Part shown: piece by piece, positions 1 through 64,000 of the stretch
Layout: each line of letters starts with the position of its first letter
Numbering within the stretch: the first letter of the stretch is position 1
Source of the DNA: Pelagomonas calceolata
Taxonomy: Eukaryota; Sar; Pelagophyceae; Pelagomonadales; Pelagomonadaceae
Length of the DNA stretch: 64,000 bases
Direction: 5' to 3'
Assembly: GCA_918797485.1 (NCBI GenBank)
Contig: CAKKNE010000004.1
Coordinates: 5,250,223 to 5,314,222, forward strand
The notes under the pieces: model-generated
Told to the model about the DNA's origin: nothing
What the model saw: the letters and a program-made list of their open reading frames with translations, nothing else
Database searches by the model: none
Program-made: the position numbers and the translations under genes

Positions 1-721
1 CCGCGTCCTTGGCCGCGCGCGCGGTCCCGGCTGCGGGAAAACACGTCGCACCACCCGACGTGTCGTTCAGGTACGCGAGTACTGTCGCGTAGCGGTGCGG
101 GAACCCGTTATTGGAGTCGACGTGCACACCGCCGGAGCTCAACCACCAGACAGCCGAGTCAAGCGTGACGCCCGCCTCCGCCGCGGTACGCGGTCCGACC
201 TCGCGCCGCGCGGGCGTAAAGTTGAGCTCGAACGCGTCGCCGGCCGGACAGCCGGTGAGGGAGCGCGCGCGGCGGTCGATCGACGCGAGGAGCCGCGTCA
301 GGCCGTCCGGGTGGAACTCTGGCGCGAGGCCGAGCTGTACGTAGTGTTTCGCGCCGAGTCTCCGCGCGCCGACGCGGCCGCCGAAAGGGGACGAGGACGC
401 GACTCGACCCAGAGCGATGAGTGCCTCGCACTCCGGCCGGCTCAAGAACTCGGGCGCGTAGCGCACGAGCGGTTCCGTCGACGGCGTCTCGACGCTCGTG
501 CACCGCGCCGCCGCCTCGTAGGCGAGCAGCGGCGCGAGCCTGAGGCAGTGGCGGCTACCTTTCGCCGTCGACGCGTATGCGGCGATTCCGGCGGCGTCGA
601 GGTATCGGAGGAGCAAGATCAAGGAGTCGGCTAGACGCTCGGCCAGCGGCAGTGGTCTGAAGAGCTCCGTGACGCGGCGCGAGTGGGCGCCGAGGTTCGG
701 CGGGAGTCGCGTGCCGCTCAT
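1..721 (-). CDS. Prolyl 4-hydroxylase-like 2OG-Fe(II) dioxygenase, 3' part missing at window edge
   Basis: This gene starts at an ATG at 721 and runs leftwards off the window, giving about 240 residues without a stop. The visible end contains a clear HxD iron-binding pair in the context GGVHVDSNNGFPHRYATVL, at about residues 200-202, followed by YLNDTSGGATCFP. This is the core strand pattern of the prolyl 4-hydroxylase alpha-subunit / P4Hc family of 2-oxoglutarate- and Fe(II)-dependent oxygenases. The second iron-binding His and the 2-oxoglutarate-binding Lys would lie beyond the window. The N-terminal 90 residues are helical and Leu/Ala-rich, with no convincing signal peptide. Substrate is unknown: collagen-like proteins, HIF-like factors and cell-wall glycoproteins are all possible. 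It is divergent from the membrane protein starting at 1187. Confidence 0.72.
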   Translation of the reverse strand, partial: MSGTRLPPNLGAHSRRVTELFRPLPLAERLADSLILLLRYLDAAGIAAYASTAKGSRHCLRLAPLLAYEAAARCTSVETPSTEPLVRYAPEFLSRPECEALIALGRVASSSPFGGRVGARRLGAKHYVQLGLAPEFHPDGLTRLLASIDRRARSLTGCPAGDAFELNFTPARREVGPRTAAEAGVTLDSAVWWLSSGGVHVDSNNGFPHRYATVLAYLNDTSGGATCFPAAGTARAAKDA

Positions 722-1186
722 CCCGACACGCCGACCGCTATAAATCACTCCAACGCTCCGCGTCGTTTCTTAGGTTACTCAGCTTTGTCTCCGCGCCTTG
801 GCTACAACGCTCTCGGGGCCACGGGTACGTATGAGGTGCGTGCGGGGAGGCTGGTTTTGCAGCTGTGGCGCCGCGTGTCGCCGTCTGTCGCCCGCCAACT
901 TTTAATATTGCGTAGCTGTCGTATCAAGGAAGCGACAGCCAACTTCAAACCCTATAGATTCCGCGGCTGGCGCACGGCCAGGCCCAGCAGAGGATTAGTG
1001 CATGCAGGTTCCAGCATCGCAAAAAAAAAAGGTCCGGCTCGCAGCCGCTGAGAAATACTGGTTGGCTTAGCCTCCGCAGCAACACTAGTGATCATAGAAT
1101 CATGCCTCAGACGCCGCGCTTCGCCGCTTGACGCCCGCGCAGTAGGTAAAAACACGAGAAAAGCTTGACACCATAAAAAGGACCAA
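722..1186. other. Divergent intergenic region, 465 bp
   Basis: This is the likely shared promoter of the leftward P4H-like gene and the rightward gene at 1187. It holds a TATAAAT string at 739-745 close to the P4H start, a run of ten A residues near 1021-1030, and a weak CTAGTG-type site at 1084-1096. No coding support. Confidence 0.5.
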
Positions 1187-2167
1187 ATGCGCAAAGCTTT
1201 GAAACGCGCGCGCCGCACCTTAAGGACATACCGCGACAGCTTCGGGAACATCGTGCGCGGCTCGCGCGAGAGCCTCGAGCGCCTCGCGCAGCCGGAGGTC
1301 AGCGACGAACCTCGAGCGGAGCCGGACACACCACAGCCGCTACCCGTCGTCGCCGAGTCCTTCGACGAGAAAGATGTGAAGGAGGAGCGGACCTGCTGCC
1401 AGCGCCACTTCGGCACCGACGCGCTGCTCGGGAGCTGGTTCCTGGCCGCGGCGTCGCTCCTCTTCGCGCTCTACGGCCTGGCGCTCGTTATTGAGTCCTG
1501 GAATTCGGACGACGCGACGTGGGTGACCTTCGCGTGGGGCAACCTGGCGTCGGGCGTCATGTTCATGGTCGGCTCGTTCTACTTCGTGAGCGTGAGCTAC
1601 CCGGAGACGATGGACCGGTGCGCGCGGGAAGCCCTGACCGTCGATGTTGATACCTTGTCGTTCGTGGAGAAGCACTTCACGTTCAACGACATGCTGCTCG
1701 CGACGTGGTCGTTCGAGCTCGGGTGCATCCCGTACCTCGTCGTCGCGGCGGCGTACCTGGCCGAGGGCGGCCACCGGAACACGGTCCTCGGGGCGCTGCT
1801 GCTGAGCGCGACGCTCGTGGGCATGGCCTGCCTCTACGTCTGGGTGCGGTCCGCGATGCCGCACGAGATGCAGAAGAACGGGGGCAACGGGTCCTCGGAG
1901 TTCTACGAGATCTTCATCGAGCCGTGCTGCGGCGACAACGCGTTTCTTAGAAGGCACCTCGGCACGGACCTCCAGGCCGGGGGCTGGCTCTTCTTCGGGC
2001 CGACGGCCGTCGCGGCAGGGCTGGCGCTCGCACTCGTCTGCGTCTTCCCGGGGTCGCTAGACGCGTGGATCGGCTTCGTCCAGATGGTCCTGCTGGCCGT
2101 CGGCGCGGGACTGCTCCTGCGGTCGATGTACCCGGGCGCGCGCGAGGAGGCGCCGCTGCTCGGCTGA
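1187..2167 (+). CDS. Multi-pass membrane protein with three repeated two-helix modules
   Basis: 326 residues from an ATG at 1187. I do not recognise the family. After a basic and acidic N-terminal tail (residues 1-68) the protein consists of three related modules at about 72-137, 161-225 and 255-316. Each opens with R/K-H-F/L and a D/N shortly after (RHFGTD, KHFTFND, RHLGTD), then an aromatic-rich helix, a second hydrophobic helix and an end of the type VSVSYP, VRSAMP or LRSMYP. Six membrane segments are therefore expected. Cys pairs precede modules 1 and 3 (CC at 70-71 and 247-248). Function unknown; it could be an integral membrane scaffold or a small-molecule channel, but nothing in the sequence decides this. 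Confidence 0.75.
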   Translation: MRKALKRARRTLRTYRDSFGNIVRGSRESLERLAQPEVSDEPRAEPDTPQPLPVVAESFDEKDVKEERTCCQRHFGTDALLGSWFLAAASLLFALYGLALVIESWNSDDATWVTFAWGNLASGVMFMVGSFYFVSVSYPETMDRCAREALTVDVDTLSFVEKHFTFNDMLLATWSFELGCIPYLVVAAAYLAEGGHRNTVLGALLLSATLVGMACLYVWVRSAMPHEMQKNGGNGSSEFYEIFIEPCCGDNAFLRRHLGTDLQAGGWLFFGPTAVAAGLALALVCVFPGSLDAWIGFVQMVLLAVGAGLLLRSMYPGAREEAPLLG

Positions 2168-2601
2168 GTAACTAAGTGAATTGTGAACATCGGCTCGGAG
2201 ATGCGGGCTCGTGTCGACGGCGTGGGGTGAGGTCATCTGCATTCCTAAACGCGCGGGAGCCGCGGGTGGCCACCCGGATGTCACACCCGGCACAGAGCGA
2301 GCGAATTCCTCGCAAAGAGCGCTTCAATTTGTTGCTGAGAGTGTGGCCAGTTATAGACGGGTGCACGAACAAGTTGCTAGTGTGTCTATAGGGACGCTAG
2401 CTTAATATCGAGTGCTTGCGCACTCGGGGGCGAGGATCGTGCGCGTGCGTTGGGAGGGCCTTCTGTTGAAGGCAAAGAAAGCTGAGGACTGGCCAATAAC
2501 GTATAGCGAGCCAGCACTCCCCAAGGCTGTGCCGTCCGCGCTGCTATTGGAGTGACTCTGGGGCACTGAAAAGAACCCGCGGCGCGGCGTAAGGAAAAAA
2601 A
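2168..2601. other. Intergenic region upstream of the TPS-like gene, 434 bp
   Basis: No coding support. It contains the dyad element at 2376-2401 described separately, and an A-rich stretch directly before the ATG at 2602. Confidence 0.5.
2376..2401 (+). promoter_or_regulatory. CTAG dyad element, copy 1
   Basis: Half-sites GCTAGTGTGTC and GACGCTAGC surround a short TATAG spacer. It lies 200 bp upstream of the TPS-like start codon. The two ends form an imperfect dyad shared with the other copies listed. Confidence 0.55.
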
Positions 2602-5600
2602 ATGGACGCCAGCCGCCACGGCCGCGCCCTCGAGCAGGACGCGCGCGTCGCGCGCGTCGAGTTCGCGTGCTACGCGCCGCTCGGCTTCGGCGAGGAGGTC
2701 GTCGTCTGCGGCGACGCCCCCGTCCTGGGGAACGGCGACGTGGGCCGCGGCGTGGCGCTGCGGACGTCGGCGGCGACGTACCCCGTCTGGACGACGAGCG
2801 AGCCCGTCGCCGTCTTCGCGGGCGTCGTGCGCTACCGCTACGCCGTCTTCTCGGCGGGCGCCTTCGACCGGTGGGAGAGTTTTGAACAGGGGCAGGACCG
2901 GCGCGTGGCGTTGGTGGACGCGGGCGCGACGACCATCCTCTCGGACAAGCTCGAGTGCGCCGGGCTCCGGCCCTGGACGGCGGCGGACGCCGCCGCCTTA
3001 CGGAACGCGGACACGTCGGCGGCCGCCGTGGCCCGCGCGTCCATTGATGACGCCGAGGCGTCGCCGCGGCGGGGCGTGCAGTTCGCCGAGCCGCGCGCGG
3101 AGAAGCGGGGGTCGCTCACGGTGGAGGCGCCCTTCGGCTCGCCGCGGCGCCAGCCCACGACGTATCTGGCGGCGCGCGAGCGGCGCGAGGCGAAACCACA
3201 ACCAAGGAAGATGCCCGCGACGCCCGAGAAGCCGTCTCCCAGAAGCTCGAAGTACGACGACGAGCAGCGCGAGGCGCTGGCCAAGTTTTTGGGGGACGAG
3301 GCGCCGGGCGCCGGCGCCCTCGCGCCGACGGACGGCGTGGTCGTCGCGTCGTTGTTCCTACCGGTGTTGATCGCTCGAGATTCGTCGGGAAAGCTCCAGA
3401 TCGCCTGGGACCACGAAAATTTACTCAGTTTGCAGACGCCGCTCCGCGTGACGCGCGTCGGCATCGCGCGGACGCCTGATGATGCTACAGAAAGAGAAAA
3501 GCAGGACGTCGCGAATCGGCTGCGGCGGCAGCCGTGGTGCGCCATCGCGATTTTTTTGGATGCGGAGACCTTTCGCTTGTTCTACCACTCGTTCTGCAAG
3601 GGCATCCTGTGGCCGGTCTTCCATAATTCGGTCGAGGTCTATGGGGAACAGTCTACACCACTGCTGGAATTTGACGACGTGTTTCGGGCGCCGGCCGACG
3701 GGACGGAGGATGATAGGGTCGAGCTGCTGGCGGCGGCGGCGGGCTCGGCTCTGAGATTAGACCAGGACGTGAAGTCGCGGAGCCGGTCGGGGTCAAGTTT
3801 TGACCTGGGGAGCCCCCGCGGAAGTTCGGACGCCTTCTCGGAGACGGGCGAGGCGTCTCCCCGTAGCCCGCCGCCCCGAGATCTGCCGGCGCGGCCCGCG
3901 TCGCCCGCGCAGAAGGGTCGGGTGACGACGAACGACGAACGAGCGTGGCACGCTTATAAGCGGGCGAACCAGGTGTTTCGGGATGCGGTGGTCGAGGCGT
4001 ACAACCAAGGGGATTTGGTCTGGATCCACGGCTTCCAATTACTCCTCTTGCCGGCCTTCGTGTCTAGAAGACTGGCGGCGGCGCGCATCGGCGTGTTCCT
4101 GCACACGCCTTTCCCTTCTTCTGAAATCTTTCGGACGCTGAGCATGCGTTCGGAACTACTGCGAGGCGTGCTCGGGGCGGACCGCATCGGGTTCCATCTG
4201 TTTGAATACGCGCGGCACTTCGTGACGAACGTCCGGCGATTACTGGGCATCAAGAACGCCCACGACCGTCGGGGTGTGGTGTTAGATGTCGATGGGAGGG
4301 ATGTGATCATCACGTGCGTCCACGCGGGCGTCGAGCCCGCCGCGTTATCGAGGGTCGCGGCGCTGCCCGAGACGGAGCAAGCGCGCCGGGACCTGGCGCG
4401 GTCGCTAGGTATCGGCGAGGTGTCGTGGAACGACGGCACGCATATAATTATCGCGGGCATCGACAAGCTGGAGAGACTAAGGGGCCTGCCGCTGAAATTG
4501 CTGGCCTACGAGCGATACCTGGACGACGCGAAGGGTCGGGGCGAGGCGCCGGACACGAGGTTGGTGCAGTACGCGCTCGCGTCGCCCGAACGGGCGGCCG
4601 ACGCGGCCAAGGTGCGAAGCGACTGTTTGGCCCTTGTCGATAGAATTAGGGACAGGCACGGCGAAGCGTCGGTCGTCTGGCGCGAGGTGCGCGACGTGCC
4701 CGTCGAGGAGCGCCTCGCGTTGTTAGGCGCGGCGGACGTCTTCTGGGTGTCTTCCGTGCGTGACGGTCTGAACCGGTGGCCGCTGGAGTACGTGGCAGTG
4801 CAGTACGACGCCGTCGTCGCGGGCGGTTTTGATCATGCGCCGGAAAACAAAAAGTACTTCGACGCCATCCTGGAACGCGCGGCGGACTGCTGCGGCGGCG
4901 CGGGCTACCCCTGCGGCGACCCCTGCACGGACTTTGTGCCCAAGGGCCCGCACTCGAAGCGCGGCGACGCGGCGGCCGAGCGGCGCGCGCTCGCGGCGGA
5001 GGTCTTCCCTGAAAGTGATGGGGCGTCTCTGCAACGACGCGCCAAGCTCGAGGCGCGGACGCCGGGCACTTTAGTGCTATCCGACTCGTCGTCAGCGTCG
5101 CGCGTGTTGTTGGGCGCGACGGTCGCGAACCCCTGGCGCGTCGACGACGGCGCGACGGCCTTGAGGAGGGCGCTGGACATGCGGCCGCGGGAACGGTTGG
5201 CGCGCCTGGCCAAGGACGCGCGGTTTCTGGGAAGAGCGACGACGGGGAAATGGGCGTACCGCGTGCTCGCCGATTTAAAAACGGTGCCTAGAGATAGGAA
5301 CCCGCTGCGCGCGACGCACGCGGGTTTGGGGCTGGGCTTCCGGATCCTGGGCATGAAGTCGGGCTTCGACGCCTTGCAGGTCGATCGGGTCGCGCGCGCG
5401 TACCGCCAGGCGGGCCAGGACGCGCCGAGCGCGGCGCCGACGGAGAAGGGCGGCTTCTCGGCGACGGGGACGTCTCGGGTCGTCATCCTAGATTATGGCG
5501 GCACGCTCGTGCCCGAGGCGACGGCGGTCGGCGCGGTCGCGTCGTACGCGATCGCGAGCGGCACCAAAAAGACGCCGCGGCCCTCGGACGAGGTGCTGGG

Positions 5601-6798
5601 GGTCCTGGCGGCGCTCGCGCGGGACCCGCGGAACGTGGTCTTCGTCGTGTCGGGGCGCGAGCGCGTCCATTTATTGGATGGTCTGGCGGGCCCGGGCCTC
5701 GCGGACCTGGGCTTGGCGGCGGAGCACGGCTTTTTCGTGCGGTGGCCCCGGGCGCTGCGGGACGTGGGCCCGGGGACGGCGGTGATGAACACGGCGCTGG
5801 CGCGGCGCGGCGGCGCGGGCACGGCGTCGCCCGGCGCGCACGACCGGCCGCCGCCGCCGCCGGCGACGTCGCCCGAGGCGCGGTCGCCGCGCGTCGACGA
5901 CGGCGACTGGGACCGCGCCGCGCCGCGGCGCGGCGGCTGGCGCGCCCAGGCCCTCACGACGATGGACATGTTCGCGCGGCAGACGCAGGGCACCTACGTC
6001 GAGCGCCACGAGTCGTGTTTGGTGTGGCAATATAGGGACGCGGACCCGGACTTCGGCGAGATGCAGGCGACGGAGCTCGAGAGCCAACTGCGCCTGGTCC
6101 TGGCGCCCTACGGCCAGGTGAGGGTATTAAGGGGCGCGAATCCCAGTAGAGGCGGCTACGTCGAGGTCCGGCCCGCGGGCGTCGACAAGGGCGCGCTGCT
6201 GAGGCGGGTGCTGCGGGCCCTCGAGGCGGCGGGGCGGCCGGCGGACTTCGCGCTCGTCGTCGGCGACGACGCGAGCGACGAGCCCATGTTCCGCGAGCTG
6301 CGGAAGTGGCAGGGCGACGCGGCGGTCCCGACGGCGACGCGCGCGCGGCGGTCGGCGCGGGCCTTCTCCGTGACCGTGGGCAAGAAGCCGAGCGACGCCG
6401 AGTCGTACGTCGACGCGCACGACAACCTCGTGGAACTGCTCGAGGCGCTCGCGCGCGTGTCGAACCGCGGCGCGCGCTACTACTCGTCGCACGACTTCGC
6501 CGCCGAGTACGCGTCGGCCTGCGCGGCGCTGCGCGACGACTTCCCCGGCGACGCGCGCGGCGACTCGGACGACCGCGCCTCCACGACGTCGAGCTCGGCG
6601 CCGTCGGACATGGCGCGGTCGCTCTCGATGCCGGCCTTCGGCCAGGCGGCGAACCAGCCGCGGCGGCGGCCCGTGGCGCGCAAGAACTCGTGGCTCTCCT
6701 TCCAGGACGCCTTCCAGGTCGCGCCGCAGGAGGCCGAATCTGCGCCCATCATCGAGGAGGGCGACGAGGAGAACGACGACGCGGCCATGTTCTTCTAG
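2602..6798 (+). CDS. CBM20 - trehalose-6-phosphate synthase-like - phosphatase-like fusion (probable class II type)
   Basis: 1398 residues from an ATG at 2602. About residues 12-110 resemble a CBM20 starch-binding domain (VEFACYAPLGFGEEVVVCGD, later FDRWESFE). A low-complexity linker leads into a GT20 trehalose-6-phosphate synthase domain, recognisable from GVFLHTPFPSSEIFR and LPLKLLAYERYL. The C-terminal third is a HAD trehalose-phosphatase domain with LDYGGTL at about 963 and VVGDDASDEPMF at about 1219-1230. Key residues deviate. The usual HDYHL is HGFQL, the donor-binding GVDRxxxxKG segment is GIDKLERLRG, and the second Asp of the phosphatase DxDxT signature is Gly (DYGGT). By analogy with plant class II TPS proteins I infer weak or absent catalysis and a sensing or regulatory role tied to storage glucan. 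The domain assignment is secure; loss of activity is inference. Confidence 0.88.
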   Translation: MDASRHGRALEQDARVARVEFACYAPLGFGEEVVVCGDAPVLGNGDVGRGVALRTSAATYPVWTTSEPVAVFAGVVRYRYAVFSAGAFDRWESFEQGQDRRVALVDAGATTILSDKLECAGLRPWTAADAAALRNADTSAAAVARASIDDAEASPRRGVQFAEPRAEKRGSLTVEAPFGSPRRQPTTYLAARERREAKPQPRKMPATPEKPSPRSSKYDDEQREALAKFLGDEAPGAGALAPTDGVVVASLFLPVLIARDSSGKLQIAWDHENLLSLQTPLRVTRVGIARTPDDATEREKQDVANRLRRQPWCAIAIFLDAETFRLFYHSFCKGILWPVFHNSVEVYGEQSTPLLEFDDVFRAPADGTEDDRVELLAAAAGSALRLDQDVKSRSRSGSSFDLGSPRGSSDAFSETGEASPRSPPPRDLPARPASPAQKGRVTTNDERAWHAYKRANQVFRDAVVEAYNQGDLVWIHGFQLLLLPAFVSRRLAAARIGVFLHTPFPSSEIFRTLSMRSELLRGVLGADRIGFHLFEYARHFVTNVRRLLGIKNAHDRRGVVLDVDGRDVIITCVHAGVEPAALSRVAALPETEQARRDLARSLGIGEVSWNDGTHIIIAGIDKLERLRGLPLKLLAYERYLDDAKGRGEAPDTRLVQYALASPERAADAAKVRSDCLALVDRIRDRHGEASVVWREVRDVPVEERLALLGAADVFWVSSVRDGLNRWPLEYVAVQYDAVVAGGFDHAPENKKYFDAILERAADCCGGAGYPCGDPCTDFVPKGPHSKRGDAAAERRALAAEVFPESDGASLQRRAKLEARTPGTLVLSDSSSASRVLLGATVANPWRVDDGATALRRALDMRPRERLARLAKDARFLGRATTGKWAYRVLADLKTVPRDRNPLRATHAGLGLGFRILGMKSGFDALQVDRVARAYRQAGQDAPSAAPTEKGGFSATGTSRVVILDYGGTLVPEATAVGAVASYAIASGTKKTPRPSDEVLGVLAALARDPRNVVFVVSGRERVHLLDGLAGPGLADLGLAAEHGFFVRWPRALRDVGPGTAVMNTALARRGGAGTASPGAHDRPPPPPATSPEARSPRVDDGDWDRAAPRRGGWRAQALTTMDMFARQTQGTYVERHESCLVWQYRDADPDFGEMQATELESQLRLVLAPYGQVRVLRGANPSRGGYVEVRPAGVDKGALLRRVLRALEAAGRPADFALVVGDDASDEPMFRELRKWQGDAAVPTATRARRSARAFSVTVGKKPSDAESYVDAHDNLVELLEALARVSNRGARYYSSHDFAAEYASACAALRDDFPGDARGDSDDRASTTSSSAPSDMARSLSMPAFGQAANQPRRRPVARKNSWLSFQDAFQVAPQEAESAPIIEEGDEENDDAAMFF

Positions 6799-6913
6799 AG
6801 CCCCTCTCCACCGTATATAAAACCGACACATTATTCACGAGAGTGCTCGTCCGGGGCCTTGGGGGCGCGACCCCCCGTACATAGTAGATCCAACCGTGAC
6901 CGTGACAAATTAT

Positions 6914-7687
6914 TTACGAGATGAACGGGATGCCGACGTGCGTCCGCGCGCGATAGCTGGGGTACTCGCGCGGGTAGAAGGCCCCAAGCGTCGCCTCCTC
7001 GAAGGGGATCCGGTCCCGGAAGAAGCGCCACGAGAGGAGCGCGTAGAGAAATAGGCAGACGGGGTTCGCCAGGAGCACCTGCGTGCCCAGGGACCACCAG
7101 AACCAGCCGCAGTACGACGGGTGCCGGAGCACCGAGTAGACGCCCGTCGTCACGAGCCGGTGGTGCTGGGGCTTTTGCGTCGCGACGCGGTGCGCGAAGT
7201 GCTCGCCGCACGTCGCGAGCGCGGCCAGGCGCACGGCCTGGCCGCCCGCGACGAGGACGACGCCGAGCCGGAGCGTCGCCGCGCTCTGCTTGAGCGGGAG
7301 CCGGTACTCGAGCGCGAACTCGAGGACCGCCGCGAAGAAGGCCAGGCCGTAGGCGACGGAGTGGTTCAGGAGCCAGCTGTCGAAGCTCACGTCGCGCCAG
7401 CGCCAGGCCGCCGCGCCCAAGAACTCGGACGCGTGGAAGCCGCACATGGCGCACGCGTAGAGGCACCAGCGCACGAGGGCCACGTTCCGCCGCGGCGCCG
7501 CGAGGCTCTGGACGAGCAGGACGGCGTGGGCGCCCCCAATGCCTCCCAGGAAGAGGCCCGCGAGGCCGTTCGCGCCGAGGCCGTACGGCTGGCTGAAGGG
7601 CCGGCTCCGCGCGCGGAGCCACGCGAGCTCGTTCGCGTCGTCCTGCTCGTCGTCCTCGCTCGGGCCGCGCTTTTTTTGGACGAACAT
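6914..7687 (-). CDS. ICMT: Protein-S-isoprenylcysteine O-methyltransferase (ICMT / Ste14 family)
   Basis: 257 residues from an ATG at 7687. The C-terminal part carries the family signature: LRHPSYCGWFWWSLGTQ, then a hydrophobic hairpin, then RIPFEEATLGAFYPREYPSYR, which holds the conserved Glu pair and the S-adenosylmethionine-binding region. About six hydrophobic segments precede and surround it. The enzyme methylates the C-terminal prenylated cysteine of CaaX proteins at the ER membrane. Length and motif order match the family. The gene is convergent with the TPS-like gene (115 bp between stops) and divergent from the MFS transporter. Confidence 0.9.
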   Translation of the reverse strand: MFVQKKRGPSEDDEQDDANELAWLRARSRPFSQPYGLGANGLAGLFLGGIGGAHAVLLVQSLAAPRRNVALVRWCLYACAMCGFHASEFLGAAAWRWRDVSFDSWLLNHSVAYGLAFFAAVLEFALEYRLPLKQSAATLRLGVVLVAGGQAVRLAALATCGEHFAHRVATQKPQHHRLVTTGVYSVLRHPSYCGWFWWSLGTQVLLANPVCLFLYALLSWRFFRDRIPFEEATLGAFYPREYPSYRARTHVGIPFIS

Positions 7688-8129
7688 GGTCTAATGTCTG
7701 GCGTTCGTTCCAGCGTTCGTTCCTTCCTCACTGCGCGGTCCGCGTAACAGCAGCCTCCTGGGCAGGCGGCAAAGTCTGTAGATCGTCCACCAAAGCACGG
7801 GAAACTGTCACGCGCTTGAATTGTAGCGAAGGGATATATTTAAACCAACTTGGACTTGAACGGGCGGCTTTTTGGTTGCCTCCAGGCCGTTTTTGATCAA
7901 ATCTTCACTTTTTTCTAGTATGTCTTTCGACGCTAGATTTAGCGCGCCGCGCCTCAGCGTTTGCCGCGCGCAGATCGTGCGCAGAGCGTGCAGTTGATAG
8001 CGCATCGCACTGCTGCAATCGCGTCGTCTCGCTTGCACGCCATCGACTGCTCCCAGGCCCAGCGGCACAGCTTCAAAGTTGGACCATTGCGTGAGAGCGC
8101 AGCTCCTTGCACGCCATCGACGCGCTTTT
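7688..8129. other. Divergent intergenic region, 442 bp
   Basis: Likely promoter region for ICMT and the MFS gene. It holds two copies of a GCACGCCATCGAC box, at 8035-8050 and 8109-8124, the second ending 5 bp before the MFS ATG. The same box is the core of the introner elements further right. Confidence 0.5.
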
Positions 8130-9659
8130 ATGCAAGACTACCAAGCCATGCTGCTCAAAGGCGCAATAACGCTGGCGCTCCTGCAATGCACCTGGGCCTT
8201 GACCTCGCCGCTGAAGCGCCTCCGCCGCGCGACGACCGTGACCAAGGGCGCCAACGTCGGCCTCGCGTCGCTCAAGCCCGCGGACCTGAAGATCGCCGGC
8301 TCGGCCGCGTGCGGCTCCTACATCCAGGGCTACACGACGGGCGTGCTCGGCGGCGCCCTGCTCTTCCTGGGGCCGCACTTTGGGCTCACGCCGGCGCAGA
8401 TCGGCGCCGTGGCGACGGCGACGACGCTGGGGAGCGTCCTGGGCACCTTTTCCGCGTCGGCGCTCGCGGACGCCGCGGGCCGGCGGCCGACGATGGCCTT
8501 CTCGTCGGCGCTCTTCGTCGTGGCCTCGGTCCTGATGGTCTGGACGCCGTCGCTGAACGTGTTGGTGCTGGCGCGGTTCCTGGCCGGCGTCGGCATCGGG
8601 AACTGCGGCGCCGTCGTGCCCGTGTACGTCGCCGAGTGCGCCGAGGCCGCGTCGCGCGGCGCGCTCGCGACGCTGCCGCAGCTCATGATCTCGAGCGGCG
8701 CCATGTCGGGCCTCGTGGTCACCTTCGCGGTGGCGCTCTGCCGCACGGGCCTGGGCTGGTCCGCGGCGACGGCGTCGCGCGTCTCGCTCGGCTTCACCCT
8801 GCTGCCGTCGCTGCTCTACGCCGCCCTCGTGCTGCGGCTGCCCGAGTCGCCGCGGTACCTGCTGCGCAAGGGCCGGCGGGAGCGGGCCCTCGCGGCCCTG
8901 GGCACGCTCCGGGGCGGCCCCTGCGAGGCCGAGCTCACCGCCCTCGAGCAGGCGACGGCCAAGGAGACCAAGGGCGCGGCGCGGCGCGAGGCCGGCTGGC
9001 GCACGCTCCTCGAGCCGAAGATCCTGCGGCGGCTCGGCGTCTGCGTCGTCCTCCAGTTCTTCCAGCAGTTCGCGGGCATCAACGCCATCGTCTACTTCAC
9101 GCCGCACATCCTGAAGAGCTCCGGCACCGTCGCGACGCTCGGGTCGTCGCTGCGGCTCAGCGCGGACTCCGCGGCGCTCCTCGCGACGGCCGTCACGTAC
9201 TTCCCCAAGATCCCCGCCATGTTCCTGACCATGGCGCTCATGGACACGTGGGGCCGGGCGAAGATGCTGCGGGTGTTCAGCCCGGCGATGGGGCTGTGCC
9301 TCGCGGCGCTCGGGCTCTCGCTCGGGTCGTCGTCGGGCGTCGCCGCGACCGTGGCGCTCGTCGCCATCGCGCTCTACGGCATCTTTTTCAACTTGTCGCT
9401 CGGGCCGGTGCCCAACATCTACACGGCCGAGTCGTTCCCCGCGCGAGCGCGGTCCGCCGCGATGACGGTGTCGCTCTGCGCGCAATTCCTTGCGCACGCG
9501 ATGGTGTCCTTCTGGTTCCCGGTGCTCATGGCGTCTCGCGGCGCGCCCGCGGTCCTGTATTCGTTCGCCGGGATCTGTGGGGTTGCGGGCCTCTTCGCGT
9601 GCACGCTGGCCGAGACGAAGCAGGCGTCGCTCGAGGCTATTGCTTCGGAGCTCGACTGA
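8130..9659 (+). CDS. MFS sugar porter (hexose transporter family), possibly plastid- or endomembrane-targeted
   Basis: The frame is open from 8079, but the first ATG is at 8130 and a second at 8148, giving about 509 or 503 residues. Sugar-porter signatures appear in order: DAAGRRPT after the second helix, PESPRYLLRKGRRERA before the central loop, QQFAGINAIVYFTP at helix 7, and AESFPARARS after helix 10. Twelve membrane segments are expected. The N-terminus from the second Met is hydrophobic and ends in CTWALTSP, which could be a signal peptide followed by a heterokont plastid transit start; that is inference. The likely role is facilitated or proton-coupled monosaccharide transport. Substrate not predictable. 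Confidence 0.9.
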   Translation: MQDYQAMLLKGAITLALLQCTWALTSPLKRLRRATTVTKGANVGLASLKPADLKIAGSAACGSYIQGYTTGVLGGALLFLGPHFGLTPAQIGAVATATTLGSVLGTFSASALADAAGRRPTMAFSSALFVVASVLMVWTPSLNVLVLARFLAGVGIGNCGAVVPVYVAECAEAASRGALATLPQLMISSGAMSGLVVTFAVALCRTGLGWSAATASRVSLGFTLLPSLLYAALVLRLPESPRYLLRKGRRERALAALGTLRGGPCEAELTALEQATAKETKGAARREAGWRTLLEPKILRRLGVCVVLQFFQQFAGINAIVYFTPHILKSSGTVATLGSSLRLSADSAALLATAVTYFPKIPAMFLTMALMDTWGRAKMLRVFSPAMGLCLAALGLSLGSSSGVAATVALVAIALYGIFFNLSLGPVPNIYTAESFPARARSAAMTVSLCAQFLAHAMVSFWFPVLMASRGAPAVLYSFAGICGVAGLFACTLAETKQASLEAIASELD

Positions 9660-9750
9660 CTAATATTTTTAGGAGTGGTTTTTAGTCGGGGAAAGGGTAG
9701 GGAGTAATGTACGTGCTTGGCGGCCGTCTGTGGAGAACGACGCGCTGAGT

Positions 9751-10281
9751 TTAGACGGCGAACGCCGCCACGAGGCCGACTAGTACGGACGTCGCCGCGG
9801 CGTGCGCGGCGCCGTCCGAACTGTTTCCGTCGCCTGGAGACGACGGCGGAGTCTCCGCTCCATCGGCCGGGCCGGAGTCGCCGCATGCCCCTGGCTTCTC
9901 CGAGCCCGCAGGTAGCGCAAAGGACTCGATGCCGCGGCCCCGCAGGCAGGTGCACTCCGTCTGACAGCAGCAATCGCACCGACCGCTTCCGCCTTCGTGC
10001 TCGTCGATGTCTACCGACGCGAGCGCGTCCCCGTACTTCGCGTGGCAGACCGCCCAGCACTTCGCCGCGGCTTCGTAGTCCTGTGTTTGCGTGTCGCGCG
10101 TGCGGCCGTTGAGAGCAGGCTTTGTATGAGTTCCGGTGCGCTGCCGGGCCCAGACCTCCTGCGCGTGATTCCTCGCGCGTCTTGAAGGGGGGCTAGAGGG
10201 GCTAGGGTAAGAGCTTGGAGGGGGGGTTTTCTCGGTGTCGGTGTCCACGCAAAACCAGTATTCTTCCAAACACTTACACAA
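9751..10281 (-). CDS. Cys-rich protein with hydrophobic C-terminus (unrecognised; 5' end unresolved)
   Basis: An open frame of 176 codons with no ATG, so the true start or an upstream exon is missing. A Ser/Pro-rich stretch is followed by a Cys-rich core (CWAVCHAKYG, then CDCCCQTECTC) and a Gly/Ser/Asp-rich linker. It ends in a hydrophobic tail (AAATSVLVGLVAAFAV) of the kind used for GPI attachment or as a membrane anchor. It lies 6 bp downstream of the stop of the DUF707-like gene on the same strand, so it could be a separate small gene or an alternative 3' exon of that gene. CAG-ending candidate acceptors occur inside the frame. Function unknown. Confidence 0.35.
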   Translation of the reverse strand: MCKCLEEYWFCVDTDTEKTPPPSSYPSPSSPPSRRARNHAQEVWARQRTGTHTKPALNGRTRDTQTQDYEAAAKCWAVCHAKYGDALASVDIDEHEGGSGRCDCCCQTECTCLRGRGIESFALPAGSEKPGACGDSGPADGAETPPSSPGDGNSSDGAAHAAATSVLVGLVAAFAV

Positions 10282-10287
10282 ACAACT

Positions 10288-11843
10288 CTAGGAGGAACTA
10301 GGCATATCGTCCGAGTCGTGCAGGTAGCCGGTCACGTTCCGCGACGCGCGCACCAGCTCGACGCCGCGCGTCGCGTACCACTCGGCCATCTCTGTCCTGG
10401 CCTTGGACGCCGCGCTGTCGGAGTACGACTTCGTCCACGCGTCCCTCCGGCCGGGGAGGCCGTGCGACGCGCGGAACACGTCCACGACGCCGGCCGCGAA
10501 CTTTTCACCCCGCAAAGAGCAATAGCCGGGCAGCCAATCCGGGTAGCCGTAGCCCTCCGCGTTCATCTCGACGTCCGCCAAGTCGTGGAAACAGTGATAG
10601 GCATTGGGGGTGAACGCCGTCGCGAAGAGCTCTACTTTCGCCACGCGTCGACCGACGGCGCCGTTCGTGAGCTTCTGTGGCCTGTGCACAAATGAATCAG
10701 TGATTCGGGTGCGCCGCGACAATTTGATTCATGCACTGATCGAGGCCGCATCTCCGGGAAGCGGCGGCCGTGGGCCCTGCGGATCGCCGGCGACGCGACG
10801 TCCAGGTCGTTGCGGGCCGCGATCCGGAAAAAAGGCTTGGCGTCGAACTCGCCGGCGAAGAGCCGCACGTCGTCTAGTACAACCTAGGTAGAAATCAAAA
10901 TTCACCTCGACTGCTCGATGGCGCGGCGGTGCCGGTTCATCACCACTCGACGGAGCCAGGACGGCCGCGAGCACCCGGCTCACTGGTTGATTTCCACACA
11001 GATCACGACGAAGACCCACCGCACGCCCAGCGCCTGGACGTGCGCCGGCAGGACGAACTTGAGCTGCGCCACGTAGCCGCCCGTCCCCTTCGTCGGCACG
11101 CGCGGCACGTCGCACGCCTCGCTCAGGTAGGGCCTGCGTGCAAGTCGACCGGTGAGGCAAGCGCCGCGAAATTTGTCTTTGCGCGCTGGGTCGGGCAGGC
11201 GCGGGCCGTCCTCCTCCCCGTCGATGGGGCCGTCGATGGCCTCGTCGAGGTCGGGGTCGTCGCCGCAGCGCTGCCACGTCGGCACGATGCAGGCGCGGGG
11301 GCGGAGCATCGCCCAGTTGCGCCGCGCGACCTGCACGCGCCCGGCGTCCAGCAGCCCCGGCACGACCAGCAGCACGTCGAGCGCGCCGGCGTCGACGACC
11401 GGCCGTCGCGCGGACGCGGCGCAGCGCCGCGTCGCCGCCGCCTTGCGCTCGGCGGCGTCGACCGTCGGCCGGGGCGTCGGCCGTGGCGTCGGGCTCGGAG
11501 TTGGCGTGTTGAGCGCGACCGGCGCCGGCGTCCGCTTCGTCCGGCGCCGGCGCCGCCCCTCGCCTCCCTGGCACGTGCCGATGCCGTACGCGGCGCGCCA
11601 CGCCTTCTTAAAGTTGCAGTCGTCGTCGACATCGCACTCCCTGTCCTGGTTCGTGCACCTGCCCTTCTTGCGCGGCGTGGCCGGCGCGGCGGCCGGCAGC
11701 GGAACACCGCCGGCAGAAACACCATCCCCGGACGGTTCGGCGCCCGCGAACGGCAAGGTCAGGAGCTCTTTGAGTGACTGTGCGCTGGCCTGCAGCAGGA
11801 GCGCTGCGGCGGACACCACTTTGAGCAAGGCAGCGCCCCGCAT
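10288..11843 (-). CDS. Secreted DUF707-like protein (candidate glycan enzyme), three exons, both introns introner-derived
   Basis: Proposed exons on the minus strand are 11843-11010, 10883-10747 and 10681-10288, giving 454 residues. The ATG at 11843 begins a clear signal peptide (LLKVVSAAALLLQASAQS). A basic, Pro/Thr-rich linker follows. The C-terminal half resembles PF05212 (DUF707): WVFVVLDDVRLFAGEF with an Asp pair, VASPAIRRAH, and VELFATAFTPNAYHCFHDL. Such proteins look like Golgi glycosyltransferase-type enzymes, but activity is not established. Splicing out the introners at 10884-11009 and 10682-10746 restores one continuous frame in exact phase, which supports the model. The second intron needs a GC donor. 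The upstream region is shared with the small coiled-coil gene at 12146. Confidence 0.68.
10682..10738 (-). mobile_element. Short introner element (DUF707-like gene, intron 2; GC-AG)
   Basis: Inverted ends in gene sense are CAGTGCATGAATCA and TGATTCATTTGTGCACAG, close to the ends of the RelA introner. The intron is 10746-10682 (65 nt). Only a GC donor at 10746 gives the correct phase (codon CG|G). The flanking 8-mers, GCCTCGAT and GCCACAGA, match at 4 positions and may be an eroded target duplication. Confidence 0.6.
10884..11001 (-). mobile_element. Introner element (DUF707-like gene, intron 1)
   Basis: 118-bp element with inverted ends CTGTGTGGAAATCAA (right) and CTAGGTAGAAATCAA (left; 12 of 15 match). 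In gene sense the flanking 8-mers are GTCGTGAT (donor) and GTTGTACT (after the acceptor); both encode Val-Val, so they look like a target duplication that drifted at silent sites. The intron is 11009-10884 (126 nt). The interior closely matches the ALG2 introner. Confidence 0.88.
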
Positions 11844-12145
11844 CGCTGCCCAAACGCTTTGAGGGGCAGCCTCGCTTTGAGGGGCAGCCAAAATCGATTA
11901 GCAGTCGTACGATCCGGCCCGATTAGCCCGATTTTTCGGGCGGAATCCGGCCGCGGGCCCGATTTGCTAGTGTCTTACAGCTAGCTTTAGCAGCCCAGCG
12001 GCCAAAAGGAGTGGACTCTGCGGCTTTTTAAGGACCGTCACGCCGGAAACGGGAGCGTTGGGCTGCCTGAACCCCCCCCCCAAACCCTCTGAGATCCCTG
12101 ACGAGCACGAGAGCCACACACCTCCCGGGAGCCCTTGGGGTGGTG
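11844..12145. other. Divergent intergenic region, 302 bp
   Basis: Between the DUF707-like start and the coiled-coil gene start. It contains dyad copy 2 at 11966-11985 and a C-rich run near 12070-12080. No coding support. Confidence 0.5.
11966..11985 (+). promoter_or_regulatory. CTAG dyad element, copy 2
   Basis: Sequence GCTAGTGTCTTACAGCTAGC. It lies between two divergent genes, 122 bp from the DUF707-like ATG and 160 bp from the ATG at 12146. Confidence 0.6.
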
Positions 12146-12532
12146 ATGAGGGCTGCCCCGCGCATCGCGCTGCTGTGCCTGACCCTTCCGCGAGCAATCC
12201 TGGCCGCGGACACCGCCGACATCGATTTCCTAAACCTTCAGGGAGATATTCGAATCGCCAAGAAGGAGCGGCAGAACCTCGAACGAAAGGTCGACGCCCA
12301 GAACGGCGACCTCGCGCGCCGGCTCGAGGCCGCGCTCGCCGACAGGCAAGACATCAAAACCCAGCTCTCGATGCTCCAGGCGCAACTCCACGGGCTCCAG
12401 GCGGATGTCGTGTCCATGCCGGGGTACAGCAAGCGCAAAAATAAAGACGGCGGCGGCGGCGGTGGCGGCGGAGGTGGTGGCGGCGGCGGCGGCGGCGGCG
12501 GTGGCGGCAAAAAAAAAGAAAAGAAAAAATAA
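12146..12532 (+). CDS. Small secreted coiled-coil protein ending in poly-Gly and Lys tract
   Basis: 128 residues from the ATG at 12146; an in-frame GTG lies just upstream. A signal peptide (RIALLCLTLPRAILA) is followed by a heptad-like coiled coil of about 55 residues (IAKKERQNLERKV, IKTQLSMLQAQLHGLQ). It ends in a run of more than 20 Gly encoded by GGC/GGT repeats and then KKKEKKK. The Gly run is a low-complexity expansion that may vary between strains. No family recognised. It is convergent with ALG2, with only 10 bp between the stops. Confidence 0.6.
   Translation: MRAAPRIALLCLTLPRAILAADTADIDFLNLQGDIRIAKKERQNLERKVDAQNGDLARRLEAALADRQDIKTQLSMLQAQLHGLQADVVSMPGYSKRKNKDGGGGGGGGGGGGGGGGGGGGKKKEKKK
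12448..12510 (+). repeat. GGC/GGT trinucleotide tract (poly-Gly coding)
   Basis: A near-perfect run of GGC triplets with a few GGT and GGA interruptions, inside the coding sequence of the preceding gene. Confidence 0.9.
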
Positions 12533-12542
12533 AGACACACTT

Positions 12543-14099
12543 TTACCTTCTAGTAAGAACGCCGACACAAATGCGCTCGAGCCGGTCCGCGAAGGCGTCG
12601 AGCGAAAACAAGTCCCGGACCCGCTCGCGGCCGCGCTCCCCCATGGCCCGCCGCCCCGCCGCGTCGCCGAGGAGGTCGGCGACGGCCCGGGCCCAGGTTT
12701 GGGGATCGGGCGCCAGGAGCCGCCCGGTCACGCCGTCGACGACGGACTCGCGCGGCCCGCCCGAGTCCACGGCGACGACGGGCGTGCGCGCGTGCATCGC
12801 CTCGAGCGGCACGATGCCGAAGTGCTCGTTCTCCGGCCTGTGTTGCAGCGTGAGGCCCCGCGTCGATGGCGTTTGCAGGGGACGCCGCGTCCGCGCGTAT
12901 ACAGCAGGCACGCGCAGCGCGCGAGGAGCCGCGCCTTCTCGTCGCCGGAGACGGACCGGCGCTGCGTGACGCGGTCCGCGACGCCGAGCCGCGCGGCCAG
13001 CTCCTCGAGCTCGCGCGCGTGCTCGACGTTCTCCGGCAGGTCGGGGTCGTAGCCCCCCGCGAGCACGAGGCGGACGCGCGGCGGCAGCAGCGCGAGCGCC
13101 TCGACGGCCAGGCCCAGGTTCTTCTTCCGCTCGAAGCGGTTGATCGAGAGGAGCAGCGCCGCGTCCCGCGGCGCCTCCGCCACCTCGGCGTCAAGGCTCA
13201 GGGGCGGGTAGAGCACCTCGGGCGCCACGGCGAGCCGGGGGAACGCCCGGCGGAAGACGCCCGCCGTGAACCGCGAGTTCACGAGCACCTGTGTGGAAAT
13301 CAAAATTTTACGGCGCGTTCGTGCTGAACCGTCGCGTCGTCCTCCACGCCATCGACGCGACGCCTGCTCGATGGCGTGGCGGTGCCGGTTCGTCACCGCT
13401 CGACGGAGCCGGCACGGCCGCGTCATCGCCGAGAAATGACTTAATGAAGAATTTTCGGGTGCACCCGACGCACTGGTTGATTTCCACACAGACGAGCACG
13501 ACGTCCGCGAGGCCCGTGCACGTCTCCTCGCCCCAGTCCAGCGGCGCGCGGTAGAGGCGCGTGAGCGGGTTTTGTCGGTTCACGCAGAGCAGTTTGTCCG
13601 GGTAGTGGCAGTAGAAGACGACCGGCGCGGCGCACGCCGCCCGGGCGACGGGCACGGCCGTCGCGACCTGGTCCACGACGACGACGTCCGGGCCGTCGCG
13701 CGCGGCGCGCAGCGCGACCGCGACCATCCGCACCGAGGCGCAGAGCGCGTAGCACCTTCCGAGAATCCGCTTCGGCAGCCAGTCGCCGGCGACGACGACG
13801 CGCAGCGTGCCGTCGCGGGTCTCGTCGAAGCAGCGCCGCGGGTCGTGCCGCGCCGTGTAGATCGTCACGTCGTGGCCCCGGCCCCGCAGGCCGAGCGCCG
13901 CGTCGACGACGAGCCGCTCCGCGCCGCCGATGCCGAGGTCCGGGTGGGCGAAGGCGACGCGCAGCTTGCCTTGGCGTGGTTTTGGTCGTCGGCGGCGACG
14001 CCTTACGAGTCGTATGAGCAGCATTGCGGCTGCTGCAGCGGCCAGCAGGAGCCAAGTTAGCTGGCAGCGGTGTAATGCTTTCTTGCACAGCAGAGACAT
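12543..14099 (-). CDS. ALG2: ALG2-like alpha-1,3/1,6-mannosyltransferase, three exons
   Basis: Proposed exons on the minus strand are 14099-13500, 13288-12897 and 12837-12543, giving 428 residues. The protein starts MSLLCKKALHRCQLTWLLLAAAAAAM, an N-terminal membrane anchor, and then has the GT4 fold: FAHPDLGIGGAERLVVDAALGL, FYCHYPDKLL, DVVLVNSRFTAGVF, LLSINRFERKKNLGLAVEAL, and ENEHFGIVPLEAM, which carries the E-x7-E catalytic pair. ALG2 adds the second and third mannoses of the dolichol-linked oligosaccharide on the cytosolic face of the ER. Removing the 211-nt introner restores DVVLVNSRFT exactly. The second intron (12896-12838, 59 nt) uses a GC donor and joins LLYT to PENEHFG. ATGs further upstream at 14207 and beyond are less likely because the dyad element overlaps them. 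Confidence 0.92.
12838..12888 (-). mobile_element. Decayed short introner (ALG2 intron 2; GC-AG)
   Basis: The 59-nt intron contains the introner core box CGCCATCGACGCG and ends AACACAG. The flanking 8-mers, GCGCGGAC and GCCGGAGA, share GC.CGGA with a one-base offset. The phase TAT AC|G is correct only with the GC donor at 12896. Confidence 0.5.
13289..13491 (-). mobile_element. Full-length introner element with perfect ends and target duplication (ALG2 intron 1)
   Basis: 203-bp element with perfect 15-bp terminal inverted repeats (CTGTGTGGAAATCAA / TTGATTTCCACACAG). It is flanked by identical 8-bp copies of ACGAGCAC (13281-13288 and 13492-13499). In gene sense the intron begins at the GT of the upstream copy (GTGCTCGT) and ends at the CAG of the inverted repeat, so splicing restores the pre-insertion sequence. 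Inside is a 12-bp inverted repeat, CCACGCCATCGA (13344-13355) / TCGATGGCGTGG (13368-13379). No transposase is encoded. Confidence 0.96.
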
Positions 14100-14470
14100 T
14101 GCAGCTTTGCTCTGTGGTTCGCTGGCGGTCCAGAACGTCTTCCGACGCCCTCTTTTACAGCTTTGCAGCGCGTACGCTCCGTGCTCCAAAGAGGCTGCTA
14201 GCGTCATGTAAGACACTAGCTTGCAAGCGGCGGGCTAGGCTAGGGCGGCTTTTGAGACGCACGGCCGTCCAGAGCTCCGTGTAGAACTCTGCAGCCGTTT
14301 AGACATTTCCACTGTTGCCACTAATCATCGCAGCCAGCGCTTTTCGCGTGCCGTGGCGAGTACTAGACAAAATCCGGCAGTGGCAGATTTTCAGCAGTGT
14401 GGGGCGGACGCGTAGATTCTGCGCACGCGCATAGCGTCTAAGTTTAGCAACGAGAAACACCAAGACAACA
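14100..14470. other. Divergent intergenic region, 371 bp
   Basis: Between the ALG2 start and the golgin-like start. It holds dyad copy 3. No other structure seen. Confidence 0.5.
14197..14220 (-). promoter_or_regulatory. CTAG dyad element, copy 3
   Basis: The plus strand reads GCTAGCGTC, one base, then TGTAAGACACTAGC. It is the best match to copy 9 (two differences over 23 bp). It lies 97 bp upstream of the ALG2 ATG. Confidence 0.65.
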
Positions 14471-17368
14471 ATGTGGTCTCGCGCCCTCGACCGAGCCTCC
14501 GCTTTAGCGGAAAGAGCAGGAGACGGCGTCGGCGGCCTGATCGACGGCGCGGGCACGATCGGCTCCGCCGCGGCGCGGGCGCTCGACGCCGTCGACGACC
14601 TCATCGGCGACGACGACGACGACAAGCACTCGGACTACTCGTCGGAGGACGACCGGCGGCCCTTCTCGATGCAGGCGCTGCGCGAGGAGCAGCGCCGGCG
14701 CGACGAACTACTGCGCGGGGAGCAGCACACGTCGCTGCGGAGCCGCGGCGCGTCGTACGACTACTCGCCGCCGCCGTCCCCGCCGGCGGCCTCGCCGGGG
14801 CTCTCGAACCGCGTCGCGGAGCTGACGCGGGAGCGCGACGAACTGGCGCGGGAGCGCGACGAGCTGCAGCGCGACCGGCAGGCTAAGCACGACGAGGCGC
14901 GGCGGCTCGTGCAGCGGTACCGGGCCATCGAGCGCGAGCTCGGGAGCGTGCGCGAGAAGGCGGACCGGGCCGACGAGCTCCAGCGACGGCTCGACGCCGG
15001 CGGCTCGAGGCAGGAGACGCTGGACAAATTGGTGGCAAAGTACCGGACCCTCGAGGAGAAGTTCGGCCGGGCGAAGCAGCGCGCTCTGGAGGCCGAGCAG
15101 GCCCTCGCGGCCCAGGGCTCCGACGACGCGCTCCAGGCCGCCGAGGCCAAGGCGACGACGGCCGTGCGCGCGCTCGCGACCGCCGAGCGCCGCGCGAACG
15201 CCAAGGACGACGAGGAGAGCCGCGCCGTGGCCGACGCGCAGCAGCGGGCGGCCGACGCCGAAGCCCGGCTCGCGACGGCGACCGAGGCGCTCCGAGCTGC
15301 CGAAGAAAGGGCTGCGGAGGGCGCCGAGGCGCTCCGGGCCGCCGAGGCGCGGGCCGCTGAGAGCGCGGCGGCAGACGACGGCGCCGCGGTGGAGCTCGAG
15401 GCGCTGCGGGGCCGCCTCGCGGCGGCCGAGACGCGCGCGGACGCGGCCGAGAAAGCCAGCGAGCAGGCGCGCAAGTCCGTCGACAAAATAAAAAAGTCGG
15501 CGGAGCGCAAGGTCGAGCGCGCGACGCGCGAGCTCGCCGCGTCAAAGTCGGACGGCGACGCGTCGGCGGCGCTCCGCGAGGCCCACGCCGAGGAGGTCGA
15601 GCAGCTGCGGAGCGAGCACGCCGTGGCGCTCGCCGAGGCGCGCGAAGAGTCGGCGGCGGCGCTCGCCGAGGCACGGTCCGAGGGTGAAGCGGCGACGGCG
15701 GCGCTCGAGGCCGCGAAGGCGGAGACCGCGGAGGCGCGGGCCGAAGCCGAGGCCGCACGTGCGCAGGGCGACGAAGAGCTTGGCGCGCTGCGGGGCGAGC
15801 TCGCCGCGGCCGAGGCACGCGCCGCCGCCGAGGACCTCTCCGGGGCGCTCGCTGCCGCGGAGGAGCGAGCCTCAAAGGCCGAGGAGCGCTCCGCGACGCT
15901 CCGCGACGAGCGCGGCGCGGTGGCGGCGCGCTTCGCCGGCGAGGTCGCGTCGGCCGAGGCCGCGCGCGATGCGGCGGTCGAGGACGCGGCGGCGGCGCGG
16001 AGCGAGGCCGACGCGGCTCACAACGCGGCCGACGCGGCCCGGAGCGACGCCGACGCGGCCCGGATCGAGGCCGACGCGGCTCAAAACGAGGCGACGAAGC
16101 TGCGCGACCGCGTCGACGCGCTCGAGGCCGACGGCCGCGGCGACCGCGTCGCCGCGGCGGAGGCGCGGGCGGCGGCCGCGGCCGAGGTCGAGGCGAGCGC
16201 CGCGCGGCTGGCGCGCGTCGAGGAGGAGCGCGACGCACTGGCGGCGCGCGTGGCCGCGGCGACGCGGCGCGCCGACGACGCCGACGCCGCGCGCGAGCGC
16301 GACCGGCGGGACGCGGAGCGCGAGGCCGAGCGGCGCGACGCCGACGCGCGGGAGGCGGACGAGGCGCTGGCCGCGGCGCGCGCGAGCGCTGCGGCGGAGC
16401 AGACGCGCGCTAACGGCGCCGAGGCCCTCGCGAAGGAGGCCCGCGCGGCGCTCGACGCGGCGCGGAGCGAGGCGGCGGCCGCTCGCGACGACCCTGCCCG
16501 CGACGGCGCGTTCGCGGCGACGGCGGCCGCGCTCGCGGCCGCGGCGGCCGCGGCCCGGAAACGGACGGCCGCGGACGTGGGGGCCGTCAAGGCCCTCACG
16601 GAGCGGCTCCACGAGCACAAGGCCGCGGCCAAGGCCGCCGAGGACCGCGCGGCGACGGCGCTGCAGCTGGCGGCTCGCGTCGGCGACGAGCGCGACAAGC
16701 TCGCGCGCGAGCGCGCGGCCGTGGACGCCGAACGCGACGCGGCGCGCCGGGCGCTCGCCGATCGCGAGCGCGACGAAGGTGAGGCTTTGAGCGCCGCGGA
16801 CGCGCGGGCCGATGACGCGGCCGGGCGCGCGGCGGCGGCCGAGTCCGCTCGCGCGCTCGCGGAGAAGGCGCTGGCCGACGAGCGCCAGGAGCGGGCCACG
16901 GAGGCCGCGAACTTGGCGCAGGCCGCGGGGGCCGCGGGACAGGCGCTGACGGAGCGCGACCAGGAGCTGCGGCGCGTGACCGCGCGGCTCGAGGCCGCGA
17001 CGCGACAACTCAAGGCCGCCGAGGACTCGGCCGAGGCCGCGCGCGCTCAGGCTGAGGCCGCGCGCGCGGGCCTGCGGGCGCGCGCGCCGAGCCCGACGGA
17101 CGACCTCGAGGCGGCGCGGGGCGACGACGACGACCGGCCGAGCCGCAGCTCGCGGGGCGGCCGGCGCGTCTGCGGCGGCATGTGGCGGGGGCTGCGGCGG
17201 TGCCCCGGCGCGTCGCGAGTGATGGGCGCCGAGCCGCCGCGGTTGTCGGCGGTCCTCGTGCTCGCGTACCTCGTGTACCTCCAGGTCGACGTGTTCTTGT
17301 TGCACGGGTCGCTCGCGGAGGCCGCCGTGGCGCCGTCTGGTGGAGGGCCGGGGCCGCCTCCTGTGTAA
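14471..17368 (+). CDS. Large Ala/Glu-rich coiled-coil protein with C-terminal membrane anchor (golgin-like)
   Basis: 965 residues from an ATG at 14471. An acidic N-terminal region and a Pro/Ser-rich stretch (about 98-112) precede roughly 750 residues of almost uninterrupted coiled coil, rich in Ala, Glu, Arg and Asp. Near the C-terminus a single hydrophobic segment (LSAVLVLAYLVYLQVDVFLL) is followed by a short Gly/Pro tail. This layout matches tail-anchored golgins such as golgin-84 or CASP, which tether vesicles at the Golgi. Sequence identity to a given golgin cannot be claimed because Ala/Glu coiled coils look alike. Long open frames on the opposite strand here are a by-product of the biased codons. 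Confidence 0.72.
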   Translation: MWSRALDRASALAERAGDGVGGLIDGAGTIGSAAARALDAVDDLIGDDDDDKHSDYSSEDDRRPFSMQALREEQRRRDELLRGEQHTSLRSRGASYDYSPPPSPPAASPGLSNRVAELTRERDELARERDELQRDRQAKHDEARRLVQRYRAIERELGSVREKADRADELQRRLDAGGSRQETLDKLVAKYRTLEEKFGRAKQRALEAEQALAAQGSDDALQAAEAKATTAVRALATAERRANAKDDEESRAVADAQQRAADAEARLATATEALRAAEERAAEGAEALRAAEARAAESAAADDGAAVELEALRGRLAAAETRADAAEKASEQARKSVDKIKKSAERKVERATRELAASKSDGDASAALREAHAEEVEQLRSEHAVALAEAREESAAALAEARSEGEAATAALEAAKAETAEARAEAEAARAQGDEELGALRGELAAAEARAAAEDLSGALAAAEERASKAEERSATLRDERGAVAARFAGEVASAEAARDAAVEDAAAARSEADAAHNAADAARSDADAARIEADAAQNEATKLRDRVDALEADGRGDRVAAAEARAAAAAEVEASAARLARVEEERDALAARVAAATRRADDADAARERDRRDAEREAERRDADAREADEALAAARASAAAEQTRANGAEALAKEARAALDAARSEAAAARDDPARDGAFAATAAALAAAAAAARKRTAADVGAVKALTERLHEHKAAAKAAEDRAATALQLAARVGDERDKLARERAAVDAERDAARRALADRERDEGEALSAADARADDAAGRAAAAESARALAEKALADERQERATEAANLAQAAGAAGQALTERDQELRRVTARLEAATRQLKAAEDSAEAARAQAEAARAGLRARAPSPTDDLEAARGDDDDRPSRSSRGGRRVCGGMWRGLRRCPGASRVMGAEPPRLSAVLVLAYLVYLQVDVFLLHGSLAEAAVAPSGGGPGPPPV

Positions 17369-17771
17369 TTCTCTAACATCTTGGAGGCGCCCGCGGCCGG
17401 CTTGGTCTCGGACTGGGGTGAGAGAGCAGGATAGTTCGTTTCTGTAGCTATCCATAAGACGTCTATGTTGTCCTAGAACTCTTTGCGCCTAAACTAAAAT
17501 CGGCGAAGCCCGGAAGCCCGCACCTGCTTTGGAACTTGCTCGACGGAGACGGAGAGCAGGCTAGTTGTTTTTACCTCAGAGCGTCATAGAACAGATCTCC
17601 CGCTGCGCACCGTGCACACTCATACACACGAATCACCTGCAGTAGTTTTTGGCTGCTCTCGACGACGCGTGCTCTCGATTAGCACAAACACAGAGCAGCA
17701 CCACGACTCTCCACACCCAATTACGCAAGGCATCAACTCAATCACTGCGAAACTCGAGCACCAACGCCAAC
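17369..17771. other. Intergenic region, 403 bp
   Basis: Presumed 3' region of the golgin-like gene and promoter of the next gene on the same strand. The reading frame is open upstream of 17772 but has no ATG. Nothing else recognised. Confidence 0.45.
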
Positions 17772-18530
17772 ATGGAACGGCCGCCGGACTCCAATTTGCA
17801 GTTCAATAGCAGCTCCATGGCTCGCAAGAACCCCGCGCTCCAGTCGCTGCGGACGTCGGGCGCGCCCGGTCGGCCGGTGGCGCACATGCCGAAGGGCGTC
17901 ACGACGGCGTTCCAGCTGCCCGCGACGCCGCCGTCTATGAAGGAGCCCGACTCGCCCATCGTGCTGAACGAGCCGACGCCCAAGAGCTCGACGCCCGGGA
18001 CGGTGACGCCGCCGCCGCCCGGAGGGGTCCTGCCCCAGGGCCACGCCGCGTCGCAACTGCCCGCCGGCGCCGCGATACGGGCCCTCAAAGTGCTTTCGAA
18101 GGCGCAGGCGCCGGTAAGCGAGATTATCGTCTCGACGAGTTTAGTGGCTGTGCGCAAGTTCTGCGAAGGCAAGGAGAGGGCCATCGTTCGAGCCGCAATC
18201 GAGCTTAACTCGCATGCGAGATCGGGCCTGTCCGCCGACGCGCGCGTTGCGATGCGGAGGCTGCACGCCGCGAAATTGCCGCTTGCCTACGTCCTCCTGG
18301 CGAAGACGGAGGGCGGGGCGAGAGCGGTCGCGTTGGGCGCCCACTCGGGCGACAAGGATCGGCTCGCCGAGGATTGTGAACTTGTCCACCGGGACGCGCA
18401 CCGCGGGACGTCTTTTATGATATGGCAAGTTCCAGAGGCAACGCAAGAGCTCGTCGAGGCGAAGTGCCAGGCGCTAGCGGCCGACGCGGCGGCGAAGGCG
18501 TCGGCCGAAGCGTTCGTCGGCATGATCTAG
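17772..18530 (+). CDS. Unrecognised protein with Pro-rich N-terminus and alpha/beta C-terminal half
   Basis: 252 residues from an ATG at 17772; the open frame extends upstream to 17649 without an ATG. The first 110 residues are Pro/Ser/Thr-rich and probably disordered. Residues from about 115 onwards alternate helices and strands (AAIRALKVLSKAQ, AYVLLAKTEGGARAVALGAHSGDKDRL, TSFMIWQVPEATQELVEAKCQALA) and look like a small folded domain. No family recognised and no targeting signal. It is convergent with the GT8-LRR gene. Confidence 0.6.
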   Translation: MERPPDSNLQFNSSSMARKNPALQSLRTSGAPGRPVAHMPKGVTTAFQLPATPPSMKEPDSPIVLNEPTPKSSTPGTVTPPPPGGVLPQGHAASQLPAGAAIRALKVLSKAQAPVSEIIVSTSLVAVRKFCEGKERAIVRAAIELNSHARSGLSADARVAMRRLHAAKLPLAYVLLAKTEGGARAVALGAHSGDKDRLAEDCELVHRDAHRGTSFMIWQVPEATQELVEAKCQALAADAAAKASAEAFVGMI

Positions 18531-18679
18531 GGTGTTGAGGACGTCGTTGGACCAGGCTAGGCCATGCCCCCCAAGGACTAACGTTTTACTTTGTGTGCTT
18601 TGTTATCGCTCGCCCTCGACCCCTAGGTTGCCTCCGAGTCGGTCGCAAGGAAGCAGAAAATCACACAAACCCGTGCTCC

Positions 18680-21117
18680 TTACTCCTTCCCCGTGTCGAA
18701 CAAGCGCGCCTTCTCCGACAGGTTCCGCGCCCGCGAGGCGTCTTCGACAATGTCGTCGGGTACCTCATAGTCATCGTCAGTAACGCCGACGGACGCCCCG
18801 AACAGGCAGAACTCCAGCAGCCCCGCCACGTCGCCGTCGTCGACGGTTTTGACGTCGACGGAGAACAGGGACCGGTGTGAGACTGCCGCGTCCGGCGGGT
18901 CATTCGCGAGGTGTACGACGAGCGTCTTCGCCTTCGGGTACCTCTTCTTCAGGAGCTCGCAGCACGCGACGAGGTCCTGGGCGCCGTCCTCATCCAACGA
19001 ATCCCCCGTCAGGGGGCAGTTCACGAACGACCCGCACGCGCCGCGGGCCTGTGTGGAATCAAATTTCGGGCGCCCCACGCCATAATTCGCAGGATAGCCT
19101 AACTCACTGGTTGATTTCCACACAGCCGCGGACCCCATCCCTATAAACAAAGCACACGGCCGCACCCTCCTCCCTCAGCGCGGCGTCGAGCCGGATCACG
19201 CGTCCCGCCAGGTCGTCCAACACTTCGCACTGCGCGCTCACGGGGTCGTCGAACTGAAAGTTATCGACGGACGCCCACTTCGTGCGGTGGTTGTAGGCGA
19301 AGCGCCGCACGTCGTCGTCGGTCTCGCGCCGCGCGTTCACCGTTGAGTCGTCCGGGCACGGGTCGCCGCGGGCCCGCGGGCGCCGCGGCGTCGGGTCGCA
19401 GACGTAGCGGCCCGTGCGCTCGTCCTGCGCGAGGTAGACGAAGTCGCGCGCGTCGACGCACTTGCCCGCGTGCAGGCCGCGACGCCGTCGTCCAATGGAA
19501 AGGAGCCGGGCTTGCACTCCCTTCTACATTCGTCGAGCCACGCGGCCGCGGCTTGATCCGAACCGGCGGCGATGACGCGCCAGCGCGGCCCCGCGAGCAG
19601 CGTCTCCGCCAGCACCGGGAGGCCGCGGCCCGCCGCGCGGCACCGCTCCGTGAAGCGGTCCGCGAGGCCGCGCGGCGCGCCCGCGAGCGGGTTGCCGCAG
19701 AGCCGGAGCGCCTTTAATGGTAACGCCGCGAGCGCCGCCGGGATTTGCTTGAGGAGGTTGTCGCGCACGTCGAGCTCCTCGAGCTTCGTGAGCTGTATAA
19801 TGTTCTCTGGGAGCGCTTTCAGCTGATTCCCGCGGGCCCTGCGCGGAAAGCGACCGGTCACGTCGCTTCACAAAGAAGAGGGACGTACCTGAGACAGACC
19901 AGGTTACAAAACTGGCCGCAGATTTCGTCGGGCAGCGCCGCGAGCCCGGCCCGGTCGAGGTAGAGGCGCCGGAGGCGCGCGGGGAACGCCAGAGCTTGCG
20001 GCGCAAAGGCCGCGAATGGCGCGTCGCACAAAGACAGCGCGCCGTGGTCCCGGGGCGCTCGCGCGCGGCCCTCGTCGGCCGCGGCCCACCACGCGCGCTC
20101 GAGCGCCGTCCGCGGCGCGCTCCCTTCCGTCTTCGTCCACGGCTTCCGGTCGCCCGCGTACTGCACGACGACGGCGTCGTCGGGCCACACTGCATTAAGG
20201 TCCCGCTCGCCCGGCCGCGGCCGCCAGTTGTACCGGAAGGGCAGGCGCTGCCCAGCGACGTCCTTCTCGAACCAGTCGTCGAAGAACTCGTTCAGGAAGC
20301 CGCCGACGTCATTTGAGGGCGTCTTCGGCGCGAGCTTGAGCATGGCCTCGAGCGTATTTGACGAGGGCGTCAGGACCAGGACGCCGCCGTCGAAGGTGTC
20401 CGGCGGGTAGAGCGCCGGCGCCGCCGCGAACGCGACGTCGCGGCACGTCGCGAAGAGCTGGTCCGCGCTCCCGACGACGAGGCAGTCCGCGTCCAGATAC
20501 ACAATCTTCCCGTAGTCTTCCAGGCCCCAGACCCGTAGCTTCGTCGACCGCACGTCACTCGCATCGCGGGGGTTCTCTATGTTCTCCACCTCGACGACGC
20601 GCGTCGCGCCGGCGCCCTTGAGCCGCTGGCGCGTCGCTGGCGTGACCGACCGCGCCACCATCGCCACGCGCGCCTTCTTCGTGTGCTTGGCCAGCGACCG
20701 CAGCAGCGCCTCGGCGCCGGGGGCGTAGGCCTCGCTACCGAGGAACGTCGCGTAGGCGTCGGGCCGCGTCTCGGCGGGCGGCTCGTAGACGGGCCCGTCG
20801 TCGTTCGTGTACACCACCCCACCGTTCGCGCGGCACTCCGCCTCGACGCGCGCGCGCTGCGCGGCGGCGTCGCGGTCGACGGGGATCTTCGTGCCGCCGT
20901 TCTTGGGCGGCGGCCGCGGCAGCTTTGAGGAGGGCGGCACCTTGACCGTCTTCGAGGGCTCGCAGAAGTCGTCGGCGGCGGCTTTCTCGGGCGGCCGCCG
21001 CTCGTTCTCCTCGTCGTCGACGGCGTTCGTCCAGGTGACGCTGCCGCGCGCCTCGCCGTGCGTTAAGGGCACGGCCTTGGGCGGCGCCGTGTCACTGAGC
21101 GGGCGGGCGCGCCACAT
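18680..21117 (-). CDS. Glycogenin-like GT8 glycosyltransferase fused to LRRs and an unknown C-terminal region
   Basis: Proposed exons on the minus strand are 21117-19889, 19838-19134 and 19048-18680. From the ATG at 21117, residues about 115-320 form a GT8 domain: AYATFLGSEAYAPGAEALLRSL, then the metal-binding DxD in GKIVYLDADCLVVGS, and FDGGVLVLTPS. Leucine-rich repeats follow (RLYLDRAGLAALPDEI, GNQLKALPENI, LEELDVRDNLLKQIPAAL). The last part is Cys- and Asp-rich (GKCVDARDFVYLAQDERTG, then AKTLVVHLANDPP) and unrecognised. Intron 19888-19839 is an ordinary GTACGT..CAG intron of 50 nt. The last intron is an 85-nt introner. The middle exon shifts frame near 19460-19500: DECRRECKPGSFPLDDG lies in one frame and GKCVDARDF in another, needing one extra base. 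This is either a sequence error or a missed mini-intron. Likely action: UDP-sugar transfer, possibly glucan priming. Confidence 0.78.
19049..19125 (-). mobile_element. Minimal introner element (GT8-LRR gene, last intron)
   Basis: 77-bp element with ends CTGTGTGGAAATCAA and CTGTGTGGAATCAA, the second lacking one A. It is flanked by CCGCGGGC (19041-19048) and CCGCGGAC (19126-19133), a 7 of 8 match. The intron is 19133-19049 (85 nt). Splicing gives ...VYRDGARGACGSF in frame. Confidence 0.92.
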
Positions 21118-21517
21118 TTGCTGGTTTGGGCAGCCTTGTTTTTGTTGAGTTATTGCTTGTTGTTGTTATGATGCTGCAAGCTTGTTGTGCTGTTGCTGTA
21201 TGCAACGATGCTCCAATGCTGTGTGCTTGCGATTGGGGGCAGCCCAATGATGCGCGCAGACTTCGAAGGCTGCGGAGCTGAGACCCGCACGCGGCCTAAG
21301 CCGCGCTCCGGGTACCCTGTATTGAGTGCATGATTGCTCCACGCGTCGGCTGCGGCATGAGAATTCGCGTGTCATATCGTGCGGTGTGAAAGGTTGAGAG
21401 GCTCCACCATCACTTGGTGAAGCCGGCCAGCGCACACGCTCCAGCAATGATCACGACATAATATTAGCGCTGTATTACATACACCGTGCCAGGCAGTCGC
21501 AAAACAACATAAGAAGA
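21118..21517. other. Divergent intergenic region, 400 bp
   Basis: Between the GT8-LRR start and the RelA/SpoT start; lower GC than the coding sequence. No motif recognised. Confidence 0.45.
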
Positions 21518-23912
21518 ATGGCTCATCGATCAAAGGCAGTGAGAGCAGCATGTCCAGGCCTGAGAGCACGTCCAGCGGGCGTCGCGGCACGGAGGCCACG
21601 TGCGCCAGCGCTCGCGAGCGCCCGATCGTCGATCGGACTGGTCGCGTCGCTGTGCGCGCTGCTCCTGGCCACGGCGGGCGCCTACGCGCCGCGCCGGCCG
21701 TACCCGCGCGGCGTGCGGCGCCAGGTCCGGCGCGCGGCCGAGGCGCGGCCCGAGCGGTCGTGGACCGGCCGGCTGTGGCAGCCGATCCGGACGCTGTACA
21801 AGCGCGAGCAGCTGCTGGACGACTGGAGCGAGATGCAGGCGCCGCGGAGAACATCGCGCATCAAGAAGCTCGACCGCGGGGCGAACGCGACCTGGAGCGA
21901 GCGGGACCAGGACGCCGTGGCGCGCGCGGACATGCGCGCCGTCGACCGGGACTGGAAGCGGCTAGAAAAGGCCATCGCGTACCTCCCGAAGGACGAGCGC
22001 GCGGTCGTGCGGGACGCGCTGATCGTGGCCCACGGCGCGCACGCGGGCCAGAACCGGCGGAGCGGCGAGCCCTTCGTCAGCCACCCCGTGGCGGTGTCGA
22101 TATTGTTGGCGGACCTGTCGATGGACCGGGACACGGTCGTCGCCGGGCTGCTGCACGACACGGTCGAGGACACGTTTTTGAGGTTTGAGGACGTGGAGCG
22201 GCGTTTTGGGCCGGATGTCCGGGCGCTCGTCGATGGCAGTGCATAAATCAATGTCGCGTCGCGTCGATGGCGCGGAGGCCAGCTCGATGGCGTGGCTATT
22301 CGGCCAGCACGGTCGCGTTCTCGCCGAGAAGAAACTCACTGGTCGATGCGCGCACAGGTCGAGGGCGAGACGAAGGTCTCAAAGCTGCCGAAGCTGGACG
22401 CGACGCTGGGCAGCGAGACGCCGGGCGGGCCAGGCCAAACAAAGGAATTGGAACAGCTTGAGAACCTGCGGCAGATGTTCGTCGCCATGACCGACGACTA
22501 CCGCATCATCATCATCAAGCTCGCCGACCGCCTACACAACATGCGCACGCTCGAGCACATGCCGCGGCACAAGCAGCTGCGCATCTCGCGCGAGACGATC
22601 GAGATCTTCGCGCCGCTCGCGCATCGGTTGGGGATCTGGCAGTTCAAGGCCGAGCTCGAGGAGATCGCCTTCGGCTACCTCTACCCGCGGCCGGCGGCGG
22701 CGCTCGCGGCGGCGCTCGAGGCGCGGCGGCCGCGCCACGCCGGCGCGCTCCGGGGCGTCACGGCCGCGCTCGAGCGGAAGCTCGCGGCCGACACCACGCT
22801 CGACCACGTCGGCGTGACCGTGTCGGGCCGCACGAAGGAGACGTATTCGCTGTGGCGCAAGCTCGAGAGCGACCGCGCGGCGCGGCGCGAGGACCTCGTG
22901 AGCGAGGTCTTCGGGTCCGACGCGCCGGCGCCGCTCGTCGACGACGAGAAGTTGTTCGCCGCGCGGGACTTGGATGAAGTGCCGGACGTGGTGGCCGTAC
23001 GCGTCGTGCTGGACGTGCCCCGGGCGTCGGACCAAGAAACGCCCGAGGCCTGGCGCGAGCGCGGCGTCCAGCTGTGCTACCACGTCTTGGGAGCGGTCCA
23101 GCACCTCGAGGACTGCGAGGCCGTGCCGCGCGTCAAGGACTACATCGCCTTCCCCAAGCCCAACGGCTACCAGTCGCTCCACGCCTCCGTGCTGCGCGAG
23201 CCCGAGGACCAGGTCGTCGAGATCCAGATCCGCACGCGCGGCATGCACGAGGTCGCCGAGTACGGCATGGCCGCGCACTGGCTCTACAAGGACGGGTTGC
23301 TCGAGCCCGGCGGCGAGGACGCGACGCGGCGCGCGCTCTGCGCGTCGGCGTCCGCCGCCGCCGTCGCCGAGAAGCGGCCGCGCGCGTCGGCGAAGCCCTA
23401 CGCGCTCGAGTGGCTCAACGCCATCAAGGACATGCAGGACATCCATAGTTCAAGGGAGTTCGTCGAGACGATCCGACGTCCGAGGCGGCGTCGAATTTCA
23501 CTTTAACTCGGGTCCGTCTCCACGCCATCGATGCGAGTGAGCCGTTGATCCCGTCGCTGTCTACGCAGGAGAGGTCCTCGGCAAGCGCGTCTTCGTCTTC
23601 TTGAGGGACGGGCGCATCCTCGACCTGAGCAAGGGCGCGACGGTGCTCGACGCGGCCTTTAGCATACACACGGACGTGGGCCTCCACCTCGACCGGGCGC
23701 TCATCAACGGCCACGAGGTCCAGCTCAGCTACGAGCTCCACAACGGCGACGTCGTGTCGATCAAAACGTCGGAGGACGCGCGGCCGCAGCTCGACTGGCT
23801 CCGCATGGCGCAGCGCCGCTCGACGCGGTCCAAGCTCCGGGCCTACTTCAAGCGCGAGGGGTGCTTCGACACGGCGACGACGGCGCCGGCGCCGGGTAAA
23901 GACATAGGATAG
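21518..23912 (+). CDS. Plastid-targeted RelA/SpoT homologue (bifunctional-type ppGpp enzyme), three exons
   Basis: Proposed exons are 21518-22228, 22358-23477 and 23569-23912, about 724 residues. The N-terminus has a signal peptide ending LLLATAGAYAPRRPYPRG, a good heterokont plastid signal of the ASAFAP type. An HD hydrolase domain follows, with SHPVAVSILL and LLHDTVEDT (HD at 213-214). Then comes the synthetase domain: SGRTKETYSLWRKL, RVKDYIAFPKPNGYQSLHASV, VEIQIRTRGMHEVAEYGMAAHW. A TGS domain closes the protein (RVFVFLRDGRILDLSKGATVLDAAFSIHTDVG). It makes and probably degrades (p)ppGpp in the plastid stress response. Intron 1 (22229-22357) is a clear introner, and splicing yields the family-typical LVEGETKVSKL. 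Intron 2 (23478-23568) is probably a decayed introner. The stop is only 3 bp from the stop of the convergent Mog1 gene. Confidence 0.93.
22237..22357 (+). mobile_element. Introner element (RelA/SpoT gene, intron 1)
   Basis: 121-bp element with left end CAGTGCATAAATCAA and right end ending GATGCGCGCACAG. The core TCGATGGCGTGG matches the ALG2 copy. The flanking 8-mers, GTCGATGG and GTCGAGGG, match at 7 of 8. The intron runs from the GT of the first copy (22229) to the CAG at 22357. Its orientation relative to the gene is opposite to the ALG2 copy. Confidence 0.9.
23486..23568 (+). mobile_element. Probable decayed introner (RelA/SpoT gene, intron 2)
   Basis: The interior has CACGCCATCGATGCG at 23521-23535, the introner core with one change. 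The left end CGGCGTCGAATTTCA and the right end TCGCTGTCTACGCAG match the family ends at 9 and 10 of 15 positions. The flanking 8-mers GTCCGAGG and GAGAGGTC no longer match, so this copy would be old. Confidence 0.5.
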
Positions 23913-23915
23913 ACA

Positions 23916-24449
23916 TTACTCGCCGCCGAACAATCCGCGGTCGACGACGAGTGAGGCGACGACGTCGGCGAGTGGCCTCATGCCCGGTGCCACGGCGAGG
24001 TCGAGGGGGCCCTCCCTTAACTGGGACCCGTCGAGCGCCGGCACGTTCAGCGTACACAGCACGTCCGTCGCCTCGTCGGGAAACCGGAACGCGGCGATAC
24101 CGACGTCGACGCTGTGCGCACCGTCGGTGCTCTCGGCCTTGGTCATTGTCATGTTGCCCAACGCGACGACGCAGACCGGAGCCGTCGGCGCGGAAACGCT
24201 TCCAGTAGCGACCACCGCGCGCGCGACGGCTGCCGCGGCGTCGGCCACGTCGTCGAAATGGTAGCGCGCGGCGCCGTCGTCGGCGACGTCGGCGCGCTCG
24301 ACGATCTCAAACACCAGCGACGCGCCCGAACCGTCTTGCGCCATAAATACCTCTTGCGTGTCGGGTACGGGTCGCGAGTCCGACATGTCCGCCCAGCCCT
24401 GTGGGATTTGTGCCCGGCATGCGCCGCCGTAGAGCGGTCTGGATGCCAT
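23916..24449 (-). CDS. MOG1: Mog1 / RANGRF-like Ran-binding protein
   Basis: 177 residues from an ATG at 24449; the frame is open further upstream without a better start. It begins MASRPLYGGACRAQIPQGWADMSDSRPVPDTQEVF, which matches the Mog1 opening (LFGGAF..P.G..D.S..R.VPDNQEV). The later region SLVFEIVERADVADDG and LLDLAVAPGMRPLAD fits the same small alpha/beta fold. Mog1 binds Ran GTPase and promotes nucleotide release in nuclear transport. Length is typical. It is convergent with the RelA/SpoT gene with 3 bp between stops. A dyad element lies 219 bp upstream. Confidence 0.88.
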   Translation of the reverse strand: MASRPLYGGACRAQIPQGWADMSDSRPVPDTQEVFMAQDGSGASLVFEIVERADVADDGAARYHFDDVADAAAAVARAVVATGSVSAPTAPVCVVALGNMTMTKAESTDGAHSVDVGIAAFRFPDEATDVLCTLNVPALDGSQLREGPLDLAVAPGMRPLADVVASLVVDRGLFGGE

Positions 24450-24668
24450 TGCTGTGTTAGCGTAGCTCGTTGTAGCCCGTGTTTTCGCAAAGCTACGCTT
24501 TGTTTGCGCACCTGCAGCCTCCCCAGGGGCTAGACCACGACGCGGCCTTCTAGCCCGAGCGCTGCGACACGTCAACAGCACTTCAACAGATAGACAACAG
24601 CTACAACTAGACGTAACAGCTCCAGCAAGGGCAGTAAAGCCTGCAAAAAGTAAATGGCCGGCGCGCAG

Positions 24669-24692
24669 GCTAGCGGAGTGTAACACACTAGC
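24669..24692 (-). promoter_or_regulatory. CTAG dyad element, copy 4
   Basis: The plus strand reads GCTAGCGGAG followed by TGTAACACACTAGC. It lies 219 bp upstream of the Mog1 ATG. Confidence 0.55.
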
Positions 24693-24772
24693 AAGTCAAA
24701 CTCGGAACGCGGCATGCAGCCGTTTGAGTACCGCTCAGTTCGCTACTGGTCCAAAGAGATCAATGGGACAAG

Positions 24773-25195
24773 TACTGGGGGCCGGAAAAGGAAATTTTTT
24801 TAATTCGCGACCGAGGGCGCCCTACGGTCTATGGCGGCCACGCCGGTTTAATCCTGTCAATCCCTGTCCAATAGGTGTCCCTGGGGTCGCCTAGGGTCGG
24901 TACTATACACGTGCGCGCGCCTACACCGCATACGCCGCCGCTTCAAGCATTTTTGGTCGATTTCTCTCAGCAGGCCACAGAGGAGTAGCAACTTTTATGC
25001 CTTTGTTGCTTCCAGGGCTCTCCGAGAACACTTGGCTGCTGCATCGACGGCGTATGCGGCGCAGGCACTTACCCACTACCAGACCTACCCCGTGAGGCCT
25101 CCAGGAGCCGATCTGCCACCACAAAAAGTAAATAATTTGGACCCGATGGCGCCCCGTTCCCGTCAAAAACGTCAATTACCCGAGGGCCCCCAGTA
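24773..25195. mobile_element. Candidate non-autonomous DNA transposon (MITE-like), 423 bp
   Basis: The ends are TACTGGGGGCC (24773-24783) and its reverse complement GGCCCCCAGTA (25185-25195). If the outer TA is a duplicated target dinucleotide, the terminal inverted repeat is CTGGGGGCC, as in Tc1/mariner-type insertions. Inside lies a second inverted pair, CCGCATACGCCG (24926-24937) and CGGCGTATGCGG (25048-25059). No coding capacity. The short inverted repeat keeps confidence modest. Confidence 0.4.
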
Positions 25196-26042
25196 GTCGC
25201 CGTAGCGGTCCCGTCGGACCCCATACTACCCCATCGATAGTCAATTACAAGTATATGACTTCTACACGACGAGAAGGATACTTTTGGCTGCCCACGCTCG
25301 GGACATGAACATCTTTATCTGGACCTCGCGTAAGTCCGTCGATCATGGAACAAATGATTGCGCCAAGGTCCATGGTAATGGTACACGCGCTGATGGCCGC
25401 AGGTCTGAGTCTGGAGCCAAATATAGCCAGATGGTGGGCTCGCGAGACCGACGACCCGCGCCGAGCATCTTGGGGTCTCGGAGCAATGTAGTACACAATC
25501 AAGCCGGTTAGATGGCCCGTCCTAGTACTAAATCGCCTGAAACGCACATTTATTTTATAACTCACCGATCTGGGGCCAATTCAGTGCCCCGCGTACGCAC
25601 CGTCGTCCGCGGAGAACGGGCAAGTCGGTCGATTGTGAATAGTTAAACGGCATTATGGTCTATTGGGGTAGTGTCATCGCTGATACTCGCGGATCTAGGC
25701 TAAGAGCTCATATTCACATAAACGTGGGGCTGCCGAATCGCCGTTTCGCGCGGCTCTAACGGGTCATCTAACATACCTCGGCCCGTGCCCATCCGGCCTA
25801 AATGTAATCTACCACCAACAAACAAAAGGAAACGAACATAAACTCGGGAGTTGTCTAGTAGAATTCTTCTCCCGCCCTCCGAGCGCGGGCCGTCGGCTCC
25901 GGTTCCGTCGAGTGTGTATGAAAACTAGGCTGGAGTTGATATGATGTACCATTTGGACGACAGAAGGCACCGCCAATCGCTGGTGTATTTTGGCGAGCCG
26001 CAAGACCTGGTGATCTAGCGTATCGACATACTAGGAATCCGT

Positions 26043-26079
26043 GTATATATATATATTTATGTATATATACATACATATA
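26043..26079. repeat. AT-rich TATATA/TACATA low-complexity tract
   Basis: Alternating purine-pyrimidine TA/CA repeats, unlike anything else in this GC-rich window. Confidence 0.8.
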
Positions 26080-26263
26080 GTCTGAATGTATACAGGCCTA
26101 GGCGGATGGCTCTTGAAAACAGACCTCTCCGACTGACCCCCGAATAGTGAAGTTCAGAGCTTATTCCCGCTCCAGATGGTCGTCGCTGATACTCGCAAGG
26201 TCCTTTTTATTTCCACGTCGAAGTATAACTTGACAAAAGTTACACACAAAGTTCGAGGAACAA

Positions 26264-29135
26264 CTAAAGTCCGTCCATGGAGTCGCTGTCCGAGGCCTCT
26301 GGCAGGTCGGGGTCGGGTGCGGAGTCTTCGTCGGAGTCGCGGGCGGCGGACTCGTCGTCGTCGTCGTCGCCGCCGCCTGAGTCATCAACCGGCAGCGCGG
26401 CCTCGCGCGCCGCGGTCTTCGTCGCGTCGGCGATAATACACGCGGCCAGGCGCGCCGCGGCCGCGTCGGCGAACGCCGCGCTCGGGTCGAACGCCGCCGC
26501 GTCGTACAGGGCAGCCGATATGTCGGTCGCGTCCGCCTCCGCCAGGTCCGCGGCGCTCTCGAAGCCCACGTCGTGCAGCGCGCGGGCGCGCGCGCGGGTG
26601 ATGTTGCCCGGACTCGCGCGCATGAGCCGGACGAGCTCGTCGGGCGCGCCTCGCGCGAGCAGGCCGCGCGCGCTCTTGCACGCGCGCGCGGCCTCAAGCC
26701 ACGCGAGCTTCCGGCAAAAGTACTCGAGGCGCCGCGCCAGCGTGGCGGCGTCGCGCGAATAATTATCCACGTCGCCGCCCTCGCACTTGGTCAGCGACGC
26801 GTCCGGGCCGGCGTGTTCGCGGTAGCGGGCGGCGAACGCGGCGGCGAAGCTCGGCGTGCCGCTCGAAGTTTGATTTCTTCCCCACGTTCCGTCTTCTTGC
26901 TGGACTGGACCTTGATGATGCCCGGGGCCCAAACCGATGCGGTCGTGGAGCAGCAACGCGAGCGCGAACCGTCGACAGACGCGGTCGGGCGTGCCCGGCA
27001 CGTTTTTCGCCTCCGACTCCGCCGTCGCCGCTAAGCCTCGCGCGCGGCGCGCGACGTGCGCCTCGCAACCGCCGCATAGCTTGAAGACTTCGCGCGCGCC
27101 CTTGCCCGCGTCCTTGAGAGCGTCCCCGAACGCCGCCCAGTGCGCCCACCCCCCCAGCACGTTCTGCTGGAGCGGCGCCGTGAGGTAGAGCCGATGTAAC
27201 AACGCGTACTCCGGAGCCACGCCGCCGTAGTCGACGCCGTGGCGGCAGCGCAGCGCGGCGGCGACCTCCAGGGCGTCCGCCGGTCCCAGCCCCGCGCCGA
27301 CCGTCGCGGCGCCGAGCGGCGTCGGTTCCCAGGTATCATCCAACAAGACAGAGGGCGCTTCTCCCGGCGGATCTTTCCAATTCGCACCGCCCGGGCGCAG
27401 GAACCCGCGCGCGGCGAGCCACCGCAGGGGCAGTCCCGCGTCCAGCGCGCCGTCGAACGCCGCCATGACCTCGCGCCGCGCGATCAGCCCGCCCGAGACG
27501 GCCTCGAGGACGTGCCGTCTCAGTCCGTCGTCGTCGTTGCGGAGCCGGCTCAGGATCGGCGGCGCCGCCGCGCCCAGCAGCTTCTCGGCACCCACCGCGC
27601 CGCGCTCGCCGTTCCCGCCGGCGCACACGATCCACGCGTCCGGCGCCCGCTTGGTCCCAAACCCGGCGCGGCCTGCTCGTCCTATCATCTGGCGGAGCTC
27701 CGCGCCCGTCCGCCGCTGGCCGCCGCCCTTGACGACGACCCGTGCCACGGGCAGGTGCACGCCGACGGCCAGCGTCGTGGTGCAGCAGAGCACGTCGCAG
27801 TCCTTGCGCGCGAACGCGGCCTCGACCATTTCGCGCTCCGCGGCCGCGAGCCCCGCGTGGTGGAAAAGCACGCCGTGCCGGCAGCACGCGCGCAGGTCCG
27901 CGGCGTGCGCGGCGTCGGGCGGCGACGCGCTCCGGAGCCGCTCGGCCAGCGCGGCGCGGCACGCCGCCTTCTCTTGATCTTGAGCGCCGCTCTCGCGCCA
28001 GCGCCGCTCGGCCAGCCGCACCGCCGCGGCGCGCGCGTCGGCCCGCGAAGCCACGAAGAGCATCACCGGCCCCGGCGGGTCGTCGAGGCACAGCTTATCC
28101 ACGACGGCGTCGCCGACGTCGTAGTCCGCGGGCGCCATGACCGCCAGGCGGCGCTCGTCGACGCGCGCCCCGCCCTCGGCCCAGACGCGCGTCGCGACCT
28201 CCTCGGTTGGGGCCATCATTCGCCGCGGCATCGGCGGCGCGAGGGCCAGGTGGATGGCGACGGTCGTGGGGCACTCGGCCGTCTCGTAGAGGCCCGCGCC
28301 CAGCCACGCCGCCAGCGCCCCCAGGTTCGACGCCGTCGCCGTGCACGCGACCACGGGCGCGCCGACGCACGCCACCTTGCAGAGGAAGCTCTCGAGCGTC
28401 GCGCCGCGGTTCGTCCCCATCTCGTGGACCTCGTCGACGCACACGCACGCGAGCCGTTTCCGCGCCTGCGTATCGAACGGTAACCCCTCTTCGAGCACGG
28501 GACGCCGGTCCGCGAACGAGCTCGACGCCGCCCTTCTCCAGCAGCGCCTGGAGGAACTGGGCCGCGCTTTCCCACGTGCACGCGGCGAGGTCGCACCGCG
28601 CGTCGTCGATCAGCGCGGGAGGCTTCCGCGCCTTCGACCCTTCGCGCGCGCGCCGCGCGTCCTCGGCCTCGCCGTGGCACACGCGGACGCGCCAGCCGTA
28701 CGACCCGTCGCCCGAGAAGTGGCGCGCCAGCTCGGCGGCCTTTTCGTCCGCGAGCGCGCGCTTCGGCACGACGAAGAGCGCGACGCGCGGCGTGTGGTCG
28801 TGGCGCCACAGCGCGCGCGCGAGCAGCGCCTCCGCGACCAGCGTCTTGCCGCCCGAGGCCGGCGCGCTGTAGACCAAGTTCTTGTGGGCCACGCCTTGCC
28901 GCAGCGCCTGCCACTGCCACGCGTACGGCCGGTCGCAGCCGAACCGCGCCGCGCAGCGCACGGCGTCGGGCAGGCCCAGCTTGTCGAACGCTACGGCCAG
29001 TGACGGCGTGTCCGCGGCGTCCTCGAGGATCGGTGCCGGCCGCGGCGTCGGTTTGAGGAACCGCTGCGGCTGGAGCTTGTTGCGTTCGCTCTCGCGCCGC
29101 TCCCGGAGGCCCCCCACTCTTGCTGGGGCGAGCAT
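26264..29135 (-). CDS. HELQ: HELQ/POLQ-type superfamily 2 DNA helicase (frame interrupted once)
   Basis: From an ATG at 29135 the protein reads PYAWQWQALRQG, Walker A SAPASGGKTLVAEALLA (about 88-104), VVPKRALADEKAAEL, then DEVHEMGTNRGATLE, VACTATASN, FHHAGLAAAEREMVE and MIGRAGRAGFG. Further on, RLEYFCRKLAWLEAARACKSARGLL and ARALHDVGFESAADLAEA match the helix-hairpin-helix-like region of HELQ and the POLQ helicase half. It ends in an acidic Ser/Asp tail with no polymerase domain, so HELQ fits best: a 3'-5' helicase in recombination repair. Near 28500 the frame shifts by one base between ALLEKGGVELV and VLEEGLPFDTQ, where related proteins are continuous. This is either a sequence error, a very short intron or a real lesion. 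The distal part is otherwise intact. Confidence 0.82.
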
Positions 29136-29225
29136 GCTCGCCTTGAGAGCAGCGATTCTGTTTCGTACCAGTTGTCAGGCACCTGCGTCGCTGCGTGCGC
29201 AGCGCGGCTTAATTCGAGCGGCTTC

Positions 29226-29245
29226 CTAGTGTGTCACTACGCTAG
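29226..29245 (+). promoter_or_regulatory. CTAG dyad element, copy 5
   Basis: Sequence CTAGTGTGTCACTACGCTAG. It lies 90 bp upstream of the helicase ATG, in the 119-bp gap behind the preceding gene's stop. Confidence 0.5.
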
Positions 29246-29254
29246 ATAATGACT

Positions 29255-30382
29255 TTAGACCTGGCGCTGCGCGAGCGTGTGTTCACGTTCCGCGCGACGC
29301 CAGAGGTCGAGCTGCTCCGCGGCGGGGAGGCCGGCGATGACCTCCAAGAGGAGGTTGAGGAGTCGGCACTCCCGCGCCAGTCGGAGGTTCGACCCCGCCG
29401 GACGCGTGTCAAACTCCTCCACGACGGCGCCTCCGGCGATCCGGCGCTGGAACTCGCGCCAAAACGGCCCCTGGGGGTCGTCACGCGCTTGCAAATGCGC
29501 AAACGCGTCGACGATCGGGCGCAGGGCGGGAAGCGGCGGGTTCGTCGAAATAAGACGTTTGCGCTGTCCTTCGCCGTACACCGTTCGCACAATGTTGACG
29601 AAGCCATCTGCCCTGAAACTTACAGGACAGAGCGCCCGAGCGAACGCGAACGCGCTGATGCCGACGTGGAAGTGGTCCAGCACGCGATCGCGGTTGATTA
29701 CGACGACGCGCGGCCGCATTCGCGGCGGCCACTCGTGGACCGGAAACGTCCCGATCTTCGCATAAATACCGTCGTTGTCGCCCGTGCACGCGAAGCCACC
29801 GTCGCGCGCCACGATGGCCCCGCATTCCGCCTCCGCCGGAATTCCAATTGCGCGCACCACCTCGAGGCGACCGTAGCCATCACCTTCCGGCAGCTGGATC
29901 TGCCTCAACGAGTCCTCGATGAGCTCGTTTGCACGGCGCTGATGCGCCCCAATCGGAATCGCCGCCCCAGTCGCGTCCTGCTGGTACGGCGTATCGCTCT
30001 CGATGACGACCGTCACGTTCGATCCGGTCAACATGAAGGCAACGGCCAACGTCGCCACGCGCGTCGCACCCTTGACCTGTGAGGGACGGACATTGAACGC
30101 ATGCGAGAGAATCGGAGATCAGCTACCCGTGAGCCTCGCGCGTGTAAAGGACGCCGGGCGTCGCACAATATTGTGAATGTCGCTTGGCGAATCGCCACGC
30201 ATGGCCCAGAACGACGCGTCTACCGTGACGCTGGCTGAGCCTACCGCGGGCGAGCCGGCGAGCTTCTCCACGGCCGCAAAAAGTCGCGCGCCGTCGTCCC
30301 GCGCGTTCGGCGGGAGCACAACAATGGCTTTGGTCTTTTTGGGTACGCTACCGATGAGCTCGTTTTGCTCGCGGACGCCCAT
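29255..30382 (-). CDS. Unrecognised protein, two exons (donor site uncertain)
   Basis: Exon 1 starts at an ATG at 30382 (MGVREQNELIGSVPKKTKAI). Exon 2 is 30076-29255, following an acceptor CCCTCACAG. A GT donor at 30166 gives a 90-nt intron and joins DIHNI to VKGATRVATLAVAF in phase (345 residues). A GC donor at 30139 is also in phase. The protein is a mixed alpha/beta sequence (AIVVLPPNARDDGARLFAAVEKL, LEVVRAIGIPAEAECGAIVARDGGFAC, RPRVVVINRDRVLDHFHVG) without a signal peptide or membrane segments. No family recognised. The repeated string GTGCGACG at 30166-30159 and just inside exon 2 hints at an old target duplication, but introner ends are not convincing. Confidence 0.6.
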
Positions 30383-30526
30383 CTCTCTTTTTTAACTTTG
30401 CGGAGTTGTGACAACTGGCGAGTGAAGATGCCAAGCAGAGAAGTCGCTTCTACTAATTGTAATAAAGCGCTAACAACCGTAAATCGCGCCCGGCGTATCC
30501 CAATGGTCCGCGTTTTATCTCAAGCA

Positions 30527-30547
30527 GCTAGCACAGTAAGACACTAG
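30527..30547 (-). promoter_or_regulatory. CTAG dyad element, copy 6
   Basis: The plus strand reads GCTAGCACAG followed by TAAGACACTAG. It lies 144 bp upstream of the ATG at 30382. Confidence 0.6.
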
Positions 30548-30577
30548 TACGGGTTGTGCAGCACGGCGCAGTGAAGT

Positions 30578-30606
30578 GCTAGCGTCCCCAAAACCGAGTA
30601 ACTAGC
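30578..30606. promoter_or_regulatory. CTAG dyad element, copy 7 (divergent)
   Basis: GCTAGCGTCCCC and GAGTAACTAGC with a longer spacer than the other copies. It lies 159 bp upstream of the ATG at 30766. Confidence 0.4.
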
Positions 30607-30765
30607 TACCTATTGCGCAGTGAAGTGCCTTAACCGGTTTCTTGCGAAGTCACGCCTCGCTCGGCACCGCTCACCACTGCTGTGTAGCGCGCTGCTGCAC
30701 ACAGCCCTGCGGGCACTCACTGCGGGCGCCCCAGCCCACCGCACGCCATCGACGCGTGCTCCATT

Positions 30766-31950
30766 ATGGCGACGCGATACGACTTTGGAGAGACGACAGT
30801 CTACAAAATCGCTCGCAAGGCGAGCCAAAACGCGCGGCAGCGCGACGCGAACGCCAAGGCCATGGGTACGCAGGACGAGGTAGACGCGCGGTTCGATGCG
30901 ATCAAGGCGGAGATTAGCCGGCTAGAAAGCCTGCATGAGGACGATCGGCTCTCGGACCCCGCGGACCGGGCCTGTCTGTGCGGCGTCGGCATGGCACGGG
31001 CACTCGCGCAGCGACACCCTCTCATCCACACGGTAGCGTTCGTCCTGTGCGGTTCGCCCTTCTCGCGCAGAGGCTCGCTGGGCTTCGTGGGTGGCTCCCA
31101 GATAGCACCGCTGCTCGAGGCGCGCCGCTCGTTGGTAGAGCGGGCCGCCGCGCGGCGCGGTTGTTTCTCCGACGACGTTGTTGGCGACGTTGGCGATGTG
31201 GTCCCCGCAACTGCTTTCGTGACGCAATCGCAATTTGCCCCAGGACGTGTTCAATCCCTCAAAGACTACTACGACGGGTACGACCCGTCCGCGAAGCCCG
31301 GCGGATCCCGTGCTTTTTCTGTTCGGGTTTCACTCTGCTACAGCACCGTTGGAACAGCCTCTCTGCCTCCGGCCTTGTACAAAGAGACGTCATGCGTCCC
31401 CGGCCTCTTCGCGCTCGAGGGCGCCACACACTCAGGAAACAATGTCCTCGTGCTCGCGTTGAAGGACGCGAACAATATCAAGCGAGTCGTCGAGGTGCAG
31501 GTCAGCAAGCGGTCCGCGGGCGACGTGTTCGGCAGCTACACGAAGGAAGCGCTGGACCCCTTCGTGCAGATCAATGCGGACAATTACGAGGACTTGTTGT
31601 ACACGACGATAAAGTACATCCCATTTGTTATGGGCAGAGTCAAAGGGTACACAAAAGCATGGGGCGACCTCTTCCAGGTGTTCGAAGCGGCACTGGTGGA
31701 CGCCTTCGGGACGCCCTTAGTTGAGCCGGTTGCAGCAGCGCTGGACACAGATGACTTGAAGCCTGCGTACTGCCGTCAGGCGGAGCACCTATGGTTTCCT
31801 AAATGCACGCAAAATTACAGCCTCCGCCGGCGGGCGAGTCCGGCGATAGAGCTAGATCTCAATCCGAGGCGCCGCACGTGCAGATGGATGTCGAACAGCC
31901 AGTGCAACAGAGATGGGCGGCCGGCGACGTCGTCGGCGCTCCTGCAGTAG
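30766..31950 (+). CDS. Unrecognised protein; 3' part overlaps the next ORF
   Basis: 394 codons from an ATG at 30766. A basic, helical N-terminus (QNARQRDANAKAM, FDAIKAEISRLESL) is followed by a mixed domain (NNVLVLALKDANNIKRVVEVQVSKRSAGDVFGSYTKEAL, YTTIKYIPFVMGRVKGYTKAWGDLFQVFEAALVDAFGTPL). The last 45 residues, after EHLWFPKC, are Arg/Ser-rich and overlap the next frame by 148 bp. The real gene may end or splice near 31800. No family recognised; no signal peptide. Confidence 0.55.
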   Translation: MATRYDFGETTVYKIARKASQNARQRDANAKAMGTQDEVDARFDAIKAEISRLESLHEDDRLSDPADRACLCGVGMARALAQRHPLIHTVAFVLCGSPFSRRGSLGFVGGSQIAPLLEARRSLVERAAARRGCFSDDVVGDVGDVVPATAFVTQSQFAPGRVQSLKDYYDGYDPSAKPGGSRAFSVRVSLCYSTVGTASLPPALYKETSCVPGLFALEGATHSGNNVLVLALKDANNIKRVVEVQVSKRSAGDVFGSYTKEALDPFVQINADNYEDLLYTTIKYIPFVMGRVKGYTKAWGDLFQVFEAALVDAFGTPLVEPVAAALDTDDLKPAYCRQAEHLWFPKCTQNYSLRRRASPAIELDLNPRRRTCRWMSNSQCNRDGRPATSSALLQ

Positions 31951-32609
31951 TCACGCGAGTCATGGCCTATTGCGCGACGCTCGAAGACGTCTCGCGCCTG
32001 TCGCGCACGTGCCGCGGCGCCGCGCGCGCTCCGTGGCCGCCCGTCGCGCCCTGGATCCGTGCCGCGTCGGCGATTGCCGAGCCGCGGCGACGGCGACGGA
32101 GACGACGCGACGGGCCGGCGTTTGGCCGTCGCGTCGCGCACGCGCTCGTCGTGCGGATCGCGCTCCCCGAGGCCGTGAGGGCGACGATTGTTCGCGCGGT
32201 AGGCGACGCCGGCGCTATGAAGCGCGTCGTCGAAGAGGCGTCGGCGCGGGCGGCGGGCGTCATGGCGGTCAAGCTCGCGCCGGCGACGTGCCGCGCGCGG
32301 CGGACGGCGGCCATCTGCGTCCGGGCGATGGCGCACGCAGCCCTTGCGGGGGTCCTGGTCGCCGACGGACCGATGATCGCTCGCGAGGCCGCGGCGTCGG
32401 CGCTCACTTCTCTCCTGCGACGCGTCCGGTCGGGGCCGGAGCGCGCGCCGCGCGACGCGGTCCTCGCCGACCTTCGCGAGCGGGGGTTCGACGCGGATTT
32501 GGCGCGACTCGCGATGGGTGGCGATATTCGGGCGACGGCCGTCGTGCGGTCCGCGGCGCGGTTTCTGTCGCGGGCGCTCCTGTCGCGCGCGCGGCGGGAC
32601 GCGGTCTGA
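31803..32609 (+). CDS. Unrecognised Ala/Arg-rich helical protein, possibly F-box-like N-terminal helix pair
   Basis: 268 codons from an ATG at 31803, in a different frame from the overlapping upstream gene. The segment VVTRVMAYCATLEDVSRLSRTCRGAARAPWPPVAPW resembles the F-box pattern (LxxxLxVxRTCRxxxxxxxxxxLW). The rest is a long helical Ala/Arg-rich region, perhaps ARM- or HEAT-like (AMKRVVEEASARAAGVMAVKLA, MIAREAAASALTSLLRRV). It could be a separate gene or the 3' exon of the upstream one. Both readings remain open. Confidence 0.45.
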   Translation: MHAKLQPPPAGESGDRARSQSEAPHVQMDVEQPVQQRWAAGDVVGAPAVVTRVMAYCATLEDVSRLSRTCRGAARAPWPPVAPWIRAASAIAEPRRRRRRRRDGPAFGRRVAHALVVRIALPEAVRATIVRAVGDAGAMKRVVEEASARAAGVMAVKLAPATCRARRTAAICVRAMAHAALAGVLVADGPMIAREAAASALTSLLRRVRSGPERAPRDAVLADLRERGFDADLARLAMGGDIRATAVVRSAARFLSRALLSRARRDAV

Positions 32610-32911
32610 CTTCTCCTTTCCTATTCCCTCCTTCTCTAATCTAATTTGTAGCATATCTCGCCATTGTGGCGCTTCTCGTGGCGGACCACTTGTTGCACCG
32701 AGTTCGAAACGTGATCGGAGCAGACAGATGAGCCGACTCGGACTTCTACTCCTGGCTGGAGGTACCTTTGCTTTCCCTTTCTCTAATCTAATCTGTAGCA
32801 TATAGATTGCCAGTAGTGTGGCGCTTCTCGTGGCGGACCACTTGTTTGCACCGAGTTCGAATGATCGGAGCCGGGGCGTGCGTCGTACTAGTAATAACAA
32901 CAACAGTTAAT
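32610..32911. other. Convergent intergenic region, 302 bp, with diverged tandem duplication
   Basis: Tail-to-tail gap containing the two repeat copies listed next and no coding support. Confidence 0.55.
32634..32870. repeat. Two-copy tandem duplication between convergent genes
   Basis: Copies at about 32634-32720 and 32781-32870 share CTCTAATCTAAT.TGTAGCATAT, then GTGGCGCTTCTCGTGGCGG and ACCACTTGTT.GCACCGAGTTCGAA, with small indels. The period is about 147 bp. Confidence 0.85.
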
Positions 32912-35242
32912 TTACTCAAGCCCCGCATACAGCGACCCCACGCCCATAGCAGCAGGCGACGTTTTGGAGCGCCGGAGCCCGCGTCCGCCGCGACCGCGTC
33001 CCCGGCCGCCGCCGCCACGCCCACCCATAGGCCCGCCAGCCATCTGCAGCGCCTTGTGCGAGCACGCGATCTTGAACTTCAGGGAGTTTGCCGGCTCCAA
33101 GCGGAGCCGCGCGACGATGCCGACGGCTCCTCCTTCGACAGAGGCCGTCGCTTCGAGCTTCTTCTTCTTCTTGGCGGGCTGATCCTGCTCGTCGACGATG
33201 GTCACGCCCTCGGAGCCCGCGAATTTCATCGTGATCTCCACGGTGCTCTCGGGCCTGTCGTTGTTGTAGAGCGCGAAGACCGCGTATCTCGTGCCCTCCA
33301 CGGCGACCTCGCGCTTGACGAGCGCCGCCTTGCCCTTGGCGAGCTTCGCGACCTCCGTGGCCGCACCGTCGGGCTTTGGCGGGAACACGACGTCCGCGAG
33401 GCTGGATACGTCCGCCGCGGTGCCGCGCTCGAGGACGGTCCCCTTTTGCTTTGGCGCGGTGCCCCCGCCGCGGTGGACGCTCACGGCGCCGCTCTTCTCC
33501 CGCCGCAGGAGATCGAGGTTCTCCCGGGCCTGTGCCGCGTACGGGTCCTTTGTTTGCTCGGCGACGGCCAGCGCCTTGACAAAGGACGCCTCCGCTTTTT
33601 CGAGGTCGCCCTTCGACTGGAGCAGCAGGCCGAGGTTGCCCGCCCGGCGCGCCACAGCAGGGTGGTGTTCCCCTTGGATCTTCTCCGTGAGGCCGAGCGC
33701 CGCGGTCATGTGGCCGATCGCGTCGTCCAGTTCCCCGAGCTTGTGGCAGATCGTCGCGGCATTGTTCCGCAGGGCCGCGAGCTCGATGGCCTCCGCGCCC
33801 GACGCCCGGATCCGCCGCGCGACTGCGTCCTCCACAACGGTCTTCGCCTCCCTCAGTGCCTTGTCGTCGCCGATCGACTCGAGGACCGCCGCTAAATTGC
33901 ACGATACGGCCGAGACCTTGTCGTCGTCGTCGCCGTAGTAGGCCAGGACCTCGCGCAAATACTCGGCGGCAGTCGCGTAGCGCTTCTTCGCTGTCGACTT
34001 CTTCTCCTTGGCGTCGTGGTCCGCCAGGGCGCCGGCCGCGGCGGCGACCGTGTTCAGGGCCGCAAAATACTCGGCCGGCGCAGCTTTCCGTCGTTTCTCC
34101 GCCTCGGCGAGCGCTTCGCTGGCAAGATTGTACGCGCGCTCGAAGTCGCCCGCCAGTCGCGCAGCCTTGGCTCGCCCACCGCGAGCCGTATTTCGCACCC
34201 AGTCCGAAACAACCGAAGTCGAGTCCTTCACAGCTTCCTCGGCCTGGACGTACAGCGTCTCGGCCAGGTCGTACGCGCCCCCGAGCACTTCGACCTCAGC
34301 TGCTTCGACGAGCAGCGTGGCGTGGCGTACGGGGCGGTACGGCTCGCCAAGCGCTTCGCAGGCCGCCGGAGCGCGCGCGCCGACGAGCGCCGACGCCACC
34401 GTCCGCGCCAGGCCCACCTCGCACATCTGACGCAGCAAGGACCAGACCGCCCGCAGCTCGTCCTCGTTCGCCTGGGCGTCCGCGCAGAGCTCGAGCACCG
34501 CATCCGCGTCCACGCCGCCGTTGTTCCATCTTTCCAGAACGTCCATGCGCTGTGCGACGACCGTGGCCTCGTTGCCGGCGAAATACGAGCGGAAGAACTC
34601 GTAGTGCGCGTGGCTGTCGCTGCGCTTGGCGATGGCCTTGACCTCGGTCACGTGGATCTGGATCTCGCAAATGTGACCTTCCACGTCGACGTTGCAGAGA
34701 CAGTCCCGAAAGCCGCAAAAGGTCGGGTTCGCAAAGCGATTTTTGACGCGCACGACCTCGAAGCGCTCCGCGACGCCGTCGTACGCCGCCATGACGGCGT
34801 CGATCGAGCTCACGAATATGGCGCCTCTCACCACATCTTTCACCGCTTGCGAGGGGTATTTTTCGTCGGCGTAGTCGTCGGCCATCTTCTCGAGCACGCG
34901 CGTGCGCCGCTTCAGCGGCGCGACCTTGCACTCGACGTCTCCGGGGCAGGCGGCCGCCGCGGCCTCGAGGCGCGTGCCGAACTCGCCGAGGACGGCATTG
35001 GCTTGCGCGAAGAGCTCGTCGACGGTCTTGGTGGTCTGCTTCCGCTCGGTGTCGCCCTCTACGCTGAGCGTCTCCAGTCGCCGCGCCGCCTCGGGCGCGG
35101 CCGCGCAGAGTTCCGCGTACAGCCGCTCGCTCTCCTGGCGCTGCCCGAGGAACGCCTTCACCCTGGCGAAGAATTCGACCGTCTCCGGTCGCAAGGCCAC
35201 GGCGGCAGCTTTGTCTTTTGTTAGCTTGGCTGGGGTTGGCAT
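32912..35242 (-). CDS. TPR-repeat protein with N-terminal RelA/SpoT-like fold and Gly/Arg-rich tail
   Basis: 776 residues from an ATG at 35242. Residues about 115-240 (LKRRTRVLEKMADDYADE, VKDVVRGAIFVSSIDAV, VVRVKNRFANPTFCGFRDCLCNV, HICEIQIHVTEVKAI, HAHYEFFRSYF) follow the RelA/SpoT nucleotidyltransferase fold. In particular GxRD and EIQ strands occur in the right order, as in many inactive-looking eukaryotic members. From about 260 to 600 there are tetratricopeptide repeats of the kinesin-light-chain type (AAVLESIGDDKALREAKTVVEDAV, NNAATICHKLGELDDAIGHMTAALGL, GNLGLLLQSKGDLEKAEASFVKAL). The C-terminus is an acidic/beta region ending in GGRGGGGRGRGRGGRG, an RGG-type tail that may bind RNA. Whether it binds nucleotides is unknown. 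Confidence 0.78.
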   Translation of the reverse strand: MPTPAKLTKDKAAAVALRPETVEFFARVKAFLGQRQESERLYAELCAAAPEAARRLETLSVEGDTERKQTTKTVDELFAQANAVLGEFGTRLEAAAAACPGDVECKVAPLKRRTRVLEKMADDYADEKYPSQAVKDVVRGAIFVSSIDAVMAAYDGVAERFEVVRVKNRFANPTFCGFRDCLCNVDVEGHICEIQIHVTEVKAIAKRSDSHAHYEFFRSYFAGNEATVVAQRMDVLERWNNGGVDADAVLELCADAQANEDELRAVWSLLRQMCEVGLARTVASALVGARAPAACEALGEPYRPVRHATLLVEAAEVEVLGGAYDLAETLYVQAEEAVKDSTSVVSDWVRNTARGGRAKAARLAGDFERAYNLASEALAEAEKRRKAAPAEYFAALNTVAAAAGALADHDAKEKKSTAKKRYATAAEYLREVLAYYGDDDDKVSAVSCNLAAVLESIGDDKALREAKTVVEDAVARRIRASGAEAIELAALRNNAATICHKLGELDDAIGHMTAALGLTEKIQGEHHPAVARRAGNLGLLLQSKGDLEKAEASFVKALAVAEQTKDPYAAQARENLDLLRREKSGAVSVHRGGGTAPKQKGTVLERGTAADVSSLADVVFPPKPDGAATEVAKLAKGKAALVKREVAVEGTRYAVFALYNNDRPESTVEITMKFAGSEGVTIVDEQDQPAKKKKKLEATASVEGGAVGIVARLRLEPANSLKFKIACSHKALQMAGGPMGGRGGGGRGRGRGGRGLRRSKTSPAAMGVGSLYAGLE

Positions 35243-35785
35243 GATGGGGCTACCACGGTACCCCGCTACCACGGTACCCGAGGCAAAAACGGCCCAGGCA
35301 AGCCAGCAGCCTGGCAATGGGGCCAAAGCTGCCCGAGCCGTCTCGTGGGCTTCGAGACCGCGTCAAGTTGTGGCAGGCAAGTCAGCAGGCAGCCTTTTGC
35401 ACGTGTCTTTGCCCACGCTTGCGTTGTTTGCCGGACTGGAAAATGGGGTGCGAAACCCGCGCGATACAGAAGACTGCTTCCCGTCCTTAACACGCTCTCC
35501 GCCACGCGTGGGCCACCGATGGTGCGACTGATCGTGAGACGACCCGCAGCCGGCGAGACTTCATCGATCACGTAAAACGTGGAGGTGCTACTCTGTGCAA
35601 CTGCACTCTGTGTGCATCTGCGCATCGACAACAGTGCATAGCTTGCACTACTTGTGCGTACTCAAGTTTGCTCGCCGCAACGGTACGCAACAAGCGAGCG
35701 AAGCAGCAAGCCCCAGCAGCATCCTGCAAAAGCGGCCGCCGACGCCGCACGCATACGCTTCATAAGAACGCGCGAAGCAGCAGCG
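35243..35785. other. Divergent intergenic region, 543 bp
   Basis: Between the TPR gene and the GRP170 gene. It includes a 10-bp direct repeat of CTACCACGGTACC type near 35250-35280 and several TGCGCA/TGCATA strings. No coding support; the frame upstream of the GRP170 ATG is open but lacks an ATG. Confidence 0.45.
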
Positions 35786-38632
35786 ATGCAACGCAGCGTC
35801 GTAGCGCTCCTCCTCGCCGCGGCGACCGCGCCGCTGGCCTCGAGTAACGTGATCGGCATCGACTTCGGCACGGAGTTCATGAAGGTCGCGCTCGTCCAGC
35901 CCGGCTCGCCGCTCGAGATCGTCACGAACACCGTGAGTAAGCGCAAGAGCGAAACCGTGGTCGCATTCGTGCGCGGCGAGCGCCTCTTCGCGTCCGACGC
36001 GTACGGGTCGCTGTCGCGCAAGCCGGAACAGTCGTACGCCCGACTGACCGAGTACCTCGGCCGCTCCGAGACGCATCCGTCCATCGAGACGCTGCGGACC
36101 AAGTCGTACTTCCCGACGACGACGCGGTTCAACGAGAGCCGCGGCGCCCTCGCCATCGCCGCGCCCAAGTCCACGACGGAGGACTACGGCGGCGGCTGGG
36201 ACGAGTGGCAGCCCGAGGAGCTCGTCGCCATGGTGCTGACGTACGCCAAGGACATCACGCGCGCGTACGGCGGCAACGTGGTCCGCGATTGCGTGATCAC
36301 GGTGCCCATGTCCGCGACGCAGATCGAGCGCGAGGCCCTGCTCGCGGCGGCGGAGCTCGCGGACCTGCGCGTCCTGTCCCTGATCGAGGCGAACACGGCC
36401 GCCGCGCTGCAGTTCGGCCTCGACCGCAAGTTCGACGAGCCGCGCAAGGTGCTCTTCTACAACGCGGGCTCGGAGTCGATCCAGGCGTCCGTCGTCGAGT
36501 ACTCGACCTTCGTCGAGGGCACCAAGGTCAAGAACAAGACCATCGGCCAGTTCGAGGTCCTGGGCAAGGGCTGGGCGCGGGGCGCGGGCGGCTTCCACGT
36601 CGACCTGGCCCTGGCCGAGACGATCGCCGACGCGTTCAACGAGCAGTGGAAGAAGAAGAAGAAGGGCAAGGCCGGCGACGTGCGCACCTTGGCCCGGCCG
36701 ATGGCGAAGATCCGCGCGAGCGCCAAGAAGACCAAGGAGGTCCTGAGCGCGAACGAGAAGATCCCCGTCAACATTCCGTCCCTGCACGACGACATCGACT
36801 TCCACATGATGGTCACGCGCAAGGACTTGGAGGCGGCGGCCGCGGATGTGCTGGCCAAGGCGATGCAGCCCGTGCAGGACGCGCTCGCCAAGGCGAACGC
36901 GACGGTCGACGACCTGCACGGCGTCGAGATCATCGGCGGCGGCGTGCGCGTGCCGAAGATCCAGGAGATGCTCCGGGACTTCTTCGCCGCGGGCCGGACG
37001 AACAAGTCGGACCCGCTCGAGCTCGGCCTCCACCTCAACGGCGACGAGGCGCCGGCCCTGGGCGCCGCGTTCCACGGCGCCAACGTCTCGACGAGCTTCC
37101 GCGTGCGCAAGGTCGGCATGCTCGACTACGCGCAGCACGCGCTCGGCGTGCGCATGACGAACGACCTCTACGCGGAGAGCGTCCGCGAGGGCGGCGGCCT
37201 CATGGGCTTCTTCAAGGGCGGCACGAAGAAGAAGGACGATGGCGACGAGTCGCCGGAGGACTGGCACAAGCGCGCGACGCTCTTCAAGGCCGGCGCGCGG
37301 CTCGGCGCCAAGCCGCGGACCATCGCCTTCCACCACGACGCGGACATCGTCTGCGAGCTGGCGTACGACGATGTCGACAAGCTGCCGCCCGGCACGCCGA
37401 AGACGGTCGCCCTGTACAACATCTCGGGCATTGCCGCGTTCGCCGCCGACATGGCCAAGCAAAACACGACGGGCCAGCTGCCGCGGCCCAAGGTCCAGCT
37501 CTCCTTCACGCTCGACGCGTCCGGCATCGCGTCGCTCTCCAAGGCCGAGGTGTCCGTCGTGGAGGAGTACGAAGTCGACGCGCCGCCGCCCAAGGCCGAG
37601 CCCAAGGCCGAGGACAACGCGACGGCCGAGAACGCGACCGAGGCCAACGCGACGGACGACGCCGAGGCGGCGGAGGCGGCCAAGGACGACGACAAGCCGG
37701 CGGAGGCGGCCGCCGAGGCGCCGACGGAGGCCGCGGCCGACGCGGCGACGGGCGAGGCCGCGCCCGAGGCGAACGCGTCGGACGCCGCCAACGCCACGGG
37801 CGCGGCGCCGGGCAAGGTCCTCAAGAAGAAGACGCACAAGCGCACGCTTACGGTGACGCCGAGCACGGCGGGCCTGCGCCAGTGGGCGCCGCGGCGCTCC
37901 GACGTCGCCGACGCGTTCGACCGGCTGGCGGCGATCGCCGCGGCCGAGAAGGAGCGCCGCGCGCGTGAGGGCGCGAAGAACGACCTCGAGGCGGCCATCT
38001 ACCGCGTGCGCAACGCGCTCGACGACCGCGCGAAGGAGATCGAGCCCGTGTCGACGAAGAAGCAGCGCGAAGAGATCTCATCGACGTCGCGTGAGCTCGA
38101 GGACTGGCTCTACGAGGCCGACGCCGAGCCCGCGGCGACGTTCAATGACAAGCGCACGGCCTTTGAGGCCCTGTGGAATGCAGTCGTGGGCCGCGCGGAG
38201 GAGCTGGCCGCGCGGCCCAAGGCCATCGAGAAGTTCCGCAAGGCCCTCGCTCTGGCCAAGAAGAACGCGACGGAGGTCTGGCCCGACGAGCGGCCCTGGC
38301 TCGAGCAGGAGGACCTCGACGCGCTCGTCAAGAAGGCTGACGACGCCGGCGCATGGCTCGACGACCAGGAGAAGGCTCAGAAAAAACTCAAGAACCACGA
38401 CGAGCCCGCCTTCCGCGTGGCAGAGCTCAACGCGAAGCTTAAGCCGACGGTCGTCCTCGCGGCGCGCCTCAACGCGAAGAAGAAGCCCGTGGTCGTCGAG
38501 GACGTCAACGCGACGAATGCGACGGACGTCAACGCTACCGACGGCAACGCCACGGATGCGAACGCGACGGAGCCCGAGCCGGAGAGCGAGGAGGACGCGA
38601 AGGTCACGGAGGAGATGAAGGACGAGCTATAA
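35786..38632 (+). CDS. HYOU1: ER-lumenal Hsp70-family chaperone GRP170/HYOU1 with KDEL signal
   Basis: 948 residues from an ATG at 35786. A signal peptide (RSVVALLLAAATAPLASS) leads into the Hsp70 ATPase start NVIGIDFGTEFMKVALVQPG, with RKSETVVAF typical of the Hsp110/GRP170 branch. ATPase landmarks continue (VITVPMSATQIEREALL, LSLIEANTAAALQFGLDRKF, VEIIGGGVRVPKIQEML). A peptide-binding half follows, with a long acidic Ala/Glu/Asn insertion holding many NAT sequons, then the helical C-terminus (LEDWLYEADAEPAATFNDK). The protein ends MKDEL, so it carries a KDEL ER-retrieval signal. It acts as an ER holdase and nucleotide-exchange factor for BiP. Length fits the family. Confidence 0.95.
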   Translation: MQRSVVALLLAAATAPLASSNVIGIDFGTEFMKVALVQPGSPLEIVTNTVSKRKSETVVAFVRGERLFASDAYGSLSRKPEQSYARLTEYLGRSETHPSIETLRTKSYFPTTTRFNESRGALAIAAPKSTTEDYGGGWDEWQPEELVAMVLTYAKDITRAYGGNVVRDCVITVPMSATQIEREALLAAAELADLRVLSLIEANTAAALQFGLDRKFDEPRKVLFYNAGSESIQASVVEYSTFVEGTKVKNKTIGQFEVLGKGWARGAGGFHVDLALAETIADAFNEQWKKKKKGKAGDVRTLARPMAKIRASAKKTKEVLSANEKIPVNIPSLHDDIDFHMMVTRKDLEAAAADVLAKAMQPVQDALAKANATVDDLHGVEIIGGGVRVPKIQEMLRDFFAAGRTNKSDPLELGLHLNGDEAPALGAAFHGANVSTSFRVRKVGMLDYAQHALGVRMTNDLYAESVREGGGLMGFFKGGTKKKDDGDESPEDWHKRATLFKAGARLGAKPRTIAFHHDADIVCELAYDDVDKLPPGTPKTVALYNISGIAAFAADMAKQNTTGQLPRPKVQLSFTLDASGIASLSKAEVSVVEEYEVDAPPPKAEPKAEDNATAENATEANATDDAEAAEAAKDDDKPAEAAAEAPTEAAADAATGEAAPEANASDAANATGAAPGKVLKKKTHKRTLTVTPSTAGLRQWAPRRSDVADAFDRLAAIAAAEKERRAREGAKNDLEAAIYRVRNALDDRAKEIEPVSTKKQREEISSTSRELEDWLYEADAEPAATFNDKRTAFEALWNAVVGRAEELAARPKAIEKFRKALALAKKNATEVWPDERPWLEQEDLDALVKKADDAGAWLDDQEKAQKKLKNHDEPAFRVAELNAKLKPTVVLAARLNAKKKPVVVEDVNATNATDVNATDGNATDANATEPEPESEEDAKVTEEMKDEL

Positions 38633-38887
38633 GGGCCGTCCCCGCGCTCGCGCTATGTGATTTAAAGTATCTTCTTCCAATGCATATGCAATGCCTAGCG
38701 GCTGGTCTTATTCGCGGGTTTTCCACACTGCGAGCCGTCCGGGTCCGAACAAGCGAGTCTTCACTCTGTAGGTCGAGAATACAAGTTGAGGGTCGACGCG
38801 AGGCCCACACGTGCCGCTCGTGCGGTTTCACGTGACTCCAAGCTCCAGAGGAAGGGCCTCAAGTGCTCTCTGAAGATAAAAGGCAAA

Positions 38888-39475
38888 ATGCTTCAACCGG
38901 CCGAGGAGGCGCCGCCGCCCGCGCCAATCCCTCTGCCGACCGAGGAGGACGAGACCGCCGCCAGGGAAGCCCATCCGGAAGCCGCGGCGGCACTGCAACG
39001 CGCCGAGGACGCGCTTGCGTGGGCTAAGCAAACCGACGACGACGAGCAAATTGCGCTGGCGCGATTGGCATTTCTGCGGCACGCACCCCCAAGGGCTCAA
39101 CTGGCGGCCTTGGTTGAACTCCTTTCTCGTGCCGAAGAAGAAGACCACAACGGCCAGGCCGCACAATTGCTGCGGGCGCTCCGCGACAAGGTCTTGCGGA
39201 AGGTGCAGCAGAAGGAAGAGTTCCTGGTCCGTCGCGCCGCGACTCGCGCTGAGCTCAAAGAACGACGACGAGAGCTCCACGTATTCTTGCTCGCGACGGC
39301 GGAACCCAAGGGGGTCGAGGCCGCATTTGTATTGCGGCACAAGGCCCGCGCGCTACGGCAGATCGGCGAATTTATCGTGGGGCCACTCGGTTCGGCGCAA
39401 CGCGAGGAAGCTGCCCGTTTCGCGGAGGTGAGCCATCTCTTTGTCGCGCCGGCACGGTTAGATGAGATTAGATGA
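38888..39475 (+). CDS. Unrecognised helical protein
   Basis: 195 residues from an ATG at 38888; the frame is open from 38786 without an ATG. The N-terminus is Pro/Glu-rich (PAEEAPPPAPIPLPTEEDETAA). The rest is almost entirely charged helix (ALQRAEDALAWAKQTDDDEQIALARLAFL, LRALRDKVLRKVQQKEEFLVRRAATRAELKERRRELHVFL), consistent with a coiled-coil or helical bundle. No domain recognised. Only 21 bp separate its stop from that of the convergent gene. Confidence 0.55.
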   Translation: MLQPAEEAPPPAPIPLPTEEDETAAREAHPEAAAALQRAEDALAWAKQTDDDEQIALARLAFLRHAPPRAQLAALVELLSRAEEEDHNGQAAQLLRALRDKVLRKVQQKEEFLVRRAATRAELKERRRELHVFLLATAEPKGVEAAFVLRHKARALRQIGEFIVGPLGSAQREEAARFAEVSHLFVAPARLDEIR

Positions 39476-39496
39476 GCGGTAGTTCTAAACAAACCA

Positions 39497-41323
39497 TTAA
39501 CCCCGCTCCCTCACATGCCCCGGCGGCAACGCTGTCTCATAGTCTCCGTCCTCGTACTCGATATCCACGGCGCCGTCCTCCGCGACGCGGACAACGCGGC
39601 CCGGGTACCACTCGTCCATGCCGCAAAAGCGCGCATCGACCAGCGCACCGGCGCGCCACCGCGGCGGCGAGGAGTAGGCGGGCGCCGGTGCCTCGATCTC
39701 GACGCGCGCCGGAGACTCGTCGAGCGGCGCGGCTTGATCGGGCGCTCCGCCGGTCGCCGGCACGGGCGGCGACGGCGCGGCGTCCTCGTCCGACGACTCA
39801 CCGGGCTCCGTATAGTCGTCGCCGGGCTCCGTATAATCGTCGAGCGTGTCCAGCACCGGCGTGTCGGGCCGCCTCGGAATGTCCAACGGCGGCGCGGGAC
39901 GGGGCTTCTGGCGCCGCACCGGCGGCGCAGGAGCAGCAACGCGCGGCGGCCCGAAGCTGCAGGACGGCGGCGCCTTGACGGTCAGCGCCTCGGCGCGCCG
40001 CGCACCGACCACTAGCCGTCCGCCCTCTTCGCGCGCGAGCGCCGTGGTGTTGCCCGCCTGCTCCTTCGCCCGAAGCTCGTCCGCGCGCCGCAGCCGCAGC
40101 TCGTCCTGGATCTCGCGCCGCGCCCTGACGAGCGCCGACGTGTGCGAGCGCGTGCGGTAGCCGGCCGGTCGTAATTCGTAGTTCGCGAGAATCCAGTCGT
40201 CGAGGCGCCGCGGCTGCGCCGTCACGTTCTTCGGCGGAGGCCCGCGCCTCGGCCGCGGCGCGAGCATGGCCGGAACCCCCTGCAGGCGCCGCGTCTCGGC
40301 GCGCCACGCGAGCAGCCCCTCGTACGTGAGAAGTTGGGGCCACACGCGCCGCAGCACAGAGACCCGCGCGAGCCTGAGACAAAGCCGCGCCGCCGATTTC
40401 GTCGAGTGCCGCGACGCGTGGAGCCGGTCGAAAAGTGCCGCTGGTGCCGACGCCGTCGCGGCGGCGTCCTCCGTCGCGTCGACGTCACGGCGCTCGCGCG
40501 GTACGCGATCGTCGCGCACTCGCAGCGCCAGATCCCCGAGGCATTTTGCGTAGACGACCGCCGAAACAGCAGCCGAAAAAGCGGCGGCGCGCGCGACGCG
40601 GACGTCGCGGATGCCGGCCTCGGCGGCGACGTACTTGTACGTGTCGCAGTCCCGAATCCCGACGGCCGGCGGCGGCGCCGCGGGATCGCCGGAGAACCGA
40701 GACGCGGTCCCGAACGTCGCGGAGCCCGCCGAGCGAGCGTTGCGGTGCCCCGCCTTCCGCTCGCGGAGCCGCAGGGGCCGCGCCACCGCCGCCGTCACGA
40801 GTTCGGCCGGCTTTTCGTGAGCCTTCCGTCGCGCCACGGATTTGCGCCACTTCCGCTCCGACGCGTCCGCGTAGAGCCGCTGCTCGACGGCGCGCGTCGG
40901 CGGCGGCGGCGGCTTGGGGGGCGGCGCGGGCGGCGCCTTCAACGCCGCTGCGTAGGCGCGGTCCGCCGCCGCGTCGGCGCGCTTGCGCTCGCGCCGCGCG
41001 ACGTCGCGGGCCGACGACCAGCCGGCCGGCGGTCCGTTGCGTTTCGATCGCGGCTTCGGCGGGGCGCCGGCGCCGCAGACGCCCGCGCGTGGCCAGCCGT
41101 TGTCGACTTGCAGCGGCGTCCGCTTCCGCGAGAGCGTGTCGACCTGGCACTCGTCGCAGACGTTCTGCCCGGCGTAGCGCGTCGGCGCCTTGCTGCCGCA
41201 GCTGATGCACGTCGTCGTGCCGCGGACCAGAATGCCTCCAGCGCGGCTGGTTCGTGCCGTACTCAGTGTTGGACCTTTGTCCCGGAGCTTCGCGCCGGCG
41301 CTCGGCTTGATGGTTGCTGCCAT
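39497..41323 (-). CDS. Basic protein with N-terminal CxxC zinc finger and C-terminal Tudor/Agenet-like domain
   Basis: 608 residues from an ATG at 41323. An N-terminal pair of cysteine knuckles (CISCGSKAPTRYAGQNVCDEC) suggests a zinc ribbon. The centre is basic, Ala/Arg/Pro-rich and probably disordered. A DDYTEPG repeat occurs twice in tandem. The last 50 residues (WRAGALVDARFCGMDEWYPGRVVRVAEDGAVDIEYEDGDYETALPPGHV) match the Tudor/Agenet pattern of aromatic cages that bind methylated histones (WYPG..V..V..DG..DI.Y.DGD.E). I infer a chromatin-associated reader. Partner and mark are unknown. Confidence 0.68.
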   Translation of the reverse strand: MAATIKPSAGAKLRDKGPTLSTARTSRAGGILVRGTTTCISCGSKAPTRYAGQNVCDECQVDTLSRKRTPLQVDNGWPRAGVCGAGAPPKPRSKRNGPPAGWSSARDVARRERKRADAAADRAYAAALKAPPAPPPKPPPPPTRAVEQRLYADASERKWRKSVARRKAHEKPAELVTAAVARPLRLRERKAGHRNARSAGSATFGTASRFSGDPAAPPPAVGIRDCDTYKYVAAEAGIRDVRVARAAAFSAAVSAVVYAKCLGDLALRVRDDRVPRERRDVDATEDAAATASAPAALFDRLHASRHSTKSAARLCLRLARVSVLRRVWPQLLTYEGLLAWRAETRRLQGVPAMLAPRPRRGPPPKNVTAQPRRLDDWILANYELRPAGYRTRSHTSALVRARREIQDELRLRRADELRAKEQAGNTTALAREEGGRLVVGARRAEALTVKAPPSCSFGPPRVAAPAPPVRRQKPRPAPPLDIPRRPDTPVLDTLDDYTEPGDDYTEPGESSDEDAAPSPPVPATGGAPDQAAPLDESPARVEIEAPAPAYSSPPRWRAGALVDARFCGMDEWYPGRVVRVAEDGAVDIEYEDGDYETALPPGHVRERG

Positions 41324-41748
41324 GATAGCAGTCTTCTGTTTATTGTGCCTTGCCTAGCATCAAGCGGGCAGCCCTCCGCGTAGGCCGGCAACGATTATGA
41401 GTCGCAAATTGCGGGTTGCGGGTTGCGCCAGCGCAATTGTAGAAGGTAACCATCCCAGTTTTGCTTGAAGAGTACGTGGCGCGCGGCACATCGGTGAGAA
41501 AACGCAGAGGAGCCCCGTCCGCAGACTGGGCTCTAGCTTAACGCCAGCCCCTCCGTATAACATCGCCTTGAGCATAGCGCGCGGCCCGGCAACGCAAGCC
41601 TGCGACGAGGGTAATAAGCGAAGCTGCAGCTCCGCCACAGCGACTCTTAAACGGTCGCGGCTCGACGTCGATATCGGGGCAGCCACAGCCAAAAGCAGCC
41701 CAGTCCATTGCGAGGCCGGGAGACTCTAGACAGCGTAAAAAAAGCAAG
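41324..41748. other. Divergent intergenic region, 425 bp
   Basis: Between the Tudor-like gene and the DIxGA-repeat gene. No clear dyad element or repeat; poly-A run just before the ATG at 41749. Confidence 0.45.
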
Positions 41749-42972
41749 ATGGCCCTGCCCGGCATGGCCGACGACCGCTTCCAGACCATGAGCCTGCAGA
41801 GCGCGGGCGCCTGCACGATCGCGAACAAGGAGCGCCCGGCGTGCGCCCACGAGTCGAATTACGTCGGAGACATCGACGGCGCGGCGCCCGAGCTCAAGTA
41901 CATGCGCTACACGGCGCGGCGGCCGGACCTCTACGTCACCAAGGACATCGAGAAGAGCAGCCCGATGAAGCTGCACGCGCGCGGCCCGCAGCCGAACCCG
42001 AACGAGTGGCACAACAACCCGATCGAGGGCTCGAAGCCGCGCGAGACGCGCTTCAAGTCGAACCGCCACACCGACCCGCTCGCGCCGGAGTACGTCCTAC
42101 CGCGGTGCAAGCTCGAGAAGCCGCCGACGCCCAAATTTATCAGAGACGGCTACACCGTCACGGACATCGACGGCACGGTCCCCAAGCCCCTCTACCCGCT
42201 CGCCATGCGCGACACCTACAACGTCCACGACATCGAGGGCGCCCAGGCGTCGTGGCGCCCGAGACACGAGCGCGCGCGCCGCGAGGCGCCGCCGCGCGAC
42301 GGCCTCGACGTCCGCGACATCATGGACGAGGGCTTCACGACGACGCGCGTCACGGACCCCATGAACCCGCATTACTTCATGAACGGCATGGAGACGTGCG
42401 ACGACCCGATCCGGACCAAGCCGCGCGCGCTGCCCAAGGCCATCCCCGGGCCCTACCGCTCGCTCTACACGGACGACATCCTGGGCGCCAAGAGCGGCTG
42501 GCGGCCGCCGCACGAGATGCAGCCGCCGCCCGAGAAGCGGCGCCACTGGCGGCACACGAACTTCGTCGGCGACATCGGCGGCGCCCAGGCGGACACGGTG
42601 CAGCACACCATCCCGACGAAGCGGCGGACGAACCCGCTGAACCCGGCCTACCGATCGCTCGACGGAGACATCCTCCCGGACCCGACGAAGCCGGACTTTA
42701 GCCACATCTACGACCACTTCCTCGGCCCCTCCCAGGGCTCGGCGCCGCCGTCGGCGCGCGGCGGCAGCGCGCCGCGGCAAGCGCCCGCGCCCGCCGTCAA
42801 CCGCCTCGTCCTCAAATCGTCGGACGGCCGGCCGCGCGCGACGCCGCGGTCGGGCCGCTCGGGCCCGGGCTCGGCGCGGTCCACGGGGAGGAGAGTGCTG
42901 GCCACGCCCCACGACCGGCGCGAAGCGCAGCAGGACGCCGCGGACCGGGCGGCGGTGGCGGCGCTGCACTGA
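41749..42972 (+). CDS. Repeat protein with DIxGA modules (candidate microtubule/ciliary-type protein)
   Basis: 407 residues from an ATG at 41749. Modules with a core D-I-x-G-A/T recur along the chain: NYVGDIDGAAP, YTVTDIDGTVPKPLYP, YNVHDIEGAQASWRP, YTDDILGAKSGWRPP and NFVGDIGGAQADTV. In between are related strings such as RHTDPLAPEYVLP, VTDPMNPHYFM and RTNPLNPAYRSL. The spacing is irregular and the chain is Pro-rich with little predicted helix. Such DIxGA repeats recall proteins associated with axonemal or cortical microtubules in protists, but I cannot name a family with confidence. The C-terminus is Ser/Arg/Pro-rich. Confidence 0.65.
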   Translation: MALPGMADDRFQTMSLQSAGACTIANKERPACAHESNYVGDIDGAAPELKYMRYTARRPDLYVTKDIEKSSPMKLHARGPQPNPNEWHNNPIEGSKPRETRFKSNRHTDPLAPEYVLPRCKLEKPPTPKFIRDGYTVTDIDGTVPKPLYPLAMRDTYNVHDIEGAQASWRPRHERARREAPPRDGLDVRDIMDEGFTTTRVTDPMNPHYFMNGMETCDDPIRTKPRALPKAIPGPYRSLYTDDILGAKSGWRPPHEMQPPPEKRRHWRHTNFVGDIGGAQADTVQHTIPTKRRTNPLNPAYRSLDGDILPDPTKPDFSHIYDHFLGPSQGSAPPSARGGSAPRQAPAPAVNRLVLKSSDGRPRATPRSGRSGPGSARSTGRRVLATPHDRREAQQDAADRAAVAALH

Positions 42973-43010
42973 GCGCGGCGTCCTCGTTTTCCTCCGGGTA
43001 AATCTTTAAA

Positions 43011-43087
43011 TGGAAGACAGGTCTGTTTCGCCCCATACCCAACGGTCAGCGGCATGGAAGACCGGTCTGCTTAGCCCCCATACCCAA
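43011..43087. repeat. Two-copy 44-bp tandem repeat in convergent 3' region
   Basis: Copies beginning TGGAAGACAGGTCTG (43011) and TGGAAGACCGGTCTG (43055) each continue to CCCCATACCCAA. They lie between the stop at 42972 and the stop of the phosphoesterase gene at 43090. Confidence 0.85.
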
Positions 43088-43089
43088 TC

Positions 43090-44907
43090 CTAGCGCGACT
43101 TGACCTCCCCAAGCTTCGTCGTCGACGGCGCGCGCGCCGACGTGACGCCCTCGACCCGCGTCTTCGAGGCCGTCCCCGAGATCTGCGTGTAGGGCCCCCA
43201 GCTCGAGAAGACCGTGGGCTGGTCCGTCTCGTGCGCCGGGAAGATCTCGTCCACGAGCCGCGCGGCCGCCTCGACGCGGCGCTTCTCCTTCATGCGCACG
43301 ATCTTGTTCCGGACGATTTTCCGCCAGTAGCTGCCGTCCTCGTTCGGCTGGACGACGGTCACCGAGCCCGTGGCGTCGTCGATCAAGCAGACGGCCTGCT
43401 CCTCGGCCTCAGTCTCGCAGTCGGCCACCTCGCGGCCGCCGTCGGCGCCCTCGACCTGGCACGACTCCTCGCCGCTCGGCACGACGACGATGCGCCGCCC
43501 CGCCAGCTCGTCCTGGCCGACGACCAGGCCCAGCGGCGCGAGCGTCGACGGGTCGTACTCGATCAGGCGCCCGTCGTAGACGCCGAGCACGCGGCCGCAG
43601 CTGAGCTTCCACCAGGCGATCGTCTGGCCGTCGACGCACGTGCTCTCCGTCGCGTCGAGGTAGCCGTCGTTGTCGTAGTCGACGAAGCACTCGTCGCCCT
43701 CCGTCGGCGAGTAGACGCGCAAAAAGTCGCCGCCCATCTCGTCGACCTCGTCGTGGCCGTGCGCGTAGACGCCGACCTCGTGGTTCTCGTCCGTGTAGCT
43801 AATGGTCGCGTCGAGCCGCACGATGCCGCCGCGCTTGTGGTCGATCGTGCAGATCTCGAAGCCCTTCTCGTCGCCGCGGATCAGCCGCGACTGCTGCCGG
43901 CCGTCGCGCGACGCGCCGCCGCGCATGACCGCCGTCTGCGCGAAGACGCACGAGCCGCGGTTCGGGTAGGGGCCCTCGCTCGGGTCGACGGACGGGAACG
44001 TGATGCTGTCCTGGTAGTCCTGGCCGAGGTGGAAGTGGCCGCTGAACCAGGCCTTGATGCAGCGGTGCTTCCGCACCAACTCGATGAACTTGCGCGTCGT
44101 CGCGCCGCCGCTGTGGTTCAGCCAGCAGCAGCCGTTGACGACGTGGTTGTTCTGCAGCACGCGCAGCCCGGACCCGATCGGCGGCGCGTGCGTGAAGACG
44201 AAGATCTTCCAGCCCTCGCTCGAGGGGTGCGTCTCCACGAGGTTCTCGAACCAGGCGATCTGCGCGTCGTCGATGATCACCTCGTGCGACGTGTACTTGG
44301 CCTCGCGGAAGACCGTCGACCCGAGGCCGACGAGCAGCGTCTTCTCGGCGATCTGGCGCGAGAACTGCGCGCTGGGCTTGCCGTGGATGCGGCAGAAGGC
44401 CTCGAGGTTCTCCTCGTCCGTGGCGAACTCGTCGATGCCCTCGAGGTCGTGGTTGCCGCCGATGACCTCGTAGTCCGTGCCGAAGCTGCCGAGGAACTCG
44501 GCCGCGAGCTCGTGGCAGGCCGTCGTGCCCGCGAAGAGCTCCGCCGTGTTCTCCGGGTCGACGGACTTGGACTCGCCGAGGTCGCCGAGGCTCACGACCG
44601 CCGTCTCGACGCCGCGCCCCTGCGCGTCCTCCAAAATCTTGACGACGTGCTCCCGGCCGCTCACGTAGTCGTCCATCTTGCGCGGGTCCATGTGCAAATC
44701 CCCGAGGACCGCGACGCAGAACTGGTTGCCGTCGGGCACCGCGCACTCGTCGTCCTCGACGCACAGCTCGTCGGCGTAAAACGTCGGCGACTCGATGATC
44801 TCGTCATTTATGGCGCGCAGCGGCGTCGCCGCCTTTGGCCGTAACGTCGGCGCGGAAAAGCCCGTCGCGGCCGCCGCTAGAGCAATAAGGAGGGCTGGTC
44901 GCTGCAT
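43090..44907 (-). CDS. Plastid-targeted calcineurin-like metallophosphoesterase
   Basis: 605 residues from an ATG at 44907. A signal peptide (LLIALAAAATG) is followed directly by FSAPTLRP, a good heterokont plastid motif. The metallophosphoesterase signature is complete: GDLH (D70, H72), GDLGES (D109), GNHD (151-154), FTHAPP (H240) and SGHFH (290-293). These residues bind a di-metal centre. The C-terminal 250 residues are rich in beta structure with several Asp-rich loops (VDYDNDGYLDATE resembles an EF-hand-like calcium loop) and resemble the plant chloroplast phosphoesterase proteins in layout. Substrate unknown. Confidence 0.88.
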   Translation of the reverse strand: MQRPALLIALAAAATGFSAPTLRPKAATPLRAINDEIIESPTFYADELCVEDDECAVPDGNQFCVAVLGDLHMDPRKMDDYVSGREHVVKILEDAQGRGVETAVVSLGDLGESKSVDPENTAELFAGTTACHELAAEFLGSFGTDYEVIGGNHDLEGIDEFATDEENLEAFCRIHGKPSAQFSRQIAEKTLLVGLGSTVFREAKYTSHEVIIDDAQIAWFENLVETHPSSEGWKIFVFTHAPPIGSGLRVLQNNHVVNGCCWLNHSGGATTRKFIELVRKHRCIKAWFSGHFHLGQDYQDSITFPSVDPSEGPYPNRGSCVFAQTAVMRGGASRDGRQQSRLIRGDEKGFEICTIDHKRGGIVRLDATISYTDENHEVGVYAHGHDEVDEMGGDFLRVYSPTEGDECFVDYDNDGYLDATESTCVDGQTIAWWKLSCGRVLGVYDGRLIEYDPSTLAPLGLVVGQDELAGRRIVVVPSGEESCQVEGADGGREVADCETEAEEQAVCLIDDATGSVTVVQPNEDGSYWRKIVRNKIVRMKEKRRVEAAARLVDEIFPAHETDQPTVFSSWGPYTQISGTASKTRVEGVTSARAPSTTKLGEVKSR

Positions 44908-45310
44908 TGCTAGAGTTGCGCACCGGCCGCGTCGCTCTTCGTGTCTCGACCGTAGCTCGAAGGTGTGCTTCCGAGCACCTCACCTAGCCGCCTCGACCTC
45001 CGCAGCTCTTTCTCGCGCGAGCTCGACGCCAGACTGCGCCAGATTTGTCTAAGACTAAGCCAGAGATCGAGGGCGATCACAAGTCGAAGCGCGATTCCGC
45101 GCACTCCGCACTCTTTCAAAGGGAGCACGTCCGCCGCAAAGAGGAACCCGTGACGGGTTTTTGAGCAAAATTGCGCAGCAAAAAAGCATCAATTTAGGGC
45201 TACGCGTCACGATACGGTCCACCAGTAGCCTACAGGGACTCCATATTCATCGAAGGACGCGTTGCTGCGATCGCTTTCGGACCGGGAGACCTAGCAGCTG
45301 GAACCCAAGG
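44908..45310. other. Divergent intergenic region, 403 bp
   Basis: Between the phosphoesterase and the four-helix membrane protein. The frame upstream of 45311 is open but has no ATG. Nothing else recognised. Confidence 0.45.
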
Positions 45311-46033
45311 ATGTGCAAAGCGTTCTGCCGCGGGCTGTGCTCGATCCTGAGCTCATCAGCTATTCTGGTCTTAGACCTCGTCGACGTAGCCGTAGGCGCG
45401 GCGCTCCTCTTTTCTCCCCTCCTCTGGTCGTCGTACGTCACCGCCGCGCCGGCGACGATCGCCCTCCCGTCGTACGGCGCGTGCCTCGTGATCCTGAGCG
45501 CCGTCTCGCTCTTCGGCGTCGGGTTTCGGTCGAACCGAGGGCTGATTGGGGCCGGGGTGTTGGCTTCTCTGTCCTTTGTCACGGAATTCACTGGCGGCCT
45601 CATCATAGCGTCGGACCCGGACTTCGCGGCAAAGCTGGGCCTCGAGATCCCTACGGGCTGGGCGCTCCTCGTGGTCGTGGCCTCCTTGCGCCACGCGGTC
45701 CGCGGGGCCTCGAACGGCGCGCTTGGCCGCGCGCGCGACGCCTTCGACGCGTTGCGCGCGAGAAGGCGAGCCGAAGAACAGGCGGCGCCGTCGCAGCTGA
45801 GCGAGCGGCTCCTCGAGCGTCGCGCCGACCGCGCCGCCATGCGCGCGGAGCTGACGGCCAAATACTTCTCCGAGGAGAGTCCGAAGCCCGAGCCGCGGAC
45901 GTGGTGGTCCCTCCGGAAAAGCGAGCCCGAGGAGGAGGCCGCCGCCGAATTGCCGAGCTTCATTCTGCGGTCGAAGAACTACGCGGCGCCTCGGAGCTTT
46001 GACGACGACGAGGAAAACGGTTTTGCCATCTAG
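45311..46033 (+). CDS. Four-pass membrane protein with long charged cytosolic tail
   Basis: 240 residues from an ATG at 45311 (MCKAFCRGLCS; the frame is open upstream without an ATG). Four hydrophobic segments are visible: AILVLDLVDVAVGAALLFSPLLW, SYGACLVILSAVSLFGVGF, LIGAGVLASLSFVTEFTGGLII and GWALLVVVASLRHAV. The remaining 100 residues are charged and helical (FDALRARRRAEEQAAPSQLSERLLERRADRAAMRAELTAKYF). The Cys-rich start suits palmitoylation. The layout resembles tetraspanins, but the CCG motif and a large second loop are absent, so I leave it unnamed. A perfect palindrome starts at its stop codon. Confidence 0.65.
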   Translation: MCKAFCRGLCSILSSSAILVLDLVDVAVGAALLFSPLLWSSYVTAAPATIALPSYGACLVILSAVSLFGVGFRSNRGLIGAGVLASLSFVTEFTGGLIIASDPDFAAKLGLEIPTGWALLVVVASLRHAVRGASNGALGRARDAFDALRARRRAEEQAAPSQLSERLLERRADRAAMRAELTAKYFSEESPKPEPRTWWSLRKSEPEEEAAAELPSFILRSKNYAAPRSFDDDEENGFAI

Positions 46034-46062
46034 TAACATATCCCGTCGACGGGATATGTTAC
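46033..46062. repeat. 30-bp perfect palindrome directly after a stop codon
   Basis: The half-site GTAACATATCCCGTC is followed immediately by its exact reverse complement. A related arm, GTCGACGGGATGCGTTAC, sits at 46112-46129 next to the convergent gene's stop. In RNA it would form a strong hairpin in the 3' UTR, a possible 3'-end or stability signal for both convergent transcripts. Confidence 0.9.
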
Positions 46063-46122
46063 ACGGCGCGCCGGTGCAATCGACCTCCGGGCTGAGTGCC
46101 CGCCATCCGTCGACGGGATGCG

Positions 46123-48150
46123 TTACAAAACCGCGCCAGTTTGTCGCGCGCGCGTGGGAAATAGCGCCAGCGTCAGGTCCGTCTGCACGGGGAAGTGGTC
46201 CGACGGCGCGTGGCGCATCACCGCCGCCAGCTCCTCGCCCGCGTCCTCGTCGATGTCCGCGTAGTCGAAGCCGTCGGTGACGAGCCGCGCGGCGTCGCAC
46301 CGGACCGATTCGGACTCGCCGAAGCACATGGCGCCGTCGATGATGCGGCCCTTGTTCACGAACTGGCCGTCGTAAAAGCGCGCAAGGCCGTGGTAGCCGT
46401 GGTACGAGCCCCAGCCCCAGCCCCGGTGGTCGAAGCCCGCGTCCCGCGCCTCGGCGCGCGGGTCGTACTTGCGCGTCTTCTCGCCGCTGTTGTTCTCGTG
46501 GACCCAATACGCCTCCGGGTAATTCTCGTTGCCAGCCGCCCGCCGCGGCCAGAGCACGCGGCAGAGGCTCCGCGCGTAGTCGCTGTCGGCGCGGCTCGCC
46601 GCCGTCAGGTCGTCGTTAAAGTCGCCCGCGAGGATCGCGGCGACGCGGCCCGGCGCGCGCCCGTTGGCCCGCAGCCACCGGCGCGCGTCCGCGCGCATGA
46701 CCCGGTCCCCGTTCCGCACGTGGCACGCCGCGATCTTGACGGCCGCGGGCGGCGCCCCGGCGCGGCCGCCGCGCGCGCGCACGCGCAGCTCGGCCCACGG
46801 GAACGTGCGGCCCGCCGTCTCCCTGGTCAAATCCTCGGCACTGACGACTTTCTTGCCGGCCGCGTCGGGGTCCGGCGCGACGAACGTGCCGTCGGCGGCT
46901 TGGAAGCCATTGAGGCTGCGCTCCCGCGCCCGGTTCCGCTCGTCCGCGCACACTTGCGGGTCGCCGCTGATCACGTCGCGGCCCACGTCGACGACCTCGA
47001 CGGCGCCGCGCGACACGAGCAGCGCCTCGCACCGCTCCCTCTTCGTCTCGTCGAGCCAGTCGAGGGCGGCCCACTCGAGCTCGTCGTCCAGCTTCTGGCT
47101 CAGCAGCCGGTGCGTCCTCAAGCCCCCCGCGCCGGGCCTGCGTCGTGCGCGAAAAGTGTGAGTACTCGGTGGTTCGGACGACACCAGGACACCGCGTCCG
47201 CGCGGCCCGAGGTCGAACTCCTGGAACGCGACGACGAGGCCGGCGCCGCGCGCCTTCGCGCGCGCCCACGCGGCGTTCACCGTCGCCGCGACGGCGAGCA
47301 CGTCGCGCTGGAAGCTCCGGAACCGCTGCTCCGACCCGAGGTTCCAGCTCAGGAGCGTCAGGCGCGCCTTTGTGGGCGTCCCGTGCGGCCGGTTCGCCGC
47401 CGGCGCCGGGCGGATCGCCAGCTTGGAGCCGTCCTGGCTGTACGTGCCCTCCTCCGCGTCGATGACGTGCGTCCGCAGCGGCGTCGCGACGCTCTGCTTC
47501 TGCCGCTTCGGCGACCGCGACCTCGCGCGCGCGGCGGGCGGCGAGCGGTCGCGGCGGCGCGCCGGCGGCTCGGCGGGCGGCGAGCGGTCGCGCGCGGGCG
47601 GCGGCGACCGCGACCGCGACGACGCGTCGTCGTAGCGGAGGCGCCGCGCGCGCGGCGAGGGCGGCGAGGCGCGCCGCGGCGCCGGCGCCGGCGGCGCGAA
47701 GGCGCCCTCGGACGCGGCGTCCCGCGACGACGGCGTCGGGTCGGCGGCCGGCGAGTCGTCGCCGGTCAGGTCCACGAGCGCGGGCGGCGCCGGCGCCGCA
47801 GCAGACACCTGGCGGATGAAGAACGCCACGTCGTCGTCGAACTTGCCTGGCCTCAGCAGCGAGAACTGGTCGCCGTCGTGCAGTGGACCAAACTCTGGTT
47901 CAACGCCGGTCGCCGGATCCATCGCGATGCGCCCCCTCTCGCCGTGCTTGTAGACGCCGTTCGGCGAGAGCACGCGCAACATGATGCCGTCGCGCGCCTC
48001 GTGCAGCTGCGCGTGGCGTCTCGAGACCTCCTGCTCGTGCCTGACGACGTCGTTCTCCTCAGGCGGCTCCCGGCCAATCGTGAGCCACGCCCCTCGCGGC
48101 GGGATGACGCGCGCTGCGTTTGTGGCGCGGTCGACGAGTTCATATGGCAT
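46123..48150 (-). CDS. FHA domain fused to endonuclease/exonuclease/phosphatase (EEP) domain via RS-rich linker
   Basis: 675 residues from an ATG at 48150; upstream codons in frame lack an ATG. The N-terminus is an FHA phosphothreonine-binding domain (WLTIGREPPEENDVV, EVSRRHAQLHEARDG, LSPNGVYKHGERG). A linker of about 110 residues is rich in SRSRSP, RDRSPP and similar strings. The C-terminal half is an EEP-family domain: LLSWNLGSEQRF (about 266), AFQEFDLG, ILAGDFNDDLTAA (about 508) and APSDHFPV (about 649), which supply the metal-binding Asn/Glu/Asp and catalytic His residues. Members of EEP include APE1-like nucleases, TDP2, deadenylases and phosphoinositide phosphatases. Coupling FHA to EEP suggests recruitment to phosphorylated DNA-repair or RNA-processing proteins; this is inference. 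Confidence 0.8.
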   Translation of the reverse strand: MPYELVDRATNAARVIPPRGAWLTIGREPPEENDVVRHEQEVSRRHAQLHEARDGIMLRVLSPNGVYKHGERGRIAMDPATGVEPEFGPLHDGDQFSLLRPGKFDDDVAFFIRQVSAAAPAPPALVDLTGDDSPAADPTPSSRDAASEGAFAPPAPAPRRASPPSPRARRLRYDDASSRSRSPPPARDRSPPAEPPARRRDRSPPAARARSRSPKRQKQSVATPLRTHVIDAEEGTYSQDGSKLAIRPAPAANRPHGTPTKARLTLLSWNLGSEQRFRSFQRDVLAVAATVNAAWARAKARGAGLVVAFQEFDLGPRGRGVLVSSEPPSTHTFRARRRPGAGGLRTHRLLSQKLDDELEWAALDWLDETKRERCEALLVSRGAVEVVDVGRDVISGDPQVCADERNRARERSLNGFQAADGTFVAPDPDAAGKKVVSAEDLTRETAGRTFPWAELRVRARGGRAGAPPAAVKIAACHVRNGDRVMRADARRWLRANGRAPGRVAAILAGDFNDDLTAASRADSDYARSLCRVLWPRRAAGNENYPEAYWVHENNSGEKTRKYDPRAEARDAGFDHRGWGWGSYHGYHGLARFYDGQFVNKGRIIDGAMCFGESESVRCDAARLVTDGFDYADIDEDAGEELAAVMRHAPSDHFPVQTDLTLALFPTRARQTGAVL

Positions 48151-48579
48151 ATTTTTATGCTGCGCGCGTCCGCGCACGGCTGGACTCAAATGTGCGAGTG
48201 CTGGCGTTGCTAGAGCTCACCGCGAGCGGAGCGCCAGCACACGCAGGCTCGGCAGCGTTCAAATGCGTACTGTGGCTAGCATACACGCCAGTCAAAGTGT
48301 CTGTGCGTTAAGCGCGCGGGCAGAGGGATCGGTCCTCCTTAATCCCGCTTGAGCTAGCGGACTTTAAGTCACTAGAAGCAAAGCAAGCTCCTAAAAACGT
48401 CATTGGGTGCGGTGATTCGCAGCGTGGATCGTTTACAGAGTCGGCATTCGTCACCGCACTGCATCAAATCTGCACGCGCGCCGACCGCGGAACGGTTGAG
48501 AAGCCTCGAAGCAAGGGAGAGCAATCCGCAACGAGTGGGCAAAGAGGGTTTTGATGGTCATTTGTCGTCGCAGGCATAT
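48151..48579. other. Divergent intergenic region, 429 bp
   Basis: Between FHA-EEP and glyoxalase I. It contains dyad copy 8, almost central (about 203 bp from each ATG). No coding support. Confidence 0.5.
48353..48375 (-). promoter_or_regulatory. CTAG dyad element, copy 8
   Basis: The plus strand reads GCTAGCGGAC followed by TTTAAGTCACTAG. It sits midway between two divergent start codons. Confidence 0.55.
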
Positions 48580-49302
48580 ATGCAGCGCTCCCTCGCCCTC
48601 ACGGCTGTGGTGTGTGCGCGAACAGCCCGCGCGCTCCTGCAGCGCCCGGCGCCGCTCCGACATAGTGTGAAGATGGCATCGACGACGACGCTCTACGACC
48701 CGACGCCGTTCTACGCGGCGGCCCAGCCGCCGGAGACGAAGGACTTTTGCATGCAGCAGACGATGGTTCGGGTGAAGGACCCCGCGACGTCGCTCAAGTT
48801 TTACATCGAGACGCTCGGCTTCCAGCTGGTCATGTTCCGCGACTTCCCGCAGTGGGGCTTCTCGGTCTACTTCGTGGCGCACGGCCTGACGGGGCCGGTC
48901 CCCGCGGACGAGGACGCGCGCTGGGATTTCTGCATGCGGACGCCGGGCTGCATCGAACTGACCTGGAACCACGGCTCGGAGAAGAGCGACGGCGCGGTCT
49001 ACAACACGGGCAACGCCGACGCGACGGGCACGAAGGACGGCGAGGCCGTGAAGGGCGGGTTCGGCCACTTGGGCATCACGGTGCCGGACGTCTACGAGGC
49101 CTGCGAGCGGTTCAAGAAGCTAGGCTGCACGTTCACGAAGACGCCGAACAGCGGAGGCATGAAAGGCCTTGCGTTCGTGAAGGACCCGGACGGCTACTTG
49201 ATCGAGGTCCTGCCGCAGGGGCCCATGATCACGAAGCCCCTGGACTGCGACGGCGTCGCGGCCGAGGGCGGCGACGGGTACAAGGACAACTCCAAGGCGT
49301 GA
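48580..49302 (+). CDS. GLO1: Lactoylglutathione lyase (glyoxalase I)
   Basis: 240 residues from an ATG at 48580. The first 31 residues (QRSLALTAVVCARTARALLQRPAPLRHSVK) look like an organelle-targeting leader; a cytosolic form could start at the ATG at 48673 (MASTTTLYDP). The body is the single-chain eukaryotic glyoxalase I: FCMQQTMVRVKDPATSLKFYIETLGF, CIELTWNHGSEKSDGAVYNTGNAD, GGFGHLGITVPDVYEACERF and GLAFVKDPDGYLIEVLPQG. These include the metal-binding Gln, Glu, His and Glu positions. It converts the methylglyoxal-glutathione hemithioacetal to lactoylglutathione. Confidence 0.95.
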   Translation: MQRSLALTAVVCARTARALLQRPAPLRHSVKMASTTTLYDPTPFYAAAQPPETKDFCMQQTMVRVKDPATSLKFYIETLGFQLVMFRDFPQWGFSVYFVAHGLTGPVPADEDARWDFCMRTPGCIELTWNHGSEKSDGAVYNTGNADATGTKDGEAVKGGFGHLGITVPDVYEACERFKKLGCTFTKTPNSGGMKGLAFVKDPDGYLIEVLPQGPMITKPLDCDGVAAEGGDGYKDNSKA

Positions 49303-49364
49303 GCGGACTAAGACTTCTTGGAAATTCCACGCGCGGGCGCCGGGACGACGTCAACATAATAAAT

Positions 49365-52300
49365 TTAACCCGCCCGCGCCCCGCGCTCCGCCACGAGTAT
49401 TGCCGCGCGCTCGTCGAGAAACTCCTTTTGCGCCTCGACGCGCCGCGTCGCCGCCTCGTAGACCGCGAGGTCGCAGGCGTTGCATTTTTCGATGGCGGCG
49501 CTCAACTCGGGCCGCAGGGTCTGGCGCGTCTCGGCGTCGGAGAAGCCCACGTTGCGGCGGACGTCGTCGTCGAACGAGAGCCACGGGAACCAGTGGTCGA
49601 TGGCGCGCCGGGCCCCGGCCCAGTCCTCCTGGATTCCCACGACACATTTTCCCAGGCGCTCGACTGCCAGGCCGGCGTCCAACGAGGATGCCGCCCTCGA
49701 TGTCACGTCGGCGGGCAGCGCGTCGACGGCCGCGGGCGTCCGCCCCCTATTGATCGCCAGCCCGAGCAGGTTCTTGCAGACCTGGTCGCAAAAGCCCTCG
49801 TCGCGCCACATGGAAAAGGCCGAGCCCTTAAAGGCCCCGAGCAGCCACTCAAAGTCTGACACACTCCAGTCGTTCAGCCGCCGGCCGCCGAGGTGGTCGT
49901 CGCGCTGGTAGACGCGCTCGTAGAAGAGCGAGATGGCCCGGTCAATAGGGTGCCGCACCAAACTCAAACACGGCGGCGGGTCATGTTTGGACGAGGGCAG
50001 CGCGTCCCAGACGCCCCAGTTGAAGTGGCCCGCGGTGGCCGCGAGTGCCGGGGGCGCGCCGCCCGACGCCGCCGTCGCGTTGGACAAATCAAACGCGTAG
50101 CACCGCTCGTCCTCGCGGTAGACTCCGCCGCCGTCGTAGCAGGGCACGAAGAAGCCGACGCCGCGCTTCTTCGCCGCCTGGACCAAATAGCGCCGGAGCG
50201 AGCTCCCGGCGCACTTTTCGTGGTGCAGGAACACAAAGGGCCGCTCCGGCGTCGGCGCCCGCTGCACGAGCGGCAGGCCCGCCGCGATCGCCGCCGCAGC
50301 GCCGCGGACCTCGCGCAACGCCGCGAGCGCGACGTCGGCGCACGCGCCGCGCGGTAATTTGTGATTCCGGCAAAACGCCGCGACGCGGGCCTGGACCGCC
50401 GTCGGGTGCCGCGGGAGCAACACGAGCGGCAGACTCTCGTCGTCGAGCACGACCTCGAGCTCCACGACGTCGGAAGCGCGGAACCGCCGCCAGTCGGGCA
50501 CCGAGAACAACTTGGAGCGGGGCTTTGAGCTGGGCAGCGGCCCGTCGACGAGGTGCGTGATCGTCGACGCGCCGAGACCGTCGTAGGGCCCGTCGACGTC
50601 CAATCCGAAGAACGTCTCGCTCCCCGGCAGGTCGCCCGCGTCGACGTCGCGGAGCCAGAACCGGAACACGACGCGGTCCCCCCACACGACGCCCGCGTCC
50701 ACCGTCGAGAACTCGTTGAAGAGGTTCGCGGAAAAGCACGCCACGTCCGTGTTCGGGTCCGCGGCCGCCGCCGGCGTGAGGCAGAGCTCGACGCGCCCCG
50801 CGTCGACCCGCGCCAGGAACTCGCGCTCCCGGGCGTCGGGCGGCGCGCCGTCGTCGCTCAGGACGACCTCCACGACGAAGCGCACGCGCGCGAGCGCGTC
50901 GGCCTCGACGTCGCCGACGCCGGCGCCGCCGTGGTCGGCCACCACGACCTCCACGGTGCCGGCCTCGACGCGCGCGTCCGTGACGTGGACGCGCGGCGTC
51001 ACCAGGTCTTCCGGGTGTAATGGCGGCGGCGGCGGCGCGCGGAACGTCGCAGACGTGACGTCGTCGGCGAGCGCCGCCCGAAGCCCCGCCTCGAACGTCG
51101 CAACGGGGACGGCAAAATCCGCGTCCTTGGCGTGCCAGGGCCCCTGCCGCGCCGCGCGCCGCGCCCACCGCACGCGCCGGCCCGCGTCGTCGCCCGCGGC
51201 GCAGACGCGCACGACCGCGTGGCCGAGCAGGTAGGCTTGGCGCTCAAAGTGCCAGCTCTCGTCGCACCACTTGGGCATCGGCAGCATGAGGACCACGGCG
51301 GCGTCCGGCAGGAACAGCACGTTGTGCAACGCCGACCCGTACTGCGCGACCAGCAGCGCGCAGTCCCCGAAGAGCTCGAGCTGCTCGCTGAACCCGATAT
51401 CTTCCAGCGCGACCGCTCGGAAGCGCAGCCCCGCCGCCGTCGCCGCTAGCGCCGTCGCGTCCTTCAGCGCGTCGCCGTTCAGCAGCTCGCGCTGGCCCTT
51501 GCGCTCGACGAAGACGACCGTTTTGGGTGGGCGCGTCACGTCGTGCCGCAGGCCGTCGCGGAGGAATTGCCGAAATCGTCGGTACCGCCGGACCTCGCTC
51601 GCGTCCGGCGCCGCGGCCGTGCGGTTGGCCTCGCGCGCGTCGTGGCCGCGCGCGTAGTACGCGTCCGTGATGTCGAGCTCCACGGCCGCGCTCGGCAGGC
51701 AGAGGCGGCCCGGCAGGCCGTCGAGGGCGTCCTTCGTGTGGATCGGGTGGCGCGTGAACAGCCGCAGCAGCGCGAAGGGCGTGTCCCCGTAGATCGCGTC
51801 CATGAGCCGCCGGTGGAGCGACCGGCGCTCGACGTGGACCTGGATGCTGATGCGCGTCCGCGCGGGGTCCACGGCGCCGCCGCCGCTCCGCTCCGCGTCG
51901 TAAAACAGCGGCTCGAGCACGTCCACGAGGAGGTGGCCGACCTGCGTCGTCAGCAGGTTGAGCACGTAGAGCCGCTCCGCGAACGCGACGTGGCACTTTG
52001 CCGCCGCGTAGGGCTCGTCGACGACGACGCCCCGGCTGGCGTCGCCGCCGTCGTGGAAGAAGAGGCCCCACTTGCTCGCGCCCAGCAGCCGGTCCCGCGG
52101 CGGCTCCGGCCCGCGCGCCGTGGCCGTCGCGCCGCGGAACAGCGCGCCGCTGGGATCGTGGAGAAGGAACGTGCCACCTTCGTAGCTCGCCCAGCGCAGG
52201 TCCGCCCACGTCTGCGCGTGCGGCACGGTGTCGCGGCTGCCCACCGCCACCGCGGTCGTCGACGGCGCCGCGGCGTCGCAGCCGTGGCGCGGCGTCGACG

Positions 52301-52469
52301 AGCCGAGCAGCCGCCGCTGCATGGCCGCCTCGCAGGCCCACAGGTCGCGCGGCGCCGCGGTGGCGCACCAGTCCTCTCCCTCGGTGCCTGTATCGTCGGG
52401 CGGCGGGCCGCATTGGAGCTGGGCTGCCGCGAGCGCAGCGATGCTGGACAGCACGAGACGGTGCCGCAT
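49365..52469 (-). CDS. Secreted-pathway GT61 glycosyltransferase fused to a sulfotransferase
   Basis: 1034 residues from an ATG at 52469, with a signal peptide (LVLSSIAALAAAQL). The first half is a GT61/DUF563-type glycosyltransferase: TQVGHLLVDVLEPLFYDAE, KTVVFVERKGQRELLNGDAL, IGFSEQLELFGDCALLVAQYGSALHNVLFLPDAAVVLMLP. The GxxLHN core is at about 380. A beta-rich spacer (about 480-720) follows. The last 300 residues form a PAPS-dependent sulfotransferase with the 5'-phosphosulfate loop FLHHEKCAGSSLRRYL (about 742-757) and the 3'-phosphate segment SLVRHPIDRAISLFY (about 834-848), like Golgi carbohydrate 2-O sulfotransferases. I infer one Golgi protein that adds a sugar and sulfates it or a nearby residue, for a sulfated polysaccharide or glycoprotein coat. 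Confidence 0.87.
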   Translation of the reverse strand: MRHRLVLSSIAALAAAQLQCGPPPDDTGTEGEDWCATAAPRDLWACEAAMQRRLLGSSTPRHGCDAAAPSTTAVAVGSRDTVPHAQTWADLRWASYEGGTFLLHDPSGALFRGATATARGPEPPRDRLLGASKWGLFFHDGGDASRGVVVDEPYAAAKCHVAFAERLYVLNLLTTQVGHLLVDVLEPLFYDAERSGGGAVDPARTRISIQVHVERRSLHRRLMDAIYGDTPFALLRLFTRHPIHTKDALDGLPGRLCLPSAAVELDITDAYYARGHDAREANRTAAAPDASEVRRYRRFRQFLRDGLRHDVTRPPKTVVFVERKGQRELLNGDALKDATALAATAAGLRFRAVALEDIGFSEQLELFGDCALLVAQYGSALHNVLFLPDAAVVLMLPMPKWCDESWHFERQAYLLGHAVVRVCAAGDDAGRRVRWARRAARQGPWHAKDADFAVPVATFEAGLRAALADDVTSATFRAPPPPPLHPEDLVTPRVHVTDARVEAGTVEVVVADHGGAGVGDVEADALARVRFVVEVVLSDDGAPPDAREREFLARVDAGRVELCLTPAAAADPNTDVACFSANLFNEFSTVDAGVVWGDRVVFRFWLRDVDAGDLPGSETFFGLDVDGPYDGLGASTITHLVDGPLPSSKPRSKLFSVPDWRRFRASDVVELEVVLDDESLPLVLLPRHPTAVQARVAAFCRNHKLPRGACADVALAALREVRGAAAAIAAGLPLVQRAPTPERPFVFLHHEKCAGSSLRRYLVQAAKKRGVGFFVPCYDGGGVYREDERCYAFDLSNATAASGGAPPALAATAGHFNWGVWDALPSSKHDPPPCLSLVRHPIDRAISLFYERVYQRDDHLGGRRLNDWSVSDFEWLLGAFKGSAFSMWRDEGFCDQVCKNLLGLAINRGRTPAAVDALPADVTSRAASSLDAGLAVERLGKCVVGIQEDWAGARRAIDHWFPWLSFDDDVRRNVGFSDAETRQTLRPELSAAIEKCNACDLAVYEAATRRVEAQKEFLDERAAILVAERGARAG

Positions 52470-52881
52470 CGCTGCTATCCCATCGCTGCGCTATCACTGG
52501 CTCTCACTTTGCAGGCTGCCCATTGCATCGTGCCGCGGCGCCGGCGAGCCGCTTTTGTTGGCAACGAACGCAAGAGCCATCGTTTACTGTCTCCAGGTGT
52601 GAGGTGGAAAATGAGGACTGCTTGGTAACCAAAACACCGGCCCTCGATCGAGACCAGCTCCAGAGACTGTCCGTCCGTCCGCTCTCGCGCCGCGCGCACC
52701 GCGAAGCAGCGAGATAGCTCGCCGAGGAGCGCTGCGCGAGAGTACTGCTCGCTCGTGGAGAGAGCCTGTGCGCTGCGGCTCGGTGTACCGCACGGCTAAT
52801 AGCGCGGAACAGCGGCAAACGTGCCCGGACGGCCTTTTTACAGTGCCGCGGCCTTTTACAGTGCGCGCGGCCCTGCGCGAG
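52470..52881. other. Divergent intergenic region, 412 bp
   Basis: Between the GT61-sulfotransferase gene and a PDZ-like gene. Two near-identical 13-bp strings (GTGCCGCGGCCTTTTACAGTG type) lie at about 52843-52863. No dyad element seen. Confidence 0.45.
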
Positions 52882-54696
52882 ATGAGCGACGTCGCCATGG
52901 AGCTCCTGTCGGTGACGCTGACCCGCGCGCCGCTCGGTCTGAAGTTGGACGCGTACGGTTTCCTCGCGGCGGTGCTCGACACGGCCGAGGACGCGACGCG
53001 CCGCGCGCTGCGGCCCTGCGACGAGCTCATTGGTATTAACGGGACGCTCTACGACGACATTCCCACGGAGTCGACGCCCGACGCGGCCGCGGAATTATGT
53101 GACCTCGTCGGCGAGTACGTCGAGGCGGGCGCCTTCCCGCTCACGCTGACGTTTCGGCGCGACCCGTCTCTCATGTGCCAACCCGTCGCCGCGTGCTTCG
53201 AGCGCCGCTCGGTCGCGCCGCCGCGCCGCTCGTCGTCGGCCGGGCCGCGCCGCCGCCGCACGTGGCGCTCGACGCGGAGCCCGAAGCGCCGCCGGACGCT
53301 CACCTCGTCTCCTTCGCCGATCTACGCGTCTCAGACGTCGTCGTCGTCGCTGTCGTCCGTGCGGCCGCCGGGCGAAGATGAGTTGGTCTTCGAGTCGCCC
53401 GAAGCTGCCTTCGCGCCGCCAGACGACGACGCGGCGCCGGCCTTCGCGCCACCCCCGGACGACGACGCGGCGCCGGCGTTTGCACCACCTCCAGACGACG
53501 CCGCAGCGGCACCACCCCCGGACGACGCGCCGCCGGAAGGTATCTCCGAGCCGGCCGTCGCGCCGGACGCCGCCGTCGAGGAGGCGCCAGTCGTCACGAC
53601 GACGCGGCGGCGCAAGAAGCCCCGACGGTACGCCGAGGTGCCCGACGCACCAGCGAGCCGCTGGGCCGAGGGCTCGGCGGTGACGCCGGCTCCGATCACG
53701 CCGGCCGCGCCTCCGCCAATTACGCCCGCGGCGCCGGCCGCGCCCGTGCCACCGGTCACGCTATCCGCGGGCGCCGCGCCTCCACCGCGCACGCCTGCCG
53801 CGCCGGTCTCCGGAGCCGCGGCCGCGGCCGCAGGCCCGACGGTCTTCACGAAGCGGCAGATCCTGGCGCTCATGCCCGGCGGGACCGGTAGCATTGTACC
53901 CGCGGTGTACGCGGCGAGCGGTACTATCTACGCGCTCTGCTTCTCCGAGGCAGCGAACCCGGGCCTGCCGACCGTGCTCGAGATCTCCGCGGGCGCGCAA
54001 CGGGCCCGCCAGGTCGCCCTGCTCGACGGACTCCGGCAGAGCGGTGGCGTCGCGCCGCTCTTCGTCTGCCTTCGAACGCGGCGCGGGCGCCTCGAGTGCA
54101 TGCCCGGCTCGTCGTGCAAGGCGTTCCGGTTCGCGGGATACCGCGCGGTGGTCTCCGTCGAGCGGCACGACCCGCCGAAGCTCGTCGGCGGAGAAGGGCG
54201 GCAGGCGACCGTGACGCTGGGCGCAGCGACTGCCGCGCCCTGCCCGCTCACCGCGACACCGGCCGCGGCACCTCCAGCTACGCCCGCCGCGCCGCCGCCA
54301 GTCCTGTCGCCGGTCACGTCGCCAAGAAGGGCCTCTCCGTTTCTCCCGCCGGCTCCGTCGCCGGCCGCCGCGTTCGCCTCTCCGGCCGCGCTGTCGCCGG
54401 CGCCGCCTCCAGCGGTCCCGGGTCCGACGCGGCGACGAGTTATACCGCGGCGCTACGCGGACGTCCCAGACGCGCCCGCGAGCCGCTGGGCCGAGCCGCC
54501 CGCCGCCGCGACGGCTCCGGCGGGGCCGTCCTCCTCCACCGCCGCGCCGGCGCCGGCGGAGCCGTCCTCCTCCACGGACGACGGCTCGGACGACTCGGAC
54601 GACGACAGCTCGCTGGAGGACAACCTCCCGCCCCTGCCCGAGCCGGACCGCGTCTCCTCCGCGAGCACGATCTCGGCGGTAGAGGTCGGTCTATGA
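52882..54696 (+). CDS. PDZ-like domain protein with Pro/Ala/Asp repeats and an unknown central domain
   Basis: 604 residues from an ATG at 52882; an upstream in-frame extension has no ATG. The N-terminus resembles a PDZ domain (LLSVTLTRAPLGLKLDAYGFLAAVL, LRPCDELIGINGTLYDDIP). A low-complexity region has near-tandem FAPPPDDDAAPA repeats. A globular domain lies at about 330-435 (FTKRQILALMPGGTGSIVPAVYAASGTIYALCFSE, PLFVCLRTRRGRLEC, FAGYRAVVSVER). A basic motif RRYAEVPDAPASRWAE appears on both sides of that domain, the second copy reading RRYADVPDAPASRWAE. I do not recognise the central domain. The C-terminus is acidic and Ser-rich. Confidence 0.6.
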   Translation: MSDVAMELLSVTLTRAPLGLKLDAYGFLAAVLDTAEDATRRALRPCDELIGINGTLYDDIPTESTPDAAAELCDLVGEYVEAGAFPLTLTFRRDPSLMCQPVAACFERRSVAPPRRSSSAGPRRRRTWRSTRSPKRRRTLTSSPSPIYASQTSSSSLSSVRPPGEDELVFESPEAAFAPPDDDAAPAFAPPPDDDAAPAFAPPPDDAAAAPPPDDAPPEGISEPAVAPDAAVEEAPVVTTTRRRKKPRRYAEVPDAPASRWAEGSAVTPAPITPAAPPPITPAAPAAPVPPVTLSAGAAPPPRTPAAPVSGAAAAAAGPTVFTKRQILALMPGGTGSIVPAVYAASGTIYALCFSEAANPGLPTVLEISAGAQRARQVALLDGLRQSGGVAPLFVCLRTRRGRLECMPGSSCKAFRFAGYRAVVSVERHDPPKLVGGEGRQATVTLGAATAAPCPLTATPAAAPPATPAAPPPVLSPVTSPRRASPFLPPAPSPAAAFASPAALSPAPPPAVPGPTRRRVIPRRYADVPDAPASRWAEPPAAATAPAGPSSSTAAPAPAEPSSSTDDGSDDSDDDSSLEDNLPPLPEPDRVSSASTISAVEVGL

Positions 54697-54719
54697 CTGC
54701 CTAAAGTTACTTACTAGAC

Positions 54720-55514
54720 TCATGGCGGCTCGACGTGCTTGAAGCGGCACCGGTCGCCGTGCTGACAAAAGCCCGTCATGGAGTAGACGTTGCACGGCTG
54801 CTCCTTCTTCATGGAGACCACGAGCCACGCCGAAGGATTTTTGATAGACGCACGCTTGCGTATGACCGTGTCGAGGAGGTCCTTGATAATGTCCTTCGGG
54901 AACTTCGACAATATAATAAGCTTCTCGACGAAGTCCTTCGCCAGCTCGTCGTCCATCGAGGCGATAAAGGACGGCAGCGCCGGATTGTCCATGCCGAGGC
55001 TCGCGAGGTAGACCTCGATCTCACTCTTCGGCCGCGCGGGCGGCGCCGGCGCCGCCGGCTGCGCTCGCGGGTCGTGGCGGTCGCGGTAGCCGTCCCGCGA
55101 GCGCGGGCGGGCGTAGTAGTCGTCCCGCTCGTCGCCTCGCGACCGCGACCGCCGCTCATAGCGGTCGCCTCGCGACCGCGACCTTCGCGCGTAGCGCCGG
55201 TCGTCGCCTCGCGACCGCGACCTCCGCTCGTAGCGCCGGTCGTCGCCTCGCGACCGCGACCTCCGCTCGTAGCGCCGGTCGTCGCCTCGCGAACTCCGCT
55301 CGTAGCGCCGGTCGTCGCCTCGCGAACTCCGCTCGTAGCGCCGCTCGTCGCGGCTCCGCGGTCGCTCGCGGTCGTGGCCGCGCCGCGAGTCGCGCGGGCT
55401 CCGCGATCGAGCGTAGCGCTCGCGGCTCGATCGCCGCCGCCTGTCGTCATCACGATAGTCGCGGCGGTCCCGCCCATAGCTTCTGTCGTCCTCGCGCCGC
55501 TGCGCATCAGCCAT
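54720..55514 (-). CDS. Arg/Ser-rich protein with C-terminal CCCH zinc finger (splicing or mRNA factor)
   Basis: 264 residues from an ATG at 55514. The first 150 residues are tandem RS/RD repeats (RRYERRSRSRGDD units). A helical segment follows (IEVYLASLGMDNPALPSFIASMDDELAKDFVEKLIILSKF, KDIIKDLLDTVIRK). The end is a CCCH finger (CNVYSMTGFCQHGDRCRFKH, spacing C-x8-C-x5-C-x3-H). The combination points to a nuclear RNA-binding splicing factor. The stop is 23 bp from the convergent PDZ-like gene. Dyad copy 9 lies 141 bp upstream of the start. Confidence 0.75.
   Translation of the reverse strand: MADAQRREDDRSYGRDRRDYRDDDRRRRSSRERYARSRSPRDSRRGHDRERPRSRDERRYERSSRGDDRRYERSSRGDDRRYERRSRSRGDDRRYERRSRSRGDDRRYARRSRSRGDRYERRSRSRGDERDDYYARPRSRDGYRDRHDPRAQPAAPAPPARPKSEIEVYLASLGMDNPALPSFIASMDDELAKDFVEKLIILSKFPKDIIKDLLDTVIRKRASIKNPSAWLVVSMKKEQPCNVYSMTGFCQHGDRCRFKHVEPP
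55130..55345 (-). repeat. Tandem RS/RD-coding repeats
   Basis: Repeating units of about 42-57 bp built on TCGCCTCGCGACCGCGACC and GTAGCGCCGGTC, encoding the RS domain of the preceding gene. Units are nearly identical at DNA level, suggesting recent expansion. Confidence 0.85.
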
Positions 55515-55871
55515 GCTGCCAAGGCTTGCAGCTTATGCTTGCCTGACGCTGCAGCGTGCGCGTTTGACGATTCGCAGAATAAAAGGTTGCTATAATCAAC
55601 ACCAAGCCCCCCCAAAAAGCAGCCCTGCGCTGTGTTTACGCTTCGGGCCGTAGGTGCTAGCGTCCTGTAAGATACTAGAAGCACAAAAAAAAGCGCATGC
55701 TTTTATCGGCAGGCAGACCTGCTCCTCTCTCCAAGCACACGCGTTGGATTCACTCGAAAGTATCAGATTGCAGCAGAGCGACGCTACGCCCGGCGTTAGA
55801 CGCCGATAGACGCTGCCTCCTCGCGCTGTCAGGAGAAACATCGGAGAGGGGTTACGCGACGCGGCGCAAAG
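55515..55871. other. Divergent intergenic region, 357 bp
   Basis: Between the RS/CCCH gene and the PDZ-PH gene. It contains dyad copy 9 and short A and C runs. Confidence 0.5.
55656..55678 (-). promoter_or_regulatory. CTAG dyad element, copy 9
   Basis: The plus strand reads GCTAGCGTC, one base, then TGTAAGATACTAG, nearly the same as copy 3. It lies 141 bp upstream of the ATG at 55514. Confidence 0.65.
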
Positions 55872-57188
55872 ATGGACGATTTTTTGACGTCCAGTTCGAT
55901 GGACAAACACAACGAGCAGCTGCTGGCGGGCCTCTCCGCACCCGTCGCGCCGGCGAAGAAGCCCGCGATGATGGCGCCGCCCATGGCGCCGCCGCCGCAG
56001 CAGCCGTACGGCATGATGGCGCCGCCGCCGGCTCAGCCCTACGGGTACGGCGCGCCCGCGGCCTATGGCGCGCCGCCGCCCCAACCGTACGGGATGCCCG
56101 CCGCGCCGCCGCCGGCCGCGCCGGCGCCCGTCTGGCCGCCCGCGGGGGCGAGCCAGGTGCCCCAGGCCGGGCCGACGTACACGTCCTACCAGAAACCGAC
56201 GGCGCCGCCGCCGGCCGCGCCGGCGGACCCGCGGCTCGCGGGCTACGCCGCGCCGGCGCAGGCGGGCACCGGATCAATGGGCTACGCCGCGCCGGCGCAG
56301 GCGCAGAGCCAGGCGAGCGGCGATATGCTCGGCGGCTACGACGACGACTTTTTCTCGGTCGGCGGGTCCACGTCCCAGGCGTCGCAGCCGGCGCGACGGG
56401 GATCCGCCATGTCGGTGGCCTCCGAGTACACCGAGGACGGCGGCAACGAGCAGCTGACGCTGCAGCAGCCGGAGTCGACGGGGTCGCTGCCGAAATACAC
56501 CGTGTCCTTCGACAGCGAGACGAAGCTCGGCATGCTGCTGGAGCGGCGCGCGGCCTTCACGCCGGGCGCGACGTCCGAGCAGAAGAAGGCGCGGCCCGAG
56601 CAGACCGTCGTGACCATGGTCATCGAGGGCGGCGCGGCCGCGCAGAAAGGCGTCGCCGTCGGCTCGCGCCTCCTGCTGATAAACGGCCAGGACGCGACGG
56701 CCCTGCCCTACGCGCGGTGCCTCGAGATGGTCAAGTCGCTGCCGCGGCCGCTCCACCTAGTGTTCGAAAAGTCCATGGCGGCCTGCGACTCGGCCAAGGG
56801 CTGGGTGCTCGTGAAAAAGTCCGCGGGGTCGGGCCCGCCGTCGTCGATGGCCGGCTGGCAGCGCATGTTCTTCGTCGTCGGCGGCGCGGTCGCGAAGCGC
56901 CACGTGCTCCAGCTGTACTCCTCGAAGGCGCAGTACGAGGACATTGTCGTGCGCATGTTCCAGGGCCAGCCGCTGACGGGCATGAAGTACAAGGCCTACG
57001 CTTTAAGCGGGACATTCAAGTGCTCGGCGATCCAGTCCAAGGTGTACAAGGGCGAGCACCAGCCGGTCAAGTACTTCGCGTTGCGGAACCCCTACTCTCG
57101 GACGAAGACGATGAAATTCGCCTCGCAGAACCCGTCCATCGTCGCCGCGCTCCACAACCACGTCATGCGCTTCGCGACGAAGGGCTAG
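55872..57188 (+). CDS. Pro-rich adaptor with PDZ and PH-like domains
   Basis: 438 residues from an ATG at 55872. Residues 1-180 are low complexity (repeated PQPYGM, PAAP, GYAAPAQA). At about 205-300 is a PDZ domain (YTVSFDSETKLGMLLERRAAF, TVVTMVIEGGAAAQKGVAVGSRLLLINGQDATALPYARCLEMVKSL, LHLVFEK). The last 130 residues (GWQRMFFVVGGAVAKRHVLQLYSSKAQYED, PVKYFALRNPYSRTKTMKFASQNPSIVAALHNHVMRF) look like a PH-type lipid-binding domain, including the closing helix. I infer a membrane-associated scaffold. No catalytic motif. Confidence 0.75.
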   Translation: MDDFLTSSSMDKHNEQLLAGLSAPVAPAKKPAMMAPPMAPPPQQPYGMMAPPPAQPYGYGAPAAYGAPPPQPYGMPAAPPPAAPAPVWPPAGASQVPQAGPTYTSYQKPTAPPPAAPADPRLAGYAAPAQAGTGSMGYAAPAQAQSQASGDMLGGYDDDFFSVGGSTSQASQPARRGSAMSVASEYTEDGGNEQLTLQQPESTGSLPKYTVSFDSETKLGMLLERRAAFTPGATSEQKKARPEQTVVTMVIEGGAAAQKGVAVGSRLLLINGQDATALPYARCLEMVKSLPRPLHLVFEKSMAACDSAKGWVLVKKSAGSGPPSSMAGWQRMFFVVGGAVAKRHVLQLYSSKAQYEDIVVRMFQGQPLTGMKYKAYALSGTFKCSAIQSKVYKGEHQPVKYFALRNPYSRTKTMKFASQNPSIVAALHNHVMRFATKG

Positions 57189-57407
57189 GCGTTTTGGAGT
57201 CCCCCTTCCCCGCCCCTTTAACATCATCTCCTGTTCTCTGTCCCGCTGCGGGTACGGTTCAATACAGCCCGGCGAGGCGACCGAATGCGTCCTGTGGGAA
57301 GATGTTATGAAAGACGCGGCCCGGGCCGCGCCCGCTGCCTGTCGAAGCGGGACGTGTCTCCCCTAGTTCTAACACCATGAAAGGACGAGCGGCAGTTTAA
57401 ACTGCAG

Positions 57408-59471
57408 CTAGTACTCCCACTCGTCCTCGTCCTCGTCAGGAACGCTGCGCCGATCCACAAGTCCGAAAAACTCCGCTGCCCGCGCGCCCTCCGCCGAGAA
57501 GCCGACGTCGTCGCGCGCCGCCCGCCGCAGGCGCGCCAGCGTCGCGCCGTCGACGACGTCGCCGAGGCCGTCGGGCCGGTAGCCCGCCACGCGCATGCGC
57601 GCGAGCACGCCGAGCGCCACGCGGGCCGCGTCGCGCTGCGGCGGCGGATCGTCGGGCCGGCCGACGCAGGCACGCAGCGCCGTCCGGAACGTGACCTCGT
57701 TGGCGTCGGCGCAGCGCGACAGCAGCCCGAGCGCGAACCGGGCGCGCGCCGCGGGGTCGTCGCGCCGCCGCCGCTTCGGCTCGACGCAGCAGGCCTTGAT
57801 GGCCGTCGTGAACGAGAAGACGTCGGGCCGCACTTTCGGGGAGGGGTCCGCGACCATTTCGTCCAATAGCTCCGCCGCGCGCTGGTAGGCGCCGTCGCGC
57901 GCGCACAGTCTCAAAACGATATTGTACGTGACGGCGTCGTACGGCACGCCGTTCCTATCGAACTCGTCGAGAAGCTGGAGCGCGTCGGTCGACCTGCCCG
58001 CCGCCTCGAAGGCGTCCAGGACCGCGTTGTACAGCACCGTCTTCGGCCAGGCGCCGGCCTCGCGCGCGGCGCGCTTCTTCGCCACCTCGAGCACCTGTCG
58101 CGCCGCGTTGGGCCGCATGGACCGCGCGCAGGCGCCCGCCGCCGTCACGGCGCACCGCTCGAAGTGGGCCTCGCGCTCGTCGTCGCCGTCGGCCGCGTCG
58201 TCGGCCGCCTGCGTCGCGAGCGCGACGGCTATTTTCGCGAACCTGTCACGCGCCGCGTCGCCTTCTTCCATCTTCGCGGCGCGCTTCAGGCTGTCGAGGA
58301 CGGCCACGACGCCCTCCCTCGCGTAGTCCGGCTCCCACGGCTCGTTCCGTCCCTTCTTCTTGACAGCCGCCTGGAGCCTGGCGAGGTTCGCCAGCGCCAG
58401 GTCCGGCCGCCCGGCGTAGCGATTCGCGTTGACGGCCGCGGCGAGTCCCTTCGGCGTGGGCTCCTGTCCCTTGGCGCGCATCGCCGCCATGACGCGGTCG
58501 GGCCCCTCGGCGTCGGCGCGGCGCAGCCGGCCGCGGCGCTTCGACGCGTCGACGGCGAGGCGCTCGGCGGCAAACAGCGCCAGGTTCCAGTCGCGCCCGT
58601 CAACGGTGACGTCGTCGCGGCCCTCCATCTCGTCGAGGAGCGCGATGGCCCGGCGCCACTGGCAGGCGCCGACGCAGTGCTTCAGCAACGAGCGGTAGAG
58701 CGGTCCGTCCGGCTTTTCCGGGAAGACGCCGCGCGTGCGCGCCTCGGCCGCCAATCGGTCGGCGTCGCGCGGCCGCTTCGAGCGCGCGTACGCCTCGAGC
58801 GCCAGCTTCCAGGCGCCGACGCCCGCCGGGCGACCGCAAGCCTCGCAGTCCGCCAGCACCCTCGCGGCGTCGTCGCAGGCCGCCGCGCGGGAGAAGACCC
58901 GCAGCGCGCGCGTCGCGTCGTCCTCCTCGGGGGCGGCGCCGCCGAGCGCGGCGACTAGTTCGGCCCAGGCGGTAGCGGCCGGGCCGGGCGCCCGGGCCGC
59001 CTTCAGCGCGCGCCTAGCGGACTCGGCCGCGTCGTCTGCGTCGTCGTCGTCCTCTGCAAAGAAGGCGTCGAGCTGCGCCGCGAACGCGGTGTCGTCGTCC
59101 GCCTCGGCGTCGGGGGCTATGAGCTCTTCTTCGGAGAACGCGGCGTCGTCGTCCGCCTCGGCGTCGGGGGCTATGAGTTCTTCTTCGTCGAACGCGGCGT
59201 CGTCGTCGGCTGCGAGTGCGGCGTCGAGATCGATTGCGTCAGCATCCGTCCCGGCGTCTGACGGTGCGTCGGCCAGGTGCTCTCGCAACCGCTCGCGCAA
59301 GACGTCCGTCGCGCCGCGCGCCGGGAGGCCGCGCTCTTTGCACGCCGCCTGCAGCTCTCTGAAGCTGAGTGCGTCAACGTCTTCTACGACGGCTTGCAGG
59401 CCTCGTATCGCCGGCACGGAGCGCTGTGGCACAAAGGCCAGCGCTGCACTCAAGAGCAACCAGAGATGCAT
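57408..59471 (-). CDS. Plastid-targeted SAP-PPR repeat protein
   Basis: 687 residues from an ATG at 59471; the longer frame to 59516 lacks an ATG. MHLWLLLSAALAFVPQRSVP is a signal peptide with an AFVP plastid motif. A SAP-type helix pair follows (VDALSFRELQAACKERGLPARGATDVLRERLREHL), a DNA- or RNA-binding motif. Next is an acidic stretch with an 18-residue tandem repeat (DEEELIAPDAEADDDAAF type). Then come pentatricopeptide repeats: GPLYRSLLKHCVGACQWRRAIALLDEM, TVLYNAVLDAFEAAGRSTDALQLLDEF, AVTYNIVLRLCARDGAYQRAAELLDEM and VFSFTTAIKACC. PPR proteins bind organelle RNA for processing, stability or translation. It is similar in layout to plant chloroplast SAP-PPR proteins. Confidence 0.86.
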   Translation of the reverse strand: MHLWLLLSAALAFVPQRSVPAIRGLQAVVEDVDALSFRELQAACKERGLPARGATDVLRERLREHLADAPSDAGTDADAIDLDAALAADDDAAFDEEELIAPDAEADDDAAFSEEELIAPDAEADDDTAFAAQLDAFFAEDDDDADDAAESARRALKAARAPGPAATAWAELVAALGGAAPEEDDATRALRVFSRAAACDDAARVLADCEACGRPAGVGAWKLALEAYARSKRPRDADRLAAEARTRGVFPEKPDGPLYRSLLKHCVGACQWRRAIALLDEMEGRDDVTVDGRDWNLALFAAERLAVDASKRRGRLRRADAEGPDRVMAAMRAKGQEPTPKGLAAAVNANRYAGRPDLALANLARLQAAVKKKGRNEPWEPDYAREGVVAVLDSLKRAAKMEEGDAARDRFAKIAVALATQAADDAADGDDEREAHFERCAVTAAGACARSMRPNAARQVLEVAKKRAAREAGAWPKTVLYNAVLDAFEAAGRSTDALQLLDEFDRNGVPYDAVTYNIVLRLCARDGAYQRAAELLDEMVADPSPKVRPDVFSFTTAIKACCVEPKRRRRDDPAARARFALGLLSRCADANEVTFRTALRACVGRPDDPPPQRDAARVALGVLARMRVAGYRPDGLGDVVDGATLARLRRAARDDVGFSAEGARAAEFFGLVDRRSVPDEDEDEWEY

Positions 59472-59819
59472 GCGTGTTGCACGCGTCTTTTGGCAGCTCA
59501 GTGGCTGCAGGAGCAACAGTTCTGATTTAGAATCAACACTTCAGTGGACTCTTGCACTCGTTGCACCGAGGCCCTCGTACGCGTCACACAATAATCAAGA
59601 GCTCATGAAACTAGTATCTCCATACACTAGCTCTTGGTTCAATAAGTGGCTCGCTCTCTCTCACGAGGCGGGGAGGGGTCCCGCAAAACCGCGCGAACAC
59701 CGTCGGTTAAATTGAGGCTAGGCTAGAGAAAGGGGACAGCCCATTTTCGGAACAGACCGCGAAGATGAGGGAGGTAATGGAACGACGGCTTCTTTTCGTT
59801 GTGGCGCCACGCCGGAAAT
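59472..59819. other. Intergenic region, 348 bp
   Basis: Promoter side of the SAP-PPR gene and 3' side of the ClpN-phosphatase gene. It contains dyad copy 10. Confidence 0.5.
59611..59631. promoter_or_regulatory. CTAG dyad element, copy 10 (divergent)
   Basis: CTAGTATCTCC followed by ATACACTAGC. A weaker match, 139 bp upstream of the SAP-PPR ATG. Confidence 0.4.
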
Positions 59820-61058
59820 TCATCGGCGCGCTCGCCCTCGCGCCTTGGCGTTCGCAGCAGCCGCCGCCTGGACCTGCCCCTTTGACTCTGGCATGCGCAC
59901 GCCCCATTTGGGATTTTCGTTCGGACGATTGGCCAGCGTCGCCGCGCACACATACTCCTGCGCGCGGTCGTTTTCCAGGTCAAACAGCCCCGCGATGAGC
60001 GGGATGGCCACCGTCCCTGTCCGCCCGTGGCCGCCCCGGCAGTGGATGTAGATCACCTCCCCCGCGACAACTCGCCGCTTGAGCTCCAGCACCAGCGACA
60101 CCAAGGCCTGCTGCTCGGGCGGTTCAAAGTCCGCGACGGGAAAATGGAGAAAGTCGGCATCTCGGGCGGCGCGCCGCAGGTCGAACGGGTACTCGCGATC
60201 GCGGTAGCGCTCCGAGCTGTACTCGCCGATGAGAGAAACGAACGTCGTCACTCCCGCGTCGGCGAGGGTCAGCGCATCCGGCCCTGCCGGTGTTTGCGGC
60301 CAGCTGCCGCCGGGCCGCTCGCCGATCAACACGTGGCCAGGGACGAGCCAGTTCGAGGTGCCGGTCGGGGGCGCGGGTAGGGACCGCGGGTCTGGCAGCG
60401 GCGCGCCGAGCTCGAGGGCCGGACCTTCGATTGCACCACGGCCTATACTGAAGGCGTCCAACCTCGCGGTCACGCGGCGATTGACGTGAATCGCCCGAGG
60501 GTCGATGCGAATCGCCTCGAAGATTGTCCAGGAGTTGACGCGTCCGACGGAGGCGCGGCCGAGCAGCTCCGAGCAGACGTTGATGCCGTGCAGGAGGATC
60601 GCGGCAATCAGGAACTCCGTCGCCACCAGGCCATCGGCAATCCGCACGCCGCCGTCGCGGACCGGCCCCGCGGCAAACTCCCGCACCACGCCAAAGACTT
60701 CCACCATGGAAGCCGTGAAAGGCGGTGGCTCGAGCGCCGCAGCACCAGAGGGCGCCCACAGCGGGTTGGCATCGAGCCGCGCCAGCAGGTGTGTCTGCCA
60801 GTCGTCGCCGCAAGGCGCCGCCGGCTGCATTTGCTCCCCCAGCCAGCCCTTGACGCGCGCGCCGCAGCCCGGCTGCACCAGTGCCCACAGCACGTGCTCT
60901 GTGCCGACGCCAGGGTGGCCGCGCGCCGCCGCCTCGTCGCGTGCCGCTGTGAGCAGCGCCAGTGCGTTGGGGGAGAAGGCGGGCAAGTTCTCAACGCCAA
61001 AATTAGGCCGCACGGCGCCGTAGGCCGCGGCGCTCATGATCTCGACGGCGCGCGCCAT
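59820..61058 (-). CDS. Clp N-domain fused to dual-specificity protein phosphatase
   Basis: 412 residues from an ATG at 61058; a longer open frame upstream overlaps the divergent gene and is not used. Residues about 20-190 include a Clp_N-like segment (LPAFSPNALALLTAARDEAAARGHPGVGTEHVLWALV), the substrate- and adaptor-binding module of ClpA/C/B, with a second half (VEVFGVVREFAAGPVRDGGVRIADGLVATEFLIAAIL) that could be the paired repeat. The C-terminal 150 residues form a tyrosine/dual-specificity phosphatase: TLADAGVTTFVSLIGEYSSERY, FLHFPVADFEPP, and the active-site loop YIHCRGGHGRTGTVA with C340 and R346. All catalytic residues are present. No AAA+ module follows the Clp_N part. Only 78 bp separate it from the divergent gene. 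Confidence 0.83.
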   Translation of the reverse strand: MARAVEIMSAAAYGAVRPNFGVENLPAFSPNALALLTAARDEAAARGHPGVGTEHVLWALVQPGCGARVKGWLGEQMQPAAPCGDDWQTHLLARLDANPLWAPSGAAALEPPPFTASMVEVFGVVREFAAGPVRDGGVRIADGLVATEFLIAAILLHGINVCSELLGRASVGRVNSWTIFEAIRIDPRAIHVNRRVTARLDAFSIGRGAIEGPALELGAPLPDPRSLPAPPTGTSNWLVPGHVLIGERPGGSWPQTPAGPDALTLADAGVTTFVSLIGEYSSERYRDREYPFDLRRAARDADFLHFPVADFEPPEQQALVSLVLELKRRVVAGEVIYIHCRGGHGRTGTVAIPLIAGLFDLENDRAQEYVCAATLANRPNENPKWGVRMPESKGQVQAAAAANAKARGRARR

Positions 61059-61136
61059 GGGTGGGCCGCGGCGTGCAGCTATGGGGCTGCCCAAAATCTG
61101 CTCAAACTCAGCTCTCCAGGCAAACCACAAAGCAAA
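61059..61136. promoter_or_regulatory. 78-bp bidirectional promoter gap
   Basis: Start codons of the divergent ClpN-phosphatase and EGF/propeller genes are only 78 bp apart, so both core promoters must fit here or overlap the coding sequence. Confidence 0.5.
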
Positions 61137-62981
61137 ATGGCAACCAAGCTCCTCAAAGCCGCACTCTTTGCACAAGCCGGGGCAGCCTGCAACTGCTTCG
61201 GCAACGGCGTCTGCACCAACAACGAGTGCCAATGCGACACCGGCTGGAAGGGCCCCGACTGTGCAACCTTGGACGTGCTGCCCGCCGCGAAGGCGAGCAG
61301 CGGTTTCGCAAGCCGACCGAACTGGGGCGCGGCCCAGCTGCGAGAGGGCAGCATCTATTACACGTTCGTCGGCGCGAAGCGGAACACGTCGGCGGGCGCG
61401 AGCGACGCGTTCGCGAGCAACGCGGGGCTGCACCTGCTGCGGTCGACGAGCCCGACGGGCCCCTTTGAGGACCTCGGCGAGGAAATCGGTCTCAATGGTC
61501 AGTCCTTTGGGTTCCGCGTCGACGCGAAGATCAATCCAGTCGACGGCGCGCTGCTGCTGCTCACCGAGGGCTACGCGCACGGAGACGGGTTCGGTTTCAT
61601 TTTCAGGAGGTCGGCGTCGGGCTCAGCCCTGGGCCCGTGGACCGAGCACCTCGTCTACGAGCTGGGCATGCGGGTCATCGATGGCGCCGAGGACTGGACG
61701 GCCGACGCCGCCATGGTCGACGCGGACCGCTGGGACTGCCGACTGGCGGACCCGACGTTCGTGGTCTTGGACACGGGTGAAGTCCTTGTTGGCTACCGGG
61801 GCACGCGGTGCTGCTGCAACGCAATCATCGGCGCGTGGTCCTCGACTGGCGAGCACGAGCCCGAGACGCCCGGCCTCCTCCGCGCAGCGTCGTGGACGGG
61901 CCCGTACGTCCGGACGGAGCAGCCAATCTTCGATGCGGACGTCGAGGACATGTTCATGTGGACGAGCGCCCGCGGTGTACACATGCTCATGCACTCGCAG
62001 GACAACGCGCATTTCAACCACGAGCGCCGCGGCGCCTACGCGTTCAGCGCCGACGCGGGCGTGTCCTGGAATTTCAGCGCGCGCGAGGCCTGGCCAACGC
62101 ACTTGGCGCTCGACGACTGCTCCTCAACAAAACTCGCGAAGCGCCAGCGGCCGAGCCTCGCGTTCGACGACGCGGGCCGACCGGCGTACCTGTTGACGGG
62201 CGTCGCGACGACGACGCACGGCCTCGAGTGGGGCGACGGATGGACCGCGTGGCAGCCGCTCCGTGGGGCGATTCCCGCGTCGGACGCGCCGTGCGCCGAG
62301 GACGAGTGCGCCGTGAGCGACGTCGGCACGGCCGGCGCGTGCGAGGCCTGCGGCGCGCTGGACCATTGCACACACGTGACGTCGGCGCCCGCGCGCGACC
62401 GGTGCATCTGCGCGGCGCCGTGCGACGACGAGCGTCTGGGCGCGGCGTGCGAGGTCAATGCAGATGCGCTCTCGGAGACGTGTCCCCACGACGGCTGGAA
62501 GTTGCTGCCAGGGACGTCAAATGGCGGTCTCTTCCGGTGCGGAAGTGTCGTGGACGGCGCAGCGACGGGCTGGTATGGGCATTGCATCGACGCAGCCGCA
62601 CGGTGCAACGGTGTGCGCAACTGCGGCGACGGCTCCTTCGACGGACAGGACGAGCTCGCCTGCCCATTTGTTGCTGCATGCGATTGGCCAGCAGTGGCGC
62701 GCGGCGATGGGGTCTGCCTCGAGTGCGTTCCTGAGGATGTGCCAAACTGCCTAGACGCGGCGCCGACGCTCGACGGCGCTGCCTGCGAGTGCATGCGGTG
62801 CGCAACGCCATGGTTGGGCCCGGCCTGCGACGTGTCGCTCGCGGCCGCGCCCACGACTGCCCCCACGCGGACGACTCCCGCGCCGACGGCGAGGACCGCT
62901 CTTTCCGACGGCTCGACCGGCGTTGCGCCTGCCGGTGCTGCCGCATTTGTTGTTGTTGTCTTGGTGATGAATGTGTTCTAG
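61137..62981 (+). CDS. Secreted EGF - beta-propeller - LDLR-A protein with C-terminal anchor
   Basis: 614 residues from an ATG at 61137. A signal peptide (ATKLLKAALFAQAGAAC) is followed by an EGF-like module (CNCFGNGVCTNNECQCDTGWKGPDC). Residues about 55-390 look like a five-bladed propeller of the glycosyl-hydrolase 43/32 or sialidase type (GLHLLRSTSPTGPFEDLG, INPVDGALLLLTEGYAHG, DPTFVVLDTGEVLVGYRG, RPSLAFDDAGRPAYLLTGV). After that come Cys-rich segments including an LDL-receptor class A pattern (CNGVRNCGDGSFDGQDELAC) and another EGF-like end. A Thr/Pro stalk and a hydrophobic C-terminus (AAAFVVVVLVMNVF) suggest a GPI or membrane anchor. It is probably a cell-surface glycan-binding or glycan-cleaving protein and is the most telomere-proximal gene. 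Confidence 0.75.
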   Translation: MATKLLKAALFAQAGAACNCFGNGVCTNNECQCDTGWKGPDCATLDVLPAAKASSGFASRPNWGAAQLREGSIYYTFVGAKRNTSAGASDAFASNAGLHLLRSTSPTGPFEDLGEEIGLNGQSFGFRVDAKINPVDGALLLLTEGYAHGDGFGFIFRRSASGSALGPWTEHLVYELGMRVIDGAEDWTADAAMVDADRWDCRLADPTFVVLDTGEVLVGYRGTRCCCNAIIGAWSSTGEHEPETPGLLRAASWTGPYVRTEQPIFDADVEDMFMWTSARGVHMLMHSQDNAHFNHERRGAYAFSADAGVSWNFSAREAWPTHLALDDCSSTKLAKRQRPSLAFDDAGRPAYLLTGVATTTHGLEWGDGWTAWQPLRGAIPASDAPCAEDECAVSDVGTAGACEACGALDHCTHVTSAPARDRCICAAPCDDERLGAACEVNADALSETCPHDGWKLLPGTSNGGLFRCGSVVDGAATGWYGHCIDAAARCNGVRNCGDGSFDGQDELACPFVAACDWPAVARGDGVCLECVPEDVPNCLDAAPTLDGAACECMRCATPWLGPACDVSLAAAPTTAPTRTTPAPTARTALSDGSTGVAPAGAAAFVVVVLVMNVF

Positions 62982-63125
62982 CATAACTGGCTATTTTTTT
63001 TGGGGTAAAATCCGGATATTCAAGTTTTGGCGGGGTATGGGGCGCAGCCCCATATAAGCTCTAGCAGTATAATATTACTAGTAGCATTGTTTCAAGTTCT
63101 TTGGTTAAATACGGATATTTTGGCG
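62982..63125. other. Gene-to-subtelomere transition
   Basis: AT-rich non-coding sequence with two related strings, AAATCCGGATATTCAAG and AAATACGGATATTTTGG, at about 63008 and 63109. Confidence 0.5.
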
Positions 63126-63610
63126 GAGGTTAGGATCGGGCCCGAAGGGCCCGAAGGGCCCTTTCAGAGGTTGCCTAAGACTACTAAGCCCCTTCCGAGG
63201 TTAGGATCGCTGGGCCCAGGATCGCTGGGCCTGGAGGGCCCGAAGGGCCCGAAGGGCCCTTCCAGAGGTTGCCTTAGAAGACTACTAAGCCCCTTCCGAG
63301 GTTAGGATCGCTGGGCCCGGAGGGCCCGAAGGGCCCGAAGGGCCCTTCCAGAGGTTGCCTAAGACTACTAAGCCCCTTCTGAGGTTAGGATCGCTGGGCC
63401 CGGAGGGCCCGAAGGGCCCGAAGGGCCCTTCCAGAGGTTGCCTAAGACTACTAAGCCCCTTCCGAGGTTAGGATCGCTGGGCCCAGGATCGCTGGGCCCG
63501 GAGGGCCCGAAGGGCCCGAAGGGCCCTTCCAGAGGTTGCCTAAAACTACTAAGCCCCTTCCGAGGTTAGGATCGCTGGGCCCGAAGGGCCCGAAGGGCCC
63601 TTGCAGCCCC
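63126..63610. repeat. Subtelomeric tandem repeat, six units
   Basis: Units start with GAGGTTAGGATCG at 63126, 63197, 63298, 63381, 63464 and 63562 and end ACTACTAAGCCCCTTCC. Unit length varies (71, 101, 83, 83 and 98 bp) because the inner GGGCCCGAA and GATCGCTGGGCCC strings differ in copy number. Each unit contains a GGTTAGG string, a degenerate telomere-like core. Confidence 0.93.
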
Positions 63611-63714
63611 CGGGAACCCGGGGAACGGCTTAGTAGGGTTAGCTTTTTTGAAGGGCGGCTTTTGGGGGGCTGGTTAGGGTTAGCATGGGCTCTTAGTAGT
63701 GTTAGGCCGGGTTA

Positions 63715-64000
63715 TTAGGGTTAGGGTTAGGGTTAGGGTTAGGGTTAGGGTTAGGGTTAGGGTTAGGGTTAGGGTTAGGGTTAGGGTTAGGGTTAGGGTT
63801 AGGGTTAGGGTTAGGGTTAGGGTTAGGGTTAGGGTTAGGGTTAGGGTTAGGGTTAGGGTTAGGGTTAGGGTTAGGGTTAGGGTTAGGGTTAGGGTTAGGG
63901 TTAGGGTTAGGGTTAGGGTTAGGGTTAGGGTTAGGGTTAGGGTTAGGGTTAGGGTTAGGGTTAGGGTTAGGGTTAGGGTTAGGGTTAGGGTTAGGGTTAG
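63715..64000 (+). repeat. Telomere, (TTAGGG)n
   Basis: 286 bp of perfect TTAGGG repeats running to the last base, in the orientation expected for a right-hand chromosome end. Degenerate copies (GGTTAGGGTTAGC at about 63672) precede it. Confidence 0.99.

Follow-up and report, generated by a model that had tools for sequence, protein, structure and literature searches.

How new introns originate is a long-standing question, and four genes of the alga Pelagomonas calceolata raise it in a concrete form: why do seven of their introns resemble one another? The DNA analyzed here (the window) is a stretch of 64,000 nucleotides, and an earlier note on it had attributed these introns, which reside in a ‘DUF707-like’ gene, ALG2, a GT8-LRR gene and RelA/SpoT, to a family of intron-generating transposons. 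The coordinates of all seven proved to be right, as did the size range of 51 to 203 bp (the elements measure 203, 121, 118, 83, 77, 57 and 51 bp). We consider it highly probable (roughly 0.93) that the elements are introners, namely non-autonomous DNA transposons (MITEs with a consensus of 203 bp) that carry 15-bp inverted ends and are spliced as introns. The identity proposed in the note agrees with the terminal inverted repeats (TIRs), the 8-bp target site duplications (TSDs), the target-derived donor and the acceptor within the TIR, all of which were recognized in the sequence.

The 15-bp ends that had been assigned to all seven introns are found as CTGTGTGGAAATCAA in three of them. ALG2 intron 1 (13289-13499) consists of a full-length, 203-bp family A element on the minus strand (13289-13491) with exact TIRs, plus an intronic target copy at 13492-13499 (GTGCTCGT in gene sense) that equals the exonic copy at 13281-13288 (TSD 8/8). 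Intron 1 of the ‘DUF707-like’ gene holds a 118-bp family A element (10884-11001, minus strand) with 3 and 0 mismatches in its TIRs, an acceptor TAG, and target copies at 11002-11009 (intronic) and 10876-10883 (exonic) with a TSD of 5/8. The GT8-LRR intron holds a 77-bp subfamily B element (19049-19125, minus strand) flanked in gene sense by GTCCGCGG (intronic, 19126-19133) and GCCCGCGG (exonic, 19041-19048), a 7/8 duplication in which the intronic copy has a GT donor whereas the exonic copy has GC.

Two other introns belong to a second subfamily, whose 5′ end is CAGTGCATRAATCAA. In RelA/SpoT intron 1 (22229-22357), a 121-bp subfamily C element (22237-22357, plus strand) with a decayed 3′ end has an exact CAGTG-type 5′ TIR, CAGTGCATAAATCAA, and lies between target copies at 22229-22236 (intronic) and 22358-22365 (exonic; TSD 7/8). 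In intron 2 of the ‘DUF707-like’ gene, a 57-bp subfamily C element (10682-10738, minus strand) has an exact 5′ TIR, CAGTGCATGAATCAA, a 3′ end of the CTGTGCACAAATGAA type, a GC donor in the intronic copy (10739-10746) and a TSD of 4/8. Only the interior is recognizable in the last two, which are remnants with the interior box: 51 bp in ALG2 intron 2 (12838-12888, minus strand; intronic copy 12889-12896 with a GC donor; TSD 3/8), where no 5′ TIR could be recognized, and 83 bp in RelA/SpoT intron 2 (23486-23568, plus strand; intronic copy 23478-23485; TSD 2/8). The proposed acceptor CAG is present in six of the seven introns, with the TAG at 10884 as the exception, and the upstream target copy begins with GT or GC, at the 5′ splice site that the note proposed. 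The flanking copies match at 8/8, 7/8, 7/8 and 5/8 in four introns; the values of 4/8, 3/8 and 2/8 in the other three are at or near chance because shuffled 8-bp pairs most commonly match at 2 to 4 positions. Judged by sequence, all seven introns are members of a single introner superfamily.

Searches of the window give these assignments very different weights. Allowing up to 3 mismatches, the TIR has six matches in the 64 kb versus 0.34 expected, and none of 100 shuffles reaches six. An nhmmer scan with profiles built without the window copies recovered ALG2 intron 1 (13289-13491, E 5e-61), ‘DUF707-like’ intron 1 (10907-11001, E 1.6e-22), the GT8-LRR intron (19049-19125, E 9e-17 with the subfamily B profile) and RelA/SpoT intron 1 (22257-22357, E 4e-10), with ‘DUF707-like’ intron 2 being marginal (10682-10770, E 0.004). 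Matches to RelA/SpoT intron 2 (23508-23538, E 0.1-0.44) and ALG2 intron 2 (12853-12915, E 2.3-4.7) are not significant, and because stretches outside the seven introns score as well (30721-30768, E 0.094, and 26853-26877, E 0.13; profile B), a blind scan would have missed both. The weak introns were also compared, as predefined introns, with both consensuses, of which consensus A derives from 25 copies including 1 from the window. Each of the four beats all 400 of its dinucleotide shuffles, most narrowly RelA/SpoT intron 2 (score 42.5 versus a shuffle maximum of 41.5), and the stretch 19840-19893 with an ordinary GT8-LRR intron gave no introner-like score (62 of 400 shuffles reached it). The shared core box, which is one arm of a hairpin and reads in frame as Ala-Ile-Asp-Ala, had also been offered as evidence, but it was rejected as a stand-alone argument given its 288 occurrences versus 145 expected at up to 3 mismatches.

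The genome-wide search for the 15-bp ends that the earlier note suggested, conducted with no more than 2 mismatches on the 32.4-Mb genome (8 contigs), yielded 1653 + 1597 ends versus 14 + 8 in the reversed control, and from these end counts we estimate that the family offers well over a thousand insertions. A sample of 98 paired elements comprises three window copies and others from contig C1, and decayed copies are under-represented in it because most elements were selected by an exact left TIR. Flanking duplications are far more frequent in this sample than in shuffled pairs, as evident by 8/8 matches in 44 elements and at least 6/8 in 83, where 0.6 and about 4 are expected.

The same sample reveals where splice sites would lie. 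Of the 98 elements, 95 have a GY (GT or GC) donor available on one strand or both, as do all 83 with a TSD of at least 6/8, versus 32% for background 8-mers. When the flanks of 70 unambiguous elements are joined without the element, the frame is open across the junction in 67 cases in the donor orientation and in 40 in the other. Among these 70 elements, 32 have the same orientation as splicing, 34 the opposite one and 4 are unassigned, in keeping with equal use of both and with the copies in both orientations that the note had described. Orientation could be assigned to 78 of the 98 elements (3 without a donor and 17 ambiguous ones were dropped), and all 78 have an acceptor AG, a count partly imposed by the TIR search; position 2 is variable in the 5′ TIR (5/78) and never in the 3′ TIR (0/78). 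The TTGAT ahead of the acceptor CAG fits the branch site motif YTRAY and is a putative branch site.

That removal restores the exon, as had been claimed, has protein-level support for RelA and ALG2 and would be expected elsewhere. Exact removal of 22229-22357 from RelA leaves RALV joined to EGETKVSKL, gapless there versus the best solved RelA/SpoT match, and the frame with intron 1 unspliced stops after 242 codons. In the joined RelA/SpoT product, a match to 5iqr (474-707) runs across the junction of intron 2, and in the joined ALG2 product the Pfam matches Glyco_transf_4 (57-217) and Glycos_transf_1 (238-403) run across the junctions of introns 1 and 2, respectively.

These features suggest the following route to a new intron. 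A transposase acting in trans presumably inserts the element and creates the observed duplication of 8 bp of target. Each end, which reads outward as TTGATTTCCACACAG, would constitute a compact 3′ splice module with its acceptor CAG after TTGAT. As inverted repeats, the two ends could each serve as the acceptor and both orientations would work, in agreement with the observed balance. By sequence, the donor lies outside the element: it is the GT or GC with which the upstream target copy begins. The predicted intron is one target copy plus the element, and the other copy would restore the exon exactly. Selection for splicing would retain those insertions in which a GY donor lies opposite the acceptor end, as the CAGTG-type ends described below support, and would later keep the acceptor end intact. 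Interior sequence would subsequently be lost and the ends would diverge, a course that the length trend of the sample supports.

The strongest rival explanation credits the GY that opens the target to a preference of the transposase instead of to selection for splicing. GY accompanies all good duplications, nearly all sampled elements are located in open frames, and the far end of the target has a mild excess of RC (29 of the 100 listed versus a background of 17%, p 0.003; a donor is possible on both strands in 25 of the 98 elements). Moreover, a 387-bp non-introner relative, with CAGTG at both ends and a perfect 8-bp duplication, cannot use its ends as acceptors, and its duplication both begins and ends with GC. 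Given this RC excess and this relative, the transposase may have some target preference too. However, the GY requirement is one-sided, with the far end close to background, and the CAGTG-type ends make preference unlikely as the explanation. These ends, 170 genome-wide for all variants and 0 in the reversed control, are unusable as acceptors because they offer CTG, not CAG, yet 152 of them (including both ends of the 387-bp relative) have GY at -8/-7 versus a background of 17.6%, which a symmetric preference fails to predict. Since these non-acceptor ends have GY 8 bases upstream, splicing, and not target preference alone, is likely to be the filter. Six elements that pair a CAGTG end with a CTGTG end were fetched (L135 and L139-L143), and in all six the donor side is that of the CAGTG end. 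A conceivable alternative to selection by splicing is a transposase whose insertions always take the same orientation with respect to GY.

Of the 18 CAGTG ends that lack GY at -8/-7, three were fetched, and by eye all have GT 9 or 10 bases upstream. Among the first 100 CAGTG ends listed, 51 read CAGTGCATR and 9 read CAGTGTGG, and part of the CAGTG ends may have arisen after insertion instead of being inherited.

The earlier note had also interpreted the seven introns as a graded decay series of a single family. Decay is real elsewhere, in the sample, where shorter elements have poorer TSDs (Spearman 0.33, p 0.0016, for 89 of the 98) and 25 of the 98 copies, near full length, are 87-97.5% identical to the consensus. 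For the seven introns themselves a single series is improbable: one strong copy is of subfamily B, and the notion is largely refuted for the two weak copies at 10682-10738 and 22237-22357, which appear to differ mostly through ancestry, not decay, because both carry an exact 5′ end of the second subfamily. A CpG decay clock revealed no strong effect among the 25 copies, in which 81 of 1400 CpG positions and 162 of 3675 other positions are changed. Least probable is that these are ordinary MITEs that happen to sit in genes or intergenic DNA, with splicing beside the point, because although TIRs, TSDs and strong hairpin folding (z -3.9 and -6.5) are plain MITE features, such elements have no need for the GY found at one end in 83/83 cases, and the RelA frame is restored only through removal.

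The family has a built-in control: next to the intronic target copy, the exonic one preserves the site as it was before insertion. The family's unequal-ended copies, in turn, make it easier to tell splicing selection and target preference apart. Therefore, how donors evolve and what becomes of new introns can be counted directly in the single small genome of this abundant marine alga. Among the 66 orientable elements with a TSD of at least 6, exonic GC is paired with intronic GT in 5/18 and exonic GT with intronic GC in 0/48 (Fisher p 0.001), and C-to-T changes at target positions 3-8 number 5/113. Elements with a TSD below 6 include one with intronic GC and exonic GT (TSD 2/8) and one with intronic GT and exonic GC. 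A second set, taken from exact-TIR lists for contig C1 to 5.51 Mb, has 86 strand entries that represent 68 elements (18 on both strands): 52 are GT/GT, 28 are GC/GC, 6 have intronic GT with exonic GC and 0 the reverse. Its unambiguous entries number 36, 11, 3 and 0 in the same order, and 2 of these 3 GC-to-GT cases also belong to the first sample. These counts hint that GC donors may turn into GT after insertion. Any such effect would be small or confined to older copies, because the genome-wide GT:GC marginals are nearly equal (exonic 647:355, intronic 645:342).

Intron-making transposons are a known kind, and the anatomy of this family appears to show clearly how splicing shapes which copies are found. 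Maize Ds elements, which are hAT transposons, are spliced as introns. Pelagomonas and Aureococcus are both pelagophytes, and Huff et al. in 2016 reportedly described the introners of Aureococcus anophagefferens and Micromonas as short DNA transposons that have TIRs and direct repeats and turn into introns, a likeness to the present elements at the level of description. Passages that cite those introners make no mention of unequal-ended subfamilies. In excerpts of PMC9481584, introners of P. calceolata RCC100 have an intron-length peak of ~210 bp, versus 211 bp here for the consensus element plus one 8-bp duplication, and ~210 bp is given as the length typical of A. anophagefferens. The elements described here are very probably these same introners, and their TIRs, TSDs or donors may already be covered by Supplementary Note 3 of that paper. 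Excerpts of Gozashti et al. 2022 (PMC9860276) describe 4-bp TSDs for a Symbiodinium introner example, in contrast to 8 bp here, and an Aureococcus sp. family whose TSDs are likewise 8 bp long but whose elements bring both splice sites with them and lengthen the transcript by 12 bp.

Whether the parent was a hAT-like transposon is, from terminal features, close to an even bet. The hAT TIR consensus begins with CAGNG, and the 8-bp TSD typical of hAT elements is present. In families A and B the TIRs start with CTGTG; subfamily C copies have CAGTG at a single end, and the 387-bp relative has it at both. As described in parts of PMC3517528, the hAT MITE Mar likewise has an 8-bp TSD and short TIRs, and its TIR, CAG(G/A)GGTAGGC, starts like the CAGTG ends here but unlike families A and B, which begin with CTGTG, not CAG. 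A Pfam search of the alga's own genome for an autonomous partner gave one match, a hAT gene, for PF05699, PF13359, PF10551 and PF12762, the last three having no match. This gene was rejected as the partner because its element has other ends, CAGGGCAGCAGAAGGGCAA, and no transposase with introner ends was found among the four Pfam families. In viral_contigs, three exact TIR-plus-flank patterns gave 0 stretches, and the bare 15-mer TTGATTTATGCACAG gave 64, which were attributed to chance because none of the 64 has an inverted partner (<600 bp) with a TSD above 4/8.

A joint reading of these data is tentative, and we regard it as doubtful. A hAT-like CAGTG...CACTG transposon might have begun to make introns once a T-to-A substitution had converted the outward CACTG to CACAG. 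Copies with one changed end (CAGTG/CTGTG) would make introns one way only, those with both ends changed would work both ways and spread most, and weak GC donors would then have improved to GT. The opposite order may apply instead, in which CAGTG arose from CTGTG because the end on the donor side is free of constraint. Under end conversion, the 387-bp copy with its perfect duplication would be a surviving CAGTG...CACTG form.

The introners of this genome are real, and they represent a known kind of element that has already been noted in Pelagomonas calceolata. The account of strain RCC100 (PMC9481584) describes six nuclear contigs (32.4 Mb) plus a plastid and a mitochondrion, gives an intron density of 0.45 per gene and an intron-length maximum at about 210 bp, and compares these introns to the introners of Aureococcus. 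The assembly used here comprises 32,445,274 bases in 8 contigs, with the window, at 5250223-5314222 of 5314222, forming the right-hand end of contig C4. The 15-bp inverted ends described in the earlier note occur well above chance, both in the window (6 matches versus 0.34 expected) and genome-wide, where 1653 + 1597 matches with at most two mismatches compare with 14 + 8 for the reversed control. At two ends per element, we estimate that the family has on the order of 1,600 putative members.

A sample of 98 paired elements was taken from the window and from loci L001-L109 (L003 and L004 were omitted, being contained in L010). All lie on contig C1 except for three window copies, and most were picked by an exact left end. 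The 8-bp flanking duplications described previously are evident in this sample, with identical 8-mers in 44/98 and at least six matches in 83/98, versus 0.6 and ~4 for shuffled pairings. The 203-bp consensus of subfamily A derives from 25 near-full-length copies, which are 86.7-97.5% identical to it. Subfamily B has a second type of interior and ends in common with A, and subfamily C is a third type with ends CTGTGCATAAATCAA. The subfamily C sequence CTGTGCATGAATCAA has 92 matches at one mismatch or fewer versus 0 in the control, and among eight such places fetched, the duplication matches at 7 or 8 positions in five, at 6 in one, and at 4 or 3 of 8 in two.

In the proposed mechanism, the upstream target copy would supply a GT or GC donor (GY) and the far inverted end would supply the CAG acceptor. 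Sample elements are donor-compatible on the plus strand only (35), the minus strand only (35), both (25) or neither (3). The three elements that lack a donor have duplications matching at 1-3 of 8 positions, and their partner end may be wrongly assigned; a donor is lacking in 0/83 elements with at least six matches, whereas 32% of background 8-mers carry one. For the 70 unambiguous elements, the joined flanks are open in 67/70 cases in the donor orientation and in 40/70 in the opposite one, in a GC-rich genome where chance open frames are common. The claim that both orientations are used stands, as evident by 32 elements oriented with splicing, 34 opposite to it and 4 unassigned. An element's own orientation is therefore immaterial, so that a 15-bp end would be a working 3′ splice module whichever way it points, and the element requires only GY at the right place.

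Copies that carry a CAGTG end offer a natural control. This end reads outward as CACTG, without AG, and so is unusable as an acceptor. If splicing is relevant, GY must adjoin the CAGTG end. Genome-wide, GY is present at -8/-7 in 152/170 CAGTG-type ends (two of them the ends of the 387-bp relative discussed below) versus 17.6% background, and the six elements with unequal ends that were fetched (L135, L139-L143) all conform. Three of the 18 exceptions were fetched and, by eye, GT still lies 9 or 10 bases upstream in each, which resembles an insertion of one or two bases. A weak target preference is probably also present, given that RC, the counterpart of GY at the far target end, occurs in 29/100 8-mers among the matches listed versus 17% (p 0.003). 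Of the first 100 CAGTG-type matches listed, 51 read CAGTGCATR (subfamily C) and 9 read CAGTGTGG, so some CAGTG ends may be later donor-side changes rather than inherited. GC donors are common in introners (13/66 oriented sample elements, and 37/100 CAGTG-type ends with GY among the matches listed).

This is a useful system on account of its unequal-ended copies and its paired target copies. The titles and abstracts listed on introners hold no account of unequal-ended introners or of donor improvement, although such an account may still be in print. Among elements whose target copies have at least six matches, 5/18 with exonic GC have intronic GT, one of them the GT8-LRR window intron, whereas 0/48 with exonic GT have intronic GC. 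However, the genome-wide marginal GT:GC counts are almost the same for the two copies (647:355 exonic, 645:342 intronic), and we therefore regard improvement from GC to GT after insertion only as a hint. The decay series proposed for the window is partly a mixture of subfamilies, but in the sample shorter elements do have poorer duplications, with median lengths of 189, 150 and 117.5 bp for 8, 7 and 5-6 matches (rho 0.33, p 0.0016, n=89).

Taken with the CAGTG ends, the 8-bp duplication suggests a parent in the hAT superfamily. Each end of a 387-bp element (L138, C3:4409231-4409617) carries CAGTGTAGAAATCAA, and its 8-bp duplication, GCCTGGGC, is perfect; the element's AT-rich interior has no clear likeness to the introner consensus. 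A complete-looking hAT transposon (L029 and L144, C4:4499549-4503199) has a perfect 19-bp inverted repeat, CAGGGCAGCAGAAGGGCAA, the 8-bp duplication TTGCTCGC and an open frame of 721 aa that contains a hAT dimerisation domain, but its ends differ from those of the introners. Four family searches of this genome found no transposase gene with introner ends. In the literature, introners and hAT were found together in one paper, on fungal genomes, by a search that the plural-only wording 'introners' would escape.

Profiles whose source elements all lie outside the window recover four of the seven window introns, at 13289-13491 (ALG2), 10907-11001 ('DUF707-like'), 19049-19125 (GT8-LRR) and 22257-22357 (RelA/SpoT), with E values from 5e-61 to 4e-10, and a fifth at 10682-10770 with E 0.004. 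The remaining two, 12838-12888 (ALG2) and 23486-23568 (RelA/SpoT), have no significant match to these profiles and are equalled in score by unrelated stretches at 30721-30768 and 26853-26877. Taken as predefined, the four weak introns all beat 400 shuffles, one by a narrow margin, whereas an ordinary intron does not.

With each intron taken out as predicted, the ALG2, RelA/SpoT and 'DUF707' genes have open reading frames, and the ALG2 and RelA junctions are spanned by Pfam and PDB matches. The GT8-LRR product loses frame before its introner junction, so that local frame and duplication are what support this junction. The name 'DUF707-like' is unconfirmed, since a Pfam search of the protein gave no match at E 0.001. 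The GT8-LRR gene also contains an ordinary-sequence GT-AG intron of 50 nt (19839-19888) that is not introner-like, and its frame shifts around 19478, where there is a small further intron or an indel. On either strand, RNA of the element at 13281-13499 folds much more stably than shuffled sequence does (z -3.9 and -6.5); the inverted ends are paired and, on the gene's strand, the core box lies inside a hairpin.
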